A stretch of 64,000 nucleotides of DNA from Mangrovibacterium marinum. GTDB lineage: Bacteria > Bacteroidota > Bacteroidia > Bacteroidales > Prolixibacteraceae. The stretch lies in NCBI RefSeq assembly GCF_003046625.1, contig NZ_QAAD01000017.1:1-64000 (forward strand), given 5' to 3'. The position numbers were made by a program, and so were the translations under genes. This document shows, in pieces, positions 1-64,000 of this stretch. Each line of letters opens with the position of its first letter. Positions within the stretch are counted from its first letter, which is position 1. The notes under the pieces are model-generated. The model had not been told where the DNA came from and did no database searches. It worked only from the letters and a program-made list of their open reading frames with translations.

Positions 1-177
1 TTTCAGGGCGTGTTTGAGAGGGGTAAATGATACCGCTTTCTTCCTGTATCGAATCTCTAAAATTTATGCCTAAAAAATGAAGCTCCACAACTTTTCGGAA
101 TGATCCAGAACAGGTAGGGATATAGTCTCGTTTATTTTGCGATTTGGTGCCTGTCTTAAGATCTACCGCAAAATAAA

Positions 178-208
178 AAAGCGCCTAAATCAATGATTTA
201 AGCGCTTT
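178..208 (-). terminator. Terminator of tRNA-Lys copy 1
   Basis: A 15-bp imperfect inverted repeat (178-192 with 194-208) is followed on the minus strand by a T-rich run (complement of 161-177). It lies just downstream of the minus-strand tRNA-Lys. The rest of 1-230 holds no gene I recognise. Confidence 0.75.
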
Positions 209-233
209 CAAGTCTTTTTGACTTTCTTTTTGG

Positions 234-306
234 TGACTCAGCTGGGGTTCGAACCCAGGACCCCATCCTTAAAAGGGATGTGCTCTACCAGCTGAGCTAC
301 TGAGTC
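234..306 (-). tRNA. tRNA-Lys(TTT), copy 1
   Basis: The minus strand folds into a full 73-nt cloverleaf. The acceptor arm starts GACTCAG, the D-arm is AGCTCAGCTGGTAGAGC, the anticodon loop is CTTTTAA giving anticodon TTT, and the T-loop is GGTTCGAACCC. A CCA end is encoded at 231-233. An almost identical copy lies at 8102-8174, and the similarity extends upstream into the promoter, so the two are an old gene duplication. A mobile element now separates them. Confidence 0.97.
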
Positions 307-344
307 ATCCTCTGTATGTGTAGCCCTTTTTGTTAAAGGCGTTG

Positions 345-352
345 CAAAAGTA
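345..352 (-). promoter_or_regulatory. -7 box of tRNA-Lys copy 1
   Basis: The minus strand reads TACTTTTG, a full match to the Bacteroidota -7 consensus TAnnTTTG, about 40 nt upstream of the tRNA 5' end. The second tRNA-Lys has the equivalent box at the same distance. Confidence 0.7.
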
Positions 353-580
353 GTTTTTTCTTTCAAGATTACAAGAGTGCGTGCCTATTATTTTTCAAAA
401 AAAGACCACCCTCGACCCTATGCTTTTGATATCAACCTCGTTAAAAAATTTGCATGCTTCTCAATTTTAAGGCAGCTGCATTTTTTTACCGTTAAAAATG
501 CAAATCCGCCGAAGGTAACAGGCAAGCGGGCTGTCTCTGGTCGCCGATTTGAGACGCGTAGCAGCTATGATACAAAATAA

Positions 581-615
581 AAAAGCCCCACAAATCATCG
601 ATCTGCAAGGCTTTT
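581..615 (-). terminator. Displaced original terminator of tRNA-Lys copy 2
   Basis: A hairpin has arms 581-587 and 609-615 (AAAAGCC/GGCTTTT) and an A-rich plus-strand flank that is a T-tract on the minus strand. It adjoins the 13-bp left att repeat. I infer it was the terminator of the tRNA-Lys now at 8102-8174 before the element inserted. The stretch 353-580 between the two original tRNA genes holds no credible gene. Confidence 0.6.
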
Positions 616-616
616 A

Positions 617-629
617 GTGACTCAGCTGG
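617..629. repeat. attL core, 13-bp direct repeat
   Basis: GTGACTCAGCTGG is identical to the 3' end of tRNA-Lys and to 8101-8113. The match stops exactly after 13 bases on both sides. It is the left boundary of the integrated element, a remnant of the tRNA 3' end displaced by insertion. Confidence 0.85.
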
Positions 630-756
630 AACTTATTTAATATAAATCATTTAGAACTGTTTAAAACTCGCTTAACACTCCTTCCCTTTATTCATAAGCC
701 ATTCCATAGATTTGAGTTGTCAATAAGTTTAAGCCGATTTAAATTGATTAAACAAA

Positions 757-790
757 ATTTGACACCATATTTGACACCATATTTGACACC
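757..790. repeat. Triple repeat ATTTGACACC, probable integrase arm sites
   Basis: Three copies of ATTTGACACC (757-766, 769-778, 781-790) are spaced exactly 12 bp apart, so they sit on about the same face of the helix every turn. A fourth copy in the same orientation lies at 8034-8043 near the other end of the element. Repeats near both ends of a tyrosine-integrase element are the usual layout of arm-type binding sites. They also lie 18-51 nt before the integrase ATG and resemble degenerate -7 boxes, so integrase could repress its own gene. Confidence 0.75.
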
Positions 791-807
791 TCAATCCTAA
801 ATGGTAT

Positions 808-2034
808 ATGAAAAAGTACAACAAAGAACTGATCAAATTTAACCTAAAGAGCTACGCTGACGATAAAGCAAAGACTCAAATTTTCCTCGTTTACAACTTC
901 GATGGAAACCGATTAAGGTACTACACCGGAAAACGGATTGAACCTAAATATTGGGATAAAGAGAAACAGCGTGCAAAGCCTAACTACTCGAATGCGGTAT
1001 CACTAAACCAATTCCTCAAGACGACTGCAAATTTCTTAGAGGACAAATACAACGAACTTAAGATTCTCGGTAAACGAATCACGATTGAACTTCTCAAAGA
1101 TGAGCTTAACAACCGCTTTAACATCGGCGACGAAGCCGATCTTCTTGAAAAGTATGATGAATTTCTCGAAGCTTCCGTTAACGAACGAGCACAAGCCACC
1201 ATTCGAAAGATCAAAACAACCTTGTCCAGACTAAAAGAGTTCCAAGAAGAAAAGAAGTTTCGAATCTCGTTCGATACCGTTGACCTCAACTTTGACGAAC
1301 GTTTCAAAGACTTCCTCATCAACGATAAAAAGCAAACAAACAACACAGTTGCAAAGCACTATAAAAACCTAAAAGTCTTCCTCAATTGGGCTACTGAAAA
1401 AGGCTATAACACTAACCTTGAGTTTCAGAAGTTCAAAGCCAAACAAAACGATGGAGAGATTTACTTCCTTACTTGGGATGAGTTGATGAAACTTTTCGCT
1501 TTGGAAATCGAGAGTCCAAAGCTTGACCGAGTTCGGGATATATTTTGCTTTGGTTGCTTTACCGGACTTCGTTTTTCTGATATCCTTAACCTCAAGCAAG
1601 ACAATATAAGTAACGACACAATACAGATTCAAACCCTAAAAACCAGAGGTAAAACTATCATCCCTTTAAACAAGTACTCTCGTGCCATTTACGAGAAGCA
1701 CAAATCAACCGAGACTTACAATCTATTCAACGCCATAAGCAACCAAAAAATGAATGAATATTTAAAAGAACTTGGTCAACTCGCAGAGATCAAAGATCCC
1801 GTTCAAATCATTCATTACAGAGGCACGGAACGAATTGAAAAGATCGTACCCAAATATGAGGTTTTAACCTCCCATGTCGCCCGAAAAACATTTATCACGA
1901 ATGCTATGATGAGGGGAATGTCTACCGAGGTCATAATGGACATAACCACTCACAACTCATATAAGAGTTTCCAACGCTATTTTAAAATTGTAGATGACCA
2001 TAAACGAACACAAATGACTAAAGCCTTTGAATAA
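808..2034 (+). CDS. int: Tyrosine site-specific integrase
   Basis: This 408-aa protein has the layout of Bacteroidota phage/element integrases: an N-terminal arm-binding domain (about residues 8-55), a SAM-like core-binding domain (about 110-210) and a C-terminal catalytic domain. Catalytic residues can be seen: R255 in TGLRFSD, H356 and R359 in SHVARK, H382, and nucleophile Y391 in QRYFKI. It would catalyse integration into, and with an excisionase removal from, the 3' end of tRNA-Lys. The ATG at 808 directly follows the arm-site repeats. Its stop overlaps the next start by one base (TAATG), so the two genes are translationally coupled. Confidence 0.95.
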   Translation: MKKYNKELIKFNLKSYADDKAKTQIFLVYNFDGNRLRYYTGKRIEPKYWDKEKQRAKPNYSNAVSLNQFLKTTANFLEDKYNELKILGKRITIELLKDELNNRFNIGDEADLLEKYDEFLEASVNERAQATIRKIKTTLSRLKEFQEEKKFRISFDTVDLNFDERFKDFLINDKKQTNNTVAKHYKNLKVFLNWATEKGYNTNLEFQKFKAKQNDGEIYFLTWDELMKLFALEIESPKLDRVRDIFCFGCFTGLRFSDILNLKQDNISNDTIQIQTLKTRGKTIIPLNKYSRAIYEKHKSTETYNLFNAISNQKMNEYLKELGQLAEIKDPVQIIHYRGTERIEKIVPKYEVLTSHVARKTFITNAMMRGMSTEVIMDITTHNSYKSFQRYFKIVDDHKRTQMTKAFE

Positions 2035-2654
2035 TGGAAAAACCCAAACTGATATACGAATACGAAGAAGAGATTGATTTGCTAAGAAATAGAGCAACTG
2101 AAGAAGGACGAGAATTTAATTTTGAAAATGAAGTAAAGCTCAGCCTTGAAAAATGGATATTATCTATTCGTGCCGGCACTCCTCCGACTCCTAGAGTAAG
2201 ACAAAGACGAGGAGTATCTTTAGGCGTGAAATACGGTGTTTCAGTACCATATGACATTCCTCAACTAGAATACGCACTTGAATACATCAAGTTTGTTCAA
2301 AAACAAAATGCTGCTAAGTCTATTTCTGCGCCTGGCACTGCCCGTCAATCAGCCCTCGCATTTTATTATATGCAAAAAGCAACAGCATTCCCACGAAAAT
2401 CAGGAACGGCCAAAAGAGATGCTGAGTTTATCAATTTCCTTAGTGGTCACAATGTCGACACCATTCGAAAAACATTAGGTACTCCCCTAAAACGATCAAC
2501 AGAAAAAACAGGCAAAGCAACTCAGGAACTACTCAAAGACCTGACAACAGTATTAAAACAATTTGAATTGATACAATTTCACAAAGGGATAGAACTCGTT
2601 GAAAATGACATCAAAACAGTTCAAAATGATTTAGACTCATTCAATCCGGTGTAA
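2034..2654 (+). CDS. Unknown protein coupled to integrase
   Basis: I do not recognise this 206-aa protein. It begins inside the integrase stop codon, so it is co-translated with integrase. The N-terminal 50 residues are acidic and helical. A Pro/Arg stretch (TPPTPRVRQRRG) follows, then a helical region containing ALAFYYMQKATAF, and a charged C-terminal tail that looks like a coiled coil. No signal peptide or membrane segment is visible. Coupling suggests a role in recombination control or element maintenance, but that is a guess. Confidence 0.8.
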   Translation: MEKPKLIYEYEEEIDLLRNRATEEGREFNFENEVKLSLEKWILSIRAGTPPTPRVRQRRGVSLGVKYGVSVPYDIPQLEYALEYIKFVQKQNAAKSISAPGTARQSALAFYYMQKATAFPRKSGTAKRDAEFINFLSGHNVDTIRKTLGTPLKRSTEKTGKATQELLKDLTTVLKQFELIQFHKGIELVENDIKTVQNDLDSFNPV

Positions 2655-2658
2655 TTTC

Positions 2659-2670
2659 TGGGTATACCCA
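2659..2670. promoter_or_regulatory. 12-bp perfect palindrome
   Basis: TGGGTATACCCA is a perfect palindrome in the 78-bp gap between the integrase-coupled gene and the HTH gene. It could be an operator. No partner is known. Confidence 0.4.
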
Positions 2671-2706
2671 AACCCCTACCCACGCTCTAATCCGCCTTCA
2701 TTTTCG

Positions 2707-2728
2707 CAGTGTAAAATTTAAAACACTG
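2707..2728. promoter_or_regulatory. Inverted repeat before HTH gene, candidate operator
   Basis: CAGTGT and ACACTG arms (2707-2712, 2723-2728) are separated by 10 A/T-only bases and end four bases before the ATG of the HTH gene. The position fits autoregulation by the small DNA-binding protein. Confidence 0.5.
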
Positions 2729-2732
2729 AAAA

Positions 2733-3017
2733 ATGAAAGTCGAATTAAACATGTCGGATGAGTTCAAAAGCGAACTCGAAAAATTATTAAAAGAAGTAGT
2801 AAAAGGAGAAATCATTGCTTTTGGATTCTCCGAACCTAAAAAAGAAAAGAAAAACGAGTATTGGTCTAGAAAAGAGACTGCCAAATTTATTGGTTGCTCT
2901 ATGACTACCCTGTACCATTACCAATGCAAAGGGATTCTCCCTTTTGCCAAATTGGGTAACAAAGTATTATTCAACAAAGCCGAAGTATTAAAGGCTCTGG
3001 AAGGAGGTAAGCTATGA
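2733..3017 (+). CDS. Helix-turn-helix protein, excisionase-like
   Basis: This 94-aa protein has an acidic helical N-terminus and a C-terminal winged helix-turn-helix of the MerR/excisionase type (about residues 48-90): YWSRKETAKFIGCS, then the recognition-helix region TTLYHYQCKGILP, then a wing with VLFNKAEVLKAL. Small proteins like this between integrase and replication genes are usual in Bacteroidota mobile elements. They act as directionality factors or as regulators of replication genes. An inverted repeat just upstream may be its operator, and a terminator hairpin overlaps its stop codon. Confidence 0.85.
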   Translation: MKVELNMSDEFKSELEKLLKEVVKGEIIAFGFSEPKKEKKNEYWSRKETAKFIGCSMTTLYHYQCKGILPFAKLGNKVLFNKAEVLKALEGGKL

Positions 3018-3036
3018 TAGTAGCTTGCCTTTTTTT
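3005..3036 (+). terminator. Terminator after HTH gene
   Basis: Arms AGGTAAGCTA (3005-3014) and TAGCTTGCCT (3021-3030) pair with one G-T, followed by a run of seven T. The stop codon of the HTH gene lies in the hairpin. It separates the integrase/HTH genes from the replication gene. Confidence 0.8.
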
Positions 3037-3052
3037 GTTGCCCTTCGGGTTG

Positions 3053-3083
3053 GGTTCAGCTAGTCTATTAACAACGCTGAACC
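3053..3083. repeat. 8-bp perfect inverted repeat upstream of rep
   Basis: GGTTCAGC (3053-3060) and GCTGAACC (3076-3083) flank a 15-nt A/T-rich loop, 52 nt before the start of the rolling-circle-type replication gene. A hairpin here could be the double-strand origin or a regulator of rep. No nick site can be assigned from sequence alone. Confidence 0.5.
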
Positions 3084-3135
3084 TGTGCAAAATTTTCACA
3101 ACGCTAGTTTCTAACCTTCTTAATTCCGGCTCGCT

Positions 3136-4740
3136 ATGATAGACTCTATTGTTTTGCGCTTTCACAGCCTGAGCCAATACCCCGAAATCATTCAACGACT
3201 TCGGAAAACCGGAGAGGGAACCAACTTTTACGAACGCTCAAACCCACACAAAGACGACCTCGTTGATTCCGAAACCGGAGAGGTTATTGACAAAGACAGC
3301 TATCTGCGTCTTTCTGAGATTGAATATTCCGATACCGGAAAAGTCTGGACACTTTATAAAAACAAAGTGCGGACAAAATCTCACTACGACCTGAGTTATC
3401 GGGTTGATATGAAACAGGACTTTGTTGAGTTCAACTTCTCTGTTCCCAAATACCTATTCGGAACGAATCTCAAACAGTTTATCCCCCATCCGAATGAGAA
3501 GTATCACAACTTCCCGATTGATCTGCTTCGGACAATGGAATTTCATTTGTCGAATACATTCGACTGGCTGACTCGTTTTCTCAATGAGTTCCTTTTGGAT
3601 TGGTTTGACGGAATCGAGATAGACAAAAAGGATATCGAGATAAACCGGATTGACATTGCCTACAATCAAATTTTCAACTCAAAAGAGGATGCTTTGCAAT
3701 ACCTCGAATTTCAAAAGCGGATTAAGAAAAGCTATATCCGTGAAAACTCGAATTACAAAGCCGATTGGAGTACTTCCATTTTCCTTTCTACCGAACGTTA
3801 CGGAGCAAAGATTTATCACAAAGGCTCAGAGTATAAAGGCAAAAATGGAGACAAAAGCAAACACCTGAGGGTTAATCGGGAAAAGAAGGAAACTATCTTT
3901 CCGGTTAATGATGAATTGGACAAAGACGGTAATGTTCTCAAAGAAGGTCTTCAGAGCTTCGCTGACCGGATTCTTAGATACGAAATAACGTTTCGCAAAT
4001 CCTACATGAGTTATCTCTTTAAAAAGCATTTGTTTGCGAATAAATGCCCTTTCTTGAAAGCTCTGCACAAGGAATACAAAGCCGTAAAGAAGATCAAATC
4101 TAAATGTGAACGGGAAATAGAGAAGGCTCAAAAAGGAAAACAACTTACCGAAAAAGAGAAGCAAATCTATATGACTGCTTTTATCAGTCTTCCCAGAGAG
4201 AAAAAGGATGCCTTCTTTCAATACGAAGGAATTCTCAACAAGCGCAACTCCTTTAGGCTTACCATAACCGAAGAAGACGTAAAAGGCAATTCAACTATTG
4301 AGAACATCTACTTTAAAACGGGCTATAATCCGGTTATTCCGGTCAATGCTTTGTTCTCTCGTGAACTCCTTCACGAGATGTTTAAAGTCTTCATGTCTTT
4401 CATGGAAGAATTCCAACTCAAGAAGCTTGACAAATACGAAGACAACATTCAAAAAGTAATTCTTTACAACCGAGAGGTTGATCGGCTCAACGCTTCGATT
4501 GAAGACCCGAAGCAACACAAAAAGCGGATTAACGAAACTCTGGCAAACCAGATACTTTTTAACCTTCAACACCACTCACTCGATGAGATGGTACAATTGA
4601 AGCTAATTAGTCGACGAACGAAATACAACTATTTGAAAGTGCTTGAGAGGTTGGACATTTCAAAGAATACCATTCTTTCAAGAAACTTATTTGAAAGCAA
4701 TGAAGTCGATTTTACTCTGTATTTTGATCTACTGCTTTGA
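3136..4740 (+). CDS. Replication initiation protein, phage II/X-like
   Basis: This 534-aa protein resembles the gene II/gene X replication proteins of filamentous phages and related plasmids. Blocks such as EINRIDIAYNQIF, GAKIYHKGSEY and LRYEITFRKSYMSYLFKKH follow that family's order (HUH-related rolling-circle initiators). It would nick the element's origin and start single-strand replication of the excised circle. A basic, Lys-rich middle region (about 315-345) and a C-terminal extension of about 130 residues ending in a possible helix-turn-helix (LISRRTKYNYLKVL) exceed the core domain. The 3' end overlaps the convergent gene by 29 bp. The II/X assignment is by pattern only. Confidence 0.75.
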   Translation: MIDSIVLRFHSLSQYPEIIQRLRKTGEGTNFYERSNPHKDDLVDSETGEVIDKDSYLRLSEIEYSDTGKVWTLYKNKVRTKSHYDLSYRVDMKQDFVEFNFSVPKYLFGTNLKQFIPHPNEKYHNFPIDLLRTMEFHLSNTFDWLTRFLNEFLLDWFDGIEIDKKDIEINRIDIAYNQIFNSKEDALQYLEFQKRIKKSYIRENSNYKADWSTSIFLSTERYGAKIYHKGSEYKGKNGDKSKHLRVNREKKETIFPVNDELDKDGNVLKEGLQSFADRILRYEITFRKSYMSYLFKKHLFANKCPFLKALHKEYKAVKKIKSKCEREIEKAQKGKQLTEKEKQIYMTAFISLPREKKDAFFQYEGILNKRNSFRLTITEEDVKGNSTIENIYFKTGYNPVIPVNALFSRELLHEMFKVFMSFMEEFQLKKLDKYEDNIQKVILYNREVDRLNASIEDPKQHKKRINETLANQILFNLQHHSLDEMVQLKLISRRTKYNYLKVLERLDISKNTILSRNLFESNEVDFTLYFDLLL

Positions 4741-5332
4741 GATCATTAAATAGCAAATAATCAGAATAAAGAAATTCCTTAACTCGGTCACAATCCGAGT
4801 TAACGTATTTTATCTGGCAGCTATAATAGTTTTTAATCAAACAGCAGTGCGGTCTAGCAACTTTAACACCACAGTAGAAAGAAATCAGCTCTGCAACCTC
4901 CTTAATAAAAGATTCACTCCGGTAGATGATTTTAAAGCCATAATTACCCGCTTCCTCCCTAAAAAAACTCCCTTTCCCCTGCATAAATCCAAGAGTGAAA
5001 GCCTTTCTACACTCATCATCCAGATCAGGCACACAAAGATTAGTCTTGTCTTTCTGAAAACCGTAAGCTTGAATTGAACTGACAATATCTTGATTACCAA
5101 ACCGAATAAAATAAACTGTTGTTGTCTGGTTCACCTGTTTAGTAACCTTATTAGGTAGCCCAAAATATTCGACTATGTTATCCAGCAACTCTTTATTTTT
5201 GTTATAAAGACGAATTACTGTTCTTCCTTGGTGCTCACCAATTGTGGAATCTGAAAATATAAATCCTAACAACCAAGCAGCTTCTTTATCCAGTTTCGAC
5301 TGCTCAAAAAGAGCAACATTCCTCACATTCAT
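4712..5332 (-). CDS. LAGLIDADG-fold protein, second motif degenerate
   Basis: This 206-aa protein has two LAGLIDADG-like helices about 92 residues apart. The first, WLLGFIFSDST, keeps the metal-binding Asp (D28). In the second, TLGFMQGKGSF, Lys120 replaces the catalytic Asp. Two such repeats are the layout of monomeric homing endonucleases. With one active-site Asp lost it may nick, or only bind DNA. I chose the ATG at 5332; a longer frame exists from a TTG at 5374. It lies downstream of the P-loop ATPase in the same direction, probably as an operon, and overlaps the end of rep in convergent orientation. Confidence 0.7.
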   Translation of the reverse strand: MNVRNVALFEQSKLDKEAAWLLGFIFSDSTIGEHQGRTVIRLYNKNKELLDNIVEYFGLPNKVTKQVNQTTTVYFIRFGNQDIVSSIQAYGFQKDKTNLCVPDLDDECRKAFTLGFMQGKGSFFREEAGNYGFKIIYRSESFIKEVAELISFYCGVKVARPHCCLIKNYYSCQIKYVNSDCDRVKEFLYSDYLLFNDLKAVDQNTE

Positions 5333-5395
5333 AGACTTAATGACATAGCATACGTAACAAAATTCCACAAACAATATATTTGGGAAATTAATATC

Positions 5396-6862
5396 CTAAT
5401 CAGCGCTAAGATCAATCTGCTTAAAAAGCTCCTGAGCACTCTCTGGCAGTAACGCCCACCTAAACGCTGGGTGGATTTCCCAATCGTAACCAAAATTCAC
5501 GACCTGACTAGTTAGCAACCTATTCTCTTCGAAATATTTTCGATCTATCTCCCCACTATCCAACCTCTTCCTCGCTGTAATAAAATTCACTTTATACAGG
5601 AATTGAATCAATTCTGTTTCGGAAGCTTGTTTTCCATTTTGAAAGACAAATTGACCTCTTGTTGAAATATTCCTCAATTTTTGCTTTAAACGACTCGTAT
5701 CATACATATATCCAAGCCCTTCTCTTTGCTCCTTACTCGACGGCTTCATATTCAATAACAAACGCTCAATTTGTGGAAGTTCTGACTTGAATTCATTCAC
5801 AGTATCTTGAATTCGCCCATGTGAATAATCTTCAAAAATGGCTTTCAAGTCATCCGTAGTAATCAAATTATTGTTGTTATCATATGCATGTCTTGCTGCT
5901 AAAGTGCACAACTTCACTAAATCTCGAGGTCGCTTTCTAATCAATGACATCAATATCCTATACATCGCAGCATTTGACCATTTACCAACATCGGAAAACC
6001 TCTTCTCAAAGACTGTGTCCAAATAAAAAGATAATTGCTGTTGTCTAAGGTTTTTTAATCGCTCAATGTCACAATCTCTTCCGAAGAATGATTCTATTCG
6101 CTTTATGAGAAGTAATAAAATTTCATGATTAGTCCAACTATGCCAAATCACTGATCCTTCTATTTTATCTGTTGATTCATCTGAAGTTCTGACAAGAAAA
6201 TAAACATCAGATCTCAGTGAAATCCTGAATTGTATTCCTGCATTCTCATTACTAATATCCCTAACTGCATTTAGCAAAGCAGAAATTCTTGTAATGTCCG
6301 CTTTCTTACTCTGCCAACCTCTATCCAGATCATCGATATAGATAATAATCTTCCGAGAAGACAAAAAGGCTCCTATTAATTTCTTTCTAGCAGGATCTAA
6401 ATCAACTTCACCCACAAGCTTTTGTGCGGATTCTGTAAGCAGACTCATCAATTGTCCACCATAGCCAACAATTTTTTTGAATTTACTTTCTTCGCCGTTT
6501 TTCCCAAAACACTGCAATACTTTATTGGCAATAATATTTATTAATCCATGTTTCCATTCTCGGATAATTAAATGAAAATCACTCGAATCATGTGCAAGAT
6601 CTGCAATATCATCAGGTTTGATTAAAATCGGCAATCGACCATTTTCTTCTTCCTCAGACATCGCTATCTTAAATAGTGCCGATTTTCCAATCCCTTTATG
6701 CCCAACCAAAACGCGAAGCGGCAAATCAGCCACTACTTTATCGTGAGTCTTGTTCTTAATATAATAAGACTGTAGCCTTTCAAAGCTCTCATCTTCTGCT
6801 GCTTCATGACCGAAAAGCTTTTGTATATTTTCTTCTGAAAAAGTAATTTTAGGGCTCTGCAT
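5396..6862 (-). CDS. P-loop ATPase, Sll1717-like
   Basis: This 488-aa protein begins with the LFGHEAAEDE segment typical of the Sll1717 group of STAND/KAP-like ATPases. A Walker A follows (GHKGIGKS, residues 54-61), then Walker B (IIIYIDDLDRGW, D177-D178), a sensor-like RISLRSDVYFLVR and the conserved KRPRDLVKLC. The C-terminal third is helical and of unknown function. There are no membrane segments. Relatives are often found in variable genomic islands and in suspected anti-phage loci, where they would act as NTP-driven sensors or switches. It is the first gene of a two-gene minus-strand unit with the LAGLIDADG-like gene. I cannot assign a biochemical role. Confidence 0.82.
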   Translation of the reverse strand: MQSPKITFSEENIQKLFGHEAAEDESFERLQSYYIKNKTHDKVVADLPLRVLVGHKGIGKSALFKIAMSEEEENGRLPILIKPDDIADLAHDSSDFHLIIREWKHGLINIIANKVLQCFGKNGEESKFKKIVGYGGQLMSLLTESAQKLVGEVDLDPARKKLIGAFLSSRKIIIYIDDLDRGWQSKKADITRISALLNAVRDISNENAGIQFRISLRSDVYFLVRTSDESTDKIEGSVIWHSWTNHEILLLLIKRIESFFGRDCDIERLKNLRQQQLSFYLDTVFEKRFSDVGKWSNAAMYRILMSLIRKRPRDLVKLCTLAARHAYDNNNNLITTDDLKAIFEDYSHGRIQDTVNEFKSELPQIERLLLNMKPSSKEQREGLGYMYDTSRLKQKLRNISTRGQFVFQNGKQASETELIQFLYKVNFITARKRLDSGEIDRKYFEENRLLTSQVVNFGYDWEIHPAFRWALLPESAQELFKQIDLSAD

Positions 6863-6926
6863 TGGTTAGTTTGTTTTTATTTTTTAGTAACTCTTTTTGT
6901 CTTCGTCTGGAGATTGTGCTAAATAA

Positions 6927-6934
6927 CAAATGTA
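6927..6934 (-). promoter_or_regulatory. -7 box for the ATPase operon
   Basis: The minus strand reads TACATTTG, an exact TAnnTTTG match, 65 nt upstream of the ATPase ATG. No clear -33 TTG is visible. The surrounding gap (6863-7178, 316 bp) is the divergent promoter region of the ATPase and PLD genes and also holds the long inverted repeat at 7004-7110. Confidence 0.55.
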
Positions 6935-7003
6935 TACAATAAAAATATTTTTAACAGTATAAAATGAACACATTTCAGCTTTCTTCTAATCGTAAACACC
7001 AAA

Positions 7004-7110
7004 TTTCTAATTCGGAACTGCTTTGAAAAAGGAAACGGAATAAAAAGCGTAGCGGCTTTATGCCGTAGTCTTTTTCAAACCCGCAGGGCTTGGCGGTTTC
7101 GAATTGGAAA
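7004..7110. repeat. Long imperfect inverted repeat in divergent promoter region
   Basis: The outer arms are 7004-7018 and 7096-7110, pairing 13 of 15 bases around TCTAATTCGGAAC/GTTTCGAATTGGA. The inner arms 7022-7031 and 7070-7079 pair perfectly over 10 bases (TTTGAAAAAG). The structure could be a structured RNA, a folded DNA site or a former recombination site. It lies 69 bp before the PLD gene. Confidence 0.6.
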
Positions 7111-7178
7111 AACTTTGTTTAAGATTGGAGAAAGAAAAACATTATATTCGCTAGCCTGTATCACACCCCATAAAAAAA

Positions 7179-8006
7179 ATGAAAGTTTTAAGTACTACCG
7201 AAACTTCGTACCATTTAGAGAAGTTAGTTAAAGAAGCCAAAGAGAAGCTCACTATCGTTTCTCCCTATCTGAAAATAAACAAATTGATTAGAGTTAGTTT
7301 GGAAGATGCATTTAAACGTTGTTCTGAAGTCAATTTTGTGTTCCGGACGAATCAACTAAATTTCTCAGAAAAAAAATGGCTCGAAGAATTCAAACATGTC
7401 AATTTGATCGATGTCCAAAACCTTCACGCAAAGTGCTATTTAAATGAAAATATAGCAATCCTATCCTCCATGAACCTCTATGAATACTCACAAATCAACA
7501 ATCACGAAATGAGTGTATACATAGAACGAAATCAAGAAGAGGATGCCTACAACGACATTATCGACAAAGTAAATGCTATAATTCGTGCTTCTGACTTCCT
7601 TAAGAGAAGAGCTATGAAAGAAAAAGCTCTTGCTGAGAAAGAAGCAAGGATTACAGAACGAAACAGACTCCAAGCCGAAAGGATGGCAAAAGCAGAGGAA
7701 AGAAAACGACTTGCTGCGGAGAAGAAAGCTCAATTAGCTTCTTCCCAGAAAACGCCAGACAGAACCTATACAATGGGGACTCTAATATTCAATCTCCAAC
7801 AAGAGTATAATTTCACAGTTCCTCTGTGGGGAGATGATAAAGTATATCGTTATCTCTGCCAAAAAGCAATGGAGATAGTTGAATTCACAAAAAACGAATT
7901 ATATCAAGACAAGGATGCTGTTCTCCGTTTAACTCAATTAGGAGAAGAGAGGTATGCATTTTTATACAGAGAATTAAAGAAGTTCGGGAAACCTAAAGAA
8001 ATGTAA
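7179..8006 (+). CDS. Phospholipase-D-fold protein, likely nuclease
   Basis: This 275-aa protein has one PLD domain (about residues 1-145). Its single HKD-type motif is LHAKCYLNENIAILSSMNLY, with H83, K85, Glu90 at the usual Asp position, and S96/S97/N99. One motif means it must dimerise to form an active site, as Nuc-type bacterial PLD nucleases do. Residues about 143-195 form a highly charged coiled coil rich in Glu, Lys and Arg. The last 75 residues form a small separate domain of unknown kind. It is transcribed away from the ATPase gene and is the last gene before the right end of the element. It is plausibly an effector nuclease; that is inferred. Confidence 0.8.
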   Translation: MKVLSTTETSYHLEKLVKEAKEKLTIVSPYLKINKLIRVSLEDAFKRCSEVNFVFRTNQLNFSEKKWLEEFKHVNLIDVQNLHAKCYLNENIAILSSMNLYEYSQINNHEMSVYIERNQEEDAYNDIIDKVNAIIRASDFLKRRAMKEKALAEKEARITERNRLQAERMAKAEERKRLAAEKKAQLASSQKTPDRTYTMGTLIFNLQQEYNFTVPLWGDDKVYRYLCQKAMEIVEFTKNELYQDKDAVLRLTQLGEERYAFLYRELKKFGKPKEM

Positions 8007-8033
8007 TACCACTCAAAAAGATATTAACACCAG

Positions 8034-8043
8034 ATTTGACACC
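8034..8043. repeat. Fourth ATTTGACACC copy, right-end arm site
   Basis: Exact copy of the 10-bp repeat found three times at 757-790, same orientation, 57 bp inside the right att repeat. Its presence at the opposite end supports an integrase-binding role rather than a mere promoter repeat. Confidence 0.7.
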
Positions 8044-8054
8044 ACTAAAAAACA

Positions 8055-8087
8055 AAAGCCTTACAAGTTACTCACTTGCAAGGCTTT
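8055..8087 (-). terminator. Element-borne terminator for tRNA-Lys copy 2
   Basis: Arms 8055-8068 and 8074-8087 pair over 14 positions with one mismatch, with an A-rich flank that is a T-tract on the minus strand. It sits downstream of the reconstituted tRNA-Lys and contains the same AAAGCC/GGCTTT stem ends as the displaced host terminator at 581-615. Confidence 0.75.
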
Positions 8088-8100
8088 ATCGTTTTTCGGT

Positions 8101-8113
8101 GTGACTCAGCTGG
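8101..8113. repeat. attR core, 13-bp direct repeat
   Basis: GTGACTCAGCTGG is identical to 617-629. It supplies the discriminator base and the 3' acceptor strand of tRNA-Lys copy 2, so the element restores the tRNA on insertion. Confidence 0.85.
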
Positions 8114-8174
8114 GGTTCGAACCCAGGACCCCATCCTTAAAAGGGATGTGCTCTACCAGCTGAGCTACTGAGTC
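8102..8174 (-). tRNA. tRNA-Lys(TTT), copy 2, insertion target
   Basis: The 73-nt cloverleaf is identical to copy 1 and has anticodon TTT. CCA is not encoded here; the minus strand reads CACCG after the discriminator A, so CCA must be added enzymatically. The 3' end belongs to the att repeat of the integrated element. Confidence 0.97.
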
Positions 8175-8211
8175 ATCCTCTGTAGTGTTGCCCTTTTTGT
8201 TAAAGGCGCTG

Positions 8212-8219
8212 CAAAGGTA
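8212..8219 (-). promoter_or_regulatory. -7 box of tRNA-Lys copy 2
   Basis: The minus strand reads TACCTTTG (TAnnTTTG), at the same distance upstream of the tRNA as the box of copy 1. Confidence 0.7.
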
Positions 8220-8331
8220 AGAACTGATCTTTTTCCTGCAAATTTTTGATTCTTTTTTTTGAGTAAAATCAGTTCGTAGTTATTAACATCGCTTTGTTAA
8301 ATGCTGTTTTCGTTCTGATCTCAAAAAATTC

Positions 8332-8339
8332 TACATTTG
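8332..8339 (+). promoter_or_regulatory. -7 box of the SDR operon
   Basis: TACATTTG matches TAnnTTTG exactly and lies 20 nt before the chosen ATG at 8360. It argues against the longer open frame that begins upstream at 8294. Confidence 0.65.
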
Positions 8340-8359
8340 TGCATTCTTTCTACAAAACA

Positions 8360-9160
8360 ATGAAAAATAAAGTTGTCGTTATTACAGGCGCTTCGTCAGG
8401 AATCGGAAAAGCGTTAGCCTTTGAATTTGCGAAAAAAGGAGCAAAGCTGGTGCTGGCTGCTCGCCGTATTGAACTTCTTCAGGAGCTGGAAGCCCGGCTT
8501 ACAACCGATGTAGCCATTAAGCAAACAGACGTAAGTAAGGAGGATGATTGCCGCGAACTGATGGAACATGCACTTGCCTGTTTCGGCCGAATCGATGTCT
8601 TGATTAATAATGCAGGAATCTCGATGCGGGCTAATTTCGAAGATGTCGAGTTGTCGGTACTTCAAAAGCTGATGGATGTAAACTTTTGGGGAACGGTGTA
8701 TTGTTCGAAATATGCACTTCCGCATCTTTTAAAAGCAAAAGGTTCATTGGTTGGGATCATCTCCATAGCCGGCTTTGTAGGCTTGCCGGGACGAACCGGC
8801 TATGCTGCCTCGAAGTTTGCCATCCGCGGATTTTTGGACACCCTGCGGATCGAAAATCTGAAAAACGGCCTTCACGTGTTAGTTGCTGCCCCCGGCTTTA
8901 CCTCGTCAGAGGTGCGCAAATCGGCCTTAACAGCCCATGGCTCCAACCAAGGCGAAACACCACGCAACGAAGAAAAAATGATGTCGGCCGAAGAATGTGC
9001 ACAACACATTATTAAAGCCATTGAAAAACGAAAACGCCAACTTGTGTTAACCTTTCTGGAAGGTAAGCTGACGGTATTTTTAGGAAAATTTGCACCAACA
9101 TTGCTCGACCGGCTAACCTTTAAACACATGGCTAAAGAACCCGATTCACCCTTTAAATAA
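8360..9160 (+). CDS. SDR-family oxidoreductase
   Basis: This 266-aa short-chain dehydrogenase/reductase has a Rossmann nucleotide-binding motif TGASSGIG (residues 9-16), NNAG at 83-86 and the catalytic triad S135, Y148, K152 (YAASK). ARR after the second beta strand suggests NADP preference. The C-terminus (LTFLEGKLTVFLGKFAPTLLDRL) looks membrane-associated, as in the DltE/YqjQ-like or 11-beta-HSD-like group. The substrate is unknown. The start at 8360 puts the Rossmann fold at the N-terminus. The gene is five bases upstream of a thioesterase, so lipid or acyl metabolism is plausible. Confidence 0.9.
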   Translation: MKNKVVVITGASSGIGKALAFEFAKKGAKLVLAARRIELLQELEARLTTDVAIKQTDVSKEDDCRELMEHALACFGRIDVLINNAGISMRANFEDVELSVLQKLMDVNFWGTVYCSKYALPHLLKAKGSLVGIISIAGFVGLPGRTGYAASKFAIRGFLDTLRIENLKNGLHVLVAAPGFTSSEVRKSALTAHGSNQGETPRNEEKMMSAEECAQHIIKAIEKRKRQLVLTFLEGKLTVFLGKFAPTLLDRLTFKHMAKEPDSPFK

Positions 9161-9165
9161 AACCT

Positions 9166-9570
9166 ATGCTGACACACGACACACAATTGCGAGTATATTA
9201 CGAAGATACTGACAAAATGGGCGTTGTATACTACGGCAACTATCCCCGCTACTACGAAATTGGCCGCACCGAATTAATCCGAAGCCTGGGCATTTCATAC
9301 AAAGCCATGGAAGAGTCGGGCATCATGCTGCCGGCCTCCAACCTGCGGGTAAACTACCTCAAATCGGCCTATTATGACGACCTGCTGACAATTCGGACAA
9401 TCATCGAAAAAATCCCCCAGGTAAAATTCCCGATCCGAACCGAGATCTACAATGCCGCGGGTGAATTAATCAACGAAGGAGAAACAGTTTTGGCCTTTTT
9501 CGATGAAAAAACCGGAAAACCCTGCCGGGCTCCAAAATTCTTTACCGACAAACTTCAGGAGTTTTTCTAA
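9166..9570 (+). CDS. Acyl-CoA thioesterase, YbgC/FadM type
   Basis: This 134-aa hotdog-fold protein has the YbgC/4-hydroxybenzoyl-CoA thioesterase signature: YYEDTDKMGVVYYGNYPRYY with the catalytic Asp in the D-x-M-G-V-V-Y segment, then a helix starting GRTELIRSLG. It would hydrolyse acyl-CoA or acyl-ACP thioesters in the cytoplasm. It follows the SDR gene by five bases, and its stop overlaps the stop of the convergent LysE gene. Confidence 0.9.
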   Translation: MLTHDTQLRVYYEDTDKMGVVYYGNYPRYYEIGRTELIRSLGISYKAMEESGIMLPASNLRVNYLKSAYYDDLLTIRTIIEKIPQVKFPIRTEIYNAAGELINEGETVLAFFDEKTGKPCRAPKFFTDKLQEFF

Positions 9571-10205
9571 ATTTTGAAGCGCTCAACCAAAGCAAGTACA
9601 AACGAAATCACCACCAGCAGTACAATAACAACACCGGCAATTTTATTAAACCACCACAATACCCGAAGGTTAAACTTGTGACGAAACAAACTTACCAGGC
9701 CGGTTAACAGCAGCCACCAGCTGTTGGCTCCCAAAAATACGCCACCAACCATCAATATGGCCTGTGAAGGGGCATCCATCTGAAAAACAATTCCTGAGCT
9801 GGCAAAAACGGCCAAAAAAATAAACACCACCATCGGGTTGGGAAAGGTGATCAAAAAGGTGGATACAAAATCCTGAAAATAGGAACTCCCCTTCCGCCTG
9901 TATTTCCGCAAATCAGCTACCGGATTTTTAAAGAAAATATGAATGCCCAACAAAAGCACCATCAAAGCACCTACAATCTGAAAGACAAGCTGATGCAAAC
10001 GAATAAAATCGATAATATAGGTTAAACTAAAGCCTGCAATTACTGCATAGATCGCATCCGACACCGACGCTCCCATCCCGGACAAGAACCCACTTGTGCG
10101 ATCCTTATTTACGGTACGTTGTATAATTAATATCCCGATAGGTCCTAACGGTACCGAGACTGCCAATCCGATTATAATTCCTTTGATAAATAATGCCAAA
10201 AACAT
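9567..10205 (-). CDS. LysE-family amino-acid exporter
   Basis: This 212-aa integral membrane protein has about six hydrophobic helices. The N-terminal GLAVSVPLGPIGILIIQR is characteristic of the LysE/RhtB family, and NPMVVFIFLAVFA lies in the middle. It would export an amino acid or similar small molecule. The start at 10205 places the first helix at the N-terminus; six more in-frame codons upstream are less likely. It converges with the thioesterase and diverges from the secreted hydrolase. Confidence 0.88.
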   Translation of the reverse strand: MFLALFIKGIIIGLAVSVPLGPIGILIIQRTVNKDRTSGFLSGMGASVSDAIYAVIAGFSLTYIIDFIRLHQLVFQIVGALMVLLLGIHIFFKNPVADLRKYRRKGSSYFQDFVSTFLITFPNPMVVFIFLAVFASSGIVFQMDAPSQAILMVGGVFLGANSWWLLLTGLVSLFRHKFNLRVLWWFNKIAGVVIVLLVVISFVLALVERFKI

Positions 10206-10350
10206 ACTGCAAAAATAACACAAATGGTCTCTGCGGAAAGTCCTTCCTTCTTTTTACTGAAATTTTTAACAAATTGCCGCCTCCTCCGACTTTATTGTTA
10301 ACTTTACGCGTATTCAAAAACTACTCATTATAACTTTAAAGACACAACAA

Positions 10351-11262
10351 ATGAAACAACTAACATTTCTCGGCCTTTTTCTCCTTCTAATCATGTCGGG
10401 CCAGGCTCAGGATTTTCAACTCAAACTTTGGCCCGAGGGCGCTCCCAACAGCACCACCGTTCCGGGCGATGAGCAATATTACCAGCAAAACGGCACCTAC
10501 CGGTACTCCAACGTCTCGGAGGCAGAGCTGTTTGTTTTCCTGCCCGAGGAAAGCAAAAACACAGGGGCTGCCGTTGTTATTTGTCCGGGAGGTGGCTATT
10601 GGGTGGAAGCCATCGATCACGAGGGCTTTCAAATTGCGGAATACCTGAAAGCCCGGGGCATTGCAGCCATTGTTTTAAAATACCGGCTTCCTTATGGCAA
10701 TTCCGAAGTTCCGCTGACCGACGCCTTGCAAGCTATGCGCTATGTTCGCTCAAAAGCGGCCGAGTGGAAAATAGCACCCAACAAAATCGGTATTGCCGGA
10801 GCATCGGCCGGTGGGCACCTGGCATCAACAGCCGGAACCCATTTTACCGAAGGAGATCCCGATGCTACCGATCCGTTGCAACAATTAAGCAGCCGCCCCG
10901 ACTTTATGCTCTTGCTCTATCCGGTTATCAGCTTCGACGAACAGATCACCCATGTCGGATCGCGCGTCAACCTGATCGGAAAAACCAACGACTGGAAGCA
11001 GGTATCGCGGTTTTGCAACGAACTGCAGGTGACCAAAAATACACCACCAACTTTCTTCGTTCTGGCCGACGATGATCACGCCGTTGTACCCGAAAATTCC
11101 ATTCGCTTTTACCGGGCGTTAAAGCAATTTGACATTCCGGCCGAACTGCACATCTACGCCAAAGGCGGCCATGGTTTTGGCATGAAAAAGCTGGATCTGC
11201 CAACCGCTCAATGGCCTGAAACCTTTACACAATGGCTTCGGGTGATGAAATTCATCGACTAA
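10351..11262 (+). CDS. Secreted alpha/beta hydrolase, esterase-like
   Basis: This 303-aa protein begins with a signal peptide (about 19 residues, ending GQAQ). The esterase core shows an oxyanion-hole motif CPGGGY, nucleophile Ser in GASAGG, an acid in LADDDHAVVP and His in KGGHGFG. It belongs to the BD-FAE/acetyl-esterase-like group that Bacteroidota use to remove acetyl or other acyl groups from plant polysaccharides. The N-terminal LWPEGAPN is usual in that group. It stands alone, away from the large degradation locus. The substrate is not determined. Confidence 0.85.
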   Translation: MKQLTFLGLFLLLIMSGQAQDFQLKLWPEGAPNSTTVPGDEQYYQQNGTYRYSNVSEAELFVFLPEESKNTGAAVVICPGGGYWVEAIDHEGFQIAEYLKARGIAAIVLKYRLPYGNSEVPLTDALQAMRYVRSKAAEWKIAPNKIGIAGASAGGHLASTAGTHFTEGDPDATDPLQQLSSRPDFMLLLYPVISFDEQITHVGSRVNLIGKTNDWKQVSRFCNELQVTKNTPPTFFVLADDDHAVVPENSIRFYRALKQFDIPAELHIYAKGGHGFGMKKLDLPTAQWPETFTQWLRVMKFID

Positions 11263-11408
11263 CATCCGTACGACCGAACTACAGATAGGAATCTACCCGT
11301 TTGGCACCGACGATCCAAAAGTCGAAGGATAATCCTTTGGCTTTTATCAATTACAGCGGTAAATTTGATACCCCAAACAAACAACACATCATCAGCGAAT
11401 TTTAACCC

Positions 11409-11951
11409 ATGAATTCAAATACACATCCGACAAGTGTTTTCAACTACTGTCCTCGCTGCGGATCCGCCGATTTCGTGCAATCCGGAGACCGCTCCAAAAC
11501 CTGCAACGACTGTTCATTCAGCTACTTTTTCAACGCTTCGTCGGCCGCAAGCGCCTTGATATTTGATGAGCAAGGTCGCCTGATGTTAACGCGCAGGGCC
11601 ATCAACCCACACTTGGGCAAACTGGACCTTCCCGGTGGATTTGTAGAGTGGAACGAAAGTGCTGAAGAGGCCATCGCCCGCGAACTACACGAAGAACTGG
11701 GAGCCGAAATTGCCCAAATGGAGTACATCGGCAGCTTCCCCAATCAATACGAATTTTCAGGACTGGTCGTGCACACCCTGGATGCAACTTTCAAAATTAA
11801 ATTGAAAAATCCGGACAGACTGCAGCCTCAGGACGACATCTCGGCTATTGAATTTTACCATTTAAACGAAATTGATTTAGACGAAATTCCATTTGAGTCG
11901 ATCAAAATGACGATCAACCGATTGAAAGAGTCTGTCAACAAAAAAATATAA
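11409..11951 (+). CDS. NUDIX hydrolase with zinc ribbon
   Basis: This 180-aa protein has an N-terminal zinc ribbon with CPRC and CNDC pairs (residues about 14-36). The NUDIX box follows: GGFVEWNESAEEAIARELHEELG spans about 76-98 with the key REx2EE glutamates. The arrangement recalls NADH pyrophosphatase-like or nucleotide-sanitising enzymes. It would cleave a nucleoside diphosphate linked to another moiety. It is followed after six bases by an aminopeptidase gene, so the two are probably co-transcribed without an obvious functional tie. Confidence 0.9.
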   Translation: MNSNTHPTSVFNYCPRCGSADFVQSGDRSKTCNDCSFSYFFNASSAASALIFDEQGRLMLTRRAINPHLGKLDLPGGFVEWNESAEEAIARELHEELGAEIAQMEYIGSFPNQYEFSGLVVHTLDATFKIKLKNPDRLQPQDDISAIEFYHLNEIDLDEIPFESIKMTINRLKESVNKKI

Positions 11952-11957
11952 ATAACA

Positions 11958-13733
11958 ATGAAAAACAGGATTAAAGAACGAATCAGCAAGCTAAGGGCTG
12001 AAATGGAAAAATCCGGCATCGATGGCTGGTACTTATCCGGCACCGACCCGCACCAGAGCGAATATCTGCCCGACTACTGGCAGATTCGCAACTTCATTAG
12101 CGGCTTCAACGGCTCCATGGGTTTTATGGCTGTCACACAAAAGCATGCCGCCTTGTGGACCGACTCTCGCTACTTTTTGCAGGCTGCGGACCAACTAAAA
12201 GACACCGGCATCAACCTGATGAAACTACGTGTCGAAGGTACGCCCAGCCCGGCGAAATGGCTTGGTGATCTTCTTCCGAACAAGGCCATTATCGGCACTG
12301 ATGCAAGCTGTATGTCGACGGCTCAATACCAGGACATGCAAAAAGATCTGGCTTCGGAGCAACTGCAACTAAGCGATTGCGGCGACCTGATGGAGGCCAT
12401 TTGGACCGAGCGCCCTCAGCTTCCGGCCGATCCGGTGTTTGAGCACGACACCAAATACACCGGGCAAAGCCGACTGGAAAAAATTGAGGCCATCCGCGCA
12501 GTGATGAGCACAGCCTACTGTGAGGCCTGTTTGCTTACCGCGCTCGACGAAATCGCCTGGACCTTCAACCTGCGAGGAAACGACATCTCCTTCAATCCCG
12601 TTTTTGTATCGTTTGCGCTGATCACCCACAAGCACATTCATCTTTACCTGAATCCCGAAAAAATTGCGAGCACGCTCAATACGAAATTAACGTCCGAAGG
12701 AATCACCATCAAAGCCTACCAGGCCGTTTACGACGACTTAAAAAACATTAACAGCCTGTTAATCGATCCGGATCGCACCAACCAGGCACTGATTGATGCC
12801 ATTGCTCCGGAGGCTCAAATCAACTTTCAGCTTTCAGCAGCCACCTGCCTGAAAGCCATAAAATCGGATCACGAAATTAGCATGTTCCGCAAAGCCATGC
12901 GCAAGGATGGCGTGGCTATGGTGAAATTCCTCCACTGGCTGTACGCCAATGTTGGCAAAACAGCCATCAGTGAATACGACGTGCTGCTCAAGCTAAACGA
13001 ATTTCGTGCACAACAGGAAAATTTCATGGGCCCGAGCTTTCATTCCATTGTCGGCTACAACGAAAACGGGGCTGTTGTACACCGCTCCGTCAGCCCCGAA
13101 ACCGCAGCGGCAATCCACGCCGAAGGCATTCTGCTGATGGACAGCGGCGGTCAATACCTTGAAGGGACAACCGACATTACCCGAACAGTTAGCCTAAGCG
13201 AACCAAGCCAACTGGCCAAAGAAGATTTCACGCTGGCCCTGAAGGGCACCATTGGGCTGGCAGATTTAAAATTCCCGGCCAACACGGCTGGCTGCAACCT
13301 GGATCTGGCAGCACGACAGGCCATGTGGAAAACAGGTCGGAATTACGGTCACGGAACCGGCCACGGCATCGGATTTTTCCTGAATGTGCACGAAGGCCCC
13401 ATGAGTATTCGTCAGGAATATAACAACCGGGTAATTGAACCGGGGATGGTTCTGTCGGACGAACCGGCCTTTTACCGCGAAGGACAATACGGTATCCGCA
13501 CCGAAAATGTTATTGTTTGTAAAGAATGGCAAACCAATGAATACGGGCATTTCCTGCAATTCGAGACCTTAACCCTCTGCCCTATTGACACACGGCTGAT
13601 TGCAAAAGAATTGCTAAGCCCGGACGAAATCGACTGGTTAAACAACTACCACAAAGCCTGCTTCGAAGAACTTGCCCCCGCCTTAAACAACGAAGAGAAA
13701 GCGTTTCTGCAAGAGCTTACAAAAGCAATTTAA
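11958..13733 (+). CDS. Xaa-Pro aminopeptidase (M24B, long form)
   Basis: This 591-aa cytoplasmic peptidase has two creatinase-like N-terminal domains and a C-terminal pita-bread catalytic domain, like eukaryotic-type aminopeptidase P. Metal ligands are visible: Asp in LMDSGGQYLEGTTDITRT (two Asp), His in GTGHGIGFFLNVHEGP, Glu in DEPAFYREGQYGIRTEN and Glu in QFETLTLCPID. It removes N-terminal residues that precede proline. It differs from the shorter M24 enzyme at 28008-29390, which lies beside the hydroxyproline genes. Confidence 0.93.
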   Translation: MKNRIKERISKLRAEMEKSGIDGWYLSGTDPHQSEYLPDYWQIRNFISGFNGSMGFMAVTQKHAALWTDSRYFLQAADQLKDTGINLMKLRVEGTPSPAKWLGDLLPNKAIIGTDASCMSTAQYQDMQKDLASEQLQLSDCGDLMEAIWTERPQLPADPVFEHDTKYTGQSRLEKIEAIRAVMSTAYCEACLLTALDEIAWTFNLRGNDISFNPVFVSFALITHKHIHLYLNPEKIASTLNTKLTSEGITIKAYQAVYDDLKNINSLLIDPDRTNQALIDAIAPEAQINFQLSAATCLKAIKSDHEISMFRKAMRKDGVAMVKFLHWLYANVGKTAISEYDVLLKLNEFRAQQENFMGPSFHSIVGYNENGAVVHRSVSPETAAAIHAEGILLMDSGGQYLEGTTDITRTVSLSEPSQLAKEDFTLALKGTIGLADLKFPANTAGCNLDLAARQAMWKTGRNYGHGTGHGIGFFLNVHEGPMSIRQEYNNRVIEPGMVLSDEPAFYREGQYGIRTENVIVCKEWQTNEYGHFLQFETLTLCPIDTRLIAKELLSPDEIDWLNNYHKACFEELAPALNNEEKAFLQELTKAI

Positions 13734-13776
13734 TGCGCGCAACACGAAGTACGCTGCGCAAAAAACAGACATACGC

Positions 13777-13808
13777 AAAGAGGCTGCCTTTCGCAAGACA
13801 GCCTCTTT
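13777..13808. terminator. Bidirectional terminator between aminopeptidase and rho
   Basis: Arms AAAGAGGCTG (13777-13786) and CAGCCTCTTT (13799-13808) are perfect, with a T-run on the plus side. It lies between two convergent genes. Confidence 0.85.
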
Positions 13809-13833
13809 TTCATATATCGTATGCCATTTGTGC

Positions 13834-15597
13834 TTACTCGTTCATCGAGATCAAAAACTCTTCAATTGAGCCAGCTCGCATAATGCGGGTTTTGATGAAC
13901 TCCATGGCTTCCAGCGAATTCATATCCGCCAGGTAGTTCCGCAGAATCCAAATTTTATCCATAATTGGCTTCGGCATCAACAGATCTTCACGACGTGTAC
14001 TTGACGAAACAATATCCACAGCCGGGAAAATCCGTTTGTTCGACAATTTCCGATCCAACTGCAATTCCATATTACCGGTACCCTTAAATTCTTCGAAGAT
14101 CACATCGTCCATTTTCGATCCGGTCTCCGTCAAGGCTGTAGCTAAAATGGTTAATGAACCACCTTCTTCAATGTTACGGGCAGCACCAAAGAAACGCTTG
14201 GGCTTGTGTAAGGCATTGGCATCAACCCCACCCGAAAGCACTTTACCCGATGCCGGCGCTACGGTGTTATAGGCACGGGCCAGACGGGTGATGGAGTCGA
14301 GCAGAATCACCACATCGTGACCACACTCAACCAAGCGTTTCGCCTTTTCGAGCACCATACCTGCTACGCGAACGTGGCGGTCTGCCGGTTCATCAAAGGT
14401 TGACGAAATCACTTCAGCATTTACACTGCGTGCCATATCGGTCACCTCTTCCGGACGTTCATCGATCAACAATACGATCATATAAACTTCAGGATGATTA
14501 GCTGCTATGGCATTGGCAATTTCCTTCAGCAACATGGTTTTACCTGTCTTGGGCTGAGCTACAATCAAACCACGCTGTCCCTTACCAATGGGCGAAAACA
14601 GATCCACCACACGGGTCGAGATATTGTCGTGACCATTTCCGGTGAGATTAAATTTCTTATTGGGGAAAAGCGGCGTTAAATGATCGAAAGGCACGCGATC
14701 GCGAATATAATCAGGCGTGCGGCCGTTAATTGAAATCACTTTAATCAGCGGGAAATACTTTTCGCCCTCTTTGGGCGGACGAATCGTTCCGGTAATGCTG
14801 TCGCCTGTTTTTAACCCGAAAAGCTTGATTTGCGATTGCGAAACGTAGATGTCATCGGGCGAGTTCAGGTAATTATAATCACTGGAGCGCAAAAAGCCGT
14901 ATCCGTCAGGCATAATTTCCAAAACCCCCGAGTTGGTAATAATCCCCTCAAACTCATAAGGTTTTTCGTTTTGTTGCTGGTTGTGCGTTTGCTTTTGTCT
15001 GTTTTGCCCTTGCTGATTATCCCACTTTTTATTTTTCTGGCGGAAATCTTTCTGGATCTCCCGTGGTGCCTCTTTTCGTGCTTCGGCCTGAGGTGCTTCC
15101 GGAGCCTGTGTCGGAGCGGGAGACGGCGTATCGCCCGGCTTTTCAGCCTTTGCTTCGGGAGTCCTTTTCTCGAGCTTCAATTCAGGCTTACGAACAGGCT
15201 CCGCGGGAGCTTCGCTCTTCTCAACCTGAGGTTCGTCGGCCTTTTGATCGGTCTCTTTCAGCTTATTTTTTTTCGCAAATTCGAATGCTGAAGCTGCCTT
15301 AATGGCGACCGCAGTGCGACGTCGGCGCTTGGGCTTATCATCACTTTCCTCTTGCTCTTCGGCAACCGGTCCGGTCTTTTTCTGCTTAACAATATTATCG
15401 CCGCCGATCTGTGTTCTGGATGATTTATCTTTTGTAGCATCTGTTTTCTTTTCAGACGCCAAAATTGCTTGCGTATCTAATATCTTATAAATGAGATCCT
15501 GCTTTTTATAGGACTCTACTTTTTTGATTTTAAGCCCCTTTGCTATTTCCTTTAAATCAGGAAGTAACTTTCTGCTTAATTCAATAATATCATACAT
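13834..15597 (-). CDS. rho: Transcription termination factor Rho
   Basis: This 587-aa protein has the Rho N-terminal helical domain (residues 1-50), a long charged low-complexity insert rich in Lys, Glu, Pro and Gln (about 55-210), a cold-shock-like RNA-binding domain, and a RecA-type ATPase with Walker A ([11 protein letters not shown]) and the Rho-specific [17 protein letters not shown] loop. It is longer than the roughly 420-aa E. coli form only because of the insert, which is usual in Bacteroidota. A -7 box lies 24 nt upstream. Confidence 0.97.
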
Positions 15598-15620
15598 ATT
15601 TTGAAAATTATTTTACAACC

Positions 15621-15628
15621 CAAAAATA
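15621..15628 (-). promoter_or_regulatory. -7 box of rho
   Basis: The minus strand reads TATTTTTG (TAnnTTTG), 24 nt before the rho ATG. The remaining gap to rpoD (15629-15981, 353 bp) is A+T-rich and holds no gene. For rpoD I see only a weak TACGTTTT at 15931-15938. Confidence 0.55.
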
Positions 15629-15981
15629 TCTGGAGAAGTGTGTATTGTAAAAAGGATTAAGATTCTTGGATGATGTTGTTATGAAATTCCTGTGCAATTA
15701 TATATTAATAAGTGAATAATACCAAAATAAAAGCATCTTTTTTGACGAAATTCAGTCGAAACGGAGATAAATTCGGCAAAAACTAAACCTGCAAAATGTT
15801 CGTTCGTATAGCCAAAGTGCTCTTTCGTCACTCAAAACCATTCGTTCCTAAAATTAATGAAAACTTTCTCCTTTTAAAAACTTAGAATCATTAAATTCGG
15901 CCTTGTAAACAATATTGAGAAAATATGGTTTACGTTTTAACTAACACAACTCGCTATTAACTAACATAACTCAGACCCAAC

Positions 15982-16848
15982 ATGAGGCAGCTTAAGATTA
16001 CAAAACAGGTAACAAACAGAGAAACGCTCTCGCTGGACAAGTACCTCCACGAGATTGGGAAGGTTGATCTGCTGAATGCGGAAGAAGAGGTTGAATTGGC
16101 CAAACGCATTCGCAAGGGCGATCGACAAGCACTCGAAAAGTTAATAAAAGCCAACCTTCGGTTTGTGGTCTCGGTTTCCAAGCAATACCAAAATCAAGGA
16201 CTAAGCCTTTCCGACTTAATTAACGAGGGTAATCTGGGCTTAATTAAAGCAGCTCAACGGTTTGACGAAACCCGTGGCTTTAAATTTATCTCCTATGCGG
16301 TTTGGTGGATTCGCCAATCCATTCTGCAAGCTTTAGCTGAACAAGCGCGAATTGTTCGCCTGCCGCTCAATAAAATTGGGAACATCAACAAAATCAACAA
16401 AACCTTTTCGCAACTGGAACAGGAATACCAGCGGGAGCCTACGCCGGACGAAGTCGCACATATTCTGGAGACTACCCCGGAGACCGTGGAGGAAGCTATT
16501 AAGATTTCGAACCACCACATCTCGATGGATGCCCCACTGCGCGATGAAGACGACAACAGCCTTTATGATGTGATGTTGAACAACGAATCGCCAAGCCCCG
16601 ACAACGGACTGATTACAAACTCATTGCGCAAAGAGATTGAACGAACACTTTCGACTCTTGGAGAGCGCGAAGCTGAAATATTGCGCCATTATTTTGGATT
16701 GAACGGTTACCGGCAGCATACGTTGGAAGAAATCGGACAACTCTTTGAGTTAACCCGGGAACGTGTTCGGCAAATTAAGGAAAAGTCGATCAAGAAACTG
16801 AAAAACAACTATCGGAACAGGCTGCTGAAAGCCTATCTCGGAAAATAA
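15982..16848 (+). CDS. rpoD: Primary sigma factor RpoD, short Bacteroidota form
   Basis: This 288-aa sigma-70 factor lacks region 1.1 and the non-conserved insert, as is normal for the primary sigma factor of Bacteroidota. Region 1.2 ([13 protein letters not shown]), region 2 ([29 protein letters not shown] with the -10-binding WWIRQSI helix), region 3 and region 4.2 ([19 protein letters not shown]) are all present. It would recognise the TAnnTTTG promoters seen across this window. Confidence 0.96.
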
Positions 16849-17006
16849 AAAATTGGCGATTTCCCGTTGACATTTTGTTTCGATCGGCATAAACGCCCCA
16901 TTAACCACTGAGCTACTATCTCTTACAGTCATCGAAAAGTAGCAGTTTGGTGCTTCGGAAACCGCATTATTTCATGGTGTATCTCGTCTTTTGTTGATCG
17001 AATCAT

Positions 17007-17014
17007 TACTTTTG
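17007..17014 (+). promoter_or_regulatory. -7 box of rpe
   Basis: TACTTTTG matches TAnnTTTG and lies 16 nt before the rpe ATG. Confidence 0.6.
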
Positions 17015-17030
17015 GGGCAAAATCTTATTT

Positions 17031-17684
17031 ATGTCACAAATTTATATTGCTCCTTCAATACTTTCGGCCGATTTTACCAATCTTGGCTCCGACATTGAAA
17101 TGCTCAATAACAGCGAGGCTGATTTCATTCACTGCGATGTGATGGATGGCGTTTTTGTTCCAAATATTTCGTTCGGCATTCCGGTAATTGAGCATGTCAG
17201 TAAAATGGCAAGCAAGCCCCTGGATGTCCACCTGATGATCGTCAACCCCGATCAATACATTGAAAGTTTTCAGAAAGCCGGTGCCAGCTACCTGACAGTG
17301 CACTACGAAGCCTGTACACACCTGCACCGCACAATTGGACGCATCAAGAATGCCGGCATGAAAGCCAGCGTCTGCCTGAACCCACACACACCAGTCCATC
17401 TGCTCGAAGATATTATCCAGGATCTCGATATGGTCTTACTCATGTCGGTTAATCCGGGTTTTGGTGGTCAAAGTTTTATTGAAAATACCTACGAGAAAGT
17501 ACGGAAACTGCGCCAACTCATCGATCAAAAAAATCCATCCTGTCTGATTGAGATTGACGGCGGAGTAAACTACCAAACCGGCGCTAAATTAGTGGACGCA
17601 GGCGCAAACGTACTGGTTGCGGGAAGCTTCGTATTTGGTTCCGAAAAGCCCGCTGACACCATTCAGAAACTGAAACTAGTGTAG
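17031..17684 (+). CDS. rpe: Ribulose-phosphate 3-epimerase
   Basis: This 217-aa TIM-barrel enzyme interconverts ribulose 5-phosphate and xylulose 5-phosphate. Family motifs are APSILSADF, HCDVMDGVFVPN, DVHLMI, MSVNPGFGGQSF and EIDGGVN, which hold the metal-binding His/Asp and catalytic Asp residues. Length is normal. It has its own -7 box, and its last nine bases overlap the stop of the convergent small Feo-associated gene. Confidence 0.97.
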   Translation: MSQIYIAPSILSADFTNLGSDIEMLNNSEADFIHCDVMDGVFVPNISFGIPVIEHVSKMASKPLDVHLMIVNPDQYIESFQKAGASYLTVHYEACTHLHRTIGRIKNAGMKASVCLNPHTPVHLLEDIIQDLDMVLLMSVNPGFGGQSFIENTYEKVRKLRQLIDQKNPSCLIEIDGGVNYQTGAKLVDAGANVLVAGSFVFGSEKPADTIQKLKLV

Positions 17685-17900
17685 CTTGTGAAATTTAACA
17701 GCAGAGGGGTGGTGAATTTTCACCCCTGCTGACTTTTTCAGGCCGCAGGAAGCGTTGCATGACGAGCAGTTCCCGCTTTCGCTTGTCTTATTCTGCGGCT
17801 TAGGGCTCCGCCACAAACTTTCAACAAGCCTGTAAAAGCGTAAGCAGGCCAAACCAACGGCGACTGCCAGAATACAATATGTTATTACTTCCTGAAGCAT
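17676..17900 (-). CDS. Small FeoB-associated Cys-rich membrane protein
   Basis: This 74-aa protein has one N-terminal membrane helix (VITYCILAVAVGLACL) followed by a basic stretch and a Cys-rich tail (CSSCNASCGLKK). This is the form of the small proteins that follow feoB in many genomes (FeoB-associated/p12-like family), thought to assist ferrous iron uptake. I chose the ATG at 17900, 37 nt after the feoB stop; a longer open frame that runs back into feoB has no such signature. It is probably co-transcribed with feoB. Confidence 0.8.
   Translation of the reverse strand: MLQEVITYCILAVAVGLACLRFYRLVESLWRSPKPQNKTSESGNCSSCNASCGLKKSAGVKIHHPSAVKFHKLH
17698..17737 (+). terminator. Possible rpe terminator inside convergent gene
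   Basis: An interrupted hairpin pairs CAGCAGAGGGGTG with CACCCCTGCTG (two-base bulge) and is followed by GACTTTTTC on the plus strand. It sits in the 3' coding end of the Cys-rich gene, just after rpe. Confidence 0.45.
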
Positions 17901-17937
17901 TCCTATTAAAATAAAAGCGCTGCAAGTCTCCAATTGT

Positions 17938-20394
17938 TCATCCCCAAAACATCGAGCTGGCCACCAACGTTGCAAAAGCCAGCAACCACGCCAGTAAAGT
18001 GGTATACAACATCGTGAACACGGCCCAGAAGGTCTTGCCCGACTCATTGCGGATTGTAGCAATAACACCTATGCAAGGGAAATAAATCAACACAAACACA
18101 AGAAAAGCTAATGCTACGGGCACGGTAATCACTGTCTTTCCCTTCATTTTACCCGATGGGTATTTTTCCAGCTTCAACTTATCAGCCAGCCCCATCGAAC
18201 TGTCATCCTCAACTTGGTACAGCACTCCTAAGGTACTTACAACAATCTCTTTTGCCGGCAATCCGGCCACCAGGGCAATGCTCATTTTCCAATCGAAGCC
18301 CAGGGGGCTCATCACCGGTTGAATAAACTGGCCAATCTGCCCGAGGTAGGAATTTTGCAAGCGCAGCGACTCCTGTTCGGTGTGAAGCAGCTGAATTTGC
18401 GTTTCCTTATCGCCATGGTCGCTGTTTGCGAGCTGCTCAATTTGTCGCGCAATTTGCTCAGTCTGTTCGTTATGGCGCGGGAAATAGCCCAGAGCCCACA
18501 CAATGACCACTCCAAGCAGAATCACTCCGGCAATCTTGCGTAAATATTGGTAACTTTTATCCCACATGTGCACCAAAATGTTGCGAAGTGTAGGAATCCG
18601 GTATGGCGGCAATTCCAGAACAAAAGGCGTTTCCTTGTTTCTAAAAATCGTTTTATTGAAGATCTGCGCCATCAACAGAGCTATTAATATGCCGGCCAGG
18701 TAAATCCCACCAAGCACCAAGGTGGGCGACTGCGGGAAAAAAGCCGATATAAACAGCACATAAACCGGCAAACGGGCACTGCACGACATGAACGGAATGA
18801 TGAGCATGGTCAGCAAACGGTCGCCGGGATTTCGCAGGGTACGCGTAGCCATGATTGCCGGCACGTTGCAACCGAAGCCCATGATCATGGGAATAAACGA
18901 GCGTCCGTGCAGGCCAAAAAAGTGCATCACCTTGTCCATAATGAAGGCTGCCCGCGCCATATAGCCCGAGTCTTCCATCAACGAAATAAAGAAGAACAGA
19001 ATCAATATATTGGGCAGAAAAACCAACACACTACCTGTTCCGTCAATAATACCATTGGTGAGTAAATCGCGAAGCATGCCCGCAGGCATTGCCCCTTTTA
19101 CCGATTCGCCAATCCAGCCCACAAGGCTTTCGATCCACGCCATGGGATATGCTCCCAGGGTGAAAGTGGCATAGAAGGTCGTCAGGATCAACAAAACGAA
19201 AATCGGCATTCCCAATAAAGGATGCGTCAAGAACCGGTCTATTTTTTCCGACGAACTGGCTTGCTTTTTTATCCGATGTGTGAACGTTTCTTTCAGAGCA
19301 CCGGCAATAAAGCCATATTTTGCGTCGGTAATAATGGTCTCGCTATCCTCGTTATACAGGTTTTCGATGCGGGTGCATTCTTCCTTTGTAACCGCCTTTA
19401 TTTCATCGAAATTGGCATATTTCGATAGATTAAACAGTGTTTCATTATCTTTTTCCAGCAGTTTTAAGGACAAAAAGCGAGACGATATTTTATCGGTGAT
19501 CGGTCGGTTTTGACGAACCTTCCCGCGAATACGCCGAACTGATTTCTCAATCTCCTCGCCGTAGTTAATGTGAATATGGCGAACAATAGGATCACGATCT
19601 TCATAAACGTCGATTGCTTTGCGCAACAGATCGTCAACCCCCTTCCCCTTTGAACTAACTGTCGGGATAAACGGAATGCCCGTTAACTTGCCCAACTTCT
19701 GGTAGTCGAAATAGCTTTTATTGCGAATTAGCTCATCGTACATATTCAAGGCACATATCACCTTAATATCCATATCGATGAGCTGTGTTGTTAAAAACAA
19801 GTTGCGCTCCAGGTTCGATGAGTCAATCACATTGATGACAATATCGGGAGTTTCCTTCCAGATATACTTACGAACATAAATTTCTTCGGGAGAATAGGCT
19901 GTCAGCGAATAGGTGCCGGGCAAGTCAACCAGGTTAAACTGGTAACCATCCTTTCGGAAGGTGGCCCGCTTGGCATCAACAGTCACACCGCTGTAATTCC
20001 CCACATGCTCCTTCGACCCGGATAAATAATTAAACAGGGTTGTTTTGCCGCAGTTCGGATTACCAACCAGCGCAACGTTAATCACTTTCCCCTTTTCATT
20101 GGCCGAGCGCTTGAGTTCATCTTTATCGATAACCCCCTCATAGCCAATCAGGTTTTCAGCAATCACATCATCCACCGACACGACCTCTATCAAATTAGCC
20201 TCCGAGCGTCGCAGCGTAATGCTGTAGTCCATAATCCGAAATTCAATCGGTCCTTTGAAAGGCGTGTTTTTAACCACCCGCACTTCCTTCCCTTTCACAA
20301 AGCCCATCTCGGTAATACGCTTGCGGAACGACCCGTGCCCCAGCACCTTGGTTATGATTACTGACTCATTATTTCTAACTTCTGAAAGCCTCAC
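17938..20394 (-). CDS. feoB: FeoA-FeoB fusion, ferrous iron transporter
   Basis: In this 818-aa protein an N-terminal FeoA SH3-like domain (about residues 1-75) is fused to a full FeoB. The G domain has P-loop GNPNCGKTT (111-119), DLPG and NMYD-type motifs. About ten hydrophobic helices follow, with the gate motif MGFGCNVPAIMATR in the membrane part. It imports Fe2+. The start is a GTG at 20394; the frame has a TAG three codons upstream and no ATG nearby, so the GTG is the only sensible start. A -7 box lies upstream at 20440-20447. Confidence 0.95.
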   Translation of the reverse strand: MRLSEVRNNESVIITKVLGHGSFRKRITEMGFVKGKEVRVVKNTPFKGPIEFRIMDYSITLRRSEANLIEVVSVDDVIAENLIGYEGVIDKDELKRSANEKGKVINVALVGNPNCGKTTLFNYLSGSKEHVGNYSGVTVDAKRATFRKDGYQFNLVDLPGTYSLTAYSPEEIYVRKYIWKETPDIVINVIDSSNLERNLFLTTQLIDMDIKVICALNMYDELIRNKSYFDYQKLGKLTGIPFIPTVSSKGKGVDDLLRKAIDVYEDRDPIVRHIHINYGEEIEKSVRRIRGKVRQNRPITDKISSRFLSLKLLEKDNETLFNLSKYANFDEIKAVTKEECTRIENLYNEDSETIITDAKYGFIAGALKETFTHRIKKQASSSEKIDRFLTHPLLGMPIFVLLILTTFYATFTLGAYPMAWIESLVGWIGESVKGAMPAGMLRDLLTNGIIDGTGSVLVFLPNILILFFFISLMEDSGYMARAAFIMDKVMHFFGLHGRSFIPMIMGFGCNVPAIMATRTLRNPGDRLLTMLIIPFMSCSARLPVYVLFISAFFPQSPTLVLGGIYLAGILIALLMAQIFNKTIFRNKETPFVLELPPYRIPTLRNILVHMWDKSYQYLRKIAGVILLGVVIVWALGYFPRHNEQTEQIARQIEQLANSDHGDKETQIQLLHTEQESLRLQNSYLGQIGQFIQPVMSPLGFDWKMSIALVAGLPAKEIVVSTLGVLYQVEDDSSMGLADKLKLEKYPSGKMKGKTVITVPVALAFLVFVLIYFPCIGVIATIRNESGKTFWAVFTMLYTTLLAWLLAFATLVASSMFWG

Positions 20395-20439
20395 CCGTAT
20401 CTATCCTTGTGCTAATTTGAATTAAATAAAAATAGGATG

Positions 20440-20447
20440 CAAAGATA
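20440..20447 (-). promoter_or_regulatory. -7 box of feoB
   Basis: The minus strand reads TATCTTTG (TAnnTTTG), about 46 nt before the GTG start of feoB. Confidence 0.55.
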
Positions 20448-20508
20448 AATTAGTTTTTAGAATTACTTTAAAAAAAGGCAAAAAGCCCGCCGGTTATAGC
20501 CTTTAGTT

Positions 20509-20516
20509 TATATTTG
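20509..20516 (+). promoter_or_regulatory. -7 box of the 20535 operon
   Basis: TATATTTG, an exact TAnnTTTG match, 18 nt before the ATG at 20535. Confidence 0.65.
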
Positions 20517-20534
20517 TAGCTTATACCGTGAGAT

Positions 20535-21287
20535 ATGGAGGAAAACAATAACCTGAAAAAAATACAGGAAGCGATCGATTCGCTGCCAGAGAATTTCAGC
20601 ATTCTGGAGGAGCAAATCGATGTGGAGCTTCAGGTCGAATATTTTGAATATACCAAGGACAAAAACAATAACCAGCCCATTGACGATTTTGAGGCCGTAG
20701 AACAGCAGCTATACGACAGCGAGCTCTCGGAAACCCTCAAAAAGCAATTACTGGTTCGCCTGGCGGGTCACGACAATGTTGATGCCTTCCGGATGATTGA
20801 GCGTTTTAAGAACCAGGCTGAAGGAACACTGCGCAACTGGGCCATTCTGGCACTTCAGGAAAGCCGCATGATCCTGCAAAGCTCTTTGCTCGACGAACAA
20901 CAGGTTTTCATCTCTACCGGTCTGGGAGGTAAAGGGCAAAACATTCGCTATTTTATTGCTTTGCTAAATTCGCAAACCGATCAGGAATTTACCGAGCCCC
21001 AAAAGAAAATGATCACCGATGAGTTCAACTATTTCCTGACAAACAGCGAAGGAGAACTCGAAAAGATGGAATTTTCGGAGGGTTTTGCCACAGGCTTATT
21101 CCTCTTCCCGCTGAAAAAGAACTTACAAGATATTTTCAAATCGTTTATTGATGAATGCAATCAATATGGCAACTTTCTGAAAGAAGATGTCATCATTACA
21201 AACGTCAAACAACTGACAATCGACGAGATTAAAGAATTTTTAAAACAAGACAACTCCACAAACAAACACGATGAACAAGAAGATTAA
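20535..21287 (+). CDS. Unknown cytoplasmic protein
   Basis: This 250-aa acidic protein has no signal peptide or membrane segment. The middle (about residues 70-160) is helical and may hold HEAT-like repeats (LVRLAGHDNVDAFRMIERF; GTLRNWAILALQESRM), followed by a Gly-rich STGLGGKGQNIRYF segment. I do not recognise a family. Its 3' end overlaps the next gene by 17 bases, so the two products are probably made together. The strong -7 box upstream and intact frame support a real gene. Confidence 0.8.
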   Translation: MEENNNLKKIQEAIDSLPENFSILEEQIDVELQVEYFEYTKDKNNNQPIDDFEAVEQQLYDSELSETLKKQLLVRLAGHDNVDAFRMIERFKNQAEGTLRNWAILALQESRMILQSSLLDEQQVFISTGLGGKGQNIRYFIALLNSQTDQEFTEPQKKMITDEFNYFLTNSEGELEKMEFSEGFATGLFLFPLKKNLQDIFKSFIDECNQYGNFLKEDVIITNVKQLTIDEIKEFLKQDNSTNKHDEQED

Positions 21288-21567
21288 TTTAGCACTTCAG
21301 GTACTCCCGCAGGCCGACCATATTCACACATACGACCTGGTTGATTCCGCCATCCAAGAAATTCAGGCTTCCGGCTTAAAATATAAAGTATGCCCTTTCG
21401 AGACCGTAATTGAAGGAGAATACGACGAAGTGATGGCTTTGGTAAAACGTGTCCACGAAATTTTGGAAAAAAATGGCACAAAAAAACTCATGACTTATAT
21501 TAAAATACAAACTGTCTTTCAGGAAGATGTGAAAATTGAAGACAAAATGCACAAATACGAATCATAA
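21271..21567 (+). CDS. MTH1187/YqgV-like thiamine-binding family protein
   Basis: This 98-aa protein matches the small MTH1187/YkoF-like fold by its pattern: LALQVLP at the N-terminus, YDLVDSAIQEIQASGLKYKVCPFETVIEGEYDEV, and a second beta-alpha unit ending LMTYIKIQ. Family members bind thiamine or related ligands as small oligomers. No enzyme activity is known. It overlaps the preceding unknown gene. Confidence 0.75.
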   Translation: MNKKINLALQVLPQADHIHTYDLVDSAIQEIQASGLKYKVCPFETVIEGEYDEVMALVKRVHEILEKNGTKKLMTYIKIQTVFQEDVKIEDKMHKYES

Positions 21568-21607
21568 AAAATGGCATTTTTGTTTGCTATTCTAAAATCA
21601 AAAATAC

Positions 21608-21615
21608 TATATTTG
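21608..21615 (+). promoter_or_regulatory. -7 box of tRNA-Arg copy 1
   Basis: TATATTTG, 17 nt before the tRNA 5' end; repeated exactly before copy 2. Confidence 0.75.
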
Positions 21616-21632
21616 CACCGCGTTTAACGAAT

Positions 21633-21705
21633 GGCTCCGTAGCTTAATGGATAGAGCATCTGACTACGGATCAGAAGGTTGCAGGTTCGAGTCTTGCCGG
21701 GGTCA
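21633..21705 (+). tRNA. tRNA-Arg(ACG), copy 1
   Basis: 73-nt cloverleaf with acceptor GGCTCCG/CGGGGTC, anticodon stem TCTGA/TCAGA and loop CTACGGA giving anticodon ACG, and T-loop GGTTCGAGTC. CCA is not encoded. Confidence 0.95.
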
Positions 21706-21708
21706 CGC

Positions 21709-21740
21709 AAAAAGGTTGTCAATTTCTGACAACCTTTTTT
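21709..21740. terminator. Terminator of tRNA-Arg copy 1
   Basis: Arms 21709-21721 and 21727-21739 (AAAAAGGTTGTCA/TGACAACCTTTTT) form a near-perfect hairpin with a T-run. Confidence 0.85.
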
Positions 21741-21854
21741 AATATCCATCATCCCTCTCAAAAACTAAAGAGGGTGGCACAATTTAGGACAAAATACATA
21801 AACACAATTCATAAAAAATCGCATTTTTTATTTGCTTTTTTAAAATCAAAATAC

Positions 21855-21862
21855 TATATTTG
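21855..21862 (+). promoter_or_regulatory. -7 box of tRNA-Arg copy 2
   Basis: TATATTTG, 17 nt before the second tRNA-Arg. Confidence 0.75.
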
Positions 21863-21879
21863 CACCGCGTTTAGCAAAT

Positions 21880-21952
21880 GGCTCCGTAGCTTAATGGATA
21901 GAGCATCTGACTACGGATCAGAAGGTTGCAGGTTCGAGTCTTGCCGGGGTCA
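21880..21952 (+). tRNA. tRNA-Arg(ACG), copy 2
   Basis: Sequence identical to copy 1 over the 73-nt body, with anticodon ACG. It follows a duplicated promoter. Confidence 0.95.
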
Positions 21953-21954
21953 CG

Positions 21955-21990
21955 TAAAAAAGTTGTCAGTTTTTGACAACCTTTTTTTTT
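21955..21990. terminator. Terminator of tRNA-Arg copy 2
   Basis: GTTGTCA (21962-21968) pairs with TGACAAC (21974-21980), followed by a long T-run. The A-run on the left side could also serve the convergent hydroxyproline operon, whose last gene ends at 22015. Confidence 0.8.
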
Positions 21991-22014
21991 GTTTGTAAAA
22001 GAGCAAAAATACAA

Positions 22015-23256
22015 CTAGCGGGCAAGCCTGAAATCCTCAAGCTCCATACTCAATTTCCGCCCGCTGATTAACTCGCTCAAAAGTTTACCCGTAGCAGGCG
22101 CTAAGGTCACGCCCATCATCGAATGACCAGTCCCTACAAATACGTTCGAATAATCGGGAGCCTTACCAATATAGGGAAGCCCGTCGAATGAACAGGGGCG
22201 GTGTCCCTGCCAGATTTGCTTCTCGCTTACGTCCATTCCCTGTTCTGATGGGTAGAATTCGCCAACAGCCTTTACGATTTGGCTGACACGAGCTTGCTGG
22301 ATCTTGTAACCACCATATCCAATCTCCATTCCACCACCAAATTGTGTTATGCCACCTCCCAACGGAGTAACAGCCACATTGGCATCCGTTAATAATGCCG
22401 GGTGTTGAATGCGAGACTTCGTTTCAACCTTAAAACTATATCCTTTCCCCGGCTGCACGGCAATGCTGGTTTTTAGTTGTTTCAGAATCTTGCTACTCCA
22501 GATTCCGGCGGTAATAACCAGTTGGTCGAATCGGAACTCCCCGGCGTCAGTTTCAACAGCGACTGCTTTTGAGCCAATCGTCCGAATTTGCCTGACCGGA
22601 CAATTACGAACCAGTGCCACTCCTGATTTTTCCAGTGTCGACACCAAAGACTGCATCAGTGCTGCCGGGTTCAGATGATCGTCTGACAAATAGTGCACAC
22701 CGCCGGAGATGTCCGGTAAACTGTGTGGTTCCAGCTGATGAACAGCAGCCGCTGTCAGATCATTAACCTTCAAACCCCACTTACGGGCCAGTTCCGCTTC
22801 TTCCAACAGTTCTTCTCCCGCCTGCTGCGATTTGTATAACATCAGCAAGCCATTTTGCCAAAACGGGAAATCCAACTCAGCTGACTTTTGTAAATCGACA
22901 TACAAACTTTTGCTGAACAAGCTTAACTCTTTCAATACAGGAATCGACTTCTCGACCTGCTTTTGTGTTGCTGCACGCGTGAATTTTAAATACCAACTTA
23001 TCAAATCGGCATCCGGTGCGATACGGGCAGCAACCGGCGACGCCGGACGAAAAAAGTTCTTCAATCCCTTTTTCAGCATTCCGGGCGATGCCATTGGTAC
23101 AAGATGACTGGGAACAATTAAGCCGGCATTCCCAAACGAACAGCCGTCGGTGAAATCACCGCGCTCGATAACGATGACTTCGGCTCCTTCTTTTTGGAGA
23201 TACCAAGCCGTGAACAAACCAACAACTCCTCCGCCAACAATGACTATTTTACTCAT
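22015..23256 (-). CDS. FAD-dependent D-hydroxyproline dehydrogenase (DadA-like)
   Basis: This 413-aa protein starts with a dinucleotide-binding motif (IVIVGGGVVGLFTAWYL) and is of the DadA/glycine-oxidase family. The C-terminal GTGHSMMGVTLAPATGKLLSELI is the second FAD-contacting segment. In this neighbourhood the expected reaction is oxidation of cis-4-hydroxy-D-proline to 1-pyrroline-4-hydroxy-2-carboxylate, the second step of hydroxyproline breakdown. The family alone would allow other D-amino acids. It is the last gene of a four-gene operon, 38 nt after the epimerase. Confidence 0.88.
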   Translation of the reverse strand: MSKIVIVGGGVVGLFTAWYLQKEGAEVIVIERGDFTDGCSFGNAGLIVPSHLVPMASPGMLKKGLKNFFRPASPVAARIAPDADLISWYLKFTRAATQKQVEKSIPVLKELSLFSKSLYVDLQKSAELDFPFWQNGLLMLYKSQQAGEELLEEAELARKWGLKVNDLTAAAVHQLEPHSLPDISGGVHYLSDDHLNPAALMQSLVSTLEKSGVALVRNCPVRQIRTIGSKAVAVETDAGEFRFDQLVITAGIWSSKILKQLKTSIAVQPGKGYSFKVETKSRIQHPALLTDANVAVTPLGGGITQFGGGMEIGYGGYKIQQARVSQIVKAVGEFYPSEQGMDVSEKQIWQGHRPCSFDGLPYIGKAPDYSNVFVGTGHSMMGVTLAPATGKLLSELISGRKLSMELEDFRLAR

Positions 23257-23294
23257 TTCAGTCCGTTATTAGATCCTTAAAATCGTTATGACAA

Positions 23295-24299
23295 TCAGAT
23301 TACCTGGAAACCGTATGCATACGGATCATCCTCGTTATCGATAAAAATATTGTTGAAACCGGTGATCTTTGCCCAACCTTCAATACTCGGTATGATTGCG
23401 TCGATCGATCCGATGCTGTTTTTTTCTTCAACCCGCCCCAAAAACCGGCTTCCGATAATGCTTTCGTGCAAAAAGCTTTCGCCAACGTTCAGTTTACCGC
23501 GGGCAACCAACTGCGCCATGCGTGCCGAGGTTCCCGTACCGCAAGGTGACCGGTCGATCGCCTTGTCGCCGTAAAAAACAGCATTGCGGCCATCAGCTTC
23601 TTCCGAAATCGTTGCGCCGGTCCACTCCAGGTGACTGACACCCGTAATTTTCGGGTTTTCGGGATGCGCAAATGTGTACTTCTCATTGATCAACTTCCGG
23701 ATTGGCCGACTAAAGGCGATGAGCTCATCGGCCGAATAGTGTTCCAGTCCTTTGAAGTTTTCCTGCGGATCAATAATGGCGTAAAAATTGCCACCGTACG
23801 CGACGTCAAATTTCAAATTGCCCAAATGAGGCGATTCAATCTCCAAATCTTTTCCGGCTAAAAACGAAGCGACATTGGTCAGCTTCACCGAAGTCACCTT
23901 CTTGCCTTCCATTTTATAGCTGATCTTAATCAATCCGGCCGGGGCCTCCACCAACAGTTCGCCGGGCTTCTTCGGAGTCACCAGTCCCTGTTCGATGGCA
24001 ACAGTCACTGTCCCAATCGTACCGTGACCGCACATCGGCAAGCAACCGCTCGTTTCGATAAACAGGATGCCCATGTCGTTCGCCGGGTCGGACGGCGGGA
24101 AAATAATGCTTCCCGACATCATATCGTGCCCCCGAGGCTCGAACATCAGCCCTTTTCGAATCCAGTCGTAATCTTTCATAAAATGAAGACGACGCTCAAA
24201 CATGTCCTTTCCCACCAACACCGGCCCGCCACCGGCAACAACCCGCACCGGATTTCCACAGGTGTGGGCATCAACACAAAAAAATGTCTTCGCAGTCAT
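23295..24299 (-). CDS. 4-hydroxyproline 2-epimerase
   Basis: This 334-aa protein belongs to the proline racemase superfamily. Both catalytic cysteines are present: C90 in MCGHGT and C253 in SPCGTGTSA. Two cysteines mean racemase/epimerase chemistry; the related trans-3-hydroxyproline dehydratases have Thr at the second position. Context shows it most likely converts trans-4-hydroxy-L-proline to cis-4-hydroxy-D-proline, the entry step of the pathway. Length is normal. It lies 11 nt after the aldehyde dehydrogenase gene. Confidence 0.92.
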   Translation of the reverse strand: MTAKTFFCVDAHTCGNPVRVVAGGGPVLVGKDMFERRLHFMKDYDWIRKGLMFEPRGHDMMSGSIIFPPSDPANDMGILFIETSGCLPMCGHGTIGTVTVAIEQGLVTPKKPGELLVEAPAGLIKISYKMEGKKVTSVKLTNVASFLAGKDLEIESPHLGNLKFDVAYGGNFYAIIDPQENFKGLEHYSADELIAFSRPIRKLINEKYTFAHPENPKITGVSHLEWTGATISEEADGRNAVFYGDKAIDRSPCGTGTSARMAQLVARGKLNVGESFLHESIIGSRFLGRVEEKNSIGSIDAIIPSIEGWAKITGFNNIFIDNEDDPYAYGFQVI

Positions 24300-24310
24300 G
24301 GCTTTGCTTT

Positions 24311-25900
24311 TTAGATTGTTTTTCTGGTCAATTCACCATCAACCCGCCTCCAAATATTCAACGGGTTGGCATTCTTCAATTCGTCCGGCAAATAATCATC
24401 CGGTGCATCCTGAAACGAGACCGGGCGAACAAAGCGCTTGATCGCATCAACGCCAACCGAGGTAAACCGACTGTCGGTCGTTGACGGATATGGCCCGCCA
24501 TGGTGCATGGAATAGCAAACCTCAACACCCGTCGGCACTCCATTAAAAATCAATCGGCCAACGACTTCCTGCAAAACCCGGATGTGACTTTCGAACTTCC
24601 GGAAATCATCGCCTGCACCAAGAACAGAACCTGTCAGCTGGCCTTTAAATTTCTTCAACACGTCCATCAATTCGGCCTCATCCGCACATTCAATTAAAAT
24701 GGAGAACGGGCCAAAAATTTCTTCAACCAAGTCGGGCTTAGCCAGAAAATCAGCTCCGGTAATGTTTGCAACTGCTGGCCTTCCTTTTAATGTTGATGCG
24801 CCTGTTGCTGATTCGGACAACTTCACCACGGCAGTTTCTGCAAAGATTTCAGCAGTCTTCTTTGTATAGTTTTTGAAAATATTCTCGTGCAACATCGCTT
24901 GCGGAGCCAATGCCTGAACCTGCTTCACCAAGGCCGATTTAAACGCATCGGTTTCGTTTGATTTTAAGGCCACCAACACGCCGGGGTTTGTACAAAACTG
25001 TCCCGCACCCAGGTTGACGGATCCGGCAATGGTCGCGGCCAGGTTTTCCGTTTCGCCTTTCATCTTTTCAGGCAGCAAAAGAACCGGGTTCACACTTCCC
25101 ATTTCCGCAAAAACCGGAATAGGTTCTTCTCGACTTTGGGCAAGCTCGTACAAGCTTTTTCCACCGCCGAACGAGCCGGTGAACGCCACCGACTTCACGG
25201 CAGGGTGGAGCACCAGACGCTGACCAACGGTAAAATCGGACGAGTTCAGCGACGAGAACACGCCATCGGGCATCCCGCATTTTTGCGCTGCGCGGCTGAT
25301 CGCACCGACCACCAGCTCGTTCGTCCCGGCATGATACGGGTGAACTTTCACAATTACCGGATTACCGGCGGCCAAAGCAGATGCCGTATCACCTCCTGCT
25401 GTTGAAAAGGCCAGCGGAAAATTGCTTGCCGTGAAAACCACAACCGGCCCCACCGGCTGCAACATTTTGCGGATATCAGGGCGAGGCAGGGGCTTCCGGT
25501 CCGCCATGGCCGGATCAATCGACGCTTCGACCCAACTGCCGTCTTCAAGTACCGAAGCAAACAAACGCAACTGATTGACCGTGCGCCCGCGCTCGCCGGT
25601 GATACGCCCTTCGGGCAGGCCCGATTCGGCAGAGGCACGTTCGATCAGCGCAGTTCCTAATTCTTCAATTTCGTCGGCAATAGCGCGCAGAAAGCTTGCT
25701 TTTGCTGTCCCGCTTGTCTTCTTGTACGTCCCATACGCTGCAGTAGCCTTTTCAACAGCCAGGTCAACCTCGGCGTCAGTTGCCTGAACAAACAGCTCAG
25801 GCAACTCCCGAAGGTCGGCAGGATTATACGTTTGGAAAGTTTGTGTTCCGTTGGCGAACTGTTCAAATCCGATCAGGTTTTTTCCGTGTATCATGTTCAA
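24311..25900 (-). CDS. 2-oxoglutarate semialdehyde dehydrogenase
   Basis: This 529-aa aldehyde dehydrogenase is of the NADP-type 2,5-dioxopentanoate dehydrogenase group. The catalytic residues C303 (GAGQFCTNPG) and E266 (PVFAEMGS) are visible, with an FTGSFGGGKSL Gly-rich cofactor motif. It oxidises 2-oxoglutarate semialdehyde, the product of the deaminase, to 2-oxoglutarate, the last pathway step. It sits seven nt after the deaminase gene. Confidence 0.93.
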   Translation of the reverse strand: MNMIHGKNLIGFEQFANGTQTFQTYNPADLRELPELFVQATDAEVDLAVEKATAAYGTYKKTSGTAKASFLRAIADEIEELGTALIERASAESGLPEGRITGERGRTVNQLRLFASVLEDGSWVEASIDPAMADRKPLPRPDIRKMLQPVGPVVVFTASNFPLAFSTAGGDTASALAAGNPVIVKVHPYHAGTNELVVGAISRAAQKCGMPDGVFSSLNSSDFTVGQRLVLHPAVKSVAFTGSFGGGKSLYELAQSREEPIPVFAEMGSVNPVLLLPEKMKGETENLAATIAGSVNLGAGQFCTNPGVLVALKSNETDAFKSALVKQVQALAPQAMLHENIFKNYTKKTAEIFAETAVVKLSESATGASTLKGRPAVANITGADFLAKPDLVEEIFGPFSILIECADEAELMDVLKKFKGQLTGSVLGAGDDFRKFESHIRVLQEVVGRLIFNGVPTGVEVCYSMHHGGPYPSTTDSRFTSVGVDAIKRFVRPVSFQDAPDDYLPDELKNANPLNIWRRVDGELTRKTI

Positions 25901-25907
25901 ATATTTT

Positions 25908-26822
25908 CTACAAATTCAAATAATCCGGTAATTCGGGACGGGTTTCCATCGCCTTTTCCAAAATGGCAACGATGCGGGCGCGTTCGTCACCAACCAACGG
26001 AAGACGAGGTTCGCGTACGATTTCATTCCCAAGGCCGGTAAATGTCTCAGCTAACTTGATGTTTTGAACCAACTTGGTCGACACATCCAATTCAAGAACA
26101 GGCAGGAACCAACGATAAATCGCCAAAGCTTCCTGAATTTTACCGGCTTTAATCAGTCGGTAAATTGCAACAGTTTCGCGAGGGAAAGCGCAAACCAAAC
26201 CGGCAACCCAACCATCGGCACCCATCAACAAACTTTCCATCCCCAGCGTGTCAACACCTGTCAGCACCGCAAAACGATCGCCAAAGGCATTCTTCATGCG
26301 GGTAATGTTTGAAATATCACGGGTTGATTCTTTGACAGCCTGGATTGTTGGCAGGTCTTCCAACTGGCGGAACATATCGGGCGAAATCCAGATCTTGTAA
26401 TCAGCCGGGTTATTATACAGGATAATCGGCAATTCGGTAGCCTGGGCAACAGCGCGCAGAAAGGCCACTGTTTCGCGATCGTCAGAAGTATAGCGCATCG
26501 GAGGCAGTAACATCAAACCGTCGGCACCACAATCGCGGGCACGAATGGCAGCGTCAACAGCTACTTTGGTCGATTGCTCTGCCACATTCATCAAAACCGG
26601 CACCTTGCCGGCAACCGATTTAACGGTATGCTTCAACAGGATGTCTTTTTCTTCCAGTGTTAACGTGCTGGCTTCGCCCAACGAGCCTCCCAGGATAATT
26701 CCATCCACTCCGGCTTCGAGTTGCGCTTTCAAATTCACATCAAAAGCATGCAAATCCAGTTGATCATCGGCTGTAAATTTCGTCGTAACTGCGGGAAAAA
26801 CCCCTTTCCATTCAAACTTCAT
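25908..26822 (-). CDS. 1-pyrroline-4-hydroxy-2-carboxylate deaminase (DHDPS family)
   Basis: This 304-aa TIM-barrel aldolase-family protein is like dihydrodipicolinate synthase. The Schiff-base Lys lies in QAVKESTRDI and the general-base Tyr in ILYNNPADY. The first Gly-rich segment is GGSLGEASTL instead of the usual GTTGE form. In this operon the expected reaction is deamination and dehydration of pyrroline-4-hydroxy-2-carboxylate to 2-oxoglutarate semialdehyde. It is the first gene of the operon, with an exact -7 box upstream at 26890-26897. Confidence 0.88.
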   Translation of the reverse strand: MKFEWKGVFPAVTTKFTADDQLDLHAFDVNLKAQLEAGVDGIILGGSLGEASTLTLEEKDILLKHTVKSVAGKVPVLMNVAEQSTKVAVDAAIRARDCGADGLMLLPPMRYTSDDRETVAFLRAVAQATELPIILYNNPADYKIWISPDMFRQLEDLPTIQAVKESTRDISNITRMKNAFGDRFAVLTGVDTLGMESLLMGADGWVAGLVCAFPRETVAIYRLIKAGKIQEALAIYRWFLPVLELDVSTKLVQNIKLAETFTGLGNEIVREPRLPLVGDERARIVAILEKAMETRPELPDYLNL

Positions 26823-26889
26823 TTTTTTGGGTATTTATAAGTTATACAATCTGATTTCTATATTTGAGAGTTTCTTATCTCTTACTCTG

Positions 26890-26897
26890 CAAATCTA
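26890..26897 (-). promoter_or_regulatory. -7 box of the hydroxyproline operon
   Basis: The minus strand reads TAGATTTG (TAnnTTTG), 67 nt before the first gene. It lies in the 204-bp gap shared with the divergent AraC-type regulator, where operator sites are expected. Confidence 0.65.
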
Positions 26898-27026
26898 TTT
26901 GGATTCATTCTGAATAAATACCCTGATCTTATCTTGAACTAATACAATCTTATCATTGTTTGACTAATTTGGCGAAATAGATGGAATATTTCCTACCAAA
27001 AAGATTTAAACCGAATACGAGCGCGC

Positions 27027-27905
27027 ATGAAGATATTGCCTTTCAAAATAGCCAAGCCGGTCAACGAGTCATTCTGGATACAGAATGATCACTTGCCCCA
27101 TTTGTACGACATTCTTCACCAGCACGATGAATTTCAAATCACGCTCATCCAGGAAAGTACCGGCAATGCCATCGCCGGAAACCGGATTTGTGAGTTTAGT
27201 CCGGGGGATATTTTTGTATTTGGAGGTAAGCTTCCGCATGCCTTCCGAAACGACGCCGTTTATTACGATCCGGCGAATTATCTTCAGGCCAGAGCGCTAT
27301 CGGTTTATTTTGAATGGAATGTGCTGGGAGCTTCGTTTTGGGCACTTCCAGAGACAAAAGAACTGCAGGATCTGGTCCACCGGGCCGAGCAGGGAATCTT
27401 CTTCCCGGCAAAAGCAAACCGGGCAATCGCTGCCAAAATTGAAGAACTGGCTACTGCAACTGCTACCGACCGCTTGATTCTGTTGTTAACGGTGTTGAAG
27501 CAATTGACAACAACGGAACATTTTGAGATTCTTTCAACCGGAGGCGCCTACAACAACCTGAATGAAACCGATGAGATGCGTTTGGATGCGATTTACCGCT
27601 TCACGCTGAAGGAATATTACCGGCCAATCAGCCTGCAGGAGATTGCTGACGTCGCGCACATGACGACCAATTCGTTTTGCCGCTATTTTAAAACGCGAAC
27701 GCGCAAATCCTACCTCGACTTTCTCACAGAATTCCGGATTGGGCAGGCCTGTAAATTGCTGCAACAAGAGGAATTCGGCATCGCCGATATCGCCGTGCAG
27801 GTGGGATTTGGCAACCTGTCGAACTTCAACCGAAAATTTAAGCAACTGAATGACTGCACTCCCAAAGAATACCGGAACAAATTGCGTCTGACTTCCAGTA
27901 TATAA
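27027..27905 (+). CDS. AraC-family regulator of hydroxyproline operon
   Basis: This 292-aa protein has an N-terminal cupin ligand-binding domain (HQHDEFQITL with its two-His pattern, then FSPGDIFVFGGKLPH) and a C-terminal double helix-turn-helix (about residues 195-290). The recognition helices are in SLQEIADVAHMTTNSFCRYF and GIADIAVQVGFGNLSNFNRKF, the AraC signature. It is transcribed divergently from the hydroxyproline operon and is the only plus-strand gene between 22 kb and 64 kb. That placement suggests it senses hydroxyproline or a pathway intermediate; this is inferred. Confidence 0.9.
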   Translation: MKILPFKIAKPVNESFWIQNDHLPHLYDILHQHDEFQITLIQESTGNAIAGNRICEFSPGDIFVFGGKLPHAFRNDAVYYDPANYLQARALSVYFEWNVLGASFWALPETKELQDLVHRAEQGIFFPAKANRAIAAKIEELATATATDRLILLLTVLKQLTTTEHFEILSTGGAYNNLNETDEMRLDAIYRFTLKEYYRPISLQEIADVAHMTTNSFCRYFKTRTRKSYLDFLTEFRIGQACKLLQQEEFGIADIAVQVGFGNLSNFNRKFKQLNDCTPKEYRNKLRLTSSI

Positions 27906-27935
27906 GCCAGCGACCAGGCCAGCCACAAACAAAAA

Positions 27936-27966
27936 AAATCTGCTCCCCTCATCGGGCAGCAGATTT
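27936..27966 (-). terminator. Terminator after the Xaa-Pro dipeptidase gene
   Basis: Perfect 9-bp arms AAATCTGCT (27936-27944) and AGCAGATTT (27958-27966) with a T-run on the minus strand (complement of 27928-27938). It ends the transcript that includes the M24 peptidase. Confidence 0.8.
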
Positions 27967-28007
27967 ACCCTTAGATCAATCAACCATTATAGTGACAAAA
28001 ATCGTTA

Positions 28008-29390
28008 CTAATTTCTGACCGAATAAACATCGGCGATCGTCTTCGGTTTTTGTTTTCCAAGGCGACGACAGCCTGTTTCGGTTATTAAGAAATCCTCTTC
28101 GTTGCGGATACCGCCAAAATTCCGGAACTTACTGATCTCGTCCCAGTTCAGGAAATCATTGAATTTTCCCTCCGCTTTCCAAAGATCCATCAAATCCGGG
28201 ATAAAATAAATTCCCGGCTCTACTGTAAACACATGCCCGGGGCGCAACTGCTTGGCCAGCCGTAACGACTTTAATCCAAACTGACTGCTTTTGGGCTCGC
28301 CATCATAACCAACCCACACTTCGCCCAAATCTTCCATATCATGTACATCCAGTCCCATCTGATGACCGGTTCCGCAAGGAAAAAATAAGGCATGTGCGCC
28401 AACTTCGACGGCCTCATGAATGTCTCCTTTCATCAGCCCCAAAGCTTTCATCGATTCTGCAACCGACAAGCAAGCTGCCCGGTGTACCTCTTTAAAAGCA
28501 ATGCCCGGAGCGATAGCCGCAATGGCTGCTTCGTGGGCTCTTAAGCTTGCTTCGTAAATCACCGTTTGGATGTCGGTAAATTTATCGGAAACCGGACAGG
28601 TGCTCGACAGGTCGCCCGCATAATGCATGTTGGTTTCGGCACCCGCATCGAGCAAAAACAGATCACCCGCTTTCAACATATTGTGATGCGAGTGATTATG
28701 CAATGTTTGACCGTTAATCGTCGCAATGATCGGGAAGGCAATGTTGCCATCTTTGGCCAGTGCGATTTCGGCGACACGGGCAGCAACCTGTGCTTCAGCA
28801 ACTCCCGGGCGTGCTGCTTTCATGGCAGCCACATGCATATCCACCGAAAGATCCACGGCAATTTCAATTTCAGCGATCTCTTCCGGCGATTTAAGCTCGC
28901 GCTGGCTCACCACCGCTTTTATTAAATCCACCGAAGCGCGAGAATTTACCTCCCCCGCAGGAACATGTAATAATTCCTGAAGTTTCAGCAGATTCCCGGG
29001 GCGATAGGCCGGTAAAAAATGAATTGTTCGTTTCGAAGCCGCCGCTGCTGCGATCACCGAATGCAGTTTCGCAGTCGGTTTCGTCTCGGTAATTCCGGCG
29101 GTCGCGGCCCGGTCTGCAATGGTTGGCATCGATCCCATCCAAACAATATCGTCAATGGTGAAGTCGTTTCCGAAGATGATCTGTTGCTGATTGTCCACAT
29201 CGATTACTGCCGCCAGCGACGGAAAATCGACCCCGAAATAATACAAAAACGAACTGTCCTGCCGAAAATGATAGGTATTATCGGCATAATTCATCGGCGA
29301 CTCCTCATTTCCTAAAAAAAGAATCAGCCCCGATCCGATTTTCCGACAAAGCGCCTCCCTGCGTTGCGCATAAACTTCTGGTTTAAACAT
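28008..29390 (-). CDS. Xaa-Pro dipeptidase/aminopeptidase (M24B)
   Basis: This 460-aa peptidase has a creatinase-like N-terminal domain and a pita-bread catalytic domain. Metal ligands D248 (FLLDAGAE), D260 (HYAGDLSST), H343 (GTGHQMG), E391 (TVEPGIY) and E431 (IRNEEDF) can be seen. There is no signal peptide, so it acts in the cytoplasm on X-Pro, and plausibly X-Hyp, peptides taken up by the cell. It lies between PruA and the hydroxyproline operon, which suits feeding free Pro and Hyp to both pathways. Confidence 0.9.
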   Translation of the reverse strand: MFKPEVYAQRREALCRKIGSGLILFLGNEESPMNYADNTYHFRQDSSFLYYFGVDFPSLAAVIDVDNQQQIIFGNDFTIDDIVWMGSMPTIADRAATAGITETKPTAKLHSVIAAAAASKRTIHFLPAYRPGNLLKLQELLHVPAGEVNSRASVDLIKAVVSQRELKSPEEIAEIEIAVDLSVDMHVAAMKAARPGVAEAQVAARVAEIALAKDGNIAFPIIATINGQTLHNHSHHNMLKAGDLFLLDAGAETNMHYAGDLSSTCPVSDKFTDIQTVIYEASLRAHEAAIAAIAPGIAFKEVHRAACLSVAESMKALGLMKGDIHEAVEVGAHALFFPCGTGHQMGLDVHDMEDLGEVWVGYDGEPKSSQFGLKSLRLAKQLRPGHVFTVEPGIYFIPDLMDLWKAEGKFNDFLNWDEISKFRNFGGIRNEEDFLITETGCRRLGKQKPKTIADVYSVRN

Positions 29391-29406
29391 GATCCTGTAT
29401 TTTTAA

Positions 29407-29456
29407 AAATCAGGCTCAACCCAATAATACAACGATTACCCGGTTAAGCCTGATTT
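29407..29456 (-). terminator. Terminator or attenuator after pruA
   Basis: Perfect 10-bp arms AAATCAGGCT (29407-29416) and AGCCTGATTT (29447-29456), with a T-rich minus-strand flank. It lies between pruA and the M24 gene, so the latter may need partial read-through or its own promoter. Confidence 0.75.
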
Positions 29457-29479
29457 GTTTTATTCGTTGTTTGCCGCCT

Positions 29480-31117
29480 CTACTCCTGGTCGGGCAGGAA
29501 ATTCGGATAACTATAATTGCGGGCCGAAACAAAGGTTTCTTTGATGGTCCGGATGGATGTCCATCGCAGGAAATTGAAAATCGATCCTGCCTTATCATTT
29601 GTCCCTGAACCGCGCGAACCGCCAAAAGGCTGTTGCCCGACAACAGCTCCGGTTGGTTTGTCGTTAATGTAGAAGTTTCCGGCTGCATTTTCAAGCATCC
29701 GGGTCATCTTCTCAATCGCATAACGATCCTGTGAGAAAATCGCGCCGGTCAGTGCATATTCCGACGTCTGATCCAACACCTTCAGGGTTTTGTCCAACTC
29801 CTCATCTTCATAAACAAAAACAGTCAGCACGGGGCCGAACAGTTCTTCAACCATGGTGGTGTAATCCGGTTTTTTCGCCAGAATGACGGTTGGCTCAATA
29901 AAATAGCCCACCGATTTATCACAATTTCCACCAAACAAAACTTCGGCATCAACGTCTTCCTTCGCCCGTTCGATATAGCCAGCCAATTTATCGAACGAAT
30001 TTTCGTCAATCACGGCATTCACAAAATTGGTAAAATCTTCGACCGGTCCCATTTTAACCGTTGCCAGTTCATTACCCACACGTGTGCAAACGTCGTCCCA
30101 AATACTGCGCGGAATGTAAGCGCGTGACGCAGCCGAACATTTTTGCCCCTGGTACTCGAACGCGCCCCGGATCATGGCAATGGCCAAAGCCTGAGGGTCG
30201 GCAGTCGGATCAGCAAAGATGAAATCTTTCCCGCCGGTTTCGCCAACAATCCGCGGATATGATTTGTACTTGAAGATGTTTTCACCGATGGTCTTCCAGA
30301 TACTCTGGAAAACACGGGTTGAACCGGTGAAGTGAATCCCGGCAAAGTCGGGCGAATTCAATACAATATCTGCGGTTTGCGGGCCTCCCGCGTAAACCAG
30401 GTTAATCACGCCATCGGGCAAACCGGCTTCGCGCAAAACTTCCATGATAACTGCCGCCGAATAAATGGCTGTATGCGAAGGTTTCCAGACAACCACATTC
30501 CCCATCATGGCCGGTGCGGCAGGCAGATTCCCGGCAATTGAGGTAAAGTTGAACGGCGTTAAAGCGAAAATGAAACCTTCCAACCCGCGGTATTCGTTGT
30601 AATTCCAGATTCCGGCTGATGATTCCGGTTGCATTTTGTAAATATCGGTCACACATTTGACGCCAAAACGGAAAAAATCGGCCATTTCGCAAGCGGCATC
30701 AATCTCCGCCTGAAAAGCATTTTTCGACTGTCCCAACATGGTTGCCGCATTGATCTTTGCACGGTAAGGACCGGCAAATAAGTCGGCTGCTTTCAGGAAA
30801 ATAGCCGCCCGGTGTTGCCAGCTCATGGCGTTCCACTTTACGCGAGCCTCCAACGCGGCATCAATGGCCATCTGCACGTGCGACTGATCGCCCATGCAAT
30901 AATAACCCAGTGTATGTTTTATATCGTGAGGAGGCGCGATGCGAACACGTTTATCCGTGTAAACTTCCCGGCCTCCGATAACCATTGGCAAGTCGAGTTC
31001 AACCGACCGCATCTCCTCCAACATCTTCTTCAGTTCAGCACGTTCCGGGGAGCCCGGACGATAACTTTTCACCGGCTCATTCACGGCTAGCGGTACATTA
31101 AAAAAACCTTTTGGCAT
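29480..31117 (-). CDS. pruA: L-glutamate gamma-semialdehyde dehydrogenase
   Basis: This 545-aa aldehyde dehydrogenase is of the delta-1-pyrroline-5-carboxylate dehydrogenase group. The catalytic Cys lies in YQGQKCSAASR and the Glu in VGETGGKDF. It converts glutamate semialdehyde to glutamate, the second step of proline breakdown. The ATG at 31117 (MPKGFFNVP) fits family N-termini; an upstream in-frame extension of 23 codons does not. Proline dehydrogenase is not in this window. Its position next to hydroxyproline genes and an X-Pro peptidase indicates joint use of Pro and Hyp. Confidence 0.95.
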   Translation of the reverse strand: MPKGFFNVPLAVNEPVKSYRPGSPERAELKKMLEEMRSVELDLPMVIGGREVYTDKRVRIAPPHDIKHTLGYYCMGDQSHVQMAIDAALEARVKWNAMSWQHRAAIFLKAADLFAGPYRAKINAATMLGQSKNAFQAEIDAACEMADFFRFGVKCVTDIYKMQPESSAGIWNYNEYRGLEGFIFALTPFNFTSIAGNLPAAPAMMGNVVVWKPSHTAIYSAAVIMEVLREAGLPDGVINLVYAGGPQTADIVLNSPDFAGIHFTGSTRVFQSIWKTIGENIFKYKSYPRIVGETGGKDFIFADPTADPQALAIAMIRGAFEYQGQKCSAASRAYIPRSIWDDVCTRVGNELATVKMGPVEDFTNFVNAVIDENSFDKLAGYIERAKEDVDAEVLFGGNCDKSVGYFIEPTVILAKKPDYTTMVEELFGPVLTVFVYEDEELDKTLKVLDQTSEYALTGAIFSQDRYAIEKMTRMLENAAGNFYINDKPTGAVVGQQPFGGSRGSGTNDKAGSIFNFLRWTSIRTIKETFVSARNYSYPNFLPDQE

Positions 31118-31205
31118 AATCTTTCTTCTTTTAAAGGTGATATTTTGTAGTTGACATTTTTTTGAATGAAAATTGAAGATGAGCATCAGCCACCCTCAAT
31201 TTATT

Positions 31206-33566
31206 TTATCGTTTCATTGTCCGGACACTAAAAACAGGCCCGGCCCGATGTCCATCATGAGGAACCAGCTTCACATTGACTTTTCCGCCATCGACGGTTA
31301 AGCGATCGGGTAACTCGTAAATCTTGTAAAAGAACTCTCCCGGACGGGCATTCGACAAGTTCTCTGTCGCTATTTTCGTTCCGTCAACCAGGATGTCGAA
31401 GGTTAACGAACCGGGGAATCCGCCCCAATATTCGAAGGCCAGCGCCATGGGTTGTCCGGCGTAAACGCCCATATCGAAAGAGAACCAACCGCCGCGGTCG
31501 GCTTGCCGGTAGTGTTTTCCTTTCAACTCGTCGTTAAAGGCTTTTTCAGCCTGAAAGTTATGATCGCGCTCCGGCTGCATTTCCCCCAACTGGATGAAGT
31601 CGATCGTCATGCGCTCGATTTTCTTTTGCTGCTCCTGTTTGGCCAGGTATTCCGCTTCGCGTTCGTTCCAATCCTGTTGGTTAAACAGATCGAAATACAC
31701 CGAGTACCGGCGTTCGTGTGTTTGGTAGAATGGTTTGAAAACCACATCGCGCGGACGGCCAATATTTTTTGTTTTGAAGGTATTGGGCTCCCCGGGAACT
31801 TCCTCCAGCCAATCGGCCGGATTGCGCGATTCGGCCATCAACACCGGTACATACATCAGCTCGCCGGCTTCCGGGTCGTCCTCGGGCCCTAGGTCGCCTG
31901 CCAACACCAACGGTCCGTACATCACAGCCACGCGACCCGAATCGTCGGGCATGCTTTCCAGGCGGAGTTTGAAAGGTATTTTCAGTTCCACCACATCGCC
32001 GTCCTTCCACTTACGGGTCAGGGCGACAAAGCTTCCGGGACCGGATTCCACCTTTTGTACTTTTCCATTGACGAGAACTTCAAACCCTTGCGTTGCCCAA
32101 TAGGGGTATCTCAGCTGCAAAGTCAAATCGACGGGCTTTTCAAGGTGGAAGGTTAACGAAGTTGCCTGCTCGTCGGGGTATCCGGTTTGCTGGGTCAGCT
32201 TCAAACCTTTTTCCGCCCAATTTAACTCCGACGCGATGAACTGACTAACATACAGTTCATCGTTATTGTGGTAATAAATATTTCGTCCGTATTTCGAGTG
32301 ATTCTCCATGCCGGTTCCAACGCAGCAGGTAAACCACATCGGGTCCTGGTACACTTTGTGCCCACCCATTTCGAGCGACAGGTTGTAGATCACGCGCCCG
32401 TCGTACGGGTTTTGCGACGAAAGAATATGATTGAACAGGGCGCGCTCGTAGAAGTCGGCGACTTCCGGCTTTGCGTCCCACTCAAACAAATGGCTCGAAA
32501 GCTTCAGCATGTTATACACATTGCAGGTTTCGGTAGTGCCATCGCTCAATCGGTTTCGTAAGGTATCCGGTGGCCCGAAATATTCGTGGTCGCAATGCCC
32601 TCCCGTCACGTAAGAGTGATGATGTACCACGCGGTTCCAAAAGAATTCGGCGGCTGAACGATCACTTTCATTGCCTGTTAATTCGTAAATCCGGGCTAAA
32701 CCCACCAATTTCGGAATCTGCGTATTGGCATGCTTACCGGGGAGAATATCTTTTTCGTGAGCCAGTGAATCCAAAATGGATTTATGGTAGAAATACCGGG
32801 TCATGCCCATGTATTTGGGGTTTCCCGTCACCTCGTACAACTCGGCCAATGCTTCGTTGATGCCACCATGCTCACAGTTTAGCATTTCCTGAATCTGCTC
32901 ATCATTCAGATTTTCAACAATTGTGTACAACCAATCGGCAAATTTTTGATCGATGACCAGCGCTTTTTCGATACCACAAAGTTTGTAAGCGTCCATCAAG
33001 CCCATCATCACTTTGTGTTGCGTGTAATAAGGCACCCAGATTCCGTTCAGATCGAAGCCGTGCGAACGAATGTCGCCTTTGGCAACTTCTTCTTCCAAAA
33101 TACGCTTACCATCCGGGAAAGCGCCGATGTATCCTTCACCGTCGGCATTCTGACAGGCTTCCAATTCATCCACAATGTACTTTGCACGATCCAGAAACCG
33201 TTCATCACCAGTCGTCTTATACATCATGCAAATTGCTGAAAGGTAATGCCCCAGGCTGTGCCCCGCAATGGTGTTATCCTCCCACCCGTGGTAATGCTCC
33301 GCCTTTGGTTCCAGGCCTGCTTCAGTGCGGAACTTCGCCAGCAAGCGATCCGGCTCAAAGCTCAGGAGCGACTGCACATTCAGCTCCGTTGCCTTTAAAA
33401 AAGGACCATCAAGCAATTTTACATCCTCCAGCGGAAAGGTCAGCACCTTAAAATCGACAACCTCACGGCCATCAGCGTGGATGCGAGACTCCCCTTGGGA
33501 GCTGCAACTTGTCATCGCACAAAAAATTGAAACGGCAAACAGGCTACTGAGTAGTATTTTCTTCAT
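31206..33566 (-). CDS. Beta-L-arabinofuranosidase, DUF1680 clan (GH146-like)
   Basis: This 786-aa lipoprotein (lipobox MTSC near residue 21) has an (alpha/alpha)6 catalytic domain. The Glu-Cys and Cys-Cys metal/nucleophile site of the GH127/GH146 clan is present: E346 and C348 in TTETCNVYNM, C414-C415 in FTCCVGTGMENH. The CCVGTGMENH form is that of the GH146-like branch. A beta-sandwich and a C-terminal domain of about 150 residues follow. It would remove terminal beta-L-arabinofuranose outside the cytoplasm. A close paralog lies at 60296-62695. It lies 12 nt after a secreted metallopeptidase gene. Confidence 0.88.
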   Translation of the reverse strand: MKKILLSSLFAVSIFCAMTSCSSQGESRIHADGREVVDFKVLTFPLEDVKLLDGPFLKATELNVQSLLSFEPDRLLAKFRTEAGLEPKAEHYHGWEDNTIAGHSLGHYLSAICMMYKTTGDERFLDRAKYIVDELEACQNADGEGYIGAFPDGKRILEEEVAKGDIRSHGFDLNGIWVPYYTQHKVMMGLMDAYKLCGIEKALVIDQKFADWLYTIVENLNDEQIQEMLNCEHGGINEALAELYEVTGNPKYMGMTRYFYHKSILDSLAHEKDILPGKHANTQIPKLVGLARIYELTGNESDRSAAEFFWNRVVHHHSYVTGGHCDHEYFGPPDTLRNRLSDGTTETCNVYNMLKLSSHLFEWDAKPEVADFYERALFNHILSSQNPYDGRVIYNLSLEMGGHKVYQDPMWFTCCVGTGMENHSKYGRNIYYHNNDELYVSQFIASELNWAEKGLKLTQQTGYPDEQATSLTFHLEKPVDLTLQLRYPYWATQGFEVLVNGKVQKVESGPGSFVALTRKWKDGDVVELKIPFKLRLESMPDDSGRVAVMYGPLVLAGDLGPEDDPEAGELMYVPVLMAESRNPADWLEEVPGEPNTFKTKNIGRPRDVVFKPFYQTHERRYSVYFDLFNQQDWNEREAEYLAKQEQQKKIERMTIDFIQLGEMQPERDHNFQAEKAFNDELKGKHYRQADRGGWFSFDMGVYAGQPMALAFEYWGGFPGSLTFDILVDGTKIATENLSNARPGEFFYKIYELPDRLTVDGGKVNVKLVPHDGHRAGPVFSVRTMKR

Positions 33567-33578
33567 ATTCAGCTGGAT

Positions 33579-34430
33579 TTATTCTTTGTACAAATTCCCC
33601 GCACTGTGACACGACGGGCTGATTTCGAACTTCGAGAAATAGCGACTGACAATTTCATACAGATCCGGATCGTACTTTTCCAGATCCTCGCGTGTGTTCA
33701 CCCAGTTATGCTTGCCGTCGGGTGCCGGTACTTCGGCATTCACGTTGAACCAATCCTGCACACCTTCAGCCCAGTACTCGTAAAGGTTCGTCTTCGCGTA
33801 GGTTCTCACATACTTTCCTTCGGCTACCGCTTTGTCCAGTTTTTCCTGCAGCAGAGTGTTGAAAGTTGAATCCAGCGGTGCAATGCCAATCAGGTGAATG
33901 GCGTGGGCAAATTCGTGAATCGTAATATCCTCAGCGTGGTATTTGTCGATCTGGTAGCAAAGCAGGTTTTCCTCGGCACAAGTCGTTAGCGGCAAGTCCA
34001 TATCACCTCCCAAACCACGGGCGCGCAAGTCCCAGTTCAGCGTTGTGTCATTGGCCAAATCAGCATGTTCGGGGATATCGGTTGTTCCTTCGTAACGCGC
34101 CATAATTCCCAGTCGGGCTTTCTGGCTGACCATTTGTGCCAGCACGTTCTCCGGCAAATCTTTGGTCATGAAATCGATAATCCGGCAGGCCTGTACAAAG
34201 GCAGAGTCAGGCACCCGCCACGAACTCATGATTGCAATACCGTTTACATCTGCATATTTCCGGTAAAACGGGTCCAGCCCCAGCGAATCCGGTGGCGTTG
34301 TAATCTGATAGATTGGCGATCTGTCGTCACATTTTTGTTTGTCAGCTGCCCGAAGCGAACGGACGGGCCCAACAGCCATCAAAACTCCGCAGAGAATGAC
34401 GATTACTTTTATCTGTTTTTTCAAATTCAT
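33579..34430 (-). CDS. Secreted zinc metallopeptidase, family not assigned
   Basis: This 283-aa protein has an N-terminal signal peptide (ending near RSLRAA). It has a zincin motif HEFAH in DITIHEFAHAIHLIG and, about 50 residues on, YWAEGVQDWFNV whose Glu could be the third zinc ligand (gluzincin type). Four cysteines outside the active site may form disulfides. I do not recognise the exact family; it is distantly like ATLF/M34-type peptidases. Packed between a GH146-like enzyme and a dipeptidyl peptidase, it probably cuts the protein part of the target glycoprotein. Confidence 0.8.
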   Translation of the reverse strand: MNLKKQIKVIVILCGVLMAVGPVRSLRAADKQKCDDRSPIYQITTPPDSLGLDPFYRKYADVNGIAIMSSWRVPDSAFVQACRIIDFMTKDLPENVLAQMVSQKARLGIMARYEGTTDIPEHADLANDTTLNWDLRARGLGGDMDLPLTTCAEENLLCYQIDKYHAEDITIHEFAHAIHLIGIAPLDSTFNTLLQEKLDKAVAEGKYVRTYAKTNLYEYWAEGVQDWFNVNAEVPAPDGKHNWVNTREDLEKYDPDLYEIVSRYFSKFEISPSCHSAGNLYKE

Positions 34431-34450
34431 AATTGACTTTCTAATCGTTT

Positions 34451-36691
34451 TTAGTTGTTGTGCTTTGGTGGTTCCTGCTTCAGCAAAGTTCGCACAAAGA
34501 AGTCGCGACGTTTCATCTCGCCAAACTCGCCTCCCAGTGTGTGATTCGTTCCCGGCAGCACAACCAAATCGAAATTCTTTTTTGCTTTTATCAGGGCATT
34601 AACAACCTGCATGGTCGATGCCGGATCGACGTTGTCGTCCACCTCGCCCACAATGAGCAGTAAGTCGCCTTTTAACCGGTAAGCATTTTCAACGTTGGAA
34701 CATTCGGCATACTGTGGCCCGATAGGATAACCCATCCACTGTTCGTTCCACCACATTTTGTCCATGCGGTTATCGTGGCATCCGCAGGACGATGAACCGG
34801 CCTTATAAAATTCGGGGTGAAATAACAAACCTGTCAGGGTATTCTGCCCACCGGCAGAACCACCAAATATTCCGACGCGGGTTGTATCCATATAACTGTA
34901 TCTTTCGGCGGCTGCTTTCATCCACAAAATACGGTCGGGGAAACCGGCGTCTTTCAGATTTTTCCAGCACACATCGTGAAAGGCTTTGCCCCGGTTCGAA
35001 GTTCCCATGCCATCCATCTGCACAACGATGAAACCGAGCTCTGCCAAGCCGGCAAAACGGGAACTTACCGCGTAAAAACTTTTTTGTGTAAATGAATCCT
35101 GCGGACCGGCATAGATGTACTCGACGATCGGGTAAGTTTTCGTGGGGTCGAAGTTAACAGGGCGATAGATGTTTCCCCAAATATCGGTTTTGCCATCGCG
35201 TGCTTTCGCCACAAACGGCTCGGGAGCAACCCAGCCTTTTGCCAGCAAACCGGTGATATCCGCCTTTTCAAGCTCCAGAATAACCGAGCCATCCGATGTT
35301 TTCTTCAGCACCGTTGTTGGTGCGGTTTCCACAGTTGAATAAGTATCGACGAAATAGTTGAAATCAGCAGAAAAGCTCAGATCATGATTTTGCTTTTCAG
35401 GCGTCAAATCCTGCAAACCGGAACCATCAAAATTTACCCGGTAGCAATGAATTAAATACGGGTCTTCGCCTTCGTTTTTACCGGAGGCTTCAAACAAAAT
35501 TTGCCGTTTCTCTGCATCAACATGAACAACTTTGCGAACAACCCACTCCCCTTTGGTGATTTGCTTTTTCAGCACGCCGGTGTTGGCATCAACCAGGTAC
35601 AAGTGGTTCCAGCCATCGCGCTCCGATGCCCAGATCAGTTCACCGGTCTCTTCCAGGTCGTGGCGGTAGCGTTTTCCGCTATAATCAATGAAGGTTTTAC
35701 TGCGCTCATCAACAATCACCGTCATCTTGCCCGTAGCTGCGTCAACTTTTACAACTTGGTAAACCTGGTGCCCGCGCTGATTGAACTCGAAGGTGAAAGC
35801 AGAGCTGTTTTTCCGCCATTCCGGGTAAGTCAGATCATATTGATTTTCGAACGCTTCGGTGTCGAGCGGGATTTGCGTTTTCGATTCCACATCGAACAAA
35901 GCCGGGCGTTTGATGGGCAAGGCATCACCCGGCTTCAGGTAATATTGTTTATGCAGAATGGGCTGCAACTGGCTTGCAGGCGACGATTCGACAAAATAGA
36001 TGTAATGATCTGCATTATCGCGAACCCGGTTCACTGCCAGTTTCTTCGAATCGGGCGACCAGCTCAGGTACGACGAATAAAAATCGCCCGCTGAACCGTC
36101 GAAGCTCAACTGTGTTTCAGCCTGGGTTTTCGCGTCCTTCACGAAGACATTGTAATTTTTGATGTAAGCAGTCCAGGCTCCATCGGGCGAGCTCACCGGG
36201 TCATTTCCCAGCTCATCAAATTTATTGGCCCAGTGCTGTTCCGGTTTTGGTTCGGCCACAACAGAATCCTTGTTAAGCGCCTCATTTTTCAGGCTCAAAG
36301 TCCAGTAGGCCTTATCAAATACAAAATGAATTTGTTTGGCTTTGGGGTCAAGCTCCAACCGACTTAAATCCAGCTGATCAGCTTTCAGTGCCTTTCCCGT
36401 TTTTTCATTCAGCTGCTGAACCAGTTTTTCCGTCTCGAACAGGGATTTGCGGCTCGCCTTTTCAGCATCGACCAAAAAGTATTGAAGCCCGCTCTTTGTT
36501 TTTGTATTGTACCAAAAGGAGGACGACGAGTCGACCCAGCGCAGCTGTTTAACCTGGTGGTAAACCAGATCATTCAGTTTTACAATCGAATCGGCACGCT
36601 CGTAATCGGCCTGTGTTACCTGCGCATTTGCCTCTGAAGCCCAAAGGCTTGCAAAGGCAAACAACAGGATTGAAGAAATTTGTTTTATCAT
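34451..36691 (-). CDS. S9 dipeptidyl peptidase (DPP-IV like)
   Basis: This 746-aa exported serine peptidase has a signal peptide of about 24 residues (ending EANAQ), a DPP-IV N-terminal beta-propeller (about 40-490), and an alpha/beta hydrolase domain with S612 (FGGSAGGQ), D685 (GEVDDNV) and H717 (PGTNHTLG). The family removes dipeptides X-Pro or X-Ala from N-termini in the periplasm or at the cell surface. In this cluster, proline-directed cleavage of a Pro/Hyp-rich chain is the likely task. It lies 20 nt after no other gene upstream but is followed closely by the metallopeptidase gene in the same direction. Confidence 0.92.
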   Translation of the reverse strand: MIKQISSILLFAFASLWASEANAQVTQADYERADSIVKLNDLVYHQVKQLRWVDSSSSFWYNTKTKSGLQYFLVDAEKASRKSLFETEKLVQQLNEKTGKALKADQLDLSRLELDPKAKQIHFVFDKAYWTLSLKNEALNKDSVVAEPKPEQHWANKFDELGNDPVSSPDGAWTAYIKNYNVFVKDAKTQAETQLSFDGSAGDFYSSYLSWSPDSKKLAVNRVRDNADHYIYFVESSPASQLQPILHKQYYLKPGDALPIKRPALFDVESKTQIPLDTEAFENQYDLTYPEWRKNSSAFTFEFNQRGHQVYQVVKVDAATGKMTVIVDERSKTFIDYSGKRYRHDLEETGELIWASERDGWNHLYLVDANTGVLKKQITKGEWVVRKVVHVDAEKRQILFEASGKNEGEDPYLIHCYRVNFDGSGLQDLTPEKQNHDLSFSADFNYFVDTYSTVETAPTTVLKKTSDGSVILELEKADITGLLAKGWVAPEPFVAKARDGKTDIWGNIYRPVNFDPTKTYPIVEYIYAGPQDSFTQKSFYAVSSRFAGLAELGFIVVQMDGMGTSNRGKAFHDVCWKNLKDAGFPDRILWMKAAAERYSYMDTTRVGIFGGSAGGQNTLTGLLFHPEFYKAGSSSCGCHDNRMDKMWWNEQWMGYPIGPQYAECSNVENAYRLKGDLLLIVGEVDDNVDPASTMQVVNALIKAKKNFDLVVLPGTNHTLGGEFGEMKRRDFFVRTLLKQEPPKHNN

Positions 36692-36828
36692 ATCCTGAAT
36701 TTTTGAGGCATGACGAACAACAAAAGGCCGCTAACAGCCGGCATGCCGATCACACCCTATCTTTTTCTAAATCTGAACTATCCTTTTCCTGCGACTGTCC
36801 ACGGTTAAGTCTCGCTCACCGCCGGCAG

Positions 36829-38034
36829 CTATTTTACTTTCGACAATGTGACCATCAACACCCCGTGCGCCGGAATCTGATGTTCGAGCCGTTCGTTGGT
36901 TTTCCCGATGACCTTGTGTTGCCAGAGGTCGTACACCTGATAGGTGTATTTGCGCAAACTCACATCCTGAACAAAATACATGGTTTGCTTGTGCCAGTCG
37001 TAGTCCAGCTTCCAGGGCTGGTCGGTCCGGTTCAGGAAGCAAACAGCCACCTGCCCGTCGGCCAGCGGCTTGGCCCAAATCTCGTGTTCGCCCATGTCCA
37101 TGAACTTGCGGGCTTGTTCACCCTTTTTATCCTGATTCACGGCAATGACATCCTGATTAGTCAAAATCTCGCGGGTGAGCTGATCCATCTCGCGCAAATC
37201 GTTGCCGGCCATCAGCGGTGCTGCCATCATGGCCCACATCGAAAAATGAGTGATGTACTCGTCGCGGGTCATCCCGCCATTTCCGATTTCCAGCATGTCC
37301 GGATCGTTCCAGTGGCCCGGTCCCGCATATTGGTACAGTTCGGCTTGTTTGTCGATGATGTCCAAAACACCGACACCGCCCCAGTCGAAGGTACATTGGT
37401 AACAATCGCGGATGTCGGCCGTGGTGCGCCACAGGTGCCCAACACCTTCGCCCCATTCCCAGGGTTTGCTTTCGCCCCACTCGCAGATGGAGAACACAAT
37501 CGGACGTCCGCTGGCTTTCAGCGCATCGCTCATGGTTTGGTATGCAGCTTGCGCTTTCTGGCCTTCATCGTAACACCAGTCGTACTTCAGGTAGTCAACG
37601 CCCCAGGATGCGTAGGTGCGTGCATCCTGAAACTGGTAACCGCGGCTTCCCGGCCTCGACTGGCAGGTCATCGATCCCGCACAGGAATAGATGCCGAATT
37701 TCAAGCCTTTCCGGTGGATGTAGTCGCCCAAAGCTTTCATGCCGGAAGGAAAGCGTTCCGGGTCAGGAACAATGTTCCCCAGGCTATCGCGGCCAACCTG
37801 CCAGCAGTCGTCGATGACGATATACTCGTATCCGGCATCCAGCAGGCCATTCTCGACCATTGCATCCGCCATTTCCATGATCAGTTTTTCGCTGACATCG
37901 CAGCCAAATTTATTCCAGCTGTTCCACCCCATTGGTGGGGTTGGCGCCAGGTCATTAAAATCCTGGGACATTCCGCTAAAACCAATAAAACAAGCGATGA
38001 CAACCGCTATAAGTTTCGAAATCGTTTTATTCAT
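36829..38034 (-). CDS. Alpha-galactosidase, GH27
   Basis: This 401-aa secreted enzyme has a signal peptide of about 23 residues (ending GMSQ). It shows the GH27 hallmarks: TPPMGWNSWNKFGC at the start of the mature protein, nucleophile D152 in DYLKYDWC and acid/base D246 in NDPDMLEIG. A short C-terminal beta domain follows. The activity would be release of alpha-galactose; some GH27 members act on beta-L-arabinopyranose or N-acetylgalactosamine, so specificity is not certain. It lies seven bases after the first GH127 gene, so it is in the same operon. Confidence 0.93.
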   Translation of the reverse strand: MNKTISKLIAVVIACFIGFSGMSQDFNDLAPTPPMGWNSWNKFGCDVSEKLIMEMADAMVENGLLDAGYEYIVIDDCWQVGRDSLGNIVPDPERFPSGMKALGDYIHRKGLKFGIYSCAGSMTCQSRPGSRGYQFQDARTYASWGVDYLKYDWCYDEGQKAQAAYQTMSDALKASGRPIVFSICEWGESKPWEWGEGVGHLWRTTADIRDCYQCTFDWGGVGVLDIIDKQAELYQYAGPGHWNDPDMLEIGNGGMTRDEYITHFSMWAMMAAPLMAGNDLREMDQLTREILTNQDVIAVNQDKKGEQARKFMDMGEHEIWAKPLADGQVAVCFLNRTDQPWKLDYDWHKQTMYFVQDVSLRKYTYQVYDLWQHKVIGKTNERLEHQIPAHGVLMVTLSKVK

Positions 38035-38040
38035 ATCTGC

Positions 38041-40449
38041 CTAATTTAATTTCCATTCCAAAATACCGGCCGACTCCCCCTCCTGCAACTTCGCCTGCAA
38101 GCGGACTGCTGATGTTTTTACCGGTTTAAAGTTGACGGTATTGTACTGATCCAAAGCAACACCATAAGCATCGGTTGTTTCAACCGGCACCCAATTACCT
38201 TTGCTGTCCTTTACTTCTAATTTCCAGCTTTGGGGAACGCGATAGTTGCCATCGTAATGAGTCATGTCCAGCCAGTAAACATCGGATCGGGACAGCGTGA
38301 CTGGCTTTTCAAACTCATATTGCACCCACTCTTCCGAGCCTTCTTTCAGCCACCAGTAGAAATAAGATTTGTCGACATCTCCCGAGCTTTTCGGATCGAA
38401 ACCATCATTCAGGCCGGGAGCCCAGCCACTTGAAGCGCTTGCATTTGCGTTGGTTGAAACCGAAGCTTCCGGCTTCACCACAACGGCATCTTCTTCATCA
38501 GCCAGCCAAACCAACATGTTGGATGTTCCCCGGTTGTCCCAGGCATAATACGGGATGGCAGTCAGGCTTACCGGTTCCAGTTCTTTCTCACCTTCATTCA
38601 ACTGTACGCGTTCGCCTTTTAGTTGAAGTTTCACAACACCGCCAAGCAAGTCGGGCTCAAACTGCGCTTCAACCGCCTCATCCGTTTTGGCAAAACAGTC
38701 GAACAGGAAGCCATTGCCGTTGTCTTTATCTTCGAAACAGTAAACAACCGGCCCCCGTTGGTAAGCCAATTTGCCTTTATCATTTGGCACGTTTTCGTTG
38801 GCAACGATTTTGCGCACCGGCATTGGGAAGTTCAGCGTAATTTCATCGCCGCTCTTCCATTTTTTTGCCAGGCTGACGTATCCGTTTTCAACCGTTGCAT
38901 TTTCCTTTTCGCCGTTAATTTCCAGCGTAAATGAATCGGCCAGCTGGTTAGCAAAATGATACAAATCGGACGGCACCGGCTGGTTTTGCGCCCATCCGGG
39001 GATCCGGATTTTCAGCTTCATCTTTTCGGAGGCTGCCTGATCGATTTTAATCACCACATCGCCGTTCCACGGGTATTTTGTTGTCTGGCTGATGGCAACA
39101 GTGTCTCTTCCAAACGGAACTTTCGCATTGCTTTCGGCAAACAGGTTGACGTACACCGCCTGCGAGTCGGTGGCATACATGTAGCCCGGAATGGAAGCCA
39201 TAAAACGGGTAATATTACCGGGGCAGCAGGCACAGCCAAACCAGGGTGCGCGGTCGTGATTATGGAGCGATTCCAGGGGGTTGTCGTAGAAAAACTTATC
39301 GCCGCTCAACGACACACCCGAAATAACGCCGTTGTACAAGACCCGCTCCAGCACATCGTAATACTTCGCATCGTGTTCGTTCAAAAAGAGGCGATAGTTC
39401 CAGTACACGTTTGAAATTGAAGCGCAGGTTTCGCAATAGGAAGTCATGTTCGGCAGTTCGTAGTTGGGTCCAAAGCCTTCGCCCTGGGCACGCGAACCGA
39501 TACCGCCGGTGATATAAAGTTTTTTGGACACCACATTTTCCCACACGCGTTTGGTAGCGTCCATAAGTTGCGCATCGTGTTGCAACGAGGCCACATCGGT
39601 AACACCCGAGTACAGGTAGCCCAGGCGAACGGCATGTCCCACAGCCTCGTCCTGATCAACAATCGGCTTGTGATCCTGGCTGTATTCACTCAGTTGGTGC
39701 CCGTCGGTTCCTTTACCGGTTTCATCGATAAAGTACCGGGCCAGCTTCAGATATTTTTCATCGTTGGTTACCCGGTAGAGCTTAACCAAGGCCATTTCGA
39801 TAATCGGGTGACCGGAAGGAACGTGCTTTTGATTTTCGCCCGGCCCAAACACCTGGTCCACCAGATCGGCATTTTTCAGGGCAATATCCAGCAAAGTTCG
39901 TTTTCCGGTGGCCAGGTAGTGCGCAACGGCAGCCTCGTAAAGGTGGCCGCTGTTGTACAGCTCGTGACTGTTCAGTCGTTCCCAGCGACTGCTGCCCCAC
40001 CAGCCTTTCAGGCGCTCTGCTTTGTTGGTCACGCAGGTGGTCAGGTAACCGTCGTCTTCCTGCGCGGCGTCAATCAGGTTGATCACGCTGTCGAGGTAAT
40101 GGTCCAGCTGCGGGTCGTACTGAACGGCTAAGGCGTACGAAGCGCCTTCGAGCACTTTGTACACATCGGTATCGTCGAAGGGAAAGTCGCCCTGCTGTTC
40201 ACCTTCGATCAGGCCACCGGCCAGTGCAAAGTTGTCCAGGCGGCCATTTTCCTCACACTTTTGAAAGGCGGAAGGAATGGACACCGTGCGGTTTATTTCA
40301 ATTTTGGGAGCCCAGAACCCGTCGGTAAAATGTACCGCCGTAAAAGGCACCGGCGTCAAAGGTTCGCTCGGTTTGGGCTGCTGCTTTGTGCAGGCAAAAG
40401 CCATCGCTCCGGCACAAAGCAAATATCCTATCGTTTTAATTTTCATCAT
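38041..40449 (-). CDS. Beta-L-arabinofuranosidase GH127 (HypBA1-like), copy A
   Basis: This 802-aa lipoprotein (lipobox AFAC) is of the HypBA1 type. E340 and C342 (SYCETCAS) and C408-C409 (GCACCPGN) match the Glu-x-Cys plus Cys-Cys zinc/nucleophile site known from Bifidobacterium longum HypBA1. The tail of about 140 residues contains a discoidin-like domain (WVQYEFEKPVTL; GILEWKLN), possibly for binding. HypBA1 removes arabinofuranose from hydroxyproline-linked beta-L-arabinobiose. It is a tandem paralog of the gene at 40482-42881. Confidence 0.92.
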   Translation of the reverse strand: MMKIKTIGYLLCAGAMAFACTKQQPKPSEPLTPVPFTAVHFTDGFWAPKIEINRTVSIPSAFQKCEENGRLDNFALAGGLIEGEQQGDFPFDDTDVYKVLEGASYALAVQYDPQLDHYLDSVINLIDAAQEDDGYLTTCVTNKAERLKGWWGSSRWERLNSHELYNSGHLYEAAVAHYLATGKRTLLDIALKNADLVDQVFGPGENQKHVPSGHPIIEMALVKLYRVTNDEKYLKLARYFIDETGKGTDGHQLSEYSQDHKPIVDQDEAVGHAVRLGYLYSGVTDVASLQHDAQLMDATKRVWENVVSKKLYITGGIGSRAQGEGFGPNYELPNMTSYCETCASISNVYWNYRLFLNEHDAKYYDVLERVLYNGVISGVSLSGDKFFYDNPLESLHNHDRAPWFGCACCPGNITRFMASIPGYMYATDSQAVYVNLFAESNAKVPFGRDTVAISQTTKYPWNGDVVIKIDQAASEKMKLKIRIPGWAQNQPVPSDLYHFANQLADSFTLEINGEKENATVENGYVSLAKKWKSGDEITLNFPMPVRKIVANENVPNDKGKLAYQRGPVVYCFEDKDNGNGFLFDCFAKTDEAVEAQFEPDLLGGVVKLQLKGERVQLNEGEKELEPVSLTAIPYYAWDNRGTSNMLVWLADEEDAVVVKPEASVSTNANASASSGWAPGLNDGFDPKSSGDVDKSYFYWWLKEGSEEWVQYEFEKPVTLSRSDVYWLDMTHYDGNYRVPQSWKLEVKDSKGNWVPVETTDAYGVALDQYNTVNFKPVKTSAVRLQAKLQEGESAGILEWKLN

Positions 40450-40481
40450 GATTTCAAATTACATCGCTGTGACGAGCAGGA

Positions 40482-42881
40482 TCAGTTAAGCTCCCACTCA
40501 AAAATTCCGGTCGCATTTTTTTCCGGCAACTTAATCTCGATTTTGATAGCTGTTGTTTTCACCGGCTCAAAGGATACTTCGTTTGCCACTCCTTTGGTCA
40601 CCGTGTAATCGCTTGTGTTTTCAACCGGAGTCCAGTTACCGTCGCCGTTTTTGTAGTACAGCTTGTACCATTCGGGAATGCGGCAGCCGCCCCAGGGACC
40701 GTCGTCGTACCAGTAAACCGTTGAGCTGCTCACCGTTTTCTGAGAATCAAATTCGTAGCTAATCCACTCCGTTGTGCCTTCTTTGGGCCACCAGTGGTAG
40801 TAGGGCACCATTCGGTCATTTTCGTCCTTCGGCACCAGGCGGTCGTTGATGGCGCTGATAGCTTTCACCTTGTGCGAGGCATCAATTTTACTTTCCGAAG
40901 CAATAGTTGGTTGTTGTACCGGGCGGCTGGCGCTGATATCGTTGGGCAGCCAAACGGCCATTTCGCCGCTTCCGCGATGCGCCCAGGCGTAGTAAGGAAT
41001 CATATTCAGATCGACATCCTTCACTTCAATTTTTCCGGCTTTGTTGTAAAAGAGCAGCTGCGCATCCAGGCTGATCATGTTCAGACCATACAACATTTCC
41101 GGTTTACTTTCAACCTTAAATTGCGGTTTTTGCGGAATAATGGCATTCAACACACTGAAATCGTTGTCGGGCCATTCGGCACAGTAAACCACCGGCCCAC
41201 GTTCGATCGACACTTTTCCGCGATCTGCTTCAACCTTCGGATTGGCTTTCACCAGGCGTGGTTCCATATCGAAATGAACAGACACCTGGTCTCCTTTTTT
41301 CCACGTACGGGAAATGGTGAAATAGCCATTTTTCAGCTCACTTTCAATAGGTTCACCATTCACCTTGATGGCATACGACAGTTTCTTCTTATCGATGAAA
41401 GAATACAAATCGCTTGGAACAACATCGCCCAAAAGCCATCCGGGAATACGAATTTTCAGGTTGAAATCTTGCTTCTTCTTTGGAGCCACATCGATGGTGA
41501 TATCGCCATTCCAGGGGTATTTTGTTTTTTGGGTCAAGGCAACGGCCGTTTTCCCCACTTTTATTTCCGAGCTGTTCGACATGAACAGGTTCACATACAA
41601 ATCGTGGTCATGCACGGCATAAACATAGCCAGGCACCGATGGAATGAAACGCGCAATGTTCGACGGGCAACAGGCACAGCCAAACCAGGGTTGGCGCTGG
41701 TGCTGACCAATCGATTCCAAGGGGTTCGGATAGAAGAAACCGTCGCCATCCAAGGACACACCGCTGATCAGGCCGTTGTACAGCGTACGTTCCAGTACAT
41801 CGTAGTATTTCGACTCGCCGTGCAATAGGAATAAGCGGTAGTTCATGTACACATTGCCGATTGCGGCACAAGTCTCGCAATAAGCCGACATATTGGGCAG
41901 CTCGTAGTTCTTGCCAAAAGCTTCGCCATGGCCGGTTGCCCCGATACCACCGGTGATGTACAGTTTTTTACCAACAATGTTATCCCAGATCCGGTCGATG
42001 GCATGAATGTATGAGGTGTCGCCGGTTAAGGCAGCCACATCGGCCATACCGGTGTACATATAGGCCGCGCGCACGGCGTGCCCAACCGCTTCGTCCTGTT
42101 CCAACACGGGTTTGTGCGATTGGCTGTACTCCGACTGAATGGTGGTGTGGCCTCGTTCGTCAAGCAAATATTTGGCAAAGTCGAGGTATTTTTTGTCGCC
42201 CGTTACAACATAGAGTTTTGCCATGGCCATTTCGGCAATCTGGTGCCCCGGAACCACGGTTGCCTGCCCGGGATTTGGCCCAACTTCGCGCACGGCGCAG
42301 TCGGCGTATTTTTTGGCGATATCCAGGAAATTTGTTTTCCCGGTAGCCTGGTAGTGGGCAATTGCCCCCTCGATCATGTGCCCCAGGTCGTAGAGTTCAT
42401 GACTGAGGTCTTCTTCTTTTTCCCAACGGTGTTCGCCGGCCCACTCGTGCGGGTGCGCGGGGTTCATGGTGCGCGAGGTGTACAAATAGCCGTCCGGCTC
42501 CTGCGCTGCGGCCACAATGGTCAAAACACTGTCAATGTATTTATCCAGTTTGGCATCGGGATAAGTTTGCATCGAGTAGCTTGCTCCTTCGATGGTTTTG
42601 TACACATCGGTATCGTCGAACGAAAGCCCGCCGACCTGGATAGTATCGCTGGGGTGAGCCGCCTTAACAAAGTTGGTATACCGTCCAGTCTCTTCACATT
42701 TGCTGAAAGCTAAAGGAATGGTCACTTCACGGCTGGCTTTTAAACGTTGTCCCCAAAAGGCATCGTTCACTTTAACCGATGTGAATGGCACCGGCGAAAT
42801 CGGATATCCGGCATTCGGATGCTTCTGTGCTTTTGCTGTCAAACAAGCAAAACCGAGTAACAGGCATAAAATTTTTTTCAT
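40482..42881 (-). CDS. Beta-L-arabinofuranosidase GH127 (HypBA1-like), copy B
   Basis: This 799-aa secreted enzyme has a signal peptide ending near LTAKAQ, counted from ATG 42881; the longer frame from a TTG adds 12 codons and spoils the signal. The active site is complete: E336 and C338 (AYCETCAA), C404-C405 (GCACCPSN). The same C-terminal discoidin-like region as copy A is present (WISYEFDSQKTV; GIFEWELN). The first gene of the tandem run that continues down to GH146. It carries no lipobox, so unlike copy A it may be periplasmic. Confidence 0.92.
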   Translation of the reverse strand: MKKILCLLLGFACLTAKAQKHPNAGYPISPVPFTSVKVNDAFWGQRLKASREVTIPLAFSKCEETGRYTNFVKAAHPSDTIQVGGLSFDDTDVYKTIEGASYSMQTYPDAKLDKYIDSVLTIVAAAQEPDGYLYTSRTMNPAHPHEWAGEHRWEKEEDLSHELYDLGHMIEGAIAHYQATGKTNFLDIAKKYADCAVREVGPNPGQATVVPGHQIAEMAMAKLYVVTGDKKYLDFAKYLLDERGHTTIQSEYSQSHKPVLEQDEAVGHAVRAAYMYTGMADVAALTGDTSYIHAIDRIWDNIVGKKLYITGGIGATGHGEAFGKNYELPNMSAYCETCAAIGNVYMNYRLFLLHGESKYYDVLERTLYNGLISGVSLDGDGFFYPNPLESIGQHQRQPWFGCACCPSNIARFIPSVPGYVYAVHDHDLYVNLFMSNSSEIKVGKTAVALTQKTKYPWNGDITIDVAPKKKQDFNLKIRIPGWLLGDVVPSDLYSFIDKKKLSYAIKVNGEPIESELKNGYFTISRTWKKGDQVSVHFDMEPRLVKANPKVEADRGKVSIERGPVVYCAEWPDNDFSVLNAIIPQKPQFKVESKPEMLYGLNMISLDAQLLFYNKAGKIEVKDVDLNMIPYYAWAHRGSGEMAVWLPNDISASRPVQQPTIASESKIDASHKVKAISAINDRLVPKDENDRMVPYYHWWPKEGTTEWISYEFDSQKTVSSSTVYWYDDGPWGGCRIPEWYKLYYKNGDGNWTPVENTSDYTVTKGVANEVSFEPVKTTAIKIEIKLPEKNATGIFEWELN

Positions 42882-43516
42882 AAGTAAATTGTCAATTATA
42901 TTACAAAATTGGCTCAACGCAGATGACGATGTATCATGCGGACGTTGTGATCGTAAATGTCGTAGGTTCTGATCAAAATCACCGAAATATTTGTTCAGAA
43001 GAATCGTACAAATGTCTATTAGCGATCAGCTAAACCAAACTAAGCCAAATAAAACGGGACAAACTGTCAAAAATTCGACAAAACCTGACATTTATAAACT
43101 AACGGCATAAGACTTTCTAAAAAAACGGACATGATTGCCGGGAAATCACCCACAGGAATGAACGTTTAGTATTTCTCGACGATGCTGTTGTCGTTGTTCT
43201 CAAAAGTTGTCAGCTTGTCGTTCCACCTCTAATCAAAACCAGTTATTGGCATTGCACCTTCGCGCCTCTATCTGCTTCGACTTTCAATGAGCGGTCCGGA
43301 TTGCCAGTTCGAACCAGCGGGGGATTTCTTTTCTTCTGTGAAAGTCTTCTTCTGCTTTTACCTTCTATCTAATGTACCCACCCTGGCCCTCCCTCACGAG
43401 GGGGAAATTCCGACTTTGTCGGAATGGGAGGGTCAATCTAATTCAAAAGAATCCACATTCATCCTTGTTGGTAATTTCCAAGGGAATCATGTATGTTTGT
43501 TCTGAACCCAAGCAGA
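42882..43516. other. Gene-free 635-bp gap before the GH127 run
   Basis: No credible gene is present. It should hold the promoter of the GH127-GH27-peptidase run, though I find no exact TAnnTTTG on the minus strand, and it holds the palindrome at 43385-43434. It separates the SusCD transcript from the enzyme transcript. Confidence 0.6.
43385..43434. repeat. Nested palindrome in intergenic region
   Basis: The inner hairpin ATTCCGAC/GTCGGAAT (43407-43414, 43418-43425) is perfect. The outer arms CCCTCCC (43387-43393) and GGGAGGG (43426-43432) enclose it, with a small CCCTC-GAGGG hairpin between. It may be a terminator for CotH, a repeated extragenic element or a structured RNA. Confidence 0.6.
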
Positions 43517-44812
43517 TTAATTACCGTCTGGATAATTTGAAATCACTCCGTCGAGGTAGCTGATTCGAAGCGAAAGCCAATCCCCCATTCGTTGTATTTC
43601 ATGGGCATGATCCTTATCAATTGGCCACTTTTGAAAATCACGACTCATGGCGTCTGAAAATCCACCAGCATAATCCAACGTGACGGCCCAATAGGTTGAC
43701 AGGATTTGATCCCTGATTTCCAGCCATCGGGCTTTATATTCACTCACAAACTGACGATTTTTAAACAGATCGGTAAAGAACTCCGGAACGTAATAACCTC
43801 CGGCATGTATCGATGGCGAGGTTCCCAGGACCAGCTCTTTATAATTGGAGAAGAAATTGTGCCCTGTGTACATGGTCGACCAGTCAAAGTCGTACCCGGC
43901 ATCAAAATCCCACAAAGGCCCCATCACCCATTTTTGTCCCTTATCTTTATGCAGGTACATACTCCGGGGAGCTGCCAGCTCAACGTTGTAGACAAGTTCC
44001 TGGATCAGCAAAAAATCGATGAACGAAGGGATATCTAAAAGTGCGTCAACCTGATTATAATCAGCACTCTTGACAGCTTCTTCCAACAACGCAAATTCTG
44101 CTTTTATTGCGAACAAATGAGCTTCATCAATAATATCCGGATCTTTTACGCGAACCGGCATTCCGTATTCTTCAGACCAAAAATTGTCTTCTTCCTCCGG
44201 AGCAAGTCCGGGACCGTCATCAACGTCAAGCGAGAGCAGCAAGCCTTCATCTTCATCAATAGCTACGCGGTTTTTACCCTGTTCAACCTGTTCGGTCAGG
44301 GTATACAACCCCATGTAATCGCCGTTTAAGGTCAGTTCCACATAACGCGAATGATTGGTATACGGCAGTCCCAAACCTTGTCCCACTGTAAATACAAAAG
44401 TATTCATCAGGTGAGTCGGATCACGGTAGTCAGCCAACAGAACCCAGTCTTTATCGGCTGCCAGCCCGAGGATTTCAGCACTTTGATCCAGCTTTATCCG
44501 GTAAGGCTTTTTCGGATACCAAAGCCAAGTTGAGTTTCCTCGTCCCCGGATGCGACCGGAACCAGAGTAATCCCAATCTGAATTACGGGCATCAAGAGAG
44601 ATCGAGCAGTTTACATAGCTTTCTTTGGAATCGACTTCAGTCGCATTTTCGGTCGTAATTTCAATCTTGGCTACCGAGTATACTCCATCGAAAACCTCAT
44701 CTTCATCCGGGTTGACTTCCTCATCGGAACAACTTGCAAGAATGAATATGAGCAGATAAATAAATGCCGGAAGAAATTTCTTTCCTACCGGCATCTTTTT
44801 ATTGAAAATCAT
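43517..44812 (-). CDS. CotH-family kinase lipoprotein
   Basis: This 431-aa lipoprotein (lipobox LASC) has a CotH kinase domain over most of its length: IRGRGNSTWLWYPKKPYRIK, the WVLLADYRDPTHLMN segment, YMGLYTLTEQVE and the metal-binding MGPLWDFDAGYD. CotH proteins are atypical kinases that phosphorylate proteins such as spore-coat proteins. They also occur in Bacteroidota surface loci with unknown targets. I took ATG 44812; a GTG lies three codons upstream. It is the last gene of the SusCD operon, 14 nt after the DUF6055 gene. Confidence 0.9.
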   Translation of the reverse strand: MIFNKKMPVGKKFLPAFIYLLIFILASCSDEEVNPDEDEVFDGVYSVAKIEITTENATEVDSKESYVNCSISLDARNSDWDYSGSGRIRGRGNSTWLWYPKKPYRIKLDQSAEILGLAADKDWVLLADYRDPTHLMNTFVFTVGQGLGLPYTNHSRYVELTLNGDYMGLYTLTEQVEQGKNRVAIDEDEGLLLSLDVDDGPGLAPEEEDNFWSEEYGMPVRVKDPDIIDEAHLFAIKAEFALLEEAVKSADYNQVDALLDIPSFIDFLLIQELVYNVELAAPRSMYLHKDKGQKWVMGPLWDFDAGYDFDWSTMYTGHNFFSNYKELVLGTSPSIHAGGYYVPEFFTDLFKNRQFVSEYKARWLEIRDQILSTYWAVTLDYAGGFSDAMSRDFQKWPIDKDHAHEIQRMGDWLSLRISYLDGVISNYPDGN

Positions 44813-44826
44813 CGCTAACACGCTGA

Positions 44827-46908
44827 CTAATTAATGGTGACATTGAAAACAAAGGTGACCGTGTATTGCGTTCCATCTTTAGTGTAAACGAAAGCTTCTT
44901 TCACGGTATAAGTATCTCCCGCCTGGCTTCCATCCGGGAATTGCCCGACATTAAACTCGAACGTACCTGCCGTAAATTCGGAGAATATTTTGGAGTCAAA
45001 CTCGGTTCCCCACGCGGTCACGTCGCCCTGGCTGTTGTACCAAAAACCATAGCCGTTAGCCGTAGTTTCGTAGTTCAGCGAACCGTCGGGCTCCACTGCG
45101 GCAAAAGCGATTTTTCCTTCCTGCGGACTAGCTTTTGCTGCCAGCAAGTTAGCGGCAATAGCCGATGGTTGCATGGCCAAAGCCTGTCCTACCCGGGCAA
45201 TATCGCCGTTGGTATTCAGGTTCACCAGTTTTCCGGTATAATCACCGGCCGTGGTTGCCGGAAAGGCTAAATCGTAAGTCAGTGTCAGATCCTGCGGCAC
45301 CGCATTCTCGTCGATGGTAATGTTGCCCAACAAATCTGTATTGCTAAACTTCACGGTATAAGGCCACTGATCGTCGTTGCTCTCTTTTTCGTCCCAAGCA
45401 TGCGACTTGTAAGTTGAAGGAGCCCCAAGCACCACGAACCACAGGCGCTCACATCCTTCAGGCACGGTAAATTCAACATCGGCAGAGCTGCCTCGATTCA
45501 TTTCGCCGTAAACCCGTTCGCCACTTTCCAACAGGGCAACATAGCCATACCGCCAACCGGCACGCGTAGTTTCGCTGGCATTGTAGCTTGTTTTGGTCTT
45601 CACATCTTCGCCGTCGGTATACTGCCCCGGGTCGTCCGCGGCCAATGGCGATCCCGGCAAAAGGCCGGTGAACTGGGTCGTTACCACCGTTCCGGCTTCC
45701 GGCACGTTCAGTGGAATTACGTTGTAGCCTGTTGTTCCGGGACATTTGGCATAGGCCACCTGGTAAGTGCCGTCTTCCAACTGGTAGAACTTGTAGGTGT
45801 ACTTACCGATATAGTCTTGTCCGTAAGCGCGAATGGCATCCAAATCCCAGGTAACCAGCTTACTGACAGCATCGAACAATTCATTGTTCATTTCGTCAAC
45901 CGACAAGCTGTTCATGCGCATATAGGCCTGAATCGGATCTTCCGGGCTTTCGGCTTCGCGCCAGATTTTGCCGATGTAGTCGATACCATGTTTTTCGGTC
46001 CAGTAGTACTGCAGGAAATAGCTGGCATAGCGTTGCCACTCGTGGCAAAAATGCCGGTGGTAGTTGTCCATATAAACCGGGAAGTTGTAGCTGGGAAAAA
46101 TCTGCTCGGGATAGCTTTGGAAAGATTGCCACTGCGCACATTGCTCCCAAAACGCATTTCCACCGTTACCTCCATAGCCATAGCGAAAGCCGCGGGTAAA
46201 ATCATCCGCGATTCCACTGTAAGCCAACAAATCGGAATAGGTTTGATACTGAAAGCTGTGGCCAATTTCGTGAGCGATAGTCGATCCGACCGGCTTACAA
46301 GTACTTGGGTTTACCCAGAGGGCGCCAACCACATTGTCGTAACCACCTCCTGTTGCCAACCATTCGGTTTGGTAAAGCAGATAGATCTCCATTTTGTATT
46401 GATCCAGGTTTGATTTTCCGGCTCCAAGCTCTGCAAAACCCAAGGTATTGACATTCACTTCGAAAAAGCTTTCGGCTTTAAGCAACAGGTCGTCAATATC
46501 AACCCGCAAAGCAGACGGAATGGTATCCGCATTGGGATTCAGGCCAAACCCCTCTTCCCAGAAGACGATAAAGTGATCGGACTGTTTGCTGCGAACGAAA
46601 GACCATTTGGAATCGCTGCGTAGCAGATCCATGTTGGCCAATTCTGCCGGCTTGTAAAACTTCTCAAAATCGGGAATGTCCGACTCCTCCAGGATTGTCA
46701 CCTCAGGTTCTGTGGTATCCTCTTCATCGTCATCCGGATCGGGTTGGTCGGGTGTCGGCTTGGCCCAGTGCACCGGGTCGTCATCGTCGCTGCAAGCAAC
46801 AAAAGCCGGCGACGAAACACCTAAAAACAAGAAGAGCAGCAGCAATTTGTATAAGCCAGCAACCGCTGGCTTATACATGTTCAGAAAATTTATTCGAGTG
46901 TATCTCAT
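44827..46908 (-). CDS. DUF6055-DUF4859 lipoprotein with HEIGH motif
   Basis: This 693-aa surface lipoprotein has a signal with lipobox FVAC and an acidic DDDD tail typical of surface export in Bacteroidota. The N-terminal half is of the DUF6055 type with a zincin-like STIAHEIGHSFQYQ (HExxH), which suggests a metallopeptidase. The last 140 residues repeat the DUF4859 pattern (GFWYNSQGDVTAWG; NVGQFPDGSQAGDTY) also found three times in the neighbour at 46916. The HExxH indicates a peptidase, but neither activity nor family function is proven. It is coupled to the neighbours by gaps of 7-14 nt. Confidence 0.82.
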   Translation of the reverse strand: MRYTRINFLNMYKPAVAGLYKLLLLFLFLGVSSPAFVACSDDDDPVHWAKPTPDQPDPDDDEEDTTEPEVTILEESDIPDFEKFYKPAELANMDLLRSDSKWSFVRSKQSDHFIVFWEEGFGLNPNADTIPSALRVDIDDLLLKAESFFEVNVNTLGFAELGAGKSNLDQYKMEIYLLYQTEWLATGGGYDNVVGALWVNPSTCKPVGSTIAHEIGHSFQYQTYSDLLAYSGIADDFTRGFRYGYGGNGGNAFWEQCAQWQSFQSYPEQIFPSYNFPVYMDNYHRHFCHEWQRYASYFLQYYWTEKHGIDYIGKIWREAESPEDPIQAYMRMNSLSVDEMNNELFDAVSKLVTWDLDAIRAYGQDYIGKYTYKFYQLEDGTYQVAYAKCPGTTGYNVIPLNVPEAGTVVTTQFTGLLPGSPLAADDPGQYTDGEDVKTKTSYNASETTRAGWRYGYVALLESGERVYGEMNRGSSADVEFTVPEGCERLWFVVLGAPSTYKSHAWDEKESNDDQWPYTVKFSNTDLLGNITIDENAVPQDLTLTYDLAFPATTAGDYTGKLVNLNTNGDIARVGQALAMQPSAIAANLLAAKASPQEGKIAFAAVEPDGSLNYETTANGYGFWYNSQGDVTAWGTEFDSKIFSEFTAGTFEFNVGQFPDGSQAGDTYTVKEAFVYTKDGTQYTVTFVFNVTIN

Positions 46909-46915
46909 AACTAAA

Positions 46916-48373
46916 CTATTCGATATTATAAGTAATATTGAAGGTCACCGATGCACCGTTCAAGGTCGCAATATAGGTTGTGGTTACCGAGTTGCCGGCG
47001 ACTGCATTTTCCGGGTGGTTTCCGGCAAAAATATACAACTCTGTTTCGTTGTATCCAAGGCCGGAATACACCAAACCTTCGCCCCAGCCGCCTGCGATAC
47101 CATCAACGGTTAACCAATAAGCGGGGTGTGGTGTTGCTGTATACTCGGGATCTTCTTCGGTCACTTCTCCCTGGTACAATTTCAGTTCACCTCTCATGAT
47201 TGCCCGGCCAATCTCGTAAGTCGTCAATTTGAAGGCATTACGCAAGGTCTCGGCAACATCAGCGTTTACGCTCGCATAATCGTCGCTGTACGTTTTGGTA
47301 ATAGTAAGCTCTGCCGAAAGATCTTCCGGATCGCCTGCCGGCGCTGTTTCCGGATTATCGTAAGGCACCACTGTTACCGCCAATTGCAGCATCACAACCT
47401 TATTACCGGCCAGCAAACCATATTTGAGGGTGTAAGTTTCATCCTCGGCAATGGCGTCGGGAATTTGGCCCAGGCTGATTTCATTATCAGAGAACTCGCC
47501 GTAATAGGTATAAAATTTGGCCCCGTCTTCGCTAAGCAGCGGATTGCCGTTTTCGTCGTAGTAAAAGCCGATGCCTTCAATGGCAGCTTCCTGTGCATAC
47601 GAACCGTCTTCATTGATGGACACAAAACTCACTTCCTCCATGGAGCTAACGCCCAAGTCAGTCAAGGCTTGTGTCAAATCGAATTCAATCGAATCAGCGT
47701 CGTAATTAAGTCGTGGAAAAACATCGATACTCAAATTCTGTGTACTTACAATATCTGCCGACAGAGCTCCGGGAGCCTTGGCCGTTACGTTAATCACCAC
47801 GGCAACGCGGATATCATTGTATTTCAAGGCCTCGATAATGGTGATTTTTTGACCATCTTCTAAATGGCCCGGAAATTGGCCAACATAAAAGCCGCCGTCT
47901 TCCGACCAAAACTCGGCAAACACCATGGCCGATTCACCCCAGTCAATAACCTTGCTGTCGGCGCCCCACCAGTGACCCCAGGTAGAACCTGTATTTGTTG
48001 CACCGGAGTAGTCTGAGTGTGTTGCTCCCTGCATGGCAAAACCCTTAATATCGGGGGCTCCGCTTTCGCCGTCGATACCTGCCAGGAGGTCTTCTTCCGA
48101 CAGGCCGAACTGGTCCGCGATTTGGGTGATATCAATCGGCACCTCAACCCCATCGTATAGGGTAGCGCTGGTTGTAATTTCAGCGTCGTAGCGAAGCACC
48201 AGGTCGGCGTTGATCCGGTTCTTTGCAGCTTCTTCAATAGAGTCCTGGCGTGCCATCTCTGCGATTTCGTCTGCCGTAAGATTGTGCAGTGTGCTAAAAT
48301 TCTCGTTATCGGCACAACTGATAAAGCCAGCTGTGAATAAGCAAAGAATTAGGTATAAATAGATCTTTTTCAT
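46916..48373 (-). CDS. DUF4859 lipoprotein, probable surface glycan-binding protein
   Basis: This 485-aa lipoprotein (lipobox FISC) lies directly after SusD, the SusE/SusF-like place where surface glycan-binding proteins are found. It has about three DUF4859 units (roughly residues 90-200, 205-330, 345-485) with similar turns such as GFYVGQFPG and EISLGQIPD and conserved aromatics (GHWWGADS). The start at 48373 (MKKIYLY) is preferred over the TTG three codons upstream. It most likely binds the target glycoconjugate. No enzyme motif is seen. Confidence 0.82.
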   Translation of the reverse strand: MKKIYLYLILCLFTAGFISCADNENFSTLHNLTADEIAEMARQDSIEEAAKNRINADLVLRYDAEITTSATLYDGVEVPIDITQIADQFGLSEEDLLAGIDGESGAPDIKGFAMQGATHSDYSGATNTGSTWGHWWGADSKVIDWGESAMVFAEFWSEDGGFYVGQFPGHLEDGQKITIIEALKYNDIRVAVVINVTAKAPGALSADIVSTQNLSIDVFPRLNYDADSIEFDLTQALTDLGVSSMEEVSFVSINEDGSYAQEAAIEGIGFYYDENGNPLLSEDGAKFYTYYGEFSDNEISLGQIPDAIAEDETYTLKYGLLAGNKVVMLQLAVTVVPYDNPETAPAGDPEDLSAELTITKTYSDDYASVNADVAETLRNAFKLTTYEIGRAIMRGELKLYQGEVTEEDPEYTATPHPAYWLTVDGIAGGWGEGLVYSGLGYNETELYIFAGNHPENAVAGNSVTTTYIATLNGASVTFNITYNIE

Positions 48374-48400
48374 ACTTGTCAAATTTTATTAAGCTGATTT

Positions 48401-50110
48401 TTAATCGTTGGCTGCAGCCGTTTGGTAACCCTCGTTTTGTTTCAATGAGATGTTGGCATCCAGTGCTGACTTCGGAATTGGGAAATAGTCCCAGTGTGTC
48501 TCCGTTGTGGCATCTTTACAGAACCATGATTTTCCGTTGAACACGTTGCGGCCATCAGCCATTTTGAAACGCACCAGGTCCTGACGACGGTGGTGTTCTC
48601 CGACAAATTCCCAGCCCAGGTCGTCCAGCAAACCACCCAACTCAATATCGTCGCCACCTTCATTGGTAACCAGATGCGAAGCCGGATCGAAGTTATTATA
48701 GCCTTCGCTGGTGTACTCGCTGTGTCCGTAAGCATACACGCTTCCTCCGGTAAGGTCGGCAACGGTACGTTGTGCTTTAGCCGCAGAATCGAACGAACGC
48801 GAGCGAACCTCAGTGATCAAATCAGCGGCAGTTTGCTGATCGCGATCCAGGCGCAACAAACACTCGGCTTTCATGAACAACACATCGGCATAGCGGAAGA
48901 AAGCAACATCGTTGCCATAAGTTCCGTAATCGCCGGCCACAATTTCACTTTTTACAAAACGGTAACCTTCCTGTTGATAAGCACCGGGATTATCGATTGA
49001 GTGCACTGCTAACGAGTAGTTCAACACGCCCTCGCCGGCCCAGTCGTCGGTGGTAAACGGAATCGGATCGCCCGACTGAGGGATGTACTCGCCACTTGCA
49101 TCTTTCACAGCCATGCGCTGAACGCCGCCGGCCCAGGTATCGCTTAGGCGGTTGTCGCCATCCTGATAGCTTTCGATAAACTGAGGGATTGCACAGCTAC
49201 CGTTCCAGGGAGAGCCATTGTAGCCATAAGCAGCTGCTCCGGCACCCACCAGGCATTTATTCACCAGGTAGTTGTGCGATGCATTTTTCCCATCGAGCGG
49301 CAAGGCAAAGATGATCTCCGGCGAGCCGGAAATATCCGCTTTAAAGTTGTCCAGGTAATTGGGGGCTAATCCGTAGCCTCCGTCGGTAATAATTTCATTT
49401 ACCTCGGCCAAAGCCAGTTCGTAGTAGTTGTTGTCGTCGGTTTTGAACCAGGCGTTATGGTTCAGGTAAAGCTTGGCCAACAACATACAAGCAGCAAAGC
49501 GGTTTGGATAACCATGGATTTTTTCGGTACCCAGATCATCTTTAATCGCATTCAACTCGGTTACGCAGAAGTTAAAAATAGTATCTCCGGCAACTTGTTC
49601 CGGCAGATAGCCCGCTTCCACCTGCTGTGTTTTTTCCAGGGGCACATTGCGGAAAGCATCCAGAAGCACGTAATAATTCAAGGCGCGCATAAACCGCATT
49701 TCCGCCTGGGCTTGTCCTGTTTCGGGCAATACATCCAGGGTTTTGTTGGCATAGCCAATTCCAACGTAGGCGTAATACCACAATCCTTCAATATGTCCCT
49801 GGGTTTCATTCCAAGTATGTTTGTGCATATTCACATACAAATCGCCCCAGCCAATACCAATGCGCTTAGGTGTCATGTAGGTATCGGCACATTCTTCGTT
49901 CAGGTCAAAATAGCCATTCCAGCCCCAATACAGGAAACGAAACTGGGCATAAACTTCTCCCATCATATAACCCACGATTTCGGGGTCGTTTACGTCGATG
50001 GTTTCATCGGTCAGCGAATCATAAACGGTCTCGTCCAGGTTGGTACAAGCGCCCAATCCCAGCAACAGACCCAGTGCAAGACTGATATATAGTTGTTTCA
50101 TGAATTTCAT
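48401..50110 (-). CDS. SusD/RagB-family substrate-binding lipoprotein
   Basis: This 569-aa protein is a SusD homologue with lipobox GLGACTN at residue 22 and the usual alpha-helical TPR-like frame. The C-terminus LVRFKMADGRNVF...HWDYFPIPKSALDANISLKQNEGY is family-typical. It sits on the cell surface and hands glycan or glycopeptide to the SusC channel. It follows the SusC gene by 15 nt. Confidence 0.95.
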   Translation of the reverse strand: MKFMKQLYISLALGLLLGLGACTNLDETVYDSLTDETIDVNDPEIVGYMMGEVYAQFRFLYWGWNGYFDLNEECADTYMTPKRIGIGWGDLYVNMHKHTWNETQGHIEGLWYYAYVGIGYANKTLDVLPETGQAQAEMRFMRALNYYVLLDAFRNVPLEKTQQVEAGYLPEQVAGDTIFNFCVTELNAIKDDLGTEKIHGYPNRFAACMLLAKLYLNHNAWFKTDDNNYYELALAEVNEIITDGGYGLAPNYLDNFKADISGSPEIIFALPLDGKNASHNYLVNKCLVGAGAAAYGYNGSPWNGSCAIPQFIESYQDGDNRLSDTWAGGVQRMAVKDASGEYIPQSGDPIPFTTDDWAGEGVLNYSLAVHSIDNPGAYQQEGYRFVKSEIVAGDYGTYGNDVAFFRYADVLFMKAECLLRLDRDQQTAADLITEVRSRSFDSAAKAQRTVADLTGGSVYAYGHSEYTSEGYNNFDPASHLVTNEGGDDIELGGLLDDLGWEFVGEHHRRQDLVRFKMADGRNVFNGKSWFCKDATTETHWDYFPIPKSALDANISLKQNEGYQTAAAND

Positions 50111-50125
50111 AAATCGTCGAGTTTT

Positions 50126-53100
50126 TTAAAAGTTAACAGAAAGTCCGAAAGTGTATGAACGTACCGTTGGATACTTATCGCGATCATCAATACCCGGTGC
50201 CAGGAAGTAGTTTGACACTTCAGGATCGAGACCGGAATAATTGGTAATGGTGAACAGGTTTTGGCCCGATACGTAGAGGCGCAGGTTTTGGAGGTATTTC
50301 CGGGTTTTATCCGAAAGCGGGAACGTGTATCCCAAAGTGGCATTGGTCAACTTCACGAAGTCGCCGTCCTCGATGTGATCACTCCAAACGCCTTGCGACA
50401 TCGAACTGGACAGCGCCACCATCAGGCGGTCGCCGTTAGCGTCCAGAACGGGAGCACCGGTGACATCGGTTGCGGGGTGCAAATCGGCAGCTGTTTTCAG
50501 TCGGTTGTAAGCAATCGAGTTGTTCTCGTAGAAACTGCGTTGAACATTCAGGATCTCGAAGCCAAATTGAGCGGTAAACTGCAGGCTCAAATCGAAACCT
50601 TTGTAGCGGAAGGTGTTGTTCCATCCGGCGTACACCTGCGGCAGCCCGTTACCCAAACGCTGACGGTTGGACTCGACATTGAGGCTGGTGTCAAATTCTT
50701 TCACGGTCCATTCGCCGGCATCGTCTTTTACTTCAACCAACACAAAACCGTCTTTACTGACGCCGACTGAGCGCAGCCCCCAGAAATCGCCCAGGCGGTG
50801 GCCTATTTCCATGGCGTGGGTTGGAACCGAAATCGGGTCACCTACGCCACCAACTTCTGCAAAATTGTCGGTTTCATACAAGTCGTTCGACAGCGACAGC
50901 AGTTTGTTGGCATTGTGCGACAAGGTCAAGGTGGTATTCCACTCGAAATCACCTTTTTTTACCGGAATGGCATTCACCATCACCTCAATCCCCCTGTTGC
51001 GCATCTGGCCAACGTTTGCTCTTGTTGTTCCGTACATATTGGGAGGTACCGGCACGGCGTAGTCGTACAAAAGGTCAACTGTTTTCTTGGTATAGACATC
51101 CACCGAGCCACTCAGGCGCGAATCCAGCACTGCCCAGTCCAAACCAATATTCCATTCCCGGGTTGTTTCCCATTTCAAATCCGGGTTCGGGTTTTGAGCC
51201 ACCATCAACGAAGGTGTCCATTCACCGTCCTTGCTTAAATGTTTGCCCCAGGTATCGTAATCGTACATATTGAGAGAGGTGTACGACTCGTTTGGAACAA
51301 CACCGGTAACACCGAAGCCTGAACGAAGTTTCAGGTTATTCAACCAACCGGCATCTTGCATAAACGATTCGTTGCTGATGGTCCAACCCAAGGATGCCGA
51401 AGGGAATGTTCCCCATTTGTGGTTATCGCCAAACTTGGAAGAACCTTCGCGGCGAACACTGAACATGGCATTGAACCGATTTTCGAAGCCATAGGTTACC
51501 CGACCGAAGAAACCAATCAGCTTGTTGTCGTTTTTGTAGGATCCCATACTGGCAGTGTGATCTTCATCTGTCAAGTACAGACCTTGCCCCAGGTTGTTGT
51601 ACAGGTACGATTCCGAAGGAAACTCGCCGTTGCCGGCATTAAATCCATCGTATATATTGTACAGGTAACTGTAGCCCGCCAGTGCTGTTACGCGGCTTTT
51701 GCCAATCTCGAAACTATAGGTTGAAGTTAACTCCAGGTTGTCATTACGACCGCTACCGGAGCTTTTTGAAGCATAGCCACGTGTTTTAGGAACCGTTTTG
51801 GTCTGCGACTCATCGCTACCTTTACTATTTCCGAAATACTTGCTGGTGGTATATGTTTCACCAGTGCTTTCAGTCTCTTTGCGCGACAACATCAAATTGG
51901 TTTTCCATCTTTTGATGGGCTCAAAGGTAATATTACCGGTTATGCGCGCCATTTTTGACCGGGTATCGCCAATTAACTCATTCTGGATTTCAACAGGATT
52001 GTAATACTGAAACTTACTGAACTCCTCGTAGTAAGAACCATCATCTTCGTTGTACACCGGCGAAGACGGGTTACGGATCAGCGCCTGACGATAAGCATAC
52101 GAGTTGTTGTTATTCGTGTTTTTATGTGTGGTATAAAGAACATTCACATTGAACTTCAACACATCGTTCAAGGCATATTGGCTGAAGTCGAGTTGTGCGC
52201 GAATGTCGTTACTGTCACTTTTGCGCATAATTCCTTCCTCATCGCTGTAAGTTACGTTTGCCGAATAAGCAGACTTTTCAGAGCCGCCTTCCAGTGTTAA
52301 CGAATGGTTTTGGGTATAACCGGCTTTACGCGAAATGGCCTCCAGCCAATCCGTGTCATAACCTTCGTACTCATAGTTTGTACGACCGTAAATAATGTCG
52401 TGTGTATCCATGAAGTCGGCTTTCTTAAACCATTGCGACAGGGATGCATAACTGTTGTAGCTTGCTTTTGTAGGCGAATTGCGCTTTCCGGATTTGGTTG
52501 TAATAATAATGACACCATTGGCACCTCGGGTACCGTAAATTGCAGCAGCCGAAGCATCTTTCAACACGTCGATTGATTCAATATTTTCGGGAGCAACGGT
52601 TGTCAACGAGCCTTCTACGCCATCAACCAGCACCAGTGGGGAAACACTTCCCATGATGGTTGTAATACCACGAAGCATAATACTTGAGGTCGCGTTCGGG
52701 TCGCCCGAAGGTTGGGTAATGCTTAAACCGGCAATTTTACCTTTTACCAGCTCGGCAGCGTCGCCGATTTTACCGACCGAGAAATCTTCTGATTTTACAC
52801 TGACAACGGCACTGGTAACATCAGCCTTACGCTGCGTACCGTAGCCAATGGCTACCACTTCATTCAAGCCGACAGTTTCTTCTACCAACTGAATTTGAAT
52901 TGAAGACTGCGTGCCCACCGGAAATTCCTGCGTTTGGTACCCGATAAAAGAGATAACCAGAACATCGGCAGGTTCTGCCTGAAGCGAAAAATTACCATCC
53001 CTGTCAGATATAGCCCCATGGGTTGTACCTTTAATTAAGATGGTGGCTCCCGGCACAGGCTCACCGCTGTCGGTCGTCACCTTACCGGTTACGATTTTTT

Positions 53101-53245
53101 CCTGCAATAATTCTGATTGATTTTCCACAGCACTTGCAGTGGTGCTAACTGTAGCAAACAGCATTAAGAGAAAGACAACCTTTAGGGTTGACAAGAGTTC
53201 TTTTGGTAACCTTAGGTGGCCACCAAGACAACAACGTTTTTTCAT
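50126..53245 (-). CDS. SusC/RagA-family TonB-dependent receptor
   Basis: This 1039-aa protein (counted from the ATG near 53245; an upstream in-frame extension of 37 codons lacks a signal sequence) has a signal peptide, a carboxypeptidase-regulatory-like domain (KIVTGKVTTDSGEPVPGATIL), a TonB plug (LVLVDGVEGSLTTVAPENIESIDVLKDASAAAIYG) and a 22-strand barrel ending in Phe (SYTFGLSVNF). It imports glycan or peptide fragments across the outer membrane with its SusD partner. First gene of the SusCD-DUF4859-DUF6055-CotH operon. Confidence 0.96.
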   Translation of the reverse strand: MKKRCCLGGHLRLPKELLSTLKVVFLLMLFATVSTTASAVENQSELLQEKIVTGKVTTDSGEPVPGATILIKGTTHGAISDRDGNFSLQAEPADVLVISFIGYQTQEFPVGTQSSIQIQLVEETVGLNEVVAIGYGTQRKADVTSAVVSVKSEDFSVGKIGDAAELVKGKIAGLSITQPSGDPNATSSIMLRGITTIMGSVSPLVLVDGVEGSLTTVAPENIESIDVLKDASAAAIYGTRGANGVIIITTKSGKRNSPTKASYNSYASLSQWFKKADFMDTHDIIYGRTNYEYEGYDTDWLEAISRKAGYTQNHSLTLEGGSEKSAYSANVTYSDEEGIMRKSDSNDIRAQLDFSQYALNDVLKFNVNVLYTTHKNTNNNNSYAYRQALIRNPSSPVYNEDDGSYYEEFSKFQYYNPVEIQNELIGDTRSKMARITGNITFEPIKRWKTNLMLSRKETESTGETYTTSKYFGNSKGSDESQTKTVPKTRGYASKSSGSGRNDNLELTSTYSFEIGKSRVTALAGYSYLYNIYDGFNAGNGEFPSESYLYNNLGQGLYLTDEDHTASMGSYKNDNKLIGFFGRVTYGFENRFNAMFSVRREGSSKFGDNHKWGTFPSASLGWTISNESFMQDAGWLNNLKLRSGFGVTGVVPNESYTSLNMYDYDTWGKHLSKDGEWTPSLMVAQNPNPDLKWETTREWNIGLDWAVLDSRLSGSVDVYTKKTVDLLYDYAVPVPPNMYGTTRANVGQMRNRGIEVMVNAIPVKKGDFEWNTTLTLSHNANKLLSLSNDLYETDNFAEVGGVGDPISVPTHAMEIGHRLGDFWGLRSVGVSKDGFVLVEVKDDAGEWTVKEFDTSLNVESNRQRLGNGLPQVYAGWNNTFRYKGFDLSLQFTAQFGFEILNVQRSFYENNSIAYNRLKTAADLHPATDVTGAPVLDANGDRLMVALSSSMSQGVWSDHIEDGDFVKLTNATLGYTFPLSDKTRKYLQNLRLYVSGQNLFTITNYSGLDPEVSNYFLAPGIDDRDKYPTVRSYTFGLSVNF

Positions 53246-53740
53246 ACACTCATTTTTTAGGTTTTTAATCCGAGAATTTTGTTTGGTTATAAATGAAACC
53301 GTGATAATTGTGTGACTCCCAAATTCGACAATAATCCCCTCGCCGACTTTCACCATTGTTTTTAAAAGTGATACAAATGTGTATCAATGGCTTAATTGAA
53401 ATTAAATCAGAAATACACACCCCCTGAACAAACTCAAAACAAGCAACTTAGCCTCCGAATCATGCTCTACATCATATTTCCACAAACAATGCTTCCCTAC
53501 ATTCAATTTGCCATGATTTGAAAACAAAAAACTACATTTTGCTCACACATCCCAAGCATGTACTGTGGTTAAAAACACATATATGACAATGAATGACGTG
53601 CCACTAAATTCATCCGGAAATAAGGGGAAAGGTTACACTCCTGGCGAAAGCAAATCTGACTCTAAATTCAAAAAAGGCTCGGATGAAAACAGTGAAAACT
53701 GTTCATCAAACTCGAAACGAGACATTTTCAACATCGTCCT
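53246..53740. other. Gene-free region between SusC and the hybrid regulator
   Basis: About 495 bp without a gene. It should contain the SusC promoter and the binding site of the hybrid regulator; the best -7 candidate on the minus strand is CACATTTG near 53374-53381, one base off. I find no clear terminator. Confidence 0.5.
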
Positions 53741-56700
53741 TTAAACGTTAAAATACTCGCGGGGCGATTTGCCGTAAAATTCGCGGAATCGACGGGTAAA
53801 ATAGGTCGGGCTGGAGAAGCCTGTTTCGTAGGCTGCCTCCGAGATATTGCATTTCCCGCTCGAAATCAGCTTAACAGCTTCTTTCAGGCGTATTGCCCGG
53901 ATAAACTCAGTGCTCGAACACCCCACCAGGCTTTTCAGCTTCACATGGAGCAGCGACCGGCTAACCCCCAGCTGCTGGATGAGGAATGTAACATCCAGGT
54001 CGGGATTACTGATATTCTCCATAATGATGGCGGTAAGCTTCTCGATAAAAATCTTATCGGACTCGGAATGGGCCACCTCGCTTGCTACGATTGTTTCGTC
54101 GGTTTTAAAACGTTCGATCAGGCGCTTGCGGGTGTTGAGAATATTATCGATGTTTTGCTCCAGAATTTCGGGATAAAACGGCTTTTCGATGTAATAGTCG
54201 GCCCCCGAGCGCATGCCTTCCAACTTACTCTCGGCTCCACTTTTCGACGTTAACAGGATGATGGGGATATGCGAGAATTTTAAATCCGACTTCACACGGC
54301 TGGTGAGCTCCATGCCGTCCATTTCGGGCATCATCACGTCGCTGATGATCAGGTCGGGAGTTACAGTTTCCAGCTTGTCGAGTGCTTCGCGGCCATTCAG
54401 CGCTGCGGTAACCTGGTACCGGTCTTCCAGGGTTGTTTTCAGGAAATCCACCAGGTCGGGATTGTCCTCGACCAACAAAACCCGGGGTTTGGACGATAAG
54501 GCTTCGAGATTCAGATTTTCACCTTTGCCCCGAACCACCTGTTTCTCTTCGGGCAAGCTCATTGAAGTACGGTACTGCACCGGCTCGGTATCAATCTCGC
54601 CGGGTGTAAAATCGCTTTTACTAACCGGCAAGGTAACGGTAAATATTGTTCCTTTATTCACAATACTATCCACCGAAATCGATCCCCGCATCAGGATCAC
54701 CAGGCTTTTCACATAGGCCAGGCCAATTCCGGTGCCAACATTGGGGGTACTTTCATCCTCGATGTGGAAAAAACGGTCGAACACCTGCCCCACCATTTCG
54801 GGCTTGATGCCCTTGCCGGAATCGGAAACCGTCAGGACAAGATCGGTCAACTCATCGGAGCTGCGTGGCGATCGCCGGACCAGCTGAACCGCAAATTTAA
54901 TTGTTCCCCCGTCGGGCGTAAACTTAAAGGCATTCGACAAGAGGTTAAAAACGATCTTGTCGATCTTATTCACATCGAGCCAGGCCAGCTGATCGGCGTC
55001 TTCAAATTCGAGTTGAAAATCGATATCTTTTGTTTCGGCCAAATTGTTGAACGAGCTTGAAAGCGCTTCGATCATCTGACGAACATGGCAGGGCGACACG
55101 CGAAGATCTTCCTTGCCGCGTTCGATCTTCCGAAACTCGAGCAGCTGATTGATCAGCTGAAACAAACGATCGGCACTTCGTTCAATCCCGGCTAATTTTT
55201 TGTGAATCGCCGGACTTAATTGCTCCTCTTGCAGCAGCTTGTGAATGGGAGCTAAAATCAGCGTAAGCGGCGTTTTCAGCTCGTGGGATATGTTGGTAAA
55301 AAACTCCAGCTTCACCTGATGCAGCTCATCGGCATGAATTTTTTCGCGATGTTCCAGCTCTGCCCGGGCCTTGGTTTTCTCAAGACGGCTACCCACCAAA
55401 AATACCAGGATGAAAATACCAATGATGATCAAAACATAAATGAAATAAGCCCAACCGGTGAGCCAAAAAGGCGGCAAAACGGTTATCTTCAGCTGACGCT
55501 CCAAGCCGGTCTGATTATCTCCCAAGGTACCTTTTACCCGGAAGGTATATTTCCCCGGGCTCAGGTTGGTATAGGTTGCAAAGTTCCGGTTGCCCACGTT
55601 ATTCCATTCCGACTCAAAGCCTTCGAGGTAGTAGGAATACTGAAATTTTCCGCCGGTGGAATAACTGAAAGCCGTAAAGCCCAAGGTGAACACATTCTGG
55701 TTATACTTGAGAACCAATTCGTCGGTCTGATTGATCGACTGATCCAGGCAATTTAACTCGCCCGGGCTGACAGTCTGGTTGAAAAGCTCCAGCTCGGTGA
55801 ATGCAATAGGCAACTGCTTTTCAGCGATCGTTTCATCATCTTCATTGAAAGAAACCATGCCGTTATTTCCACCAAAATAAATATTCCCCTTGCTGTCGGT
55901 AAACGATGCCCGGTAGTTAAACTGGTTAAACGGAATCCCCGAGTTACTGTCGTACAGGTAGCTTTCGTTGGTTTCCGGGTTTAGCTTAATTAATCCGCGA
56001 TCGGTGCTCACCCAGAACCAGCCGTTTTGCCCTTCCTCCAAACTAAAAATCCATTGTGCCGGGAAACGATTCGCAGCATCGAAATGTTTCACTTCGCCGG
56101 TTGGCTCATCGACGCAAAACAAGCCCGAATAGCAGGTTCCAAACCAACTGCGCCCTTTCGAATCGGTCTTCACAAAATTGACCACCCGGATGCCATCGTG
56201 CAGCTGAAAGGGAGCAATCAGATCGTTTTCCGGATCGTAGCGGAAGATTTGCTTCGAGGAAGTAAACCAAAGGGACTTTCCGTTTTGTGCGATGCTTTCG
56301 AACTGTATATAATTGGTAACGTCGGGCTTTAACCTCGAAAAGGCTTGCGTTTCCCGATCGTACACAACAATCCCTTCCGAGGTGGCGATATACACTTTGG
56401 TGCCCACCTTTTGAAACTGGTAGATCACATCGGGCACAACATTATTCGTGTTTAGGCGATTGTAGTATTTTACGCGATTGGTTTTTGTGTTTAACACATT
56501 TATTCCACCAGTATAGGTCCCAATCCACAATTCATTGTCATCAACAAACAGGAGGTCGTGCACGTTGTCATAACTAAGGCGGATTGCCCCTTCGGTTGAA
56601 CAATAGTGAGTCATTTCGCCGGTTTTCATATCCAACTTATTCAATCCTTTGTCCTCCAAGCCAATCCAAAGATTGCCCTGCTTGTCTTCTTCGAGACAAC

Positions 56701-57805
56701 TCACCACGTTTCCGCTCAACTGCCATTTCCCGAAACCGGAGGTCCAGGTGCGAAAAAACGACTGTTGTCCGCTCCAGAAATTGATGCCTCCAAAGTAAGT
56801 TCCCAGCCAGATGTTCCCCTGCTGATCGCAAAAAGCATCATAAATAGGATCGGTATTCAAGCCATGCGGTTCGGACAAGCGGTAACGATGCAGTTTGAGC
56901 GTGTCGTTGTCGGGGTCGTAGATGGCCAGGCCCGCTTCTGTTCCAATCCATACACGACCGGTAAAGTCTTCGGCGAAACAATGCACCAGGTTATGCGGCA
57001 GATGGTAACTATCGTTTCGTTGGTTGGTGTAAAGGCTAAAATGCCCGGTTGCCAGGTCGAGGCAGGCCAGCCCGTAATCGTTGGAGTGAATCCACAGATC
57101 ACCTCTTGAATCGATAAAGCGAAGCTCGAAGTTGGCGGCATTTAAGCCTTCGGGCACGGGATAGCTTTTAAGTCGCTTATTGTGATAAGCATAAATCGCC
57201 CCTTGTCTGCTGGCAAACGCGATCCACTTGCTTTGAACGACCAGCGAAAATAAAGCTTCATTTGGCGGAAGCTGAAAAAGATCCAGCTTTTCGCGTAACG
57301 ATTTGCGTTTTCGGGTAAGCTTGTTCAAGAAAAAAATCTCATCGTTCTGACAAATCCAAAAACCATCTTTTTCGGGAACAACCGTATTGGTTGGTCCCAA
57401 GTCGGTTAACAGGGAGTACGGGTAAAAACGTTCGAGCACCTTGTCGTAGTAAAAGTACTCCTCGTTGTTGGAGCGAACAATTAAATCGGAATCGGGAGTG
57501 AAAAACAGTTTGTCGCAATACTCCTCAATCGGATTATTGTCGGCATCGTAAAAAGAATAGTGCTGAAAGTTGCTGCCATCGAACCGAACAACAGCCGAGC
57601 GTGTTGCTGCCCAAATAAAGCCATCGGCATCCTGCACAATACTTTTCACGTAGGTCGAAGGCAATCCATCTTCGCTTGTATAGTGAATAAAATGAATCGG
57701 GTCCTCAGCCTGCGCCCAACCACGCTTTTGCACGGTTAACAACGCAAACAAAAACAGTACTGCGAAACAAATTTCCCGACGGTATTTTCTCAATATTCCT
57801 TGCAT
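53741..57805 (-). CDS. Hybrid two-component system regulator (HTCS)
   Basis: This 1354-aa protein fuses a periplasmic sensor to a complete phosphorelay: signal peptide, two seven-bladed propellers of Reg_prop repeats (GRVWIGTEAGLA; GNIWLGTYFGGI; NLWIGLEDKGLN), a Y_Y_Y domain, one membrane helix (ILIIGIFILVFLVG), a histidine kinase with NISHELKTPLT and NLLSNAFKFTPDGG, a receiver with LIISDVMMPEMDG, and an AraC-type HTH at the end. HTCS proteins switch on the neighbouring SusCD locus after binding an oligosaccharide. It lies between SusC and GH43, on the same strand. Confidence 0.96.
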   Translation of the reverse strand: MQGILRKYRREICFAVLFLFALLTVQKRGWAQAEDPIHFIHYTSEDGLPSTYVKSIVQDADGFIWAATRSAVVRFDGSNFQHYSFYDADNNPIEEYCDKLFFTPDSDLIVRSNNEEYFYYDKVLERFYPYSLLTDLGPTNTVVPEKDGFWICQNDEIFFLNKLTRKRKSLREKLDLFQLPPNEALFSLVVQSKWIAFASRQGAIYAYHNKRLKSYPVPEGLNAANFELRFIDSRGDLWIHSNDYGLACLDLATGHFSLYTNQRNDSYHLPHNLVHCFAEDFTGRVWIGTEAGLAIYDPDNDTLKLHRYRLSEPHGLNTDPIYDAFCDQQGNIWLGTYFGGINFWSGQQSFFRTWTSGFGKWQLSGNVVSCLEEDKQGNLWIGLEDKGLNKLDMKTGEMTHYCSTEGAIRLSYDNVHDLLFVDDNELWIGTYTGGINVLNTKTNRVKYYNRLNTNNVVPDVIYQFQKVGTKVYIATSEGIVVYDRETQAFSRLKPDVTNYIQFESIAQNGKSLWFTSSKQIFRYDPENDLIAPFQLHDGIRVVNFVKTDSKGRSWFGTCYSGLFCVDEPTGEVKHFDAANRFPAQWIFSLEEGQNGWFWVSTDRGLIKLNPETNESYLYDSNSGIPFNQFNYRASFTDSKGNIYFGGNNGMVSFNEDDETIAEKQLPIAFTELELFNQTVSPGELNCLDQSINQTDELVLKYNQNVFTLGFTAFSYSTGGKFQYSYYLEGFESEWNNVGNRNFATYTNLSPGKYTFRVKGTLGDNQTGLERQLKITVLPPFWLTGWAYFIYVLIIIGIFILVFLVGSRLEKTKARAELEHREKIHADELHQVKLEFFTNISHELKTPLTLILAPIHKLLQEEQLSPAIHKKLAGIERSADRLFQLINQLLEFRKIERGKEDLRVSPCHVRQMIEALSSSFNNLAETKDIDFQLEFEDADQLAWLDVNKIDKIVFNLLSNAFKFTPDGGTIKFAVQLVRRSPRSSDELTDLVLTVSDSGKGIKPEMVGQVFDRFFHIEDESTPNVGTGIGLAYVKSLVILMRGSISVDSIVNKGTIFTVTLPVSKSDFTPGEIDTEPVQYRTSMSLPEEKQVVRGKGENLNLEALSSKPRVLLVEDNPDLVDFLKTTLEDRYQVTAALNGREALDKLETVTPDLIISDVMMPEMDGMELTSRVKSDLKFSHIPIILLTSKSGAESKLEGMRSGADYYIEKPFYPEILEQNIDNILNTRKRLIERFKTDETIVASEVAHSESDKIFIEKLTAIIMENISNPDLDVTFLIQQLGVSRSLLHVKLKSLVGCSSTEFIRAIRLKEAVKLISSGKCNISEAAYETGFSSPTYFTRRFREFYGKSPREYFNV

Positions 57806-58028
57806 GATTTTTCACTCCTAACACCTGTTTGCCGCCTCAACAAAGGCGGTGCTCCGAAAATAATACTTCCGGTGATAAAACCGAAATCGAATCGAAAACA
57901 GACGATGACCTTCCACCAAAGGGCGCGCCCCTGTACTTCGGGTATCAGGGGGCTTTCGGTTTTTGCATGCTCTTCAAACGATGGTCGCATCCGGCTAACC
58001 GATTGAGCCGACCGGCGCCCGATCTCCA

Positions 58029-60182
58029 TCATTTTTTGTTGAAGCCCTTAGGCTTTGTTTCCAAATACAATTGCGAGATCTGATCAGCAGTCATCGCCTT
58101 GTCGTACAAGCGAACATTGGCAATTGCCCCCTTTAGGTTTTCGTGCTCCATGCCCGAACTGCCGATCAAAATGCGGCTACTCTTCACGAAAAGCATCAGC
58201 GGCAGTTCGCGATCCGGACGGCCATCCACAAATACACTTTCCTTCATGCCGTCGAAGGTCACCACCAGGTGATGCCACTGCTTAGCCTGCGGAACAGTCT
58301 TAAAGCCCAAATCAACACTTCCGTCGCCATGAGCAACAGCGCCATACGGACCGCTGCCGATCATCATGGCCGCGTAGGATGCCTGTAACATATTCTCGCG
58401 CGAATTCCAGGCAACAATGCAGGCGCCATCCTGCAGCTCGGGCACAAAAACCCAGGCCGAAGCGGTAAAAGGCGAATTCCAGTCCAGGCTTTGAGGGGCT
58501 TCCTCCGACAATTCGAAAAAGCCTTCTCCCCCGAGATCAACAGCCTTCACTCCGGCAATCTTTTTCACCGTGGCCTGTCCGTTCAGCCCGAAGGTTCCGC
58601 CCAGCAGTCCTGTATTTTTCAAGCGGTTCACCGGACCTTTTTTCAGTCCCGAAGCATCGAAGTTAACCAACAGCCCTTTCGCCGCAACACTTCCGACAGC
58701 CCCGGGAATTGCATGGTTTTTCGTTTCGGGCGTATCGAATAATTCGCCGTACACTTTCACATTCCAGATTGCCGGGAACATTCCGGCTTTTTCGGTTCCG
58801 GTTACGGTAATCCGTATAAACCGGGCAGTTGCATTTCCGTCATCTATCATCGGCGAGCCACTTGTTTTGTTTGCCGTTTGATCCGAAAATAGTTTCCATT
58901 CTACTGAATCAGAAGACACTTCAAGTTTATACTGATAGTAGAATGTTGGATATTCAAACTGCGTAAAAATCCGCTCGATTGCTTGTTCTTTTCCCATATC
59001 GACAACTAACGACTGCGGCAACGCACAGCTGGCAGCTTTCCACATTGTTCCGTTGTTGTCGTCGGTCGCGAATGTTGGTGAGTAGCTGTAGTCAACATCC
59101 TGGCGGGTGTAACGATTGGCATCAGCCACCAGCCGATAGCTTGATGTTGCCGAAGCCTTTGCGCCCAACGCCAGGTTGGCAGGCACACTGTTCCCGAAAC
59201 AAATGCCTTCGTGCGTCGGGTTTACTTTTGCAATTGTATAAGGCCCGGTAAATTCCAGTTTATCAATACAAACCTGGCGAAACTCGCCACCGGAGCTATG
59301 CGGATTATCATGCCGGTGATAAACAATGTAGTACTCGCCATCTTTTTCCAAAACCGAATGATGCCCGGGACTGTCCACCAAACCGTCGGCTGTTGTTTCC
59401 AGAACCGGACTATTCGGACCATAATTCCACGGTCCTTCAGGCGAACGCGACCAGGCATAATGAACCGCATAAGTGCTTAAGCGGCAGTCGCCCGAGGAAT
59501 ACATCAAAAAGTAGATGCTGTCCTTCTTGATCGGATAAGCCGCTTCGAAAGCCTGCGGAATTTGCTCAATCGGGATAAAGCCTTCTTTCTCAATGGTATG
59601 CATATCGTCTTCATTAATCTTCACCCAGCCCATTCCTTTAAACGAGGTACACCAGGTGCCAAAGTAGTTGTAGAGCGAGCCATCGTCATCGCACAAAAAC
59701 TGCGCATCCAGGGCAGGCAGGTATTCCTTCGACGTGCCGACCGGGATTACCGCTTCTCCGTTATTCAACGGTTTCCAAGGCCCCACGGGTGTATCGGAAA
59801 CATAACCGTAAATGTTACATCCAAACTGGCAATTTCCCATATAATAATAGTATCGGCCATCCTTACCGTGCACCACATCGGGAGCCCAGCAGTTGGTTAA
59901 ACCATCCGGCAAGTCAATATCCATTTCCTGGTTATACCAGTTGGTTAAGTCTTTACTAATCCACACCTGGGGTTCGCCCGACGCCAGCTTGATACCATCG
60001 GTTGTGGCATACAGGTAATAGCTGTCGCCGAACTTTTTAATTGTCGGATCGGCAAAGTAACCGGGCAATACCGGGTTTCCGTTGGCTGGTGCTGTTGGGC
60101 TTTGCTGGGCAAAAGCCATACCGGGTACACAAAGCATGATGCTTGTAAGCAATTGTGCAACGTGTTTAGTTATGTCTGTCAT
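58029..60182 (-). CDS. GH43 arabinofuranosidase with discoidin and LamG domains
   Basis: This 717-aa secreted protein (signal peptide ending AFAQQ) has a five-bladed GH43 catalytic domain with base D45 (GYFADPT), pKa-modulating D159 (PALDAQF) and acid E213 (AFEAAYP). Residues about 330-480 form a discoidin-like domain (SYSPTFATDDNNGTMW) and about 530-710 a LamG-like sandwich (QWHHLVVTFDGMKESVFVDG). GH43 enzymes cleave arabinose or xylose; here alpha-L-arabinofuranosidase is likely. The two extra domains probably bind the substrate. Confidence 0.9.
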   Translation of the reverse strand: MTDITKHVAQLLTSIMLCVPGMAFAQQSPTAPANGNPVLPGYFADPTIKKFGDSYYLYATTDGIKLASGEPQVWISKDLTNWYNQEMDIDLPDGLTNCWAPDVVHGKDGRYYYYMGNCQFGCNIYGYVSDTPVGPWKPLNNGEAVIPVGTSKEYLPALDAQFLCDDDGSLYNYFGTWCTSFKGMGWVKINEDDMHTIEKEGFIPIEQIPQAFEAAYPIKKDSIYFLMYSSGDCRLSTYAVHYAWSRSPEGPWNYGPNSPVLETTADGLVDSPGHHSVLEKDGEYYIVYHRHDNPHSSGGEFRQVCIDKLEFTGPYTIAKVNPTHEGICFGNSVPANLALGAKASATSSYRLVADANRYTRQDVDYSYSPTFATDDNNGTMWKAASCALPQSLVVDMGKEQAIERIFTQFEYPTFYYQYKLEVSSDSVEWKLFSDQTANKTSGSPMIDDGNATARFIRITVTGTEKAGMFPAIWNVKVYGELFDTPETKNHAIPGAVGSVAAKGLLVNFDASGLKKGPVNRLKNTGLLGGTFGLNGQATVKKIAGVKAVDLGGEGFFELSEEAPQSLDWNSPFTASAWVFVPELQDGACIVAWNSRENMLQASYAAMMIGSGPYGAVAHGDGSVDLGFKTVPQAKQWHHLVVTFDGMKESVFVDGRPDRELPLMLFVKSSRILIGSSGMEHENLKGAIANVRLYDKAMTADQISQLYLETKPKGFNKK

Positions 60183-60231
60183 ATTTGCGACTGTTTTTTC
60201 TGTTACGAAAGATTAGCTTTTTTAGGTAGAA

Positions 60232-60261
60232 AACCATGGCGCCTGAAAAAGCACCATGGTT
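60232..60261 (-). terminator. Hairpin between GH146-like and GH43 genes
   Basis: Perfect arms AACCATGG (60232-60239) and CCATGGTT (60254-60261), followed by TTTTCT on the minus strand. It may terminate or attenuate the upstream transcript. Confidence 0.6.
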
Positions 60262-60295
60262 ACAAAAAAGAATTGATTGCTTATTATCTAAAAAA

Positions 60296-62695
60296 TTAAC
60301 TCTCTGTTTCGTCATGAATCGTGCGAACAGTGAACACCGGACCTGCCCGATGGCCATCGTGAGGCAACAATTCAACTTTGATTCGCTTTTTACCATTTGT
60401 CAAGCCCAAAGGCAGTTTATACGTTTCGTCGATAAATTTGCCGGGGGCTTTATTGGTGATGTTTTCGGTTGCTATTTTTTGCCCTTCCACAACGATATCA
60501 AAGGTGTGCGAACCTGCAAATCCTCCCCAATATTCAAAAACAAGGGTTACCGTTTTATTGCCGTCGATCTTCATTTCGAACGAGGCTTTTCCGCCACGAT
60601 CCACTTCGCGATACTTTTTCGACTTATACTCGCCGACCCACGATTTATCTTCTGTGAAATTGTGGTCACGCTCCGGTTGCATTTCGCCCATGCGGAAGAT
60701 ATCGATGGTTTTGCGTTCCAACTCATTCTTGCGGGCCTGTTCGGCTTCATATTTCTGCTGGTAGCGTTTCCAGTCTTCTGCGGAATACGAATCCCAATAA
60801 ACCGTGTACAGGCAGTCCTGCGTGCGGTAGAACGGCTTCAGCGTTACCTGCCGAGGATACGAAACACCGGTTAGCTCGAAGGTATTCGACTGTCCTTCAA
60901 TTTTCCGAAGCCAGTTTGAAGGGATCGTATCTTTGGTCATCAGCACGGGAACATACAAGGGATCATTGGCCTTGGGATCATCCAACGGCCCCAGATAACC
61001 GGCCAGCAGAACCGGACCGTTGAACACGGCAATTCGGTTTTTATTGTCGGGCATGGTCTCGGTGTACAGGCTGAAGGGAATATGAACCTCAATTTTGTCG
61101 CCATCCTCCCACTTGTTGCCCAAGCTGATAAAGCTTCCGGGCTGGCCTTCCACCGGCCGATCCTTTCCGTTTACCTTAACCGAAATGCCGTTGCGGGCCC
61201 AGGCCGGATAACGCAGCTTCAGGTCGAATGCGGCTGCTTTCCCGGATTCCGTTTGTATTTCGAAAGAAGTTCCTTCTTCTTCGGGATATTGCGTAGTCTG
61301 AATCAAGCTCACCCCCTTCTCCTTCCAGCTCAGCTCTGAACCTATAAACTGGCCCACATAAAGCGCATTGTCCGAATGATAATAGATGTTGCGGCCGTAT
61401 TTACTGTGGTTTTCCATGCCCGAGCCCACACAACAGGTGAAACCGTAAGGGTCCTGGTACTCTTTAAAACCACCCATATCGAGCGAAAGGTTGTAAATTA
61501 CATGCCCCGTTTCGGGGTGCTGCGACGACAGAATGTGGTTGATCAAGGCCCGTTCGTAATAGTCCATCACCTCGGCCGATGCTGTCCATTCAAACAGGTG
61601 ACGCGACAGTTTCAGCATATTGTAAACACAGCAGGTTTCGGCAGTGCTGTTGCTTAACTGATCATTTAACTGATCCGGCTCGCCCAGATACTCGTAATTG
61701 TCGAAATTACCGGCAACATAAGCATGGTGATGCACCATCATGTTCCAGAAGTTGACGGCTCCGCGAAAATCGGCACTGTCGCCGGTCAACTCGTAGCGGC
61801 GGGCCAACCCTACAAACTTGGGCACCTGTGTATTGCAATGCTTGCCGGCCAAAATGTCCACGCCGCCAACAATGGGGTCGATAATGGCATCGTGCTTAAA
61901 TTTATACGAAAGCGTCAGATACTTTTCATCGCCAGTTGCGCCATACAAGTCAGCAAAGGCCTCATTCATGCCGCCAAACTCGCAATTCAGCATCTGCTGG
62001 CGTTGCTCATCGGTGAGGTTTTGCACGATTGTTCCGACCCAATCGCCCAACTTTTGTTCAACATCCAAAGCCCGCTGATTGCCCACATATTTATAGACAT
62101 GATACAAGCCATCCATGATTTTATGAATCGTATAAAAAGGCGACCACAAACCATTCAGGTTAAAGCCCTGCGCTTTAATAATCCCCTTGGCCACTTGTTC
62201 CGAAAGCACCTTTTCGCCATTCTCGAAAGCGCCAACATAGCCGGTTCCGACTGCCTGCTGACATTCAGCCAGCTCATCAACAATGTAATTTGCACGCTTG
62301 CGAAACTCTTCGTTTCCGGTTGTCTGGTACATAAAGGTCAAGGCCGTGAGGTAATGCCCCAAGCTATGGCCGGCCAACGACTCGCCTTCCCACCCTTCGT
62401 AGCTTTCGGCTTTGGGCTGCAATCCGGCCTCTTTTCTGAACTTCGACAAGAACCGATCGGGCTGGTAAGTCAGCAAGGTTTGCTCATCCAGCCGGGTGGC
62501 ATGCTGATAGGGACCATCCTTCAAGCGCACATCGTCCAGTGGAAACGACAGAACTTTAAAGCCGACAATTTCGGGGCCTCCGGTTGTCATTGTTTTTTCC
62601 GCTGTGCCCGGTTTGCACGAAACCATCATCACACAAGCCAAAACCAAGGAGGCAATAATCCGTCGTCCATCGAAAACAGGATTGATTTGTTTCAT
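60296..62695 (-). CDS. Beta-L-arabinofuranosidase, DUF1680 clan (GH146-like), copy 2
   Basis: This 799-aa lipoprotein (start ATG 62695; lipobox MVSC) is a close paralog of 31206-33566 with the same order of domains. E353 and C355 (TAETCCVYNM) and C421-C422 (FTCCVGSGMENH) complete the site. The C-terminal domain is also alike (HDGHRAGPVFTVRT). An exact -7 box lies 93 nt upstream. The longer frame from an upstream ATG extends into the promoter and is rejected. Confidence 0.9.
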   Translation of the reverse strand: MKQINPVFDGRRIIASLVLACVMMVSCKPGTAEKTMTTGGPEIVGFKVLSFPLDDVRLKDGPYQHATRLDEQTLLTYQPDRFLSKFRKEAGLQPKAESYEGWEGESLAGHSLGHYLTALTFMYQTTGNEEFRKRANYIVDELAECQQAVGTGYVGAFENGEKVLSEQVAKGIIKAQGFNLNGLWSPFYTIHKIMDGLYHVYKYVGNQRALDVEQKLGDWVGTIVQNLTDEQRQQMLNCEFGGMNEAFADLYGATGDEKYLTLSYKFKHDAIIDPIVGGVDILAGKHCNTQVPKFVGLARRYELTGDSADFRGAVNFWNMMVHHHAYVAGNFDNYEYLGEPDQLNDQLSNSTAETCCVYNMLKLSRHLFEWTASAEVMDYYERALINHILSSQHPETGHVIYNLSLDMGGFKEYQDPYGFTCCVGSGMENHSKYGRNIYYHSDNALYVGQFIGSELSWKEKGVSLIQTTQYPEEEGTSFEIQTESGKAAAFDLKLRYPAWARNGISVKVNGKDRPVEGQPGSFISLGNKWEDGDKIEVHIPFSLYTETMPDNKNRIAVFNGPVLLAGYLGPLDDPKANDPLYVPVLMTKDTIPSNWLRKIEGQSNTFELTGVSYPRQVTLKPFYRTQDCLYTVYWDSYSAEDWKRYQQKYEAEQARKNELERKTIDIFRMGEMQPERDHNFTEDKSWVGEYKSKKYREVDRGGKASFEMKIDGNKTVTLVFEYWGGFAGSHTFDIVVEGQKIATENITNKAPGKFIDETYKLPLGLTNGKKRIKVELLPHDGHRAGPVFTVRTIHDETES

Positions 62696-62787
62696 TCGCA
62701 TTCTGCAATTTTTAAATTGAAAAATCAGAATGTGAACTAAGCGAAACTCCGGGGCGAACACCTGAACTAATGTATCGGGAACTTGCA

Positions 62788-62795
62788 CAAATGTA
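62788..62795 (-). promoter_or_regulatory. -7 box of GH146-like copy 2
   Basis: The minus strand reads TACATTTG (TAnnTTTG), 93 nt before the ATG at 62695. Confidence 0.6.
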
Positions 62796-62920
62796 CAACC
62801 ACCACAGGTCCAACACCATTTAAGCGTTTTTTTCAGCCTGAAGGCGGCAATTTTTCAAAACTATCCGCTTTCTGAATGGGTGAATGCACCAACGTCAAAA
62901 ACAAATACATCCACGCTTAT

Positions 62921-64000
62921 TTATAATTTGAATTCATTGCCCCCCGATTGGATCTCATAAGAAATTCCGTTCCAAACGAAACTTCCGGTCAAACCTTCCG
63001 GAAGTTCAATCCGAATCGTCCACTTTTTCTTATTCAACGCATAACTCACGGTTATCGCACCTTGCGGGTGAGGCATCGAACCACTTGCTTTTTTCAAATC
63101 GCCCAAATGCGGTTCAATTTTCACTTTCGAAAAACCGGGAGCATCGGAATCGATTCCCAGGACGGTGCGGAAAAATTCGATATTCGGACTAGCTCCCCAA
63201 GCATGACAATCCGAACGGGTTCGTTCAACTTGCGAATCTTCCCCCCAGGTTGTCATGCCCAGTTGAATGTTCTTTTTCCATATATCCAGGTGATTCAAAT
63301 ACTCATTGCCAAGCCCTGCTTTTATCATCGCCCGATTCAGGTAATATTTGAAATAAATAGACGTCTGAGTCAAATCCGGATTATAGATTATTCGCTTGAA
63401 TAAGTTAGTTGCATCATCACCTGAAATTGTTCCGGTTAAAATGGCCAACACATTGGCATGCTCCGAGAAATAGTTACGTTCATCCGTATCAGCGAACATT
63501 TTTCGACCATCATCCCAGTATTTATCCTTGATTGTTTGTTGTAAGTGTGCAGCTTTCTGCTGATACTCATCTGCCAAACATGCCATACCTAAATCGCGCT
63601 CCAGTTCGGAGGCAAGTTGCATAGCCCATAAAAGTTGAAGATCGATAACCGAAGAATAGCCCTGTTTACTTACAGGCGGAGCGCCTACCCGCCATTTTGA
63701 TGACTTATTTTCAGCCCAGTCCGTAAAATTCCAGTAAGGTAAATCTTTCACACTGCCGTCTTCCTGCTGATAATTTGCATAGAAGGCTAACACCTGCCTT
63801 ATCCCCATCAACTTCGATTTCACAAAATCTACATCCGGGCGATAGTGGTAATAATCGGACACCATGCCGATCCACAAAAGTGAAAATGGCGTGATGATTT
63901 GCAATTGTCCTCCTGGATACCTGCTTTGGGTGATTCCTTCCGGCAAACGTGATTTATCAATCAGGTTAATTGCACGGCGGGCCAACCGGTCGTCGCCACT
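62921..64000 (-). CDS. GH78-like alpha-L-rhamnosidase, 3' part
   Basis: The C-terminal 359 residues of a gene that continues beyond the window; the open frame runs to the last base and the first ATG-like codon is only a TTG. The (alpha/alpha)6 barrel segment GYSSVIDLQLLWAMQLASEL, the SEHANVLAILTG stretch and RSDCHAWGASPNIEFFRTVLGI are typical of GH78. The C-terminal beta-sandwich follows. It would act on alpha-L-rhamnose. Catalytic acids cannot all be placed because the N-terminal part is missing. Confidence 0.85.
   Translation of the reverse strand, partial: SGDDRLARRAINLIDKSRLPEGITQSRYPGGQLQIITPFSLLWIGMVSDYYHYRPDVDFVKSKLMGIRQVLAFYANYQQEDGSVKDLPYWNFTDWAENKSSKWRVGAPPVSKQGYSSVIDLQLLWAMQLASELERDLGMACLADEYQQKAAHLQQTIKDKYWDDGRKMFADTDERNYFSEHANVLAILTGTISGDDATNLFKRIIYNPDLTQTSIYFKYYLNRAMIKAGLGNEYLNHLDIWKKNIQLGMTTWGEDSQVERTRSDCHAWGASPNIEFFRTVLGIDSDAPGFSKVKIEPHLGDLKKASGSMPHPQGAITVSYALNKKKWTIRIELPEGLTGSFVWNGISYEIQSGGNEFKL

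Follow-up and report, generated by a model that had tools for sequence, protein, structure and literature searches.

Among the closest described systems is Svx, whose cleavage of carrot extensin depends on an accessory domain for recognition of the extensin arabinans, according to passages of a 2026 paper (PMC13164431). Bifidobacterium longum and Xanthomonas carry hypBA1-hypBA2-hypAA, with GH127/GH146 and GH43 enzymes for Hyp-linked arabino-oligosaccharides. Excerpts of PMC6085000 describe a predicted prolyl oligopeptidase that adjoins hypAA in Xanthomonas, and state that Bacteroides are without homologues of hypBA2 and hypAA. Extensin/HRGP use by Latescibacteria was predicted in silico with GH127 as its sign; within the excerpts of PMC4454575 the inference comes from the glycosidase alone, with neither a peptidase locus nor linked hydroxyproline catabolism. 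No extensin locus with SusCD was found among the matches listed (titles and abstract starts, subscription journals lying mostly outside their scope), nor, among the open-access matches listed, an account of extensin use by Bacteroidota. In the open-access literature searched, DUF6055 occurs in a single paper and DUF4859 in none.

We analysed a stretch of 64,000 nucleotides from Mangrovibacterium marinum (contig NZ_QAAD01000017.1, positions 1 to 64,000; the window) and propose, with a probability of about 0.75, that it holds a locus for the utilisation of Hyp-rich plant glycoproteins with beta-L-arabinofuranosides, that is, extensins and their relatives. Its DUF6055 protein resembles Svx/AvrXca of Pectobacterium, Dickeya and Xanthomonas in being a related, predicted secreted peptidase with an HExxH zinc site and a proposed glycan-recognising extra domain, but it is a lipoprotein of a nutrient-uptake locus, its accessory domain is DUF4859 where Svx has a left-handed beta-helix that is acyltransferase-like, its metal-site spacing is longer and its score lies under the equivalog cut-off. 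The locus shares the GH127/GH146 and GH43 enzymes with hypBA1-hypBA2-hypAA, but has SusCD uptake and shows no GH121 (the family of the beta-L-arabinobiosidase HypBA2) among the window proteins scanned. It also adds an endopeptidase, exopeptidases and hydroxyproline catabolism, so that the protein backbone would be consumed too. As in Bacteroidota PULs with HTCS and SusCD, the regulator, SusC, SusD, a surface binder and glycosidases stand together, but here the set appears directed at a glycoprotein and includes peptidases and amino-acid catabolism. The trans-4-hydroxyproline to alpha-ketoglutarate pathway is matched by an epimerase over cut-off with DAO, DHDPS, aldehyde dehydrogenase and AraC regulator genes, which in this case have a genomic tie to a surface peptidase and arabinosidases.

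The sequence-only reading had described a run of five joined genes from SusC to CotH, and the ORF list and Pfam matches confirm it, collinear on the minus strand. The genes of the run and the regulator are:

53741..57805, minus strand: hybrid two-component sensor/regulator, HTCS (Reg_prop, Y_Y_Y, HisKA, HATPase_c, Response_reg, HTH_18)
50126..53356, minus strand: SusC/RagA TonB-dependent outer-membrane transporter (TIGR04056 744.6 bits, cut-off 368; Pfam TonB-dependent receptor domains)
48401..50110, minus strand: SusD-family lipoprotein (PF07980, SusD_RagB, 81.3 bits)
46916..48382, minus strand: lipoprotein with three tandem DUF4859 beta-sandwich units, proposed surface glycan/glycopeptide binder (PF16151, 3 stretches)
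44827..46908, minus strand: DUF6055-DUF4859 lipoprotein, proposed Svx-like gluzincin endopeptidase for extensin-type glycoproteins (PF19527; PF16151 C-terminal)
43517..44821, minus strand: CotH kinase-like lipoprotein (PF08757 147 bits)

The gaps had been put at 7-27 nt. Between the listed ORF ends they are 15, 18, 7 and 5 nt, and since ORF starts were set at the first ATG, GTG or TTG after a stop, the true gaps may differ. The interval first assigned to the run, 43517-50110, begins at SusD and leaves out SusC. The run is not a chance arrangement, because DUF4859 is confined to it (a whole-genome search gave four matches, all over the Pfam cut-off and all in the run) and its gene order is found again in relatives. 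A gap of 599 nt separates CotH from the GH127 gene, so that a single transcript is not required for the run. The promoter and terminator scan of 42500-54000 was uninformative on transcripts, since the sites were no commoner than, or about as common as, in shuffled sequence (13 versus 15.1; 14 versus 13.5). With neighbouring SusC and SusD, an HTCS regulator and glycosidases of GH127, GH43 and GH27, the locus has the composition of a PUL.

The DUF6055 match is full length (552 bits, profile positions 7-415 of 417) and is followed by a C-terminal DUF4859 (99 bits). The DUF6055 structure model (pLDDT 89) was compared by VIA-align, which placed the zinc peptidase lugdulysin on top (Z 16.1, 275 residues, 4.4 A) with M1 aminopeptidases next at Z about 8-11; Foldseek gave no convincing match, and the peptidase fold is thus taken from VIA-align. 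H213, E214, H217 and E255 are invariant across 43 sequences. DUF6055 therefore models as a gluzincin zinc peptidase, with the fold, the HExxH motif and the downstream Glu in place. The motif sits within the predicted peptidase fold, which removes an objection foreseen with the sequence-only reading, namely that it might lie outside any such fold. The 37 residues between H217 and E255 exceed the HExxHx(8-28)E spacing quoted in PMC9266454 and the 22 residues of Svx. In two relatives with an 8-residue deletion the spacing would be 29 by alignment. The Svx/AvrXca model NF040510 matched in two stretches (E 1.6e-20) with 73.3 bits against a cut-off of 625, short of equivalog membership, and profile scans of the protein matched no hexapeptide family, the C-terminal left-handed beta-helix of Svx type being absent and DUF4859 standing in its place. 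By its sequence, the DUF6055 protein is a distant relative of Svx. A single passage on a fungal protein ties DUF6055 to MEROPS M106 (PMC11241649).

DUF4859 was expected in about three copies in the lipoprotein and once on the HExxH protein, and this is what the profile found, with all four stretches above the Pfam cut-off (136.7 bits in all for the three of the lipoprotein). The lipoprotein N-terminus reads ...FISC-ADNENFS and its model has a pLDDT of 88. The idea that one module is used twice, by the lipoprotein encoded behind SusD and by the peptidase, gained from its relatives, where the pairing is found again: a separate DUF4859 protein lies at most 3 ORFs upstream in 51/76 fusion loci. 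We give about an even chance to the putative role of DUF4859 as a glycan-recognition module on the surface lipoprotein and the peptidase. A ligand-free structural spacer or dimerisation unit, compatible with an extensin locus, is also quite possible, at somewhat less than even odds. The tandem beta-sandwich units, for which no specific structural match was found, would suit it, and DUF1735, a different PUL domain, is argued to be a spacer (PMC11216935). A role of this kind does not readily explain the invariance of W135, G136, W138, Q169 and P171 of the lipoprotein across 27 sequences or the presence of DUF4859 both behind SusD and at the end of the peptidase, and the analogous Svx domain recognises arabinan (PMC13164431, in excerpts). 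VIA-align of the DUF4859 model gave nothing above Z 7 (best Z 6.8), which is no ground for a fold claim. The PDB profile search gave nothing, and a known lectin fold is not supported, the PDB sequence search yielding only two plant agglutinins at E 0.31 and 0.46. DUF4859 occurs in 3/395 genomes of a phylum sample, too few there for a co-occurrence test.

The sequence-only reading is too narrow, as it overlooked that the window also encodes glycosidases, other peptidases and an operon for hydroxyproline, and it is these that point to the substrate. The glycosidases are:

60296..62788, minus strand: second GH146-like protein, GH127 catalytic domain plus DUF6805 (PF07944 385 bits)
58029..60182, minus strand: GH43 + F5/8 + LamG, proposed alpha-L-arabinofuranosidase (PF04616 157 bits)
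40482..42917, minus strand: GH127 beta-L-arabinofuranosidase-like, signal peptide (PF07944 419 bits; best solved relative 6ex6, 1099 bits)
38041..40449, minus strand: GH127 beta-L-arabinofuranosidase-like, lipoprotein signal read from sequence (PF07944 390 bits)
36829..38034, minus strand: GH27, alpha-galactosidase-like (PF16499 273 bits; best solved relative 6f4c alpha-galactosidase, 376.5 bits)
31206..33566, minus strand: GH146-like beta-L-arabinofuranosidase (PF07944 414 bits; best solved relative 5opj, 537 bits)

We take 5opj to be a GH146 enzyme. The protein at 60296-62788 is provisionally put with GH146 through the DUF6805/DUF4986 architecture that it has in common with 31206-33566. The solved relatives of the GH43 protein are a mix of arabinofuranosidases and xylosidases. 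A rhamnosidase-like ORF lies at 62921-63985.

The further peptidases and the catabolic genes are:

34451..36691, minus strand: DPP-IV-like serine peptidase S9 (PF00930 175 bits, PF00326 153 bits; best solved relative 2d5l, dipeptidyl aminopeptidase IV)
33579..34430, minus strand: unnamed 283-aa HExxH family (IHEFAH), predicted metallopeptidase (invariant HExxH residues)
29480..31186, minus strand: L-glutamate gamma-semialdehyde dehydrogenase, proline catabolism (TIGR01236 779 bits, cut-off 614)
28008..29390, minus strand: Xaa-Pro peptidase, M24 (PF00557 147 bits; NF010133 163 bits, under cut-off)
27027..27905, plus strand: AraC-type regulator, divergent from the hydroxyproline operon (PF12833)
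25908..26822, minus strand: DHDPS-family protein, proposed pyrroline-4-hydroxy-2-carboxylate deaminase (PF00701 189 bits)
24311..25900, minus strand: aldehyde dehydrogenase, proposed alpha-ketoglutarate semialdehyde dehydrogenase (PF00171 155 bits)
23295..24299, minus strand: 4-hydroxyproline epimerase (NF010578 579 bits, cut-off 376)
22015..23256, minus strand: FAD D-amino-acid dehydrogenase-like, proposed D-hydroxyproline dehydrogenase (PF01266 238 bits; NF001933 253 bits, under cut-off)

For the 283-aa protein, Pfam gave nothing up to E 1 and the PDB only chance-level matches; its H172, E173 and H176 are invariant in 11/11 aligned sequences, and a similar domain lies behind GH97 in 5 gut loci. 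The candidates for D-hydroxyproline dehydrogenase, deaminase and alpha-ketoglutarate semialdehyde dehydrogenase belong to the right superfamilies, with no specific model over cut-off; for the last, the NCBIfam models of 2,5-dioxovalerate dehydrogenase and alpha-ketoglutarate semialdehyde dehydrogenase took the top two places, far under cut-off. The AraC-type regulator has 35-36% identity, over nearly its full length, to the gene adjoining the hydroxyproline operons of three related loci (L136, L147 and L154). HypD (NF043068, the anaerobic hydroxyproline dehydratase) is over cut-off in 3/13 gut genomes, a count that has no base rate and so carries no weight.

Related loci, including loci of gut bacteria, were counted where they spanned at least 20 kb, with GH127/146 scored by catalytic domain at 50% coverage or more. 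Such domains occur in 40/54 loci and in 35 of the 40 that have SusC and SusD. As a control, the other SusD rows of three genomes, some of them fragments of a single gene, have GH127/146 within 10 kb in 3/135 cases and within 20 kb in 6/135; for the SusD of the locus studied here, GH127 lies within 10 kb in two of these genomes and within 15 kb in all three. No GH127/146 was found within about 20 kb of the DUF6055-DUF4859 fusion gene in 6/11 family genomes. Of 140 family genomes, 21 have the epimerase over cut-off, 21 have DUF6055 over cut-off and 13 have both (Fisher 3.5e-8, uncorrected for descent). Across the phylum sample, 47/395 genomes pass the Pfam cut-off for DUF6055; counting as full-length type the 12 with a match above 200 bits, M. 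marinum included, and dropping the 35 with partial matches, the epimerase is present in 7/12 versus 70/383 others (p 0.003, likewise uncorrected for descent). The epimerase operon adjoins the fusion gene in 3/54 loci only, L136, L147 and L154, all without GH127/146. Among 41 genomes with the fusion gene (42 of 80 loci) the epimerase is missing in 22; it is present in 13/13 that, by their genus names, presumably belong to Flavobacteriia, Chitinophagia, Sphingobacteriia or Cytophagia, a group with two Chitinophaga filiformis records and several congeners, versus 6/28 others. In genus g32, of another order, one strand of locus L184 carries aldehyde dehydrogenase, epimerase, DAO, amino-acid permease, DPP-IV, GH146-type, DUF885, DUF5695, GH43, M24 and DUF6055 genes in that order. 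Full-length-type DUF6055 is absent from 6/10 sampled g32 epimerase genomes. The g32 DUF6055 proteins carry no DUF4859, so that these clusters are evidence for DUF6055 and not for DUF4859.

Other substrates would account for parts of this gene content. AGPs, likewise Hyp-rich with terminal beta-arabinose, are an unlikely target in place of extensins, even though the solved GH127 nearest to 40482-42917 is 6ex6, which we take to be BT3674. BT3674 is a GH127 of a B. thetaiotaomicron arabinogalactan locus (PMC3243724, PMC10850190, in excerpts). The galactanase-type families GH16, GH30 and GH35 are missing from the window proteins scanned (a subset of ORFs), multiple GH127/146 with GH27/GH97 better suit Hyp-arabinosides and Ser-galactose, and beta-linked Hyp-galactose was disfavoured in the Svx docking discussed in PMC9266454. 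Very unlikely in our view is a locus for pectin, with the peptidases merely removing obstructing wall protein, although passages of PMC10850190 name arabinan and rhamnogalacturonan-II as substrates of some GH127 and GH146 members. Both GH127 proteins score 481-483 bits with the aceric acid hydrolase model, under its cut-off of 950, and the rhamnosidase-like ORF would fit as well; but four predicted peptidase genes and hydroxyproline catabolism have no obvious use on pectin, and the g32 clusters join GH146-type genes with hydroxyproline catabolism. Two of the peptidase families act beside proline.

Collagen is rich in hydroxyproline, and animal collagen or gelatin might be its source here, the arabinosidases then being part of a neighbouring locus. 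The 14/54 fusion loci without GH127/146, among them L136, L147 and L154 with their hydroxyproline operon, would agree with this. We hold it to be extremely unlikely, as GH127/146 accompanies 35/40 SusCD-type loci (about 20 kb) against 3/135 other SusD rows (10 kb), and collagen is not known to carry arabinose. Beta-arabinosylated Hyp-rich glycoproteins are favoured because they are the one substrate class that needs both the arabinosidases and the hydroxyproline half.

On such glycoproteins the locus may work as follows. The HTCS would sense liberated oligosaccharide, and the DUF4859 lipoprotein and SusD would hold the glycoprotein at the surface, where the Svx-like DUF6055-DUF4859 lipoprotein would cut the glycosylated chain, its DUF4859 recognising arabinosides. 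Glycopeptides would be imported via SusC. In the periplasm, GH43, GH127 and GH146-type enzymes would take arabinose off Hyp, and serine would lose its galactose to GH27, or to GH97 in gut relatives. The peptide would be trimmed there by DPP-IV and the second HExxH protein. In the cytoplasm, the Xaa-Pro peptidase would free proline or hydroxyproline, and the epimerase operon would convert hydroxyproline to alpha-ketoglutarate. The sequence-only reading placed the handling of both glycan and protein at the cell surface. This agrees with SusD, the DUF4859 lipoprotein, DUF6055 and CotH, which look like surface lipoproteins by their N-termini, but probably does not extend to GH127 (40482-42917), GH27, DPP-IV and the second HExxH protein, whose ordinary signal peptides suggest the periplasm. 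The N-termini of the Xaa-Pro peptidase and the hydroxyproline enzymes showed no signal.

We tentatively suggest, at just short of even odds, that these loci form a widespread, unnamed class of Bacteroidota glycoprotein loci, in which an Svx-like surface peptidase, directed by DUF4859 to Hyp-linked arabinosides, would cooperate with SusCD, arabinosidases, proline peptidases and serine-galactosidases, the last being either GH27 or a GH97 fused to a new HExxH peptidase; certain lineages would add the catabolism of hydroxyproline. DUF4859 would then be a novel module for binding this glycan, and sugar and backbone of plant extensins would both be eaten, also by human gut species such as Phocaeicola vulgatus. 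Extensins are tough, cross-linked wall proteins. If this is true, a system of the kind used for polysaccharides has been turned to a glycoprotein. Roles that can be tested would then fall to two domains of unknown function and to an unnamed family of peptidases, and gut species such as P. vulgatus would be seen to have a further dietary source of protein.

Five minus-strand genes run from SusC to CotH, with 15, 18, 7 and 5 nt between ORF ends:

50126-53356, minus strand, SusC (ORF)
48401-50110, minus strand, SusD (ORF)
46916-48382, minus strand, lipoprotein with three DUF4859 domains (ORF and Pfam)
44827-46908, minus strand, HExxH protein, DUF6055 with a C-terminal DUF4859 (ORF and Pfam)
43517-44821, minus strand, CotH kinase-like lipoprotein (ORF)

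The sequence-only reading had placed these genes correctly, but SusC lies just beyond the range it set for them. Its count of DUF4859 copies was confirmed by Pfam (three in the lipoprotein, one ending the DUF6055 protein), and a search of all 61 contigs of the genome (4.6 Mb) turned up no further copy. The CotH kinase-like surface protein has no obvious role in a nutrient locus. A gap of 599 nt separates CotH from a downstream same-strand series spaced at 6-137 nt: GH127, GH127, GH27, DPP-IV, a 283-aa protein, a GH127-domain protein, L-glutamate gamma-semialdehyde dehydrogenase and an M24 Xaa-Pro peptidase. Past the M24 gene, an AraC regulator is divergent from a four-gene hydroxyproline operon (DHDPS family, aldehyde dehydrogenase, 4-hydroxyproline epimerase at 579 bits against a cut-off of 376, and a D-amino-acid dehydrogenase-like protein). 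A tandem pair of tRNA-Arg(acg) genes at 21633-21953, just past the operon end, is a possible insertion point. Upstream of the run are an HTCS regulator, a GH43 and another GH127-domain protein. In PDB sequence searches the nearest entry was 6ex6 for 40482-42917 (1099 bits) and 5opj, which we take to be GH146, for 31206-33566 (537 bits), followed by 8k7x and 8k7y, depositions named beta-L-arabinofuranosidases; for 36829-38034 the nearest were alpha-galactosidases. The five-gene account had caught the surface end of the locus, but the glycosidases and the hydroxyproline operon lay outside its view.

Scanning genome contigs turned up 120 relatives of the fused DUF6055-DUF4859 protein, of which 80 were retained, in Prolixibacteraceae, Bacteroides, Phocaeicola (including P. 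vulgatus ATCC 8482, L145), Prevotella, Salegentibacter, Zunongwangia, Chitinophaga, Mucilaginibacter and others. Of the 76 loci whose fused ORF is long, 51 encode a separate DUF4859 protein at most three ORFs upstream. Gene content was counted in the 54 loci that span 20 kb or more, the 26 shorter ones being dropped. SusC and SusD were both present in 40/54, and GH127/146 catalytic domains in 40/54 and in 35 of the 40 loci that have SusC and SusD. Other families were GH43 (23), GH27 or GH97 (19), CotH (18), DPP-IV (12), the 283-aa family (12), M24 (4) and the epimerase (3). In a control of three genomes, GH127 lay within 10 kb of 3/135 other SusD rows and within 20 kb of 6/135. Against the reading speak 6 of 11 Prolixibacteraceae genomes where no GH127/146 is near the fused gene and its place is taken by a protein of roughly 900 aa, identified as DUF5695 in the cases scanned. 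The family genomes have 3-8 DPP-IV matches each, with one near the fused gene in 10/11; nine of these are 65-69% identical to the window DPP-IV and the tenth, in a genome of the same genus (G105), 37%.

DUF5695 recurs in clusters of two orders (L078:3296-5998, L065:14447-17197, L184:12236-14926), is often present where GH127 is absent, and is possibly a new glycosidase for the same substrate. Downstream genes in family relatives include a Crp-type regulator with an M61 peptidase (L078:14283-16949), a sodium symporter (L070:12777-14456; G069) and an arabinose isomerase (L080:17985-19496; G070).

Among 140 Prolixibacteraceae genomes, DUF6055 was over cut-off in 21, the epimerase in 21 and both in 13 (3.2 expected; Fisher 3.5e-8, relatedness ignored). 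In the phylum sample the epimerase was over cut-off in 77/395 genomes, that is, in 7/12 with DUF6055 above 200 bits versus 70/383 others (p 0.003); it was present in 19 of the 41 genomes with the fused gene. The genus g32 (family f7) belongs to the window's class but to a different order; its AraC protein resembles those of Galbibacter and Salegentibacter, a likeness by which its genomes are probably flavobacteria. In four g32 genomes the epimerase and DUF6055 share a contig, 12-26 kb apart, and six others have the epimerase and no DUF6055 match of that kind. Locus L184 holds, on one strand, aldehyde dehydrogenase, epimerase, DAO, amino-acid permease, DPP-IV, GH146-type, DUF885, DUF5695, GH43, M24 and DUF6055; in G160 the order is largely the same and SusC and SusD lie beside it, and L183 has an epimerase operon with GH97, M1, S9, M24 and DUF6055. 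The DUF6055 proteins of g32 clusters are without DUF4859. In L136, L147 and L154 the fused gene adjoins the epimerase operon and its AraC regulator, with GH127/146 absent. Hydroxyproline use and beta-arabinosidases are therefore both tied to DUF6055, jointly in the window and g32 and singly elsewhere. Of 13 gut genomes with the fused peptidase, three (those of L145, L142 and L177) have a match above cut-off to the glycyl-radical hydroxyproline dehydratase HypD.

The 283-aa protein had no Pfam match, and its IHEFAH motif keeps H, E and H invariant in 11/11 aligned sequences. This conserved HExxH family is free-standing at 33579-34430, whereas five gut loci (L120, L123, L124, L133 and L145, e.g. 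L145:12053-14776) encode 906-909-aa proteins in which GH97 is followed by a domain that is 39-41% identical to the 283-aa protein and keeps HExxH; GH97 was called by Pfam for L145 and by BLAST for the others. GH97 includes alpha-galactosidases, and the window GH27 would do the same job as the GH97 of the gut loci, on serine galactose. Alpha-galactose is placed on extensin serine in a published account (PMC5371791).

The NCBIfam Svx/AvrXca model matches the DUF6055 protein in two stretches (E 1.6e-20), and we class the protein by sequence as a relative, not a member, because the score is far below the cut-off. Its AlphaFold2 model (43 sequences, pLDDT 89) gave no convincing Foldseek match in the PDB. 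The top VIA-align match was the zinc peptidase lugdulysin (Z 16.1, 275 residues, 4.4 A), in an alignment that covers model residues 86-458 and barely probes the C-terminal DUF4859 part; M1 aminopeptidases followed at Z about 8-11. The HExxH motif lies inside a predicted peptidase fold, not outside one, the case that the sequence-only reading had named as refuting it, because lugdulysin ranks first and H213, E214, H217 and E255 are invariant in 43/43 sequences. Stand-alone DUF6055-like proteins of 430-460 aa accompany the fused form in L124 (11983-13335) and L104 (12200-13573) and occur without it in L183 (16293-17585); DUF6055 also lies within proteins of about 1300 aa (L093:3126-6986, L099:8332-12267; G022, G107).

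In its model (pLDDT 88) the DUF4859 lipoprotein is a tandem of three beta-sandwich units that also have short helices, and no structural match rose above Z 7. The four window copies have little in common past a framework, and W135, G136, W138, Q169 and P171 are invariant across 27 lipoproteins. DUF4859 is present in 15/140 family genomes. By a crude pattern, a lipobox was present in 31/37 DUF4859 lipoproteins, 68/75 fused proteins and 18/24 CotH proteins. Tendiuk and co-workers showed that Svx is a zinc peptidase (PMC9266454; PMC10815107). In May 2026 they further showed (PMC13164431) that carrot extensin is cut by Svx, that concanavalin A and mucin are not degraded, and that Svx without its accessory domain, which recognises arabinan chains, loses extensin cleavage and keeps azocasein cleavage. 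The accessory domain is described as a left-handed beta-helix, whereas the window protein has DUF4859 in that place; the likeness is one of analogy, not homology, and offers the strongest argument at hand that hydroxyproline-arabinosides may be recognised by DUF4859. We infer the function of DUF4859, and give about even odds that it would be a glycan reader for the proposed hydroxyproline-rich substrate.

Taken as a whole, the parts fit a hydroxyproline-rich protein whose hydroxyproline bears beta-arabinose and whose serine bears galactose better than any other substrate class (probability about 0.75). The locus would be a SusCD system turned to glycoprotein.
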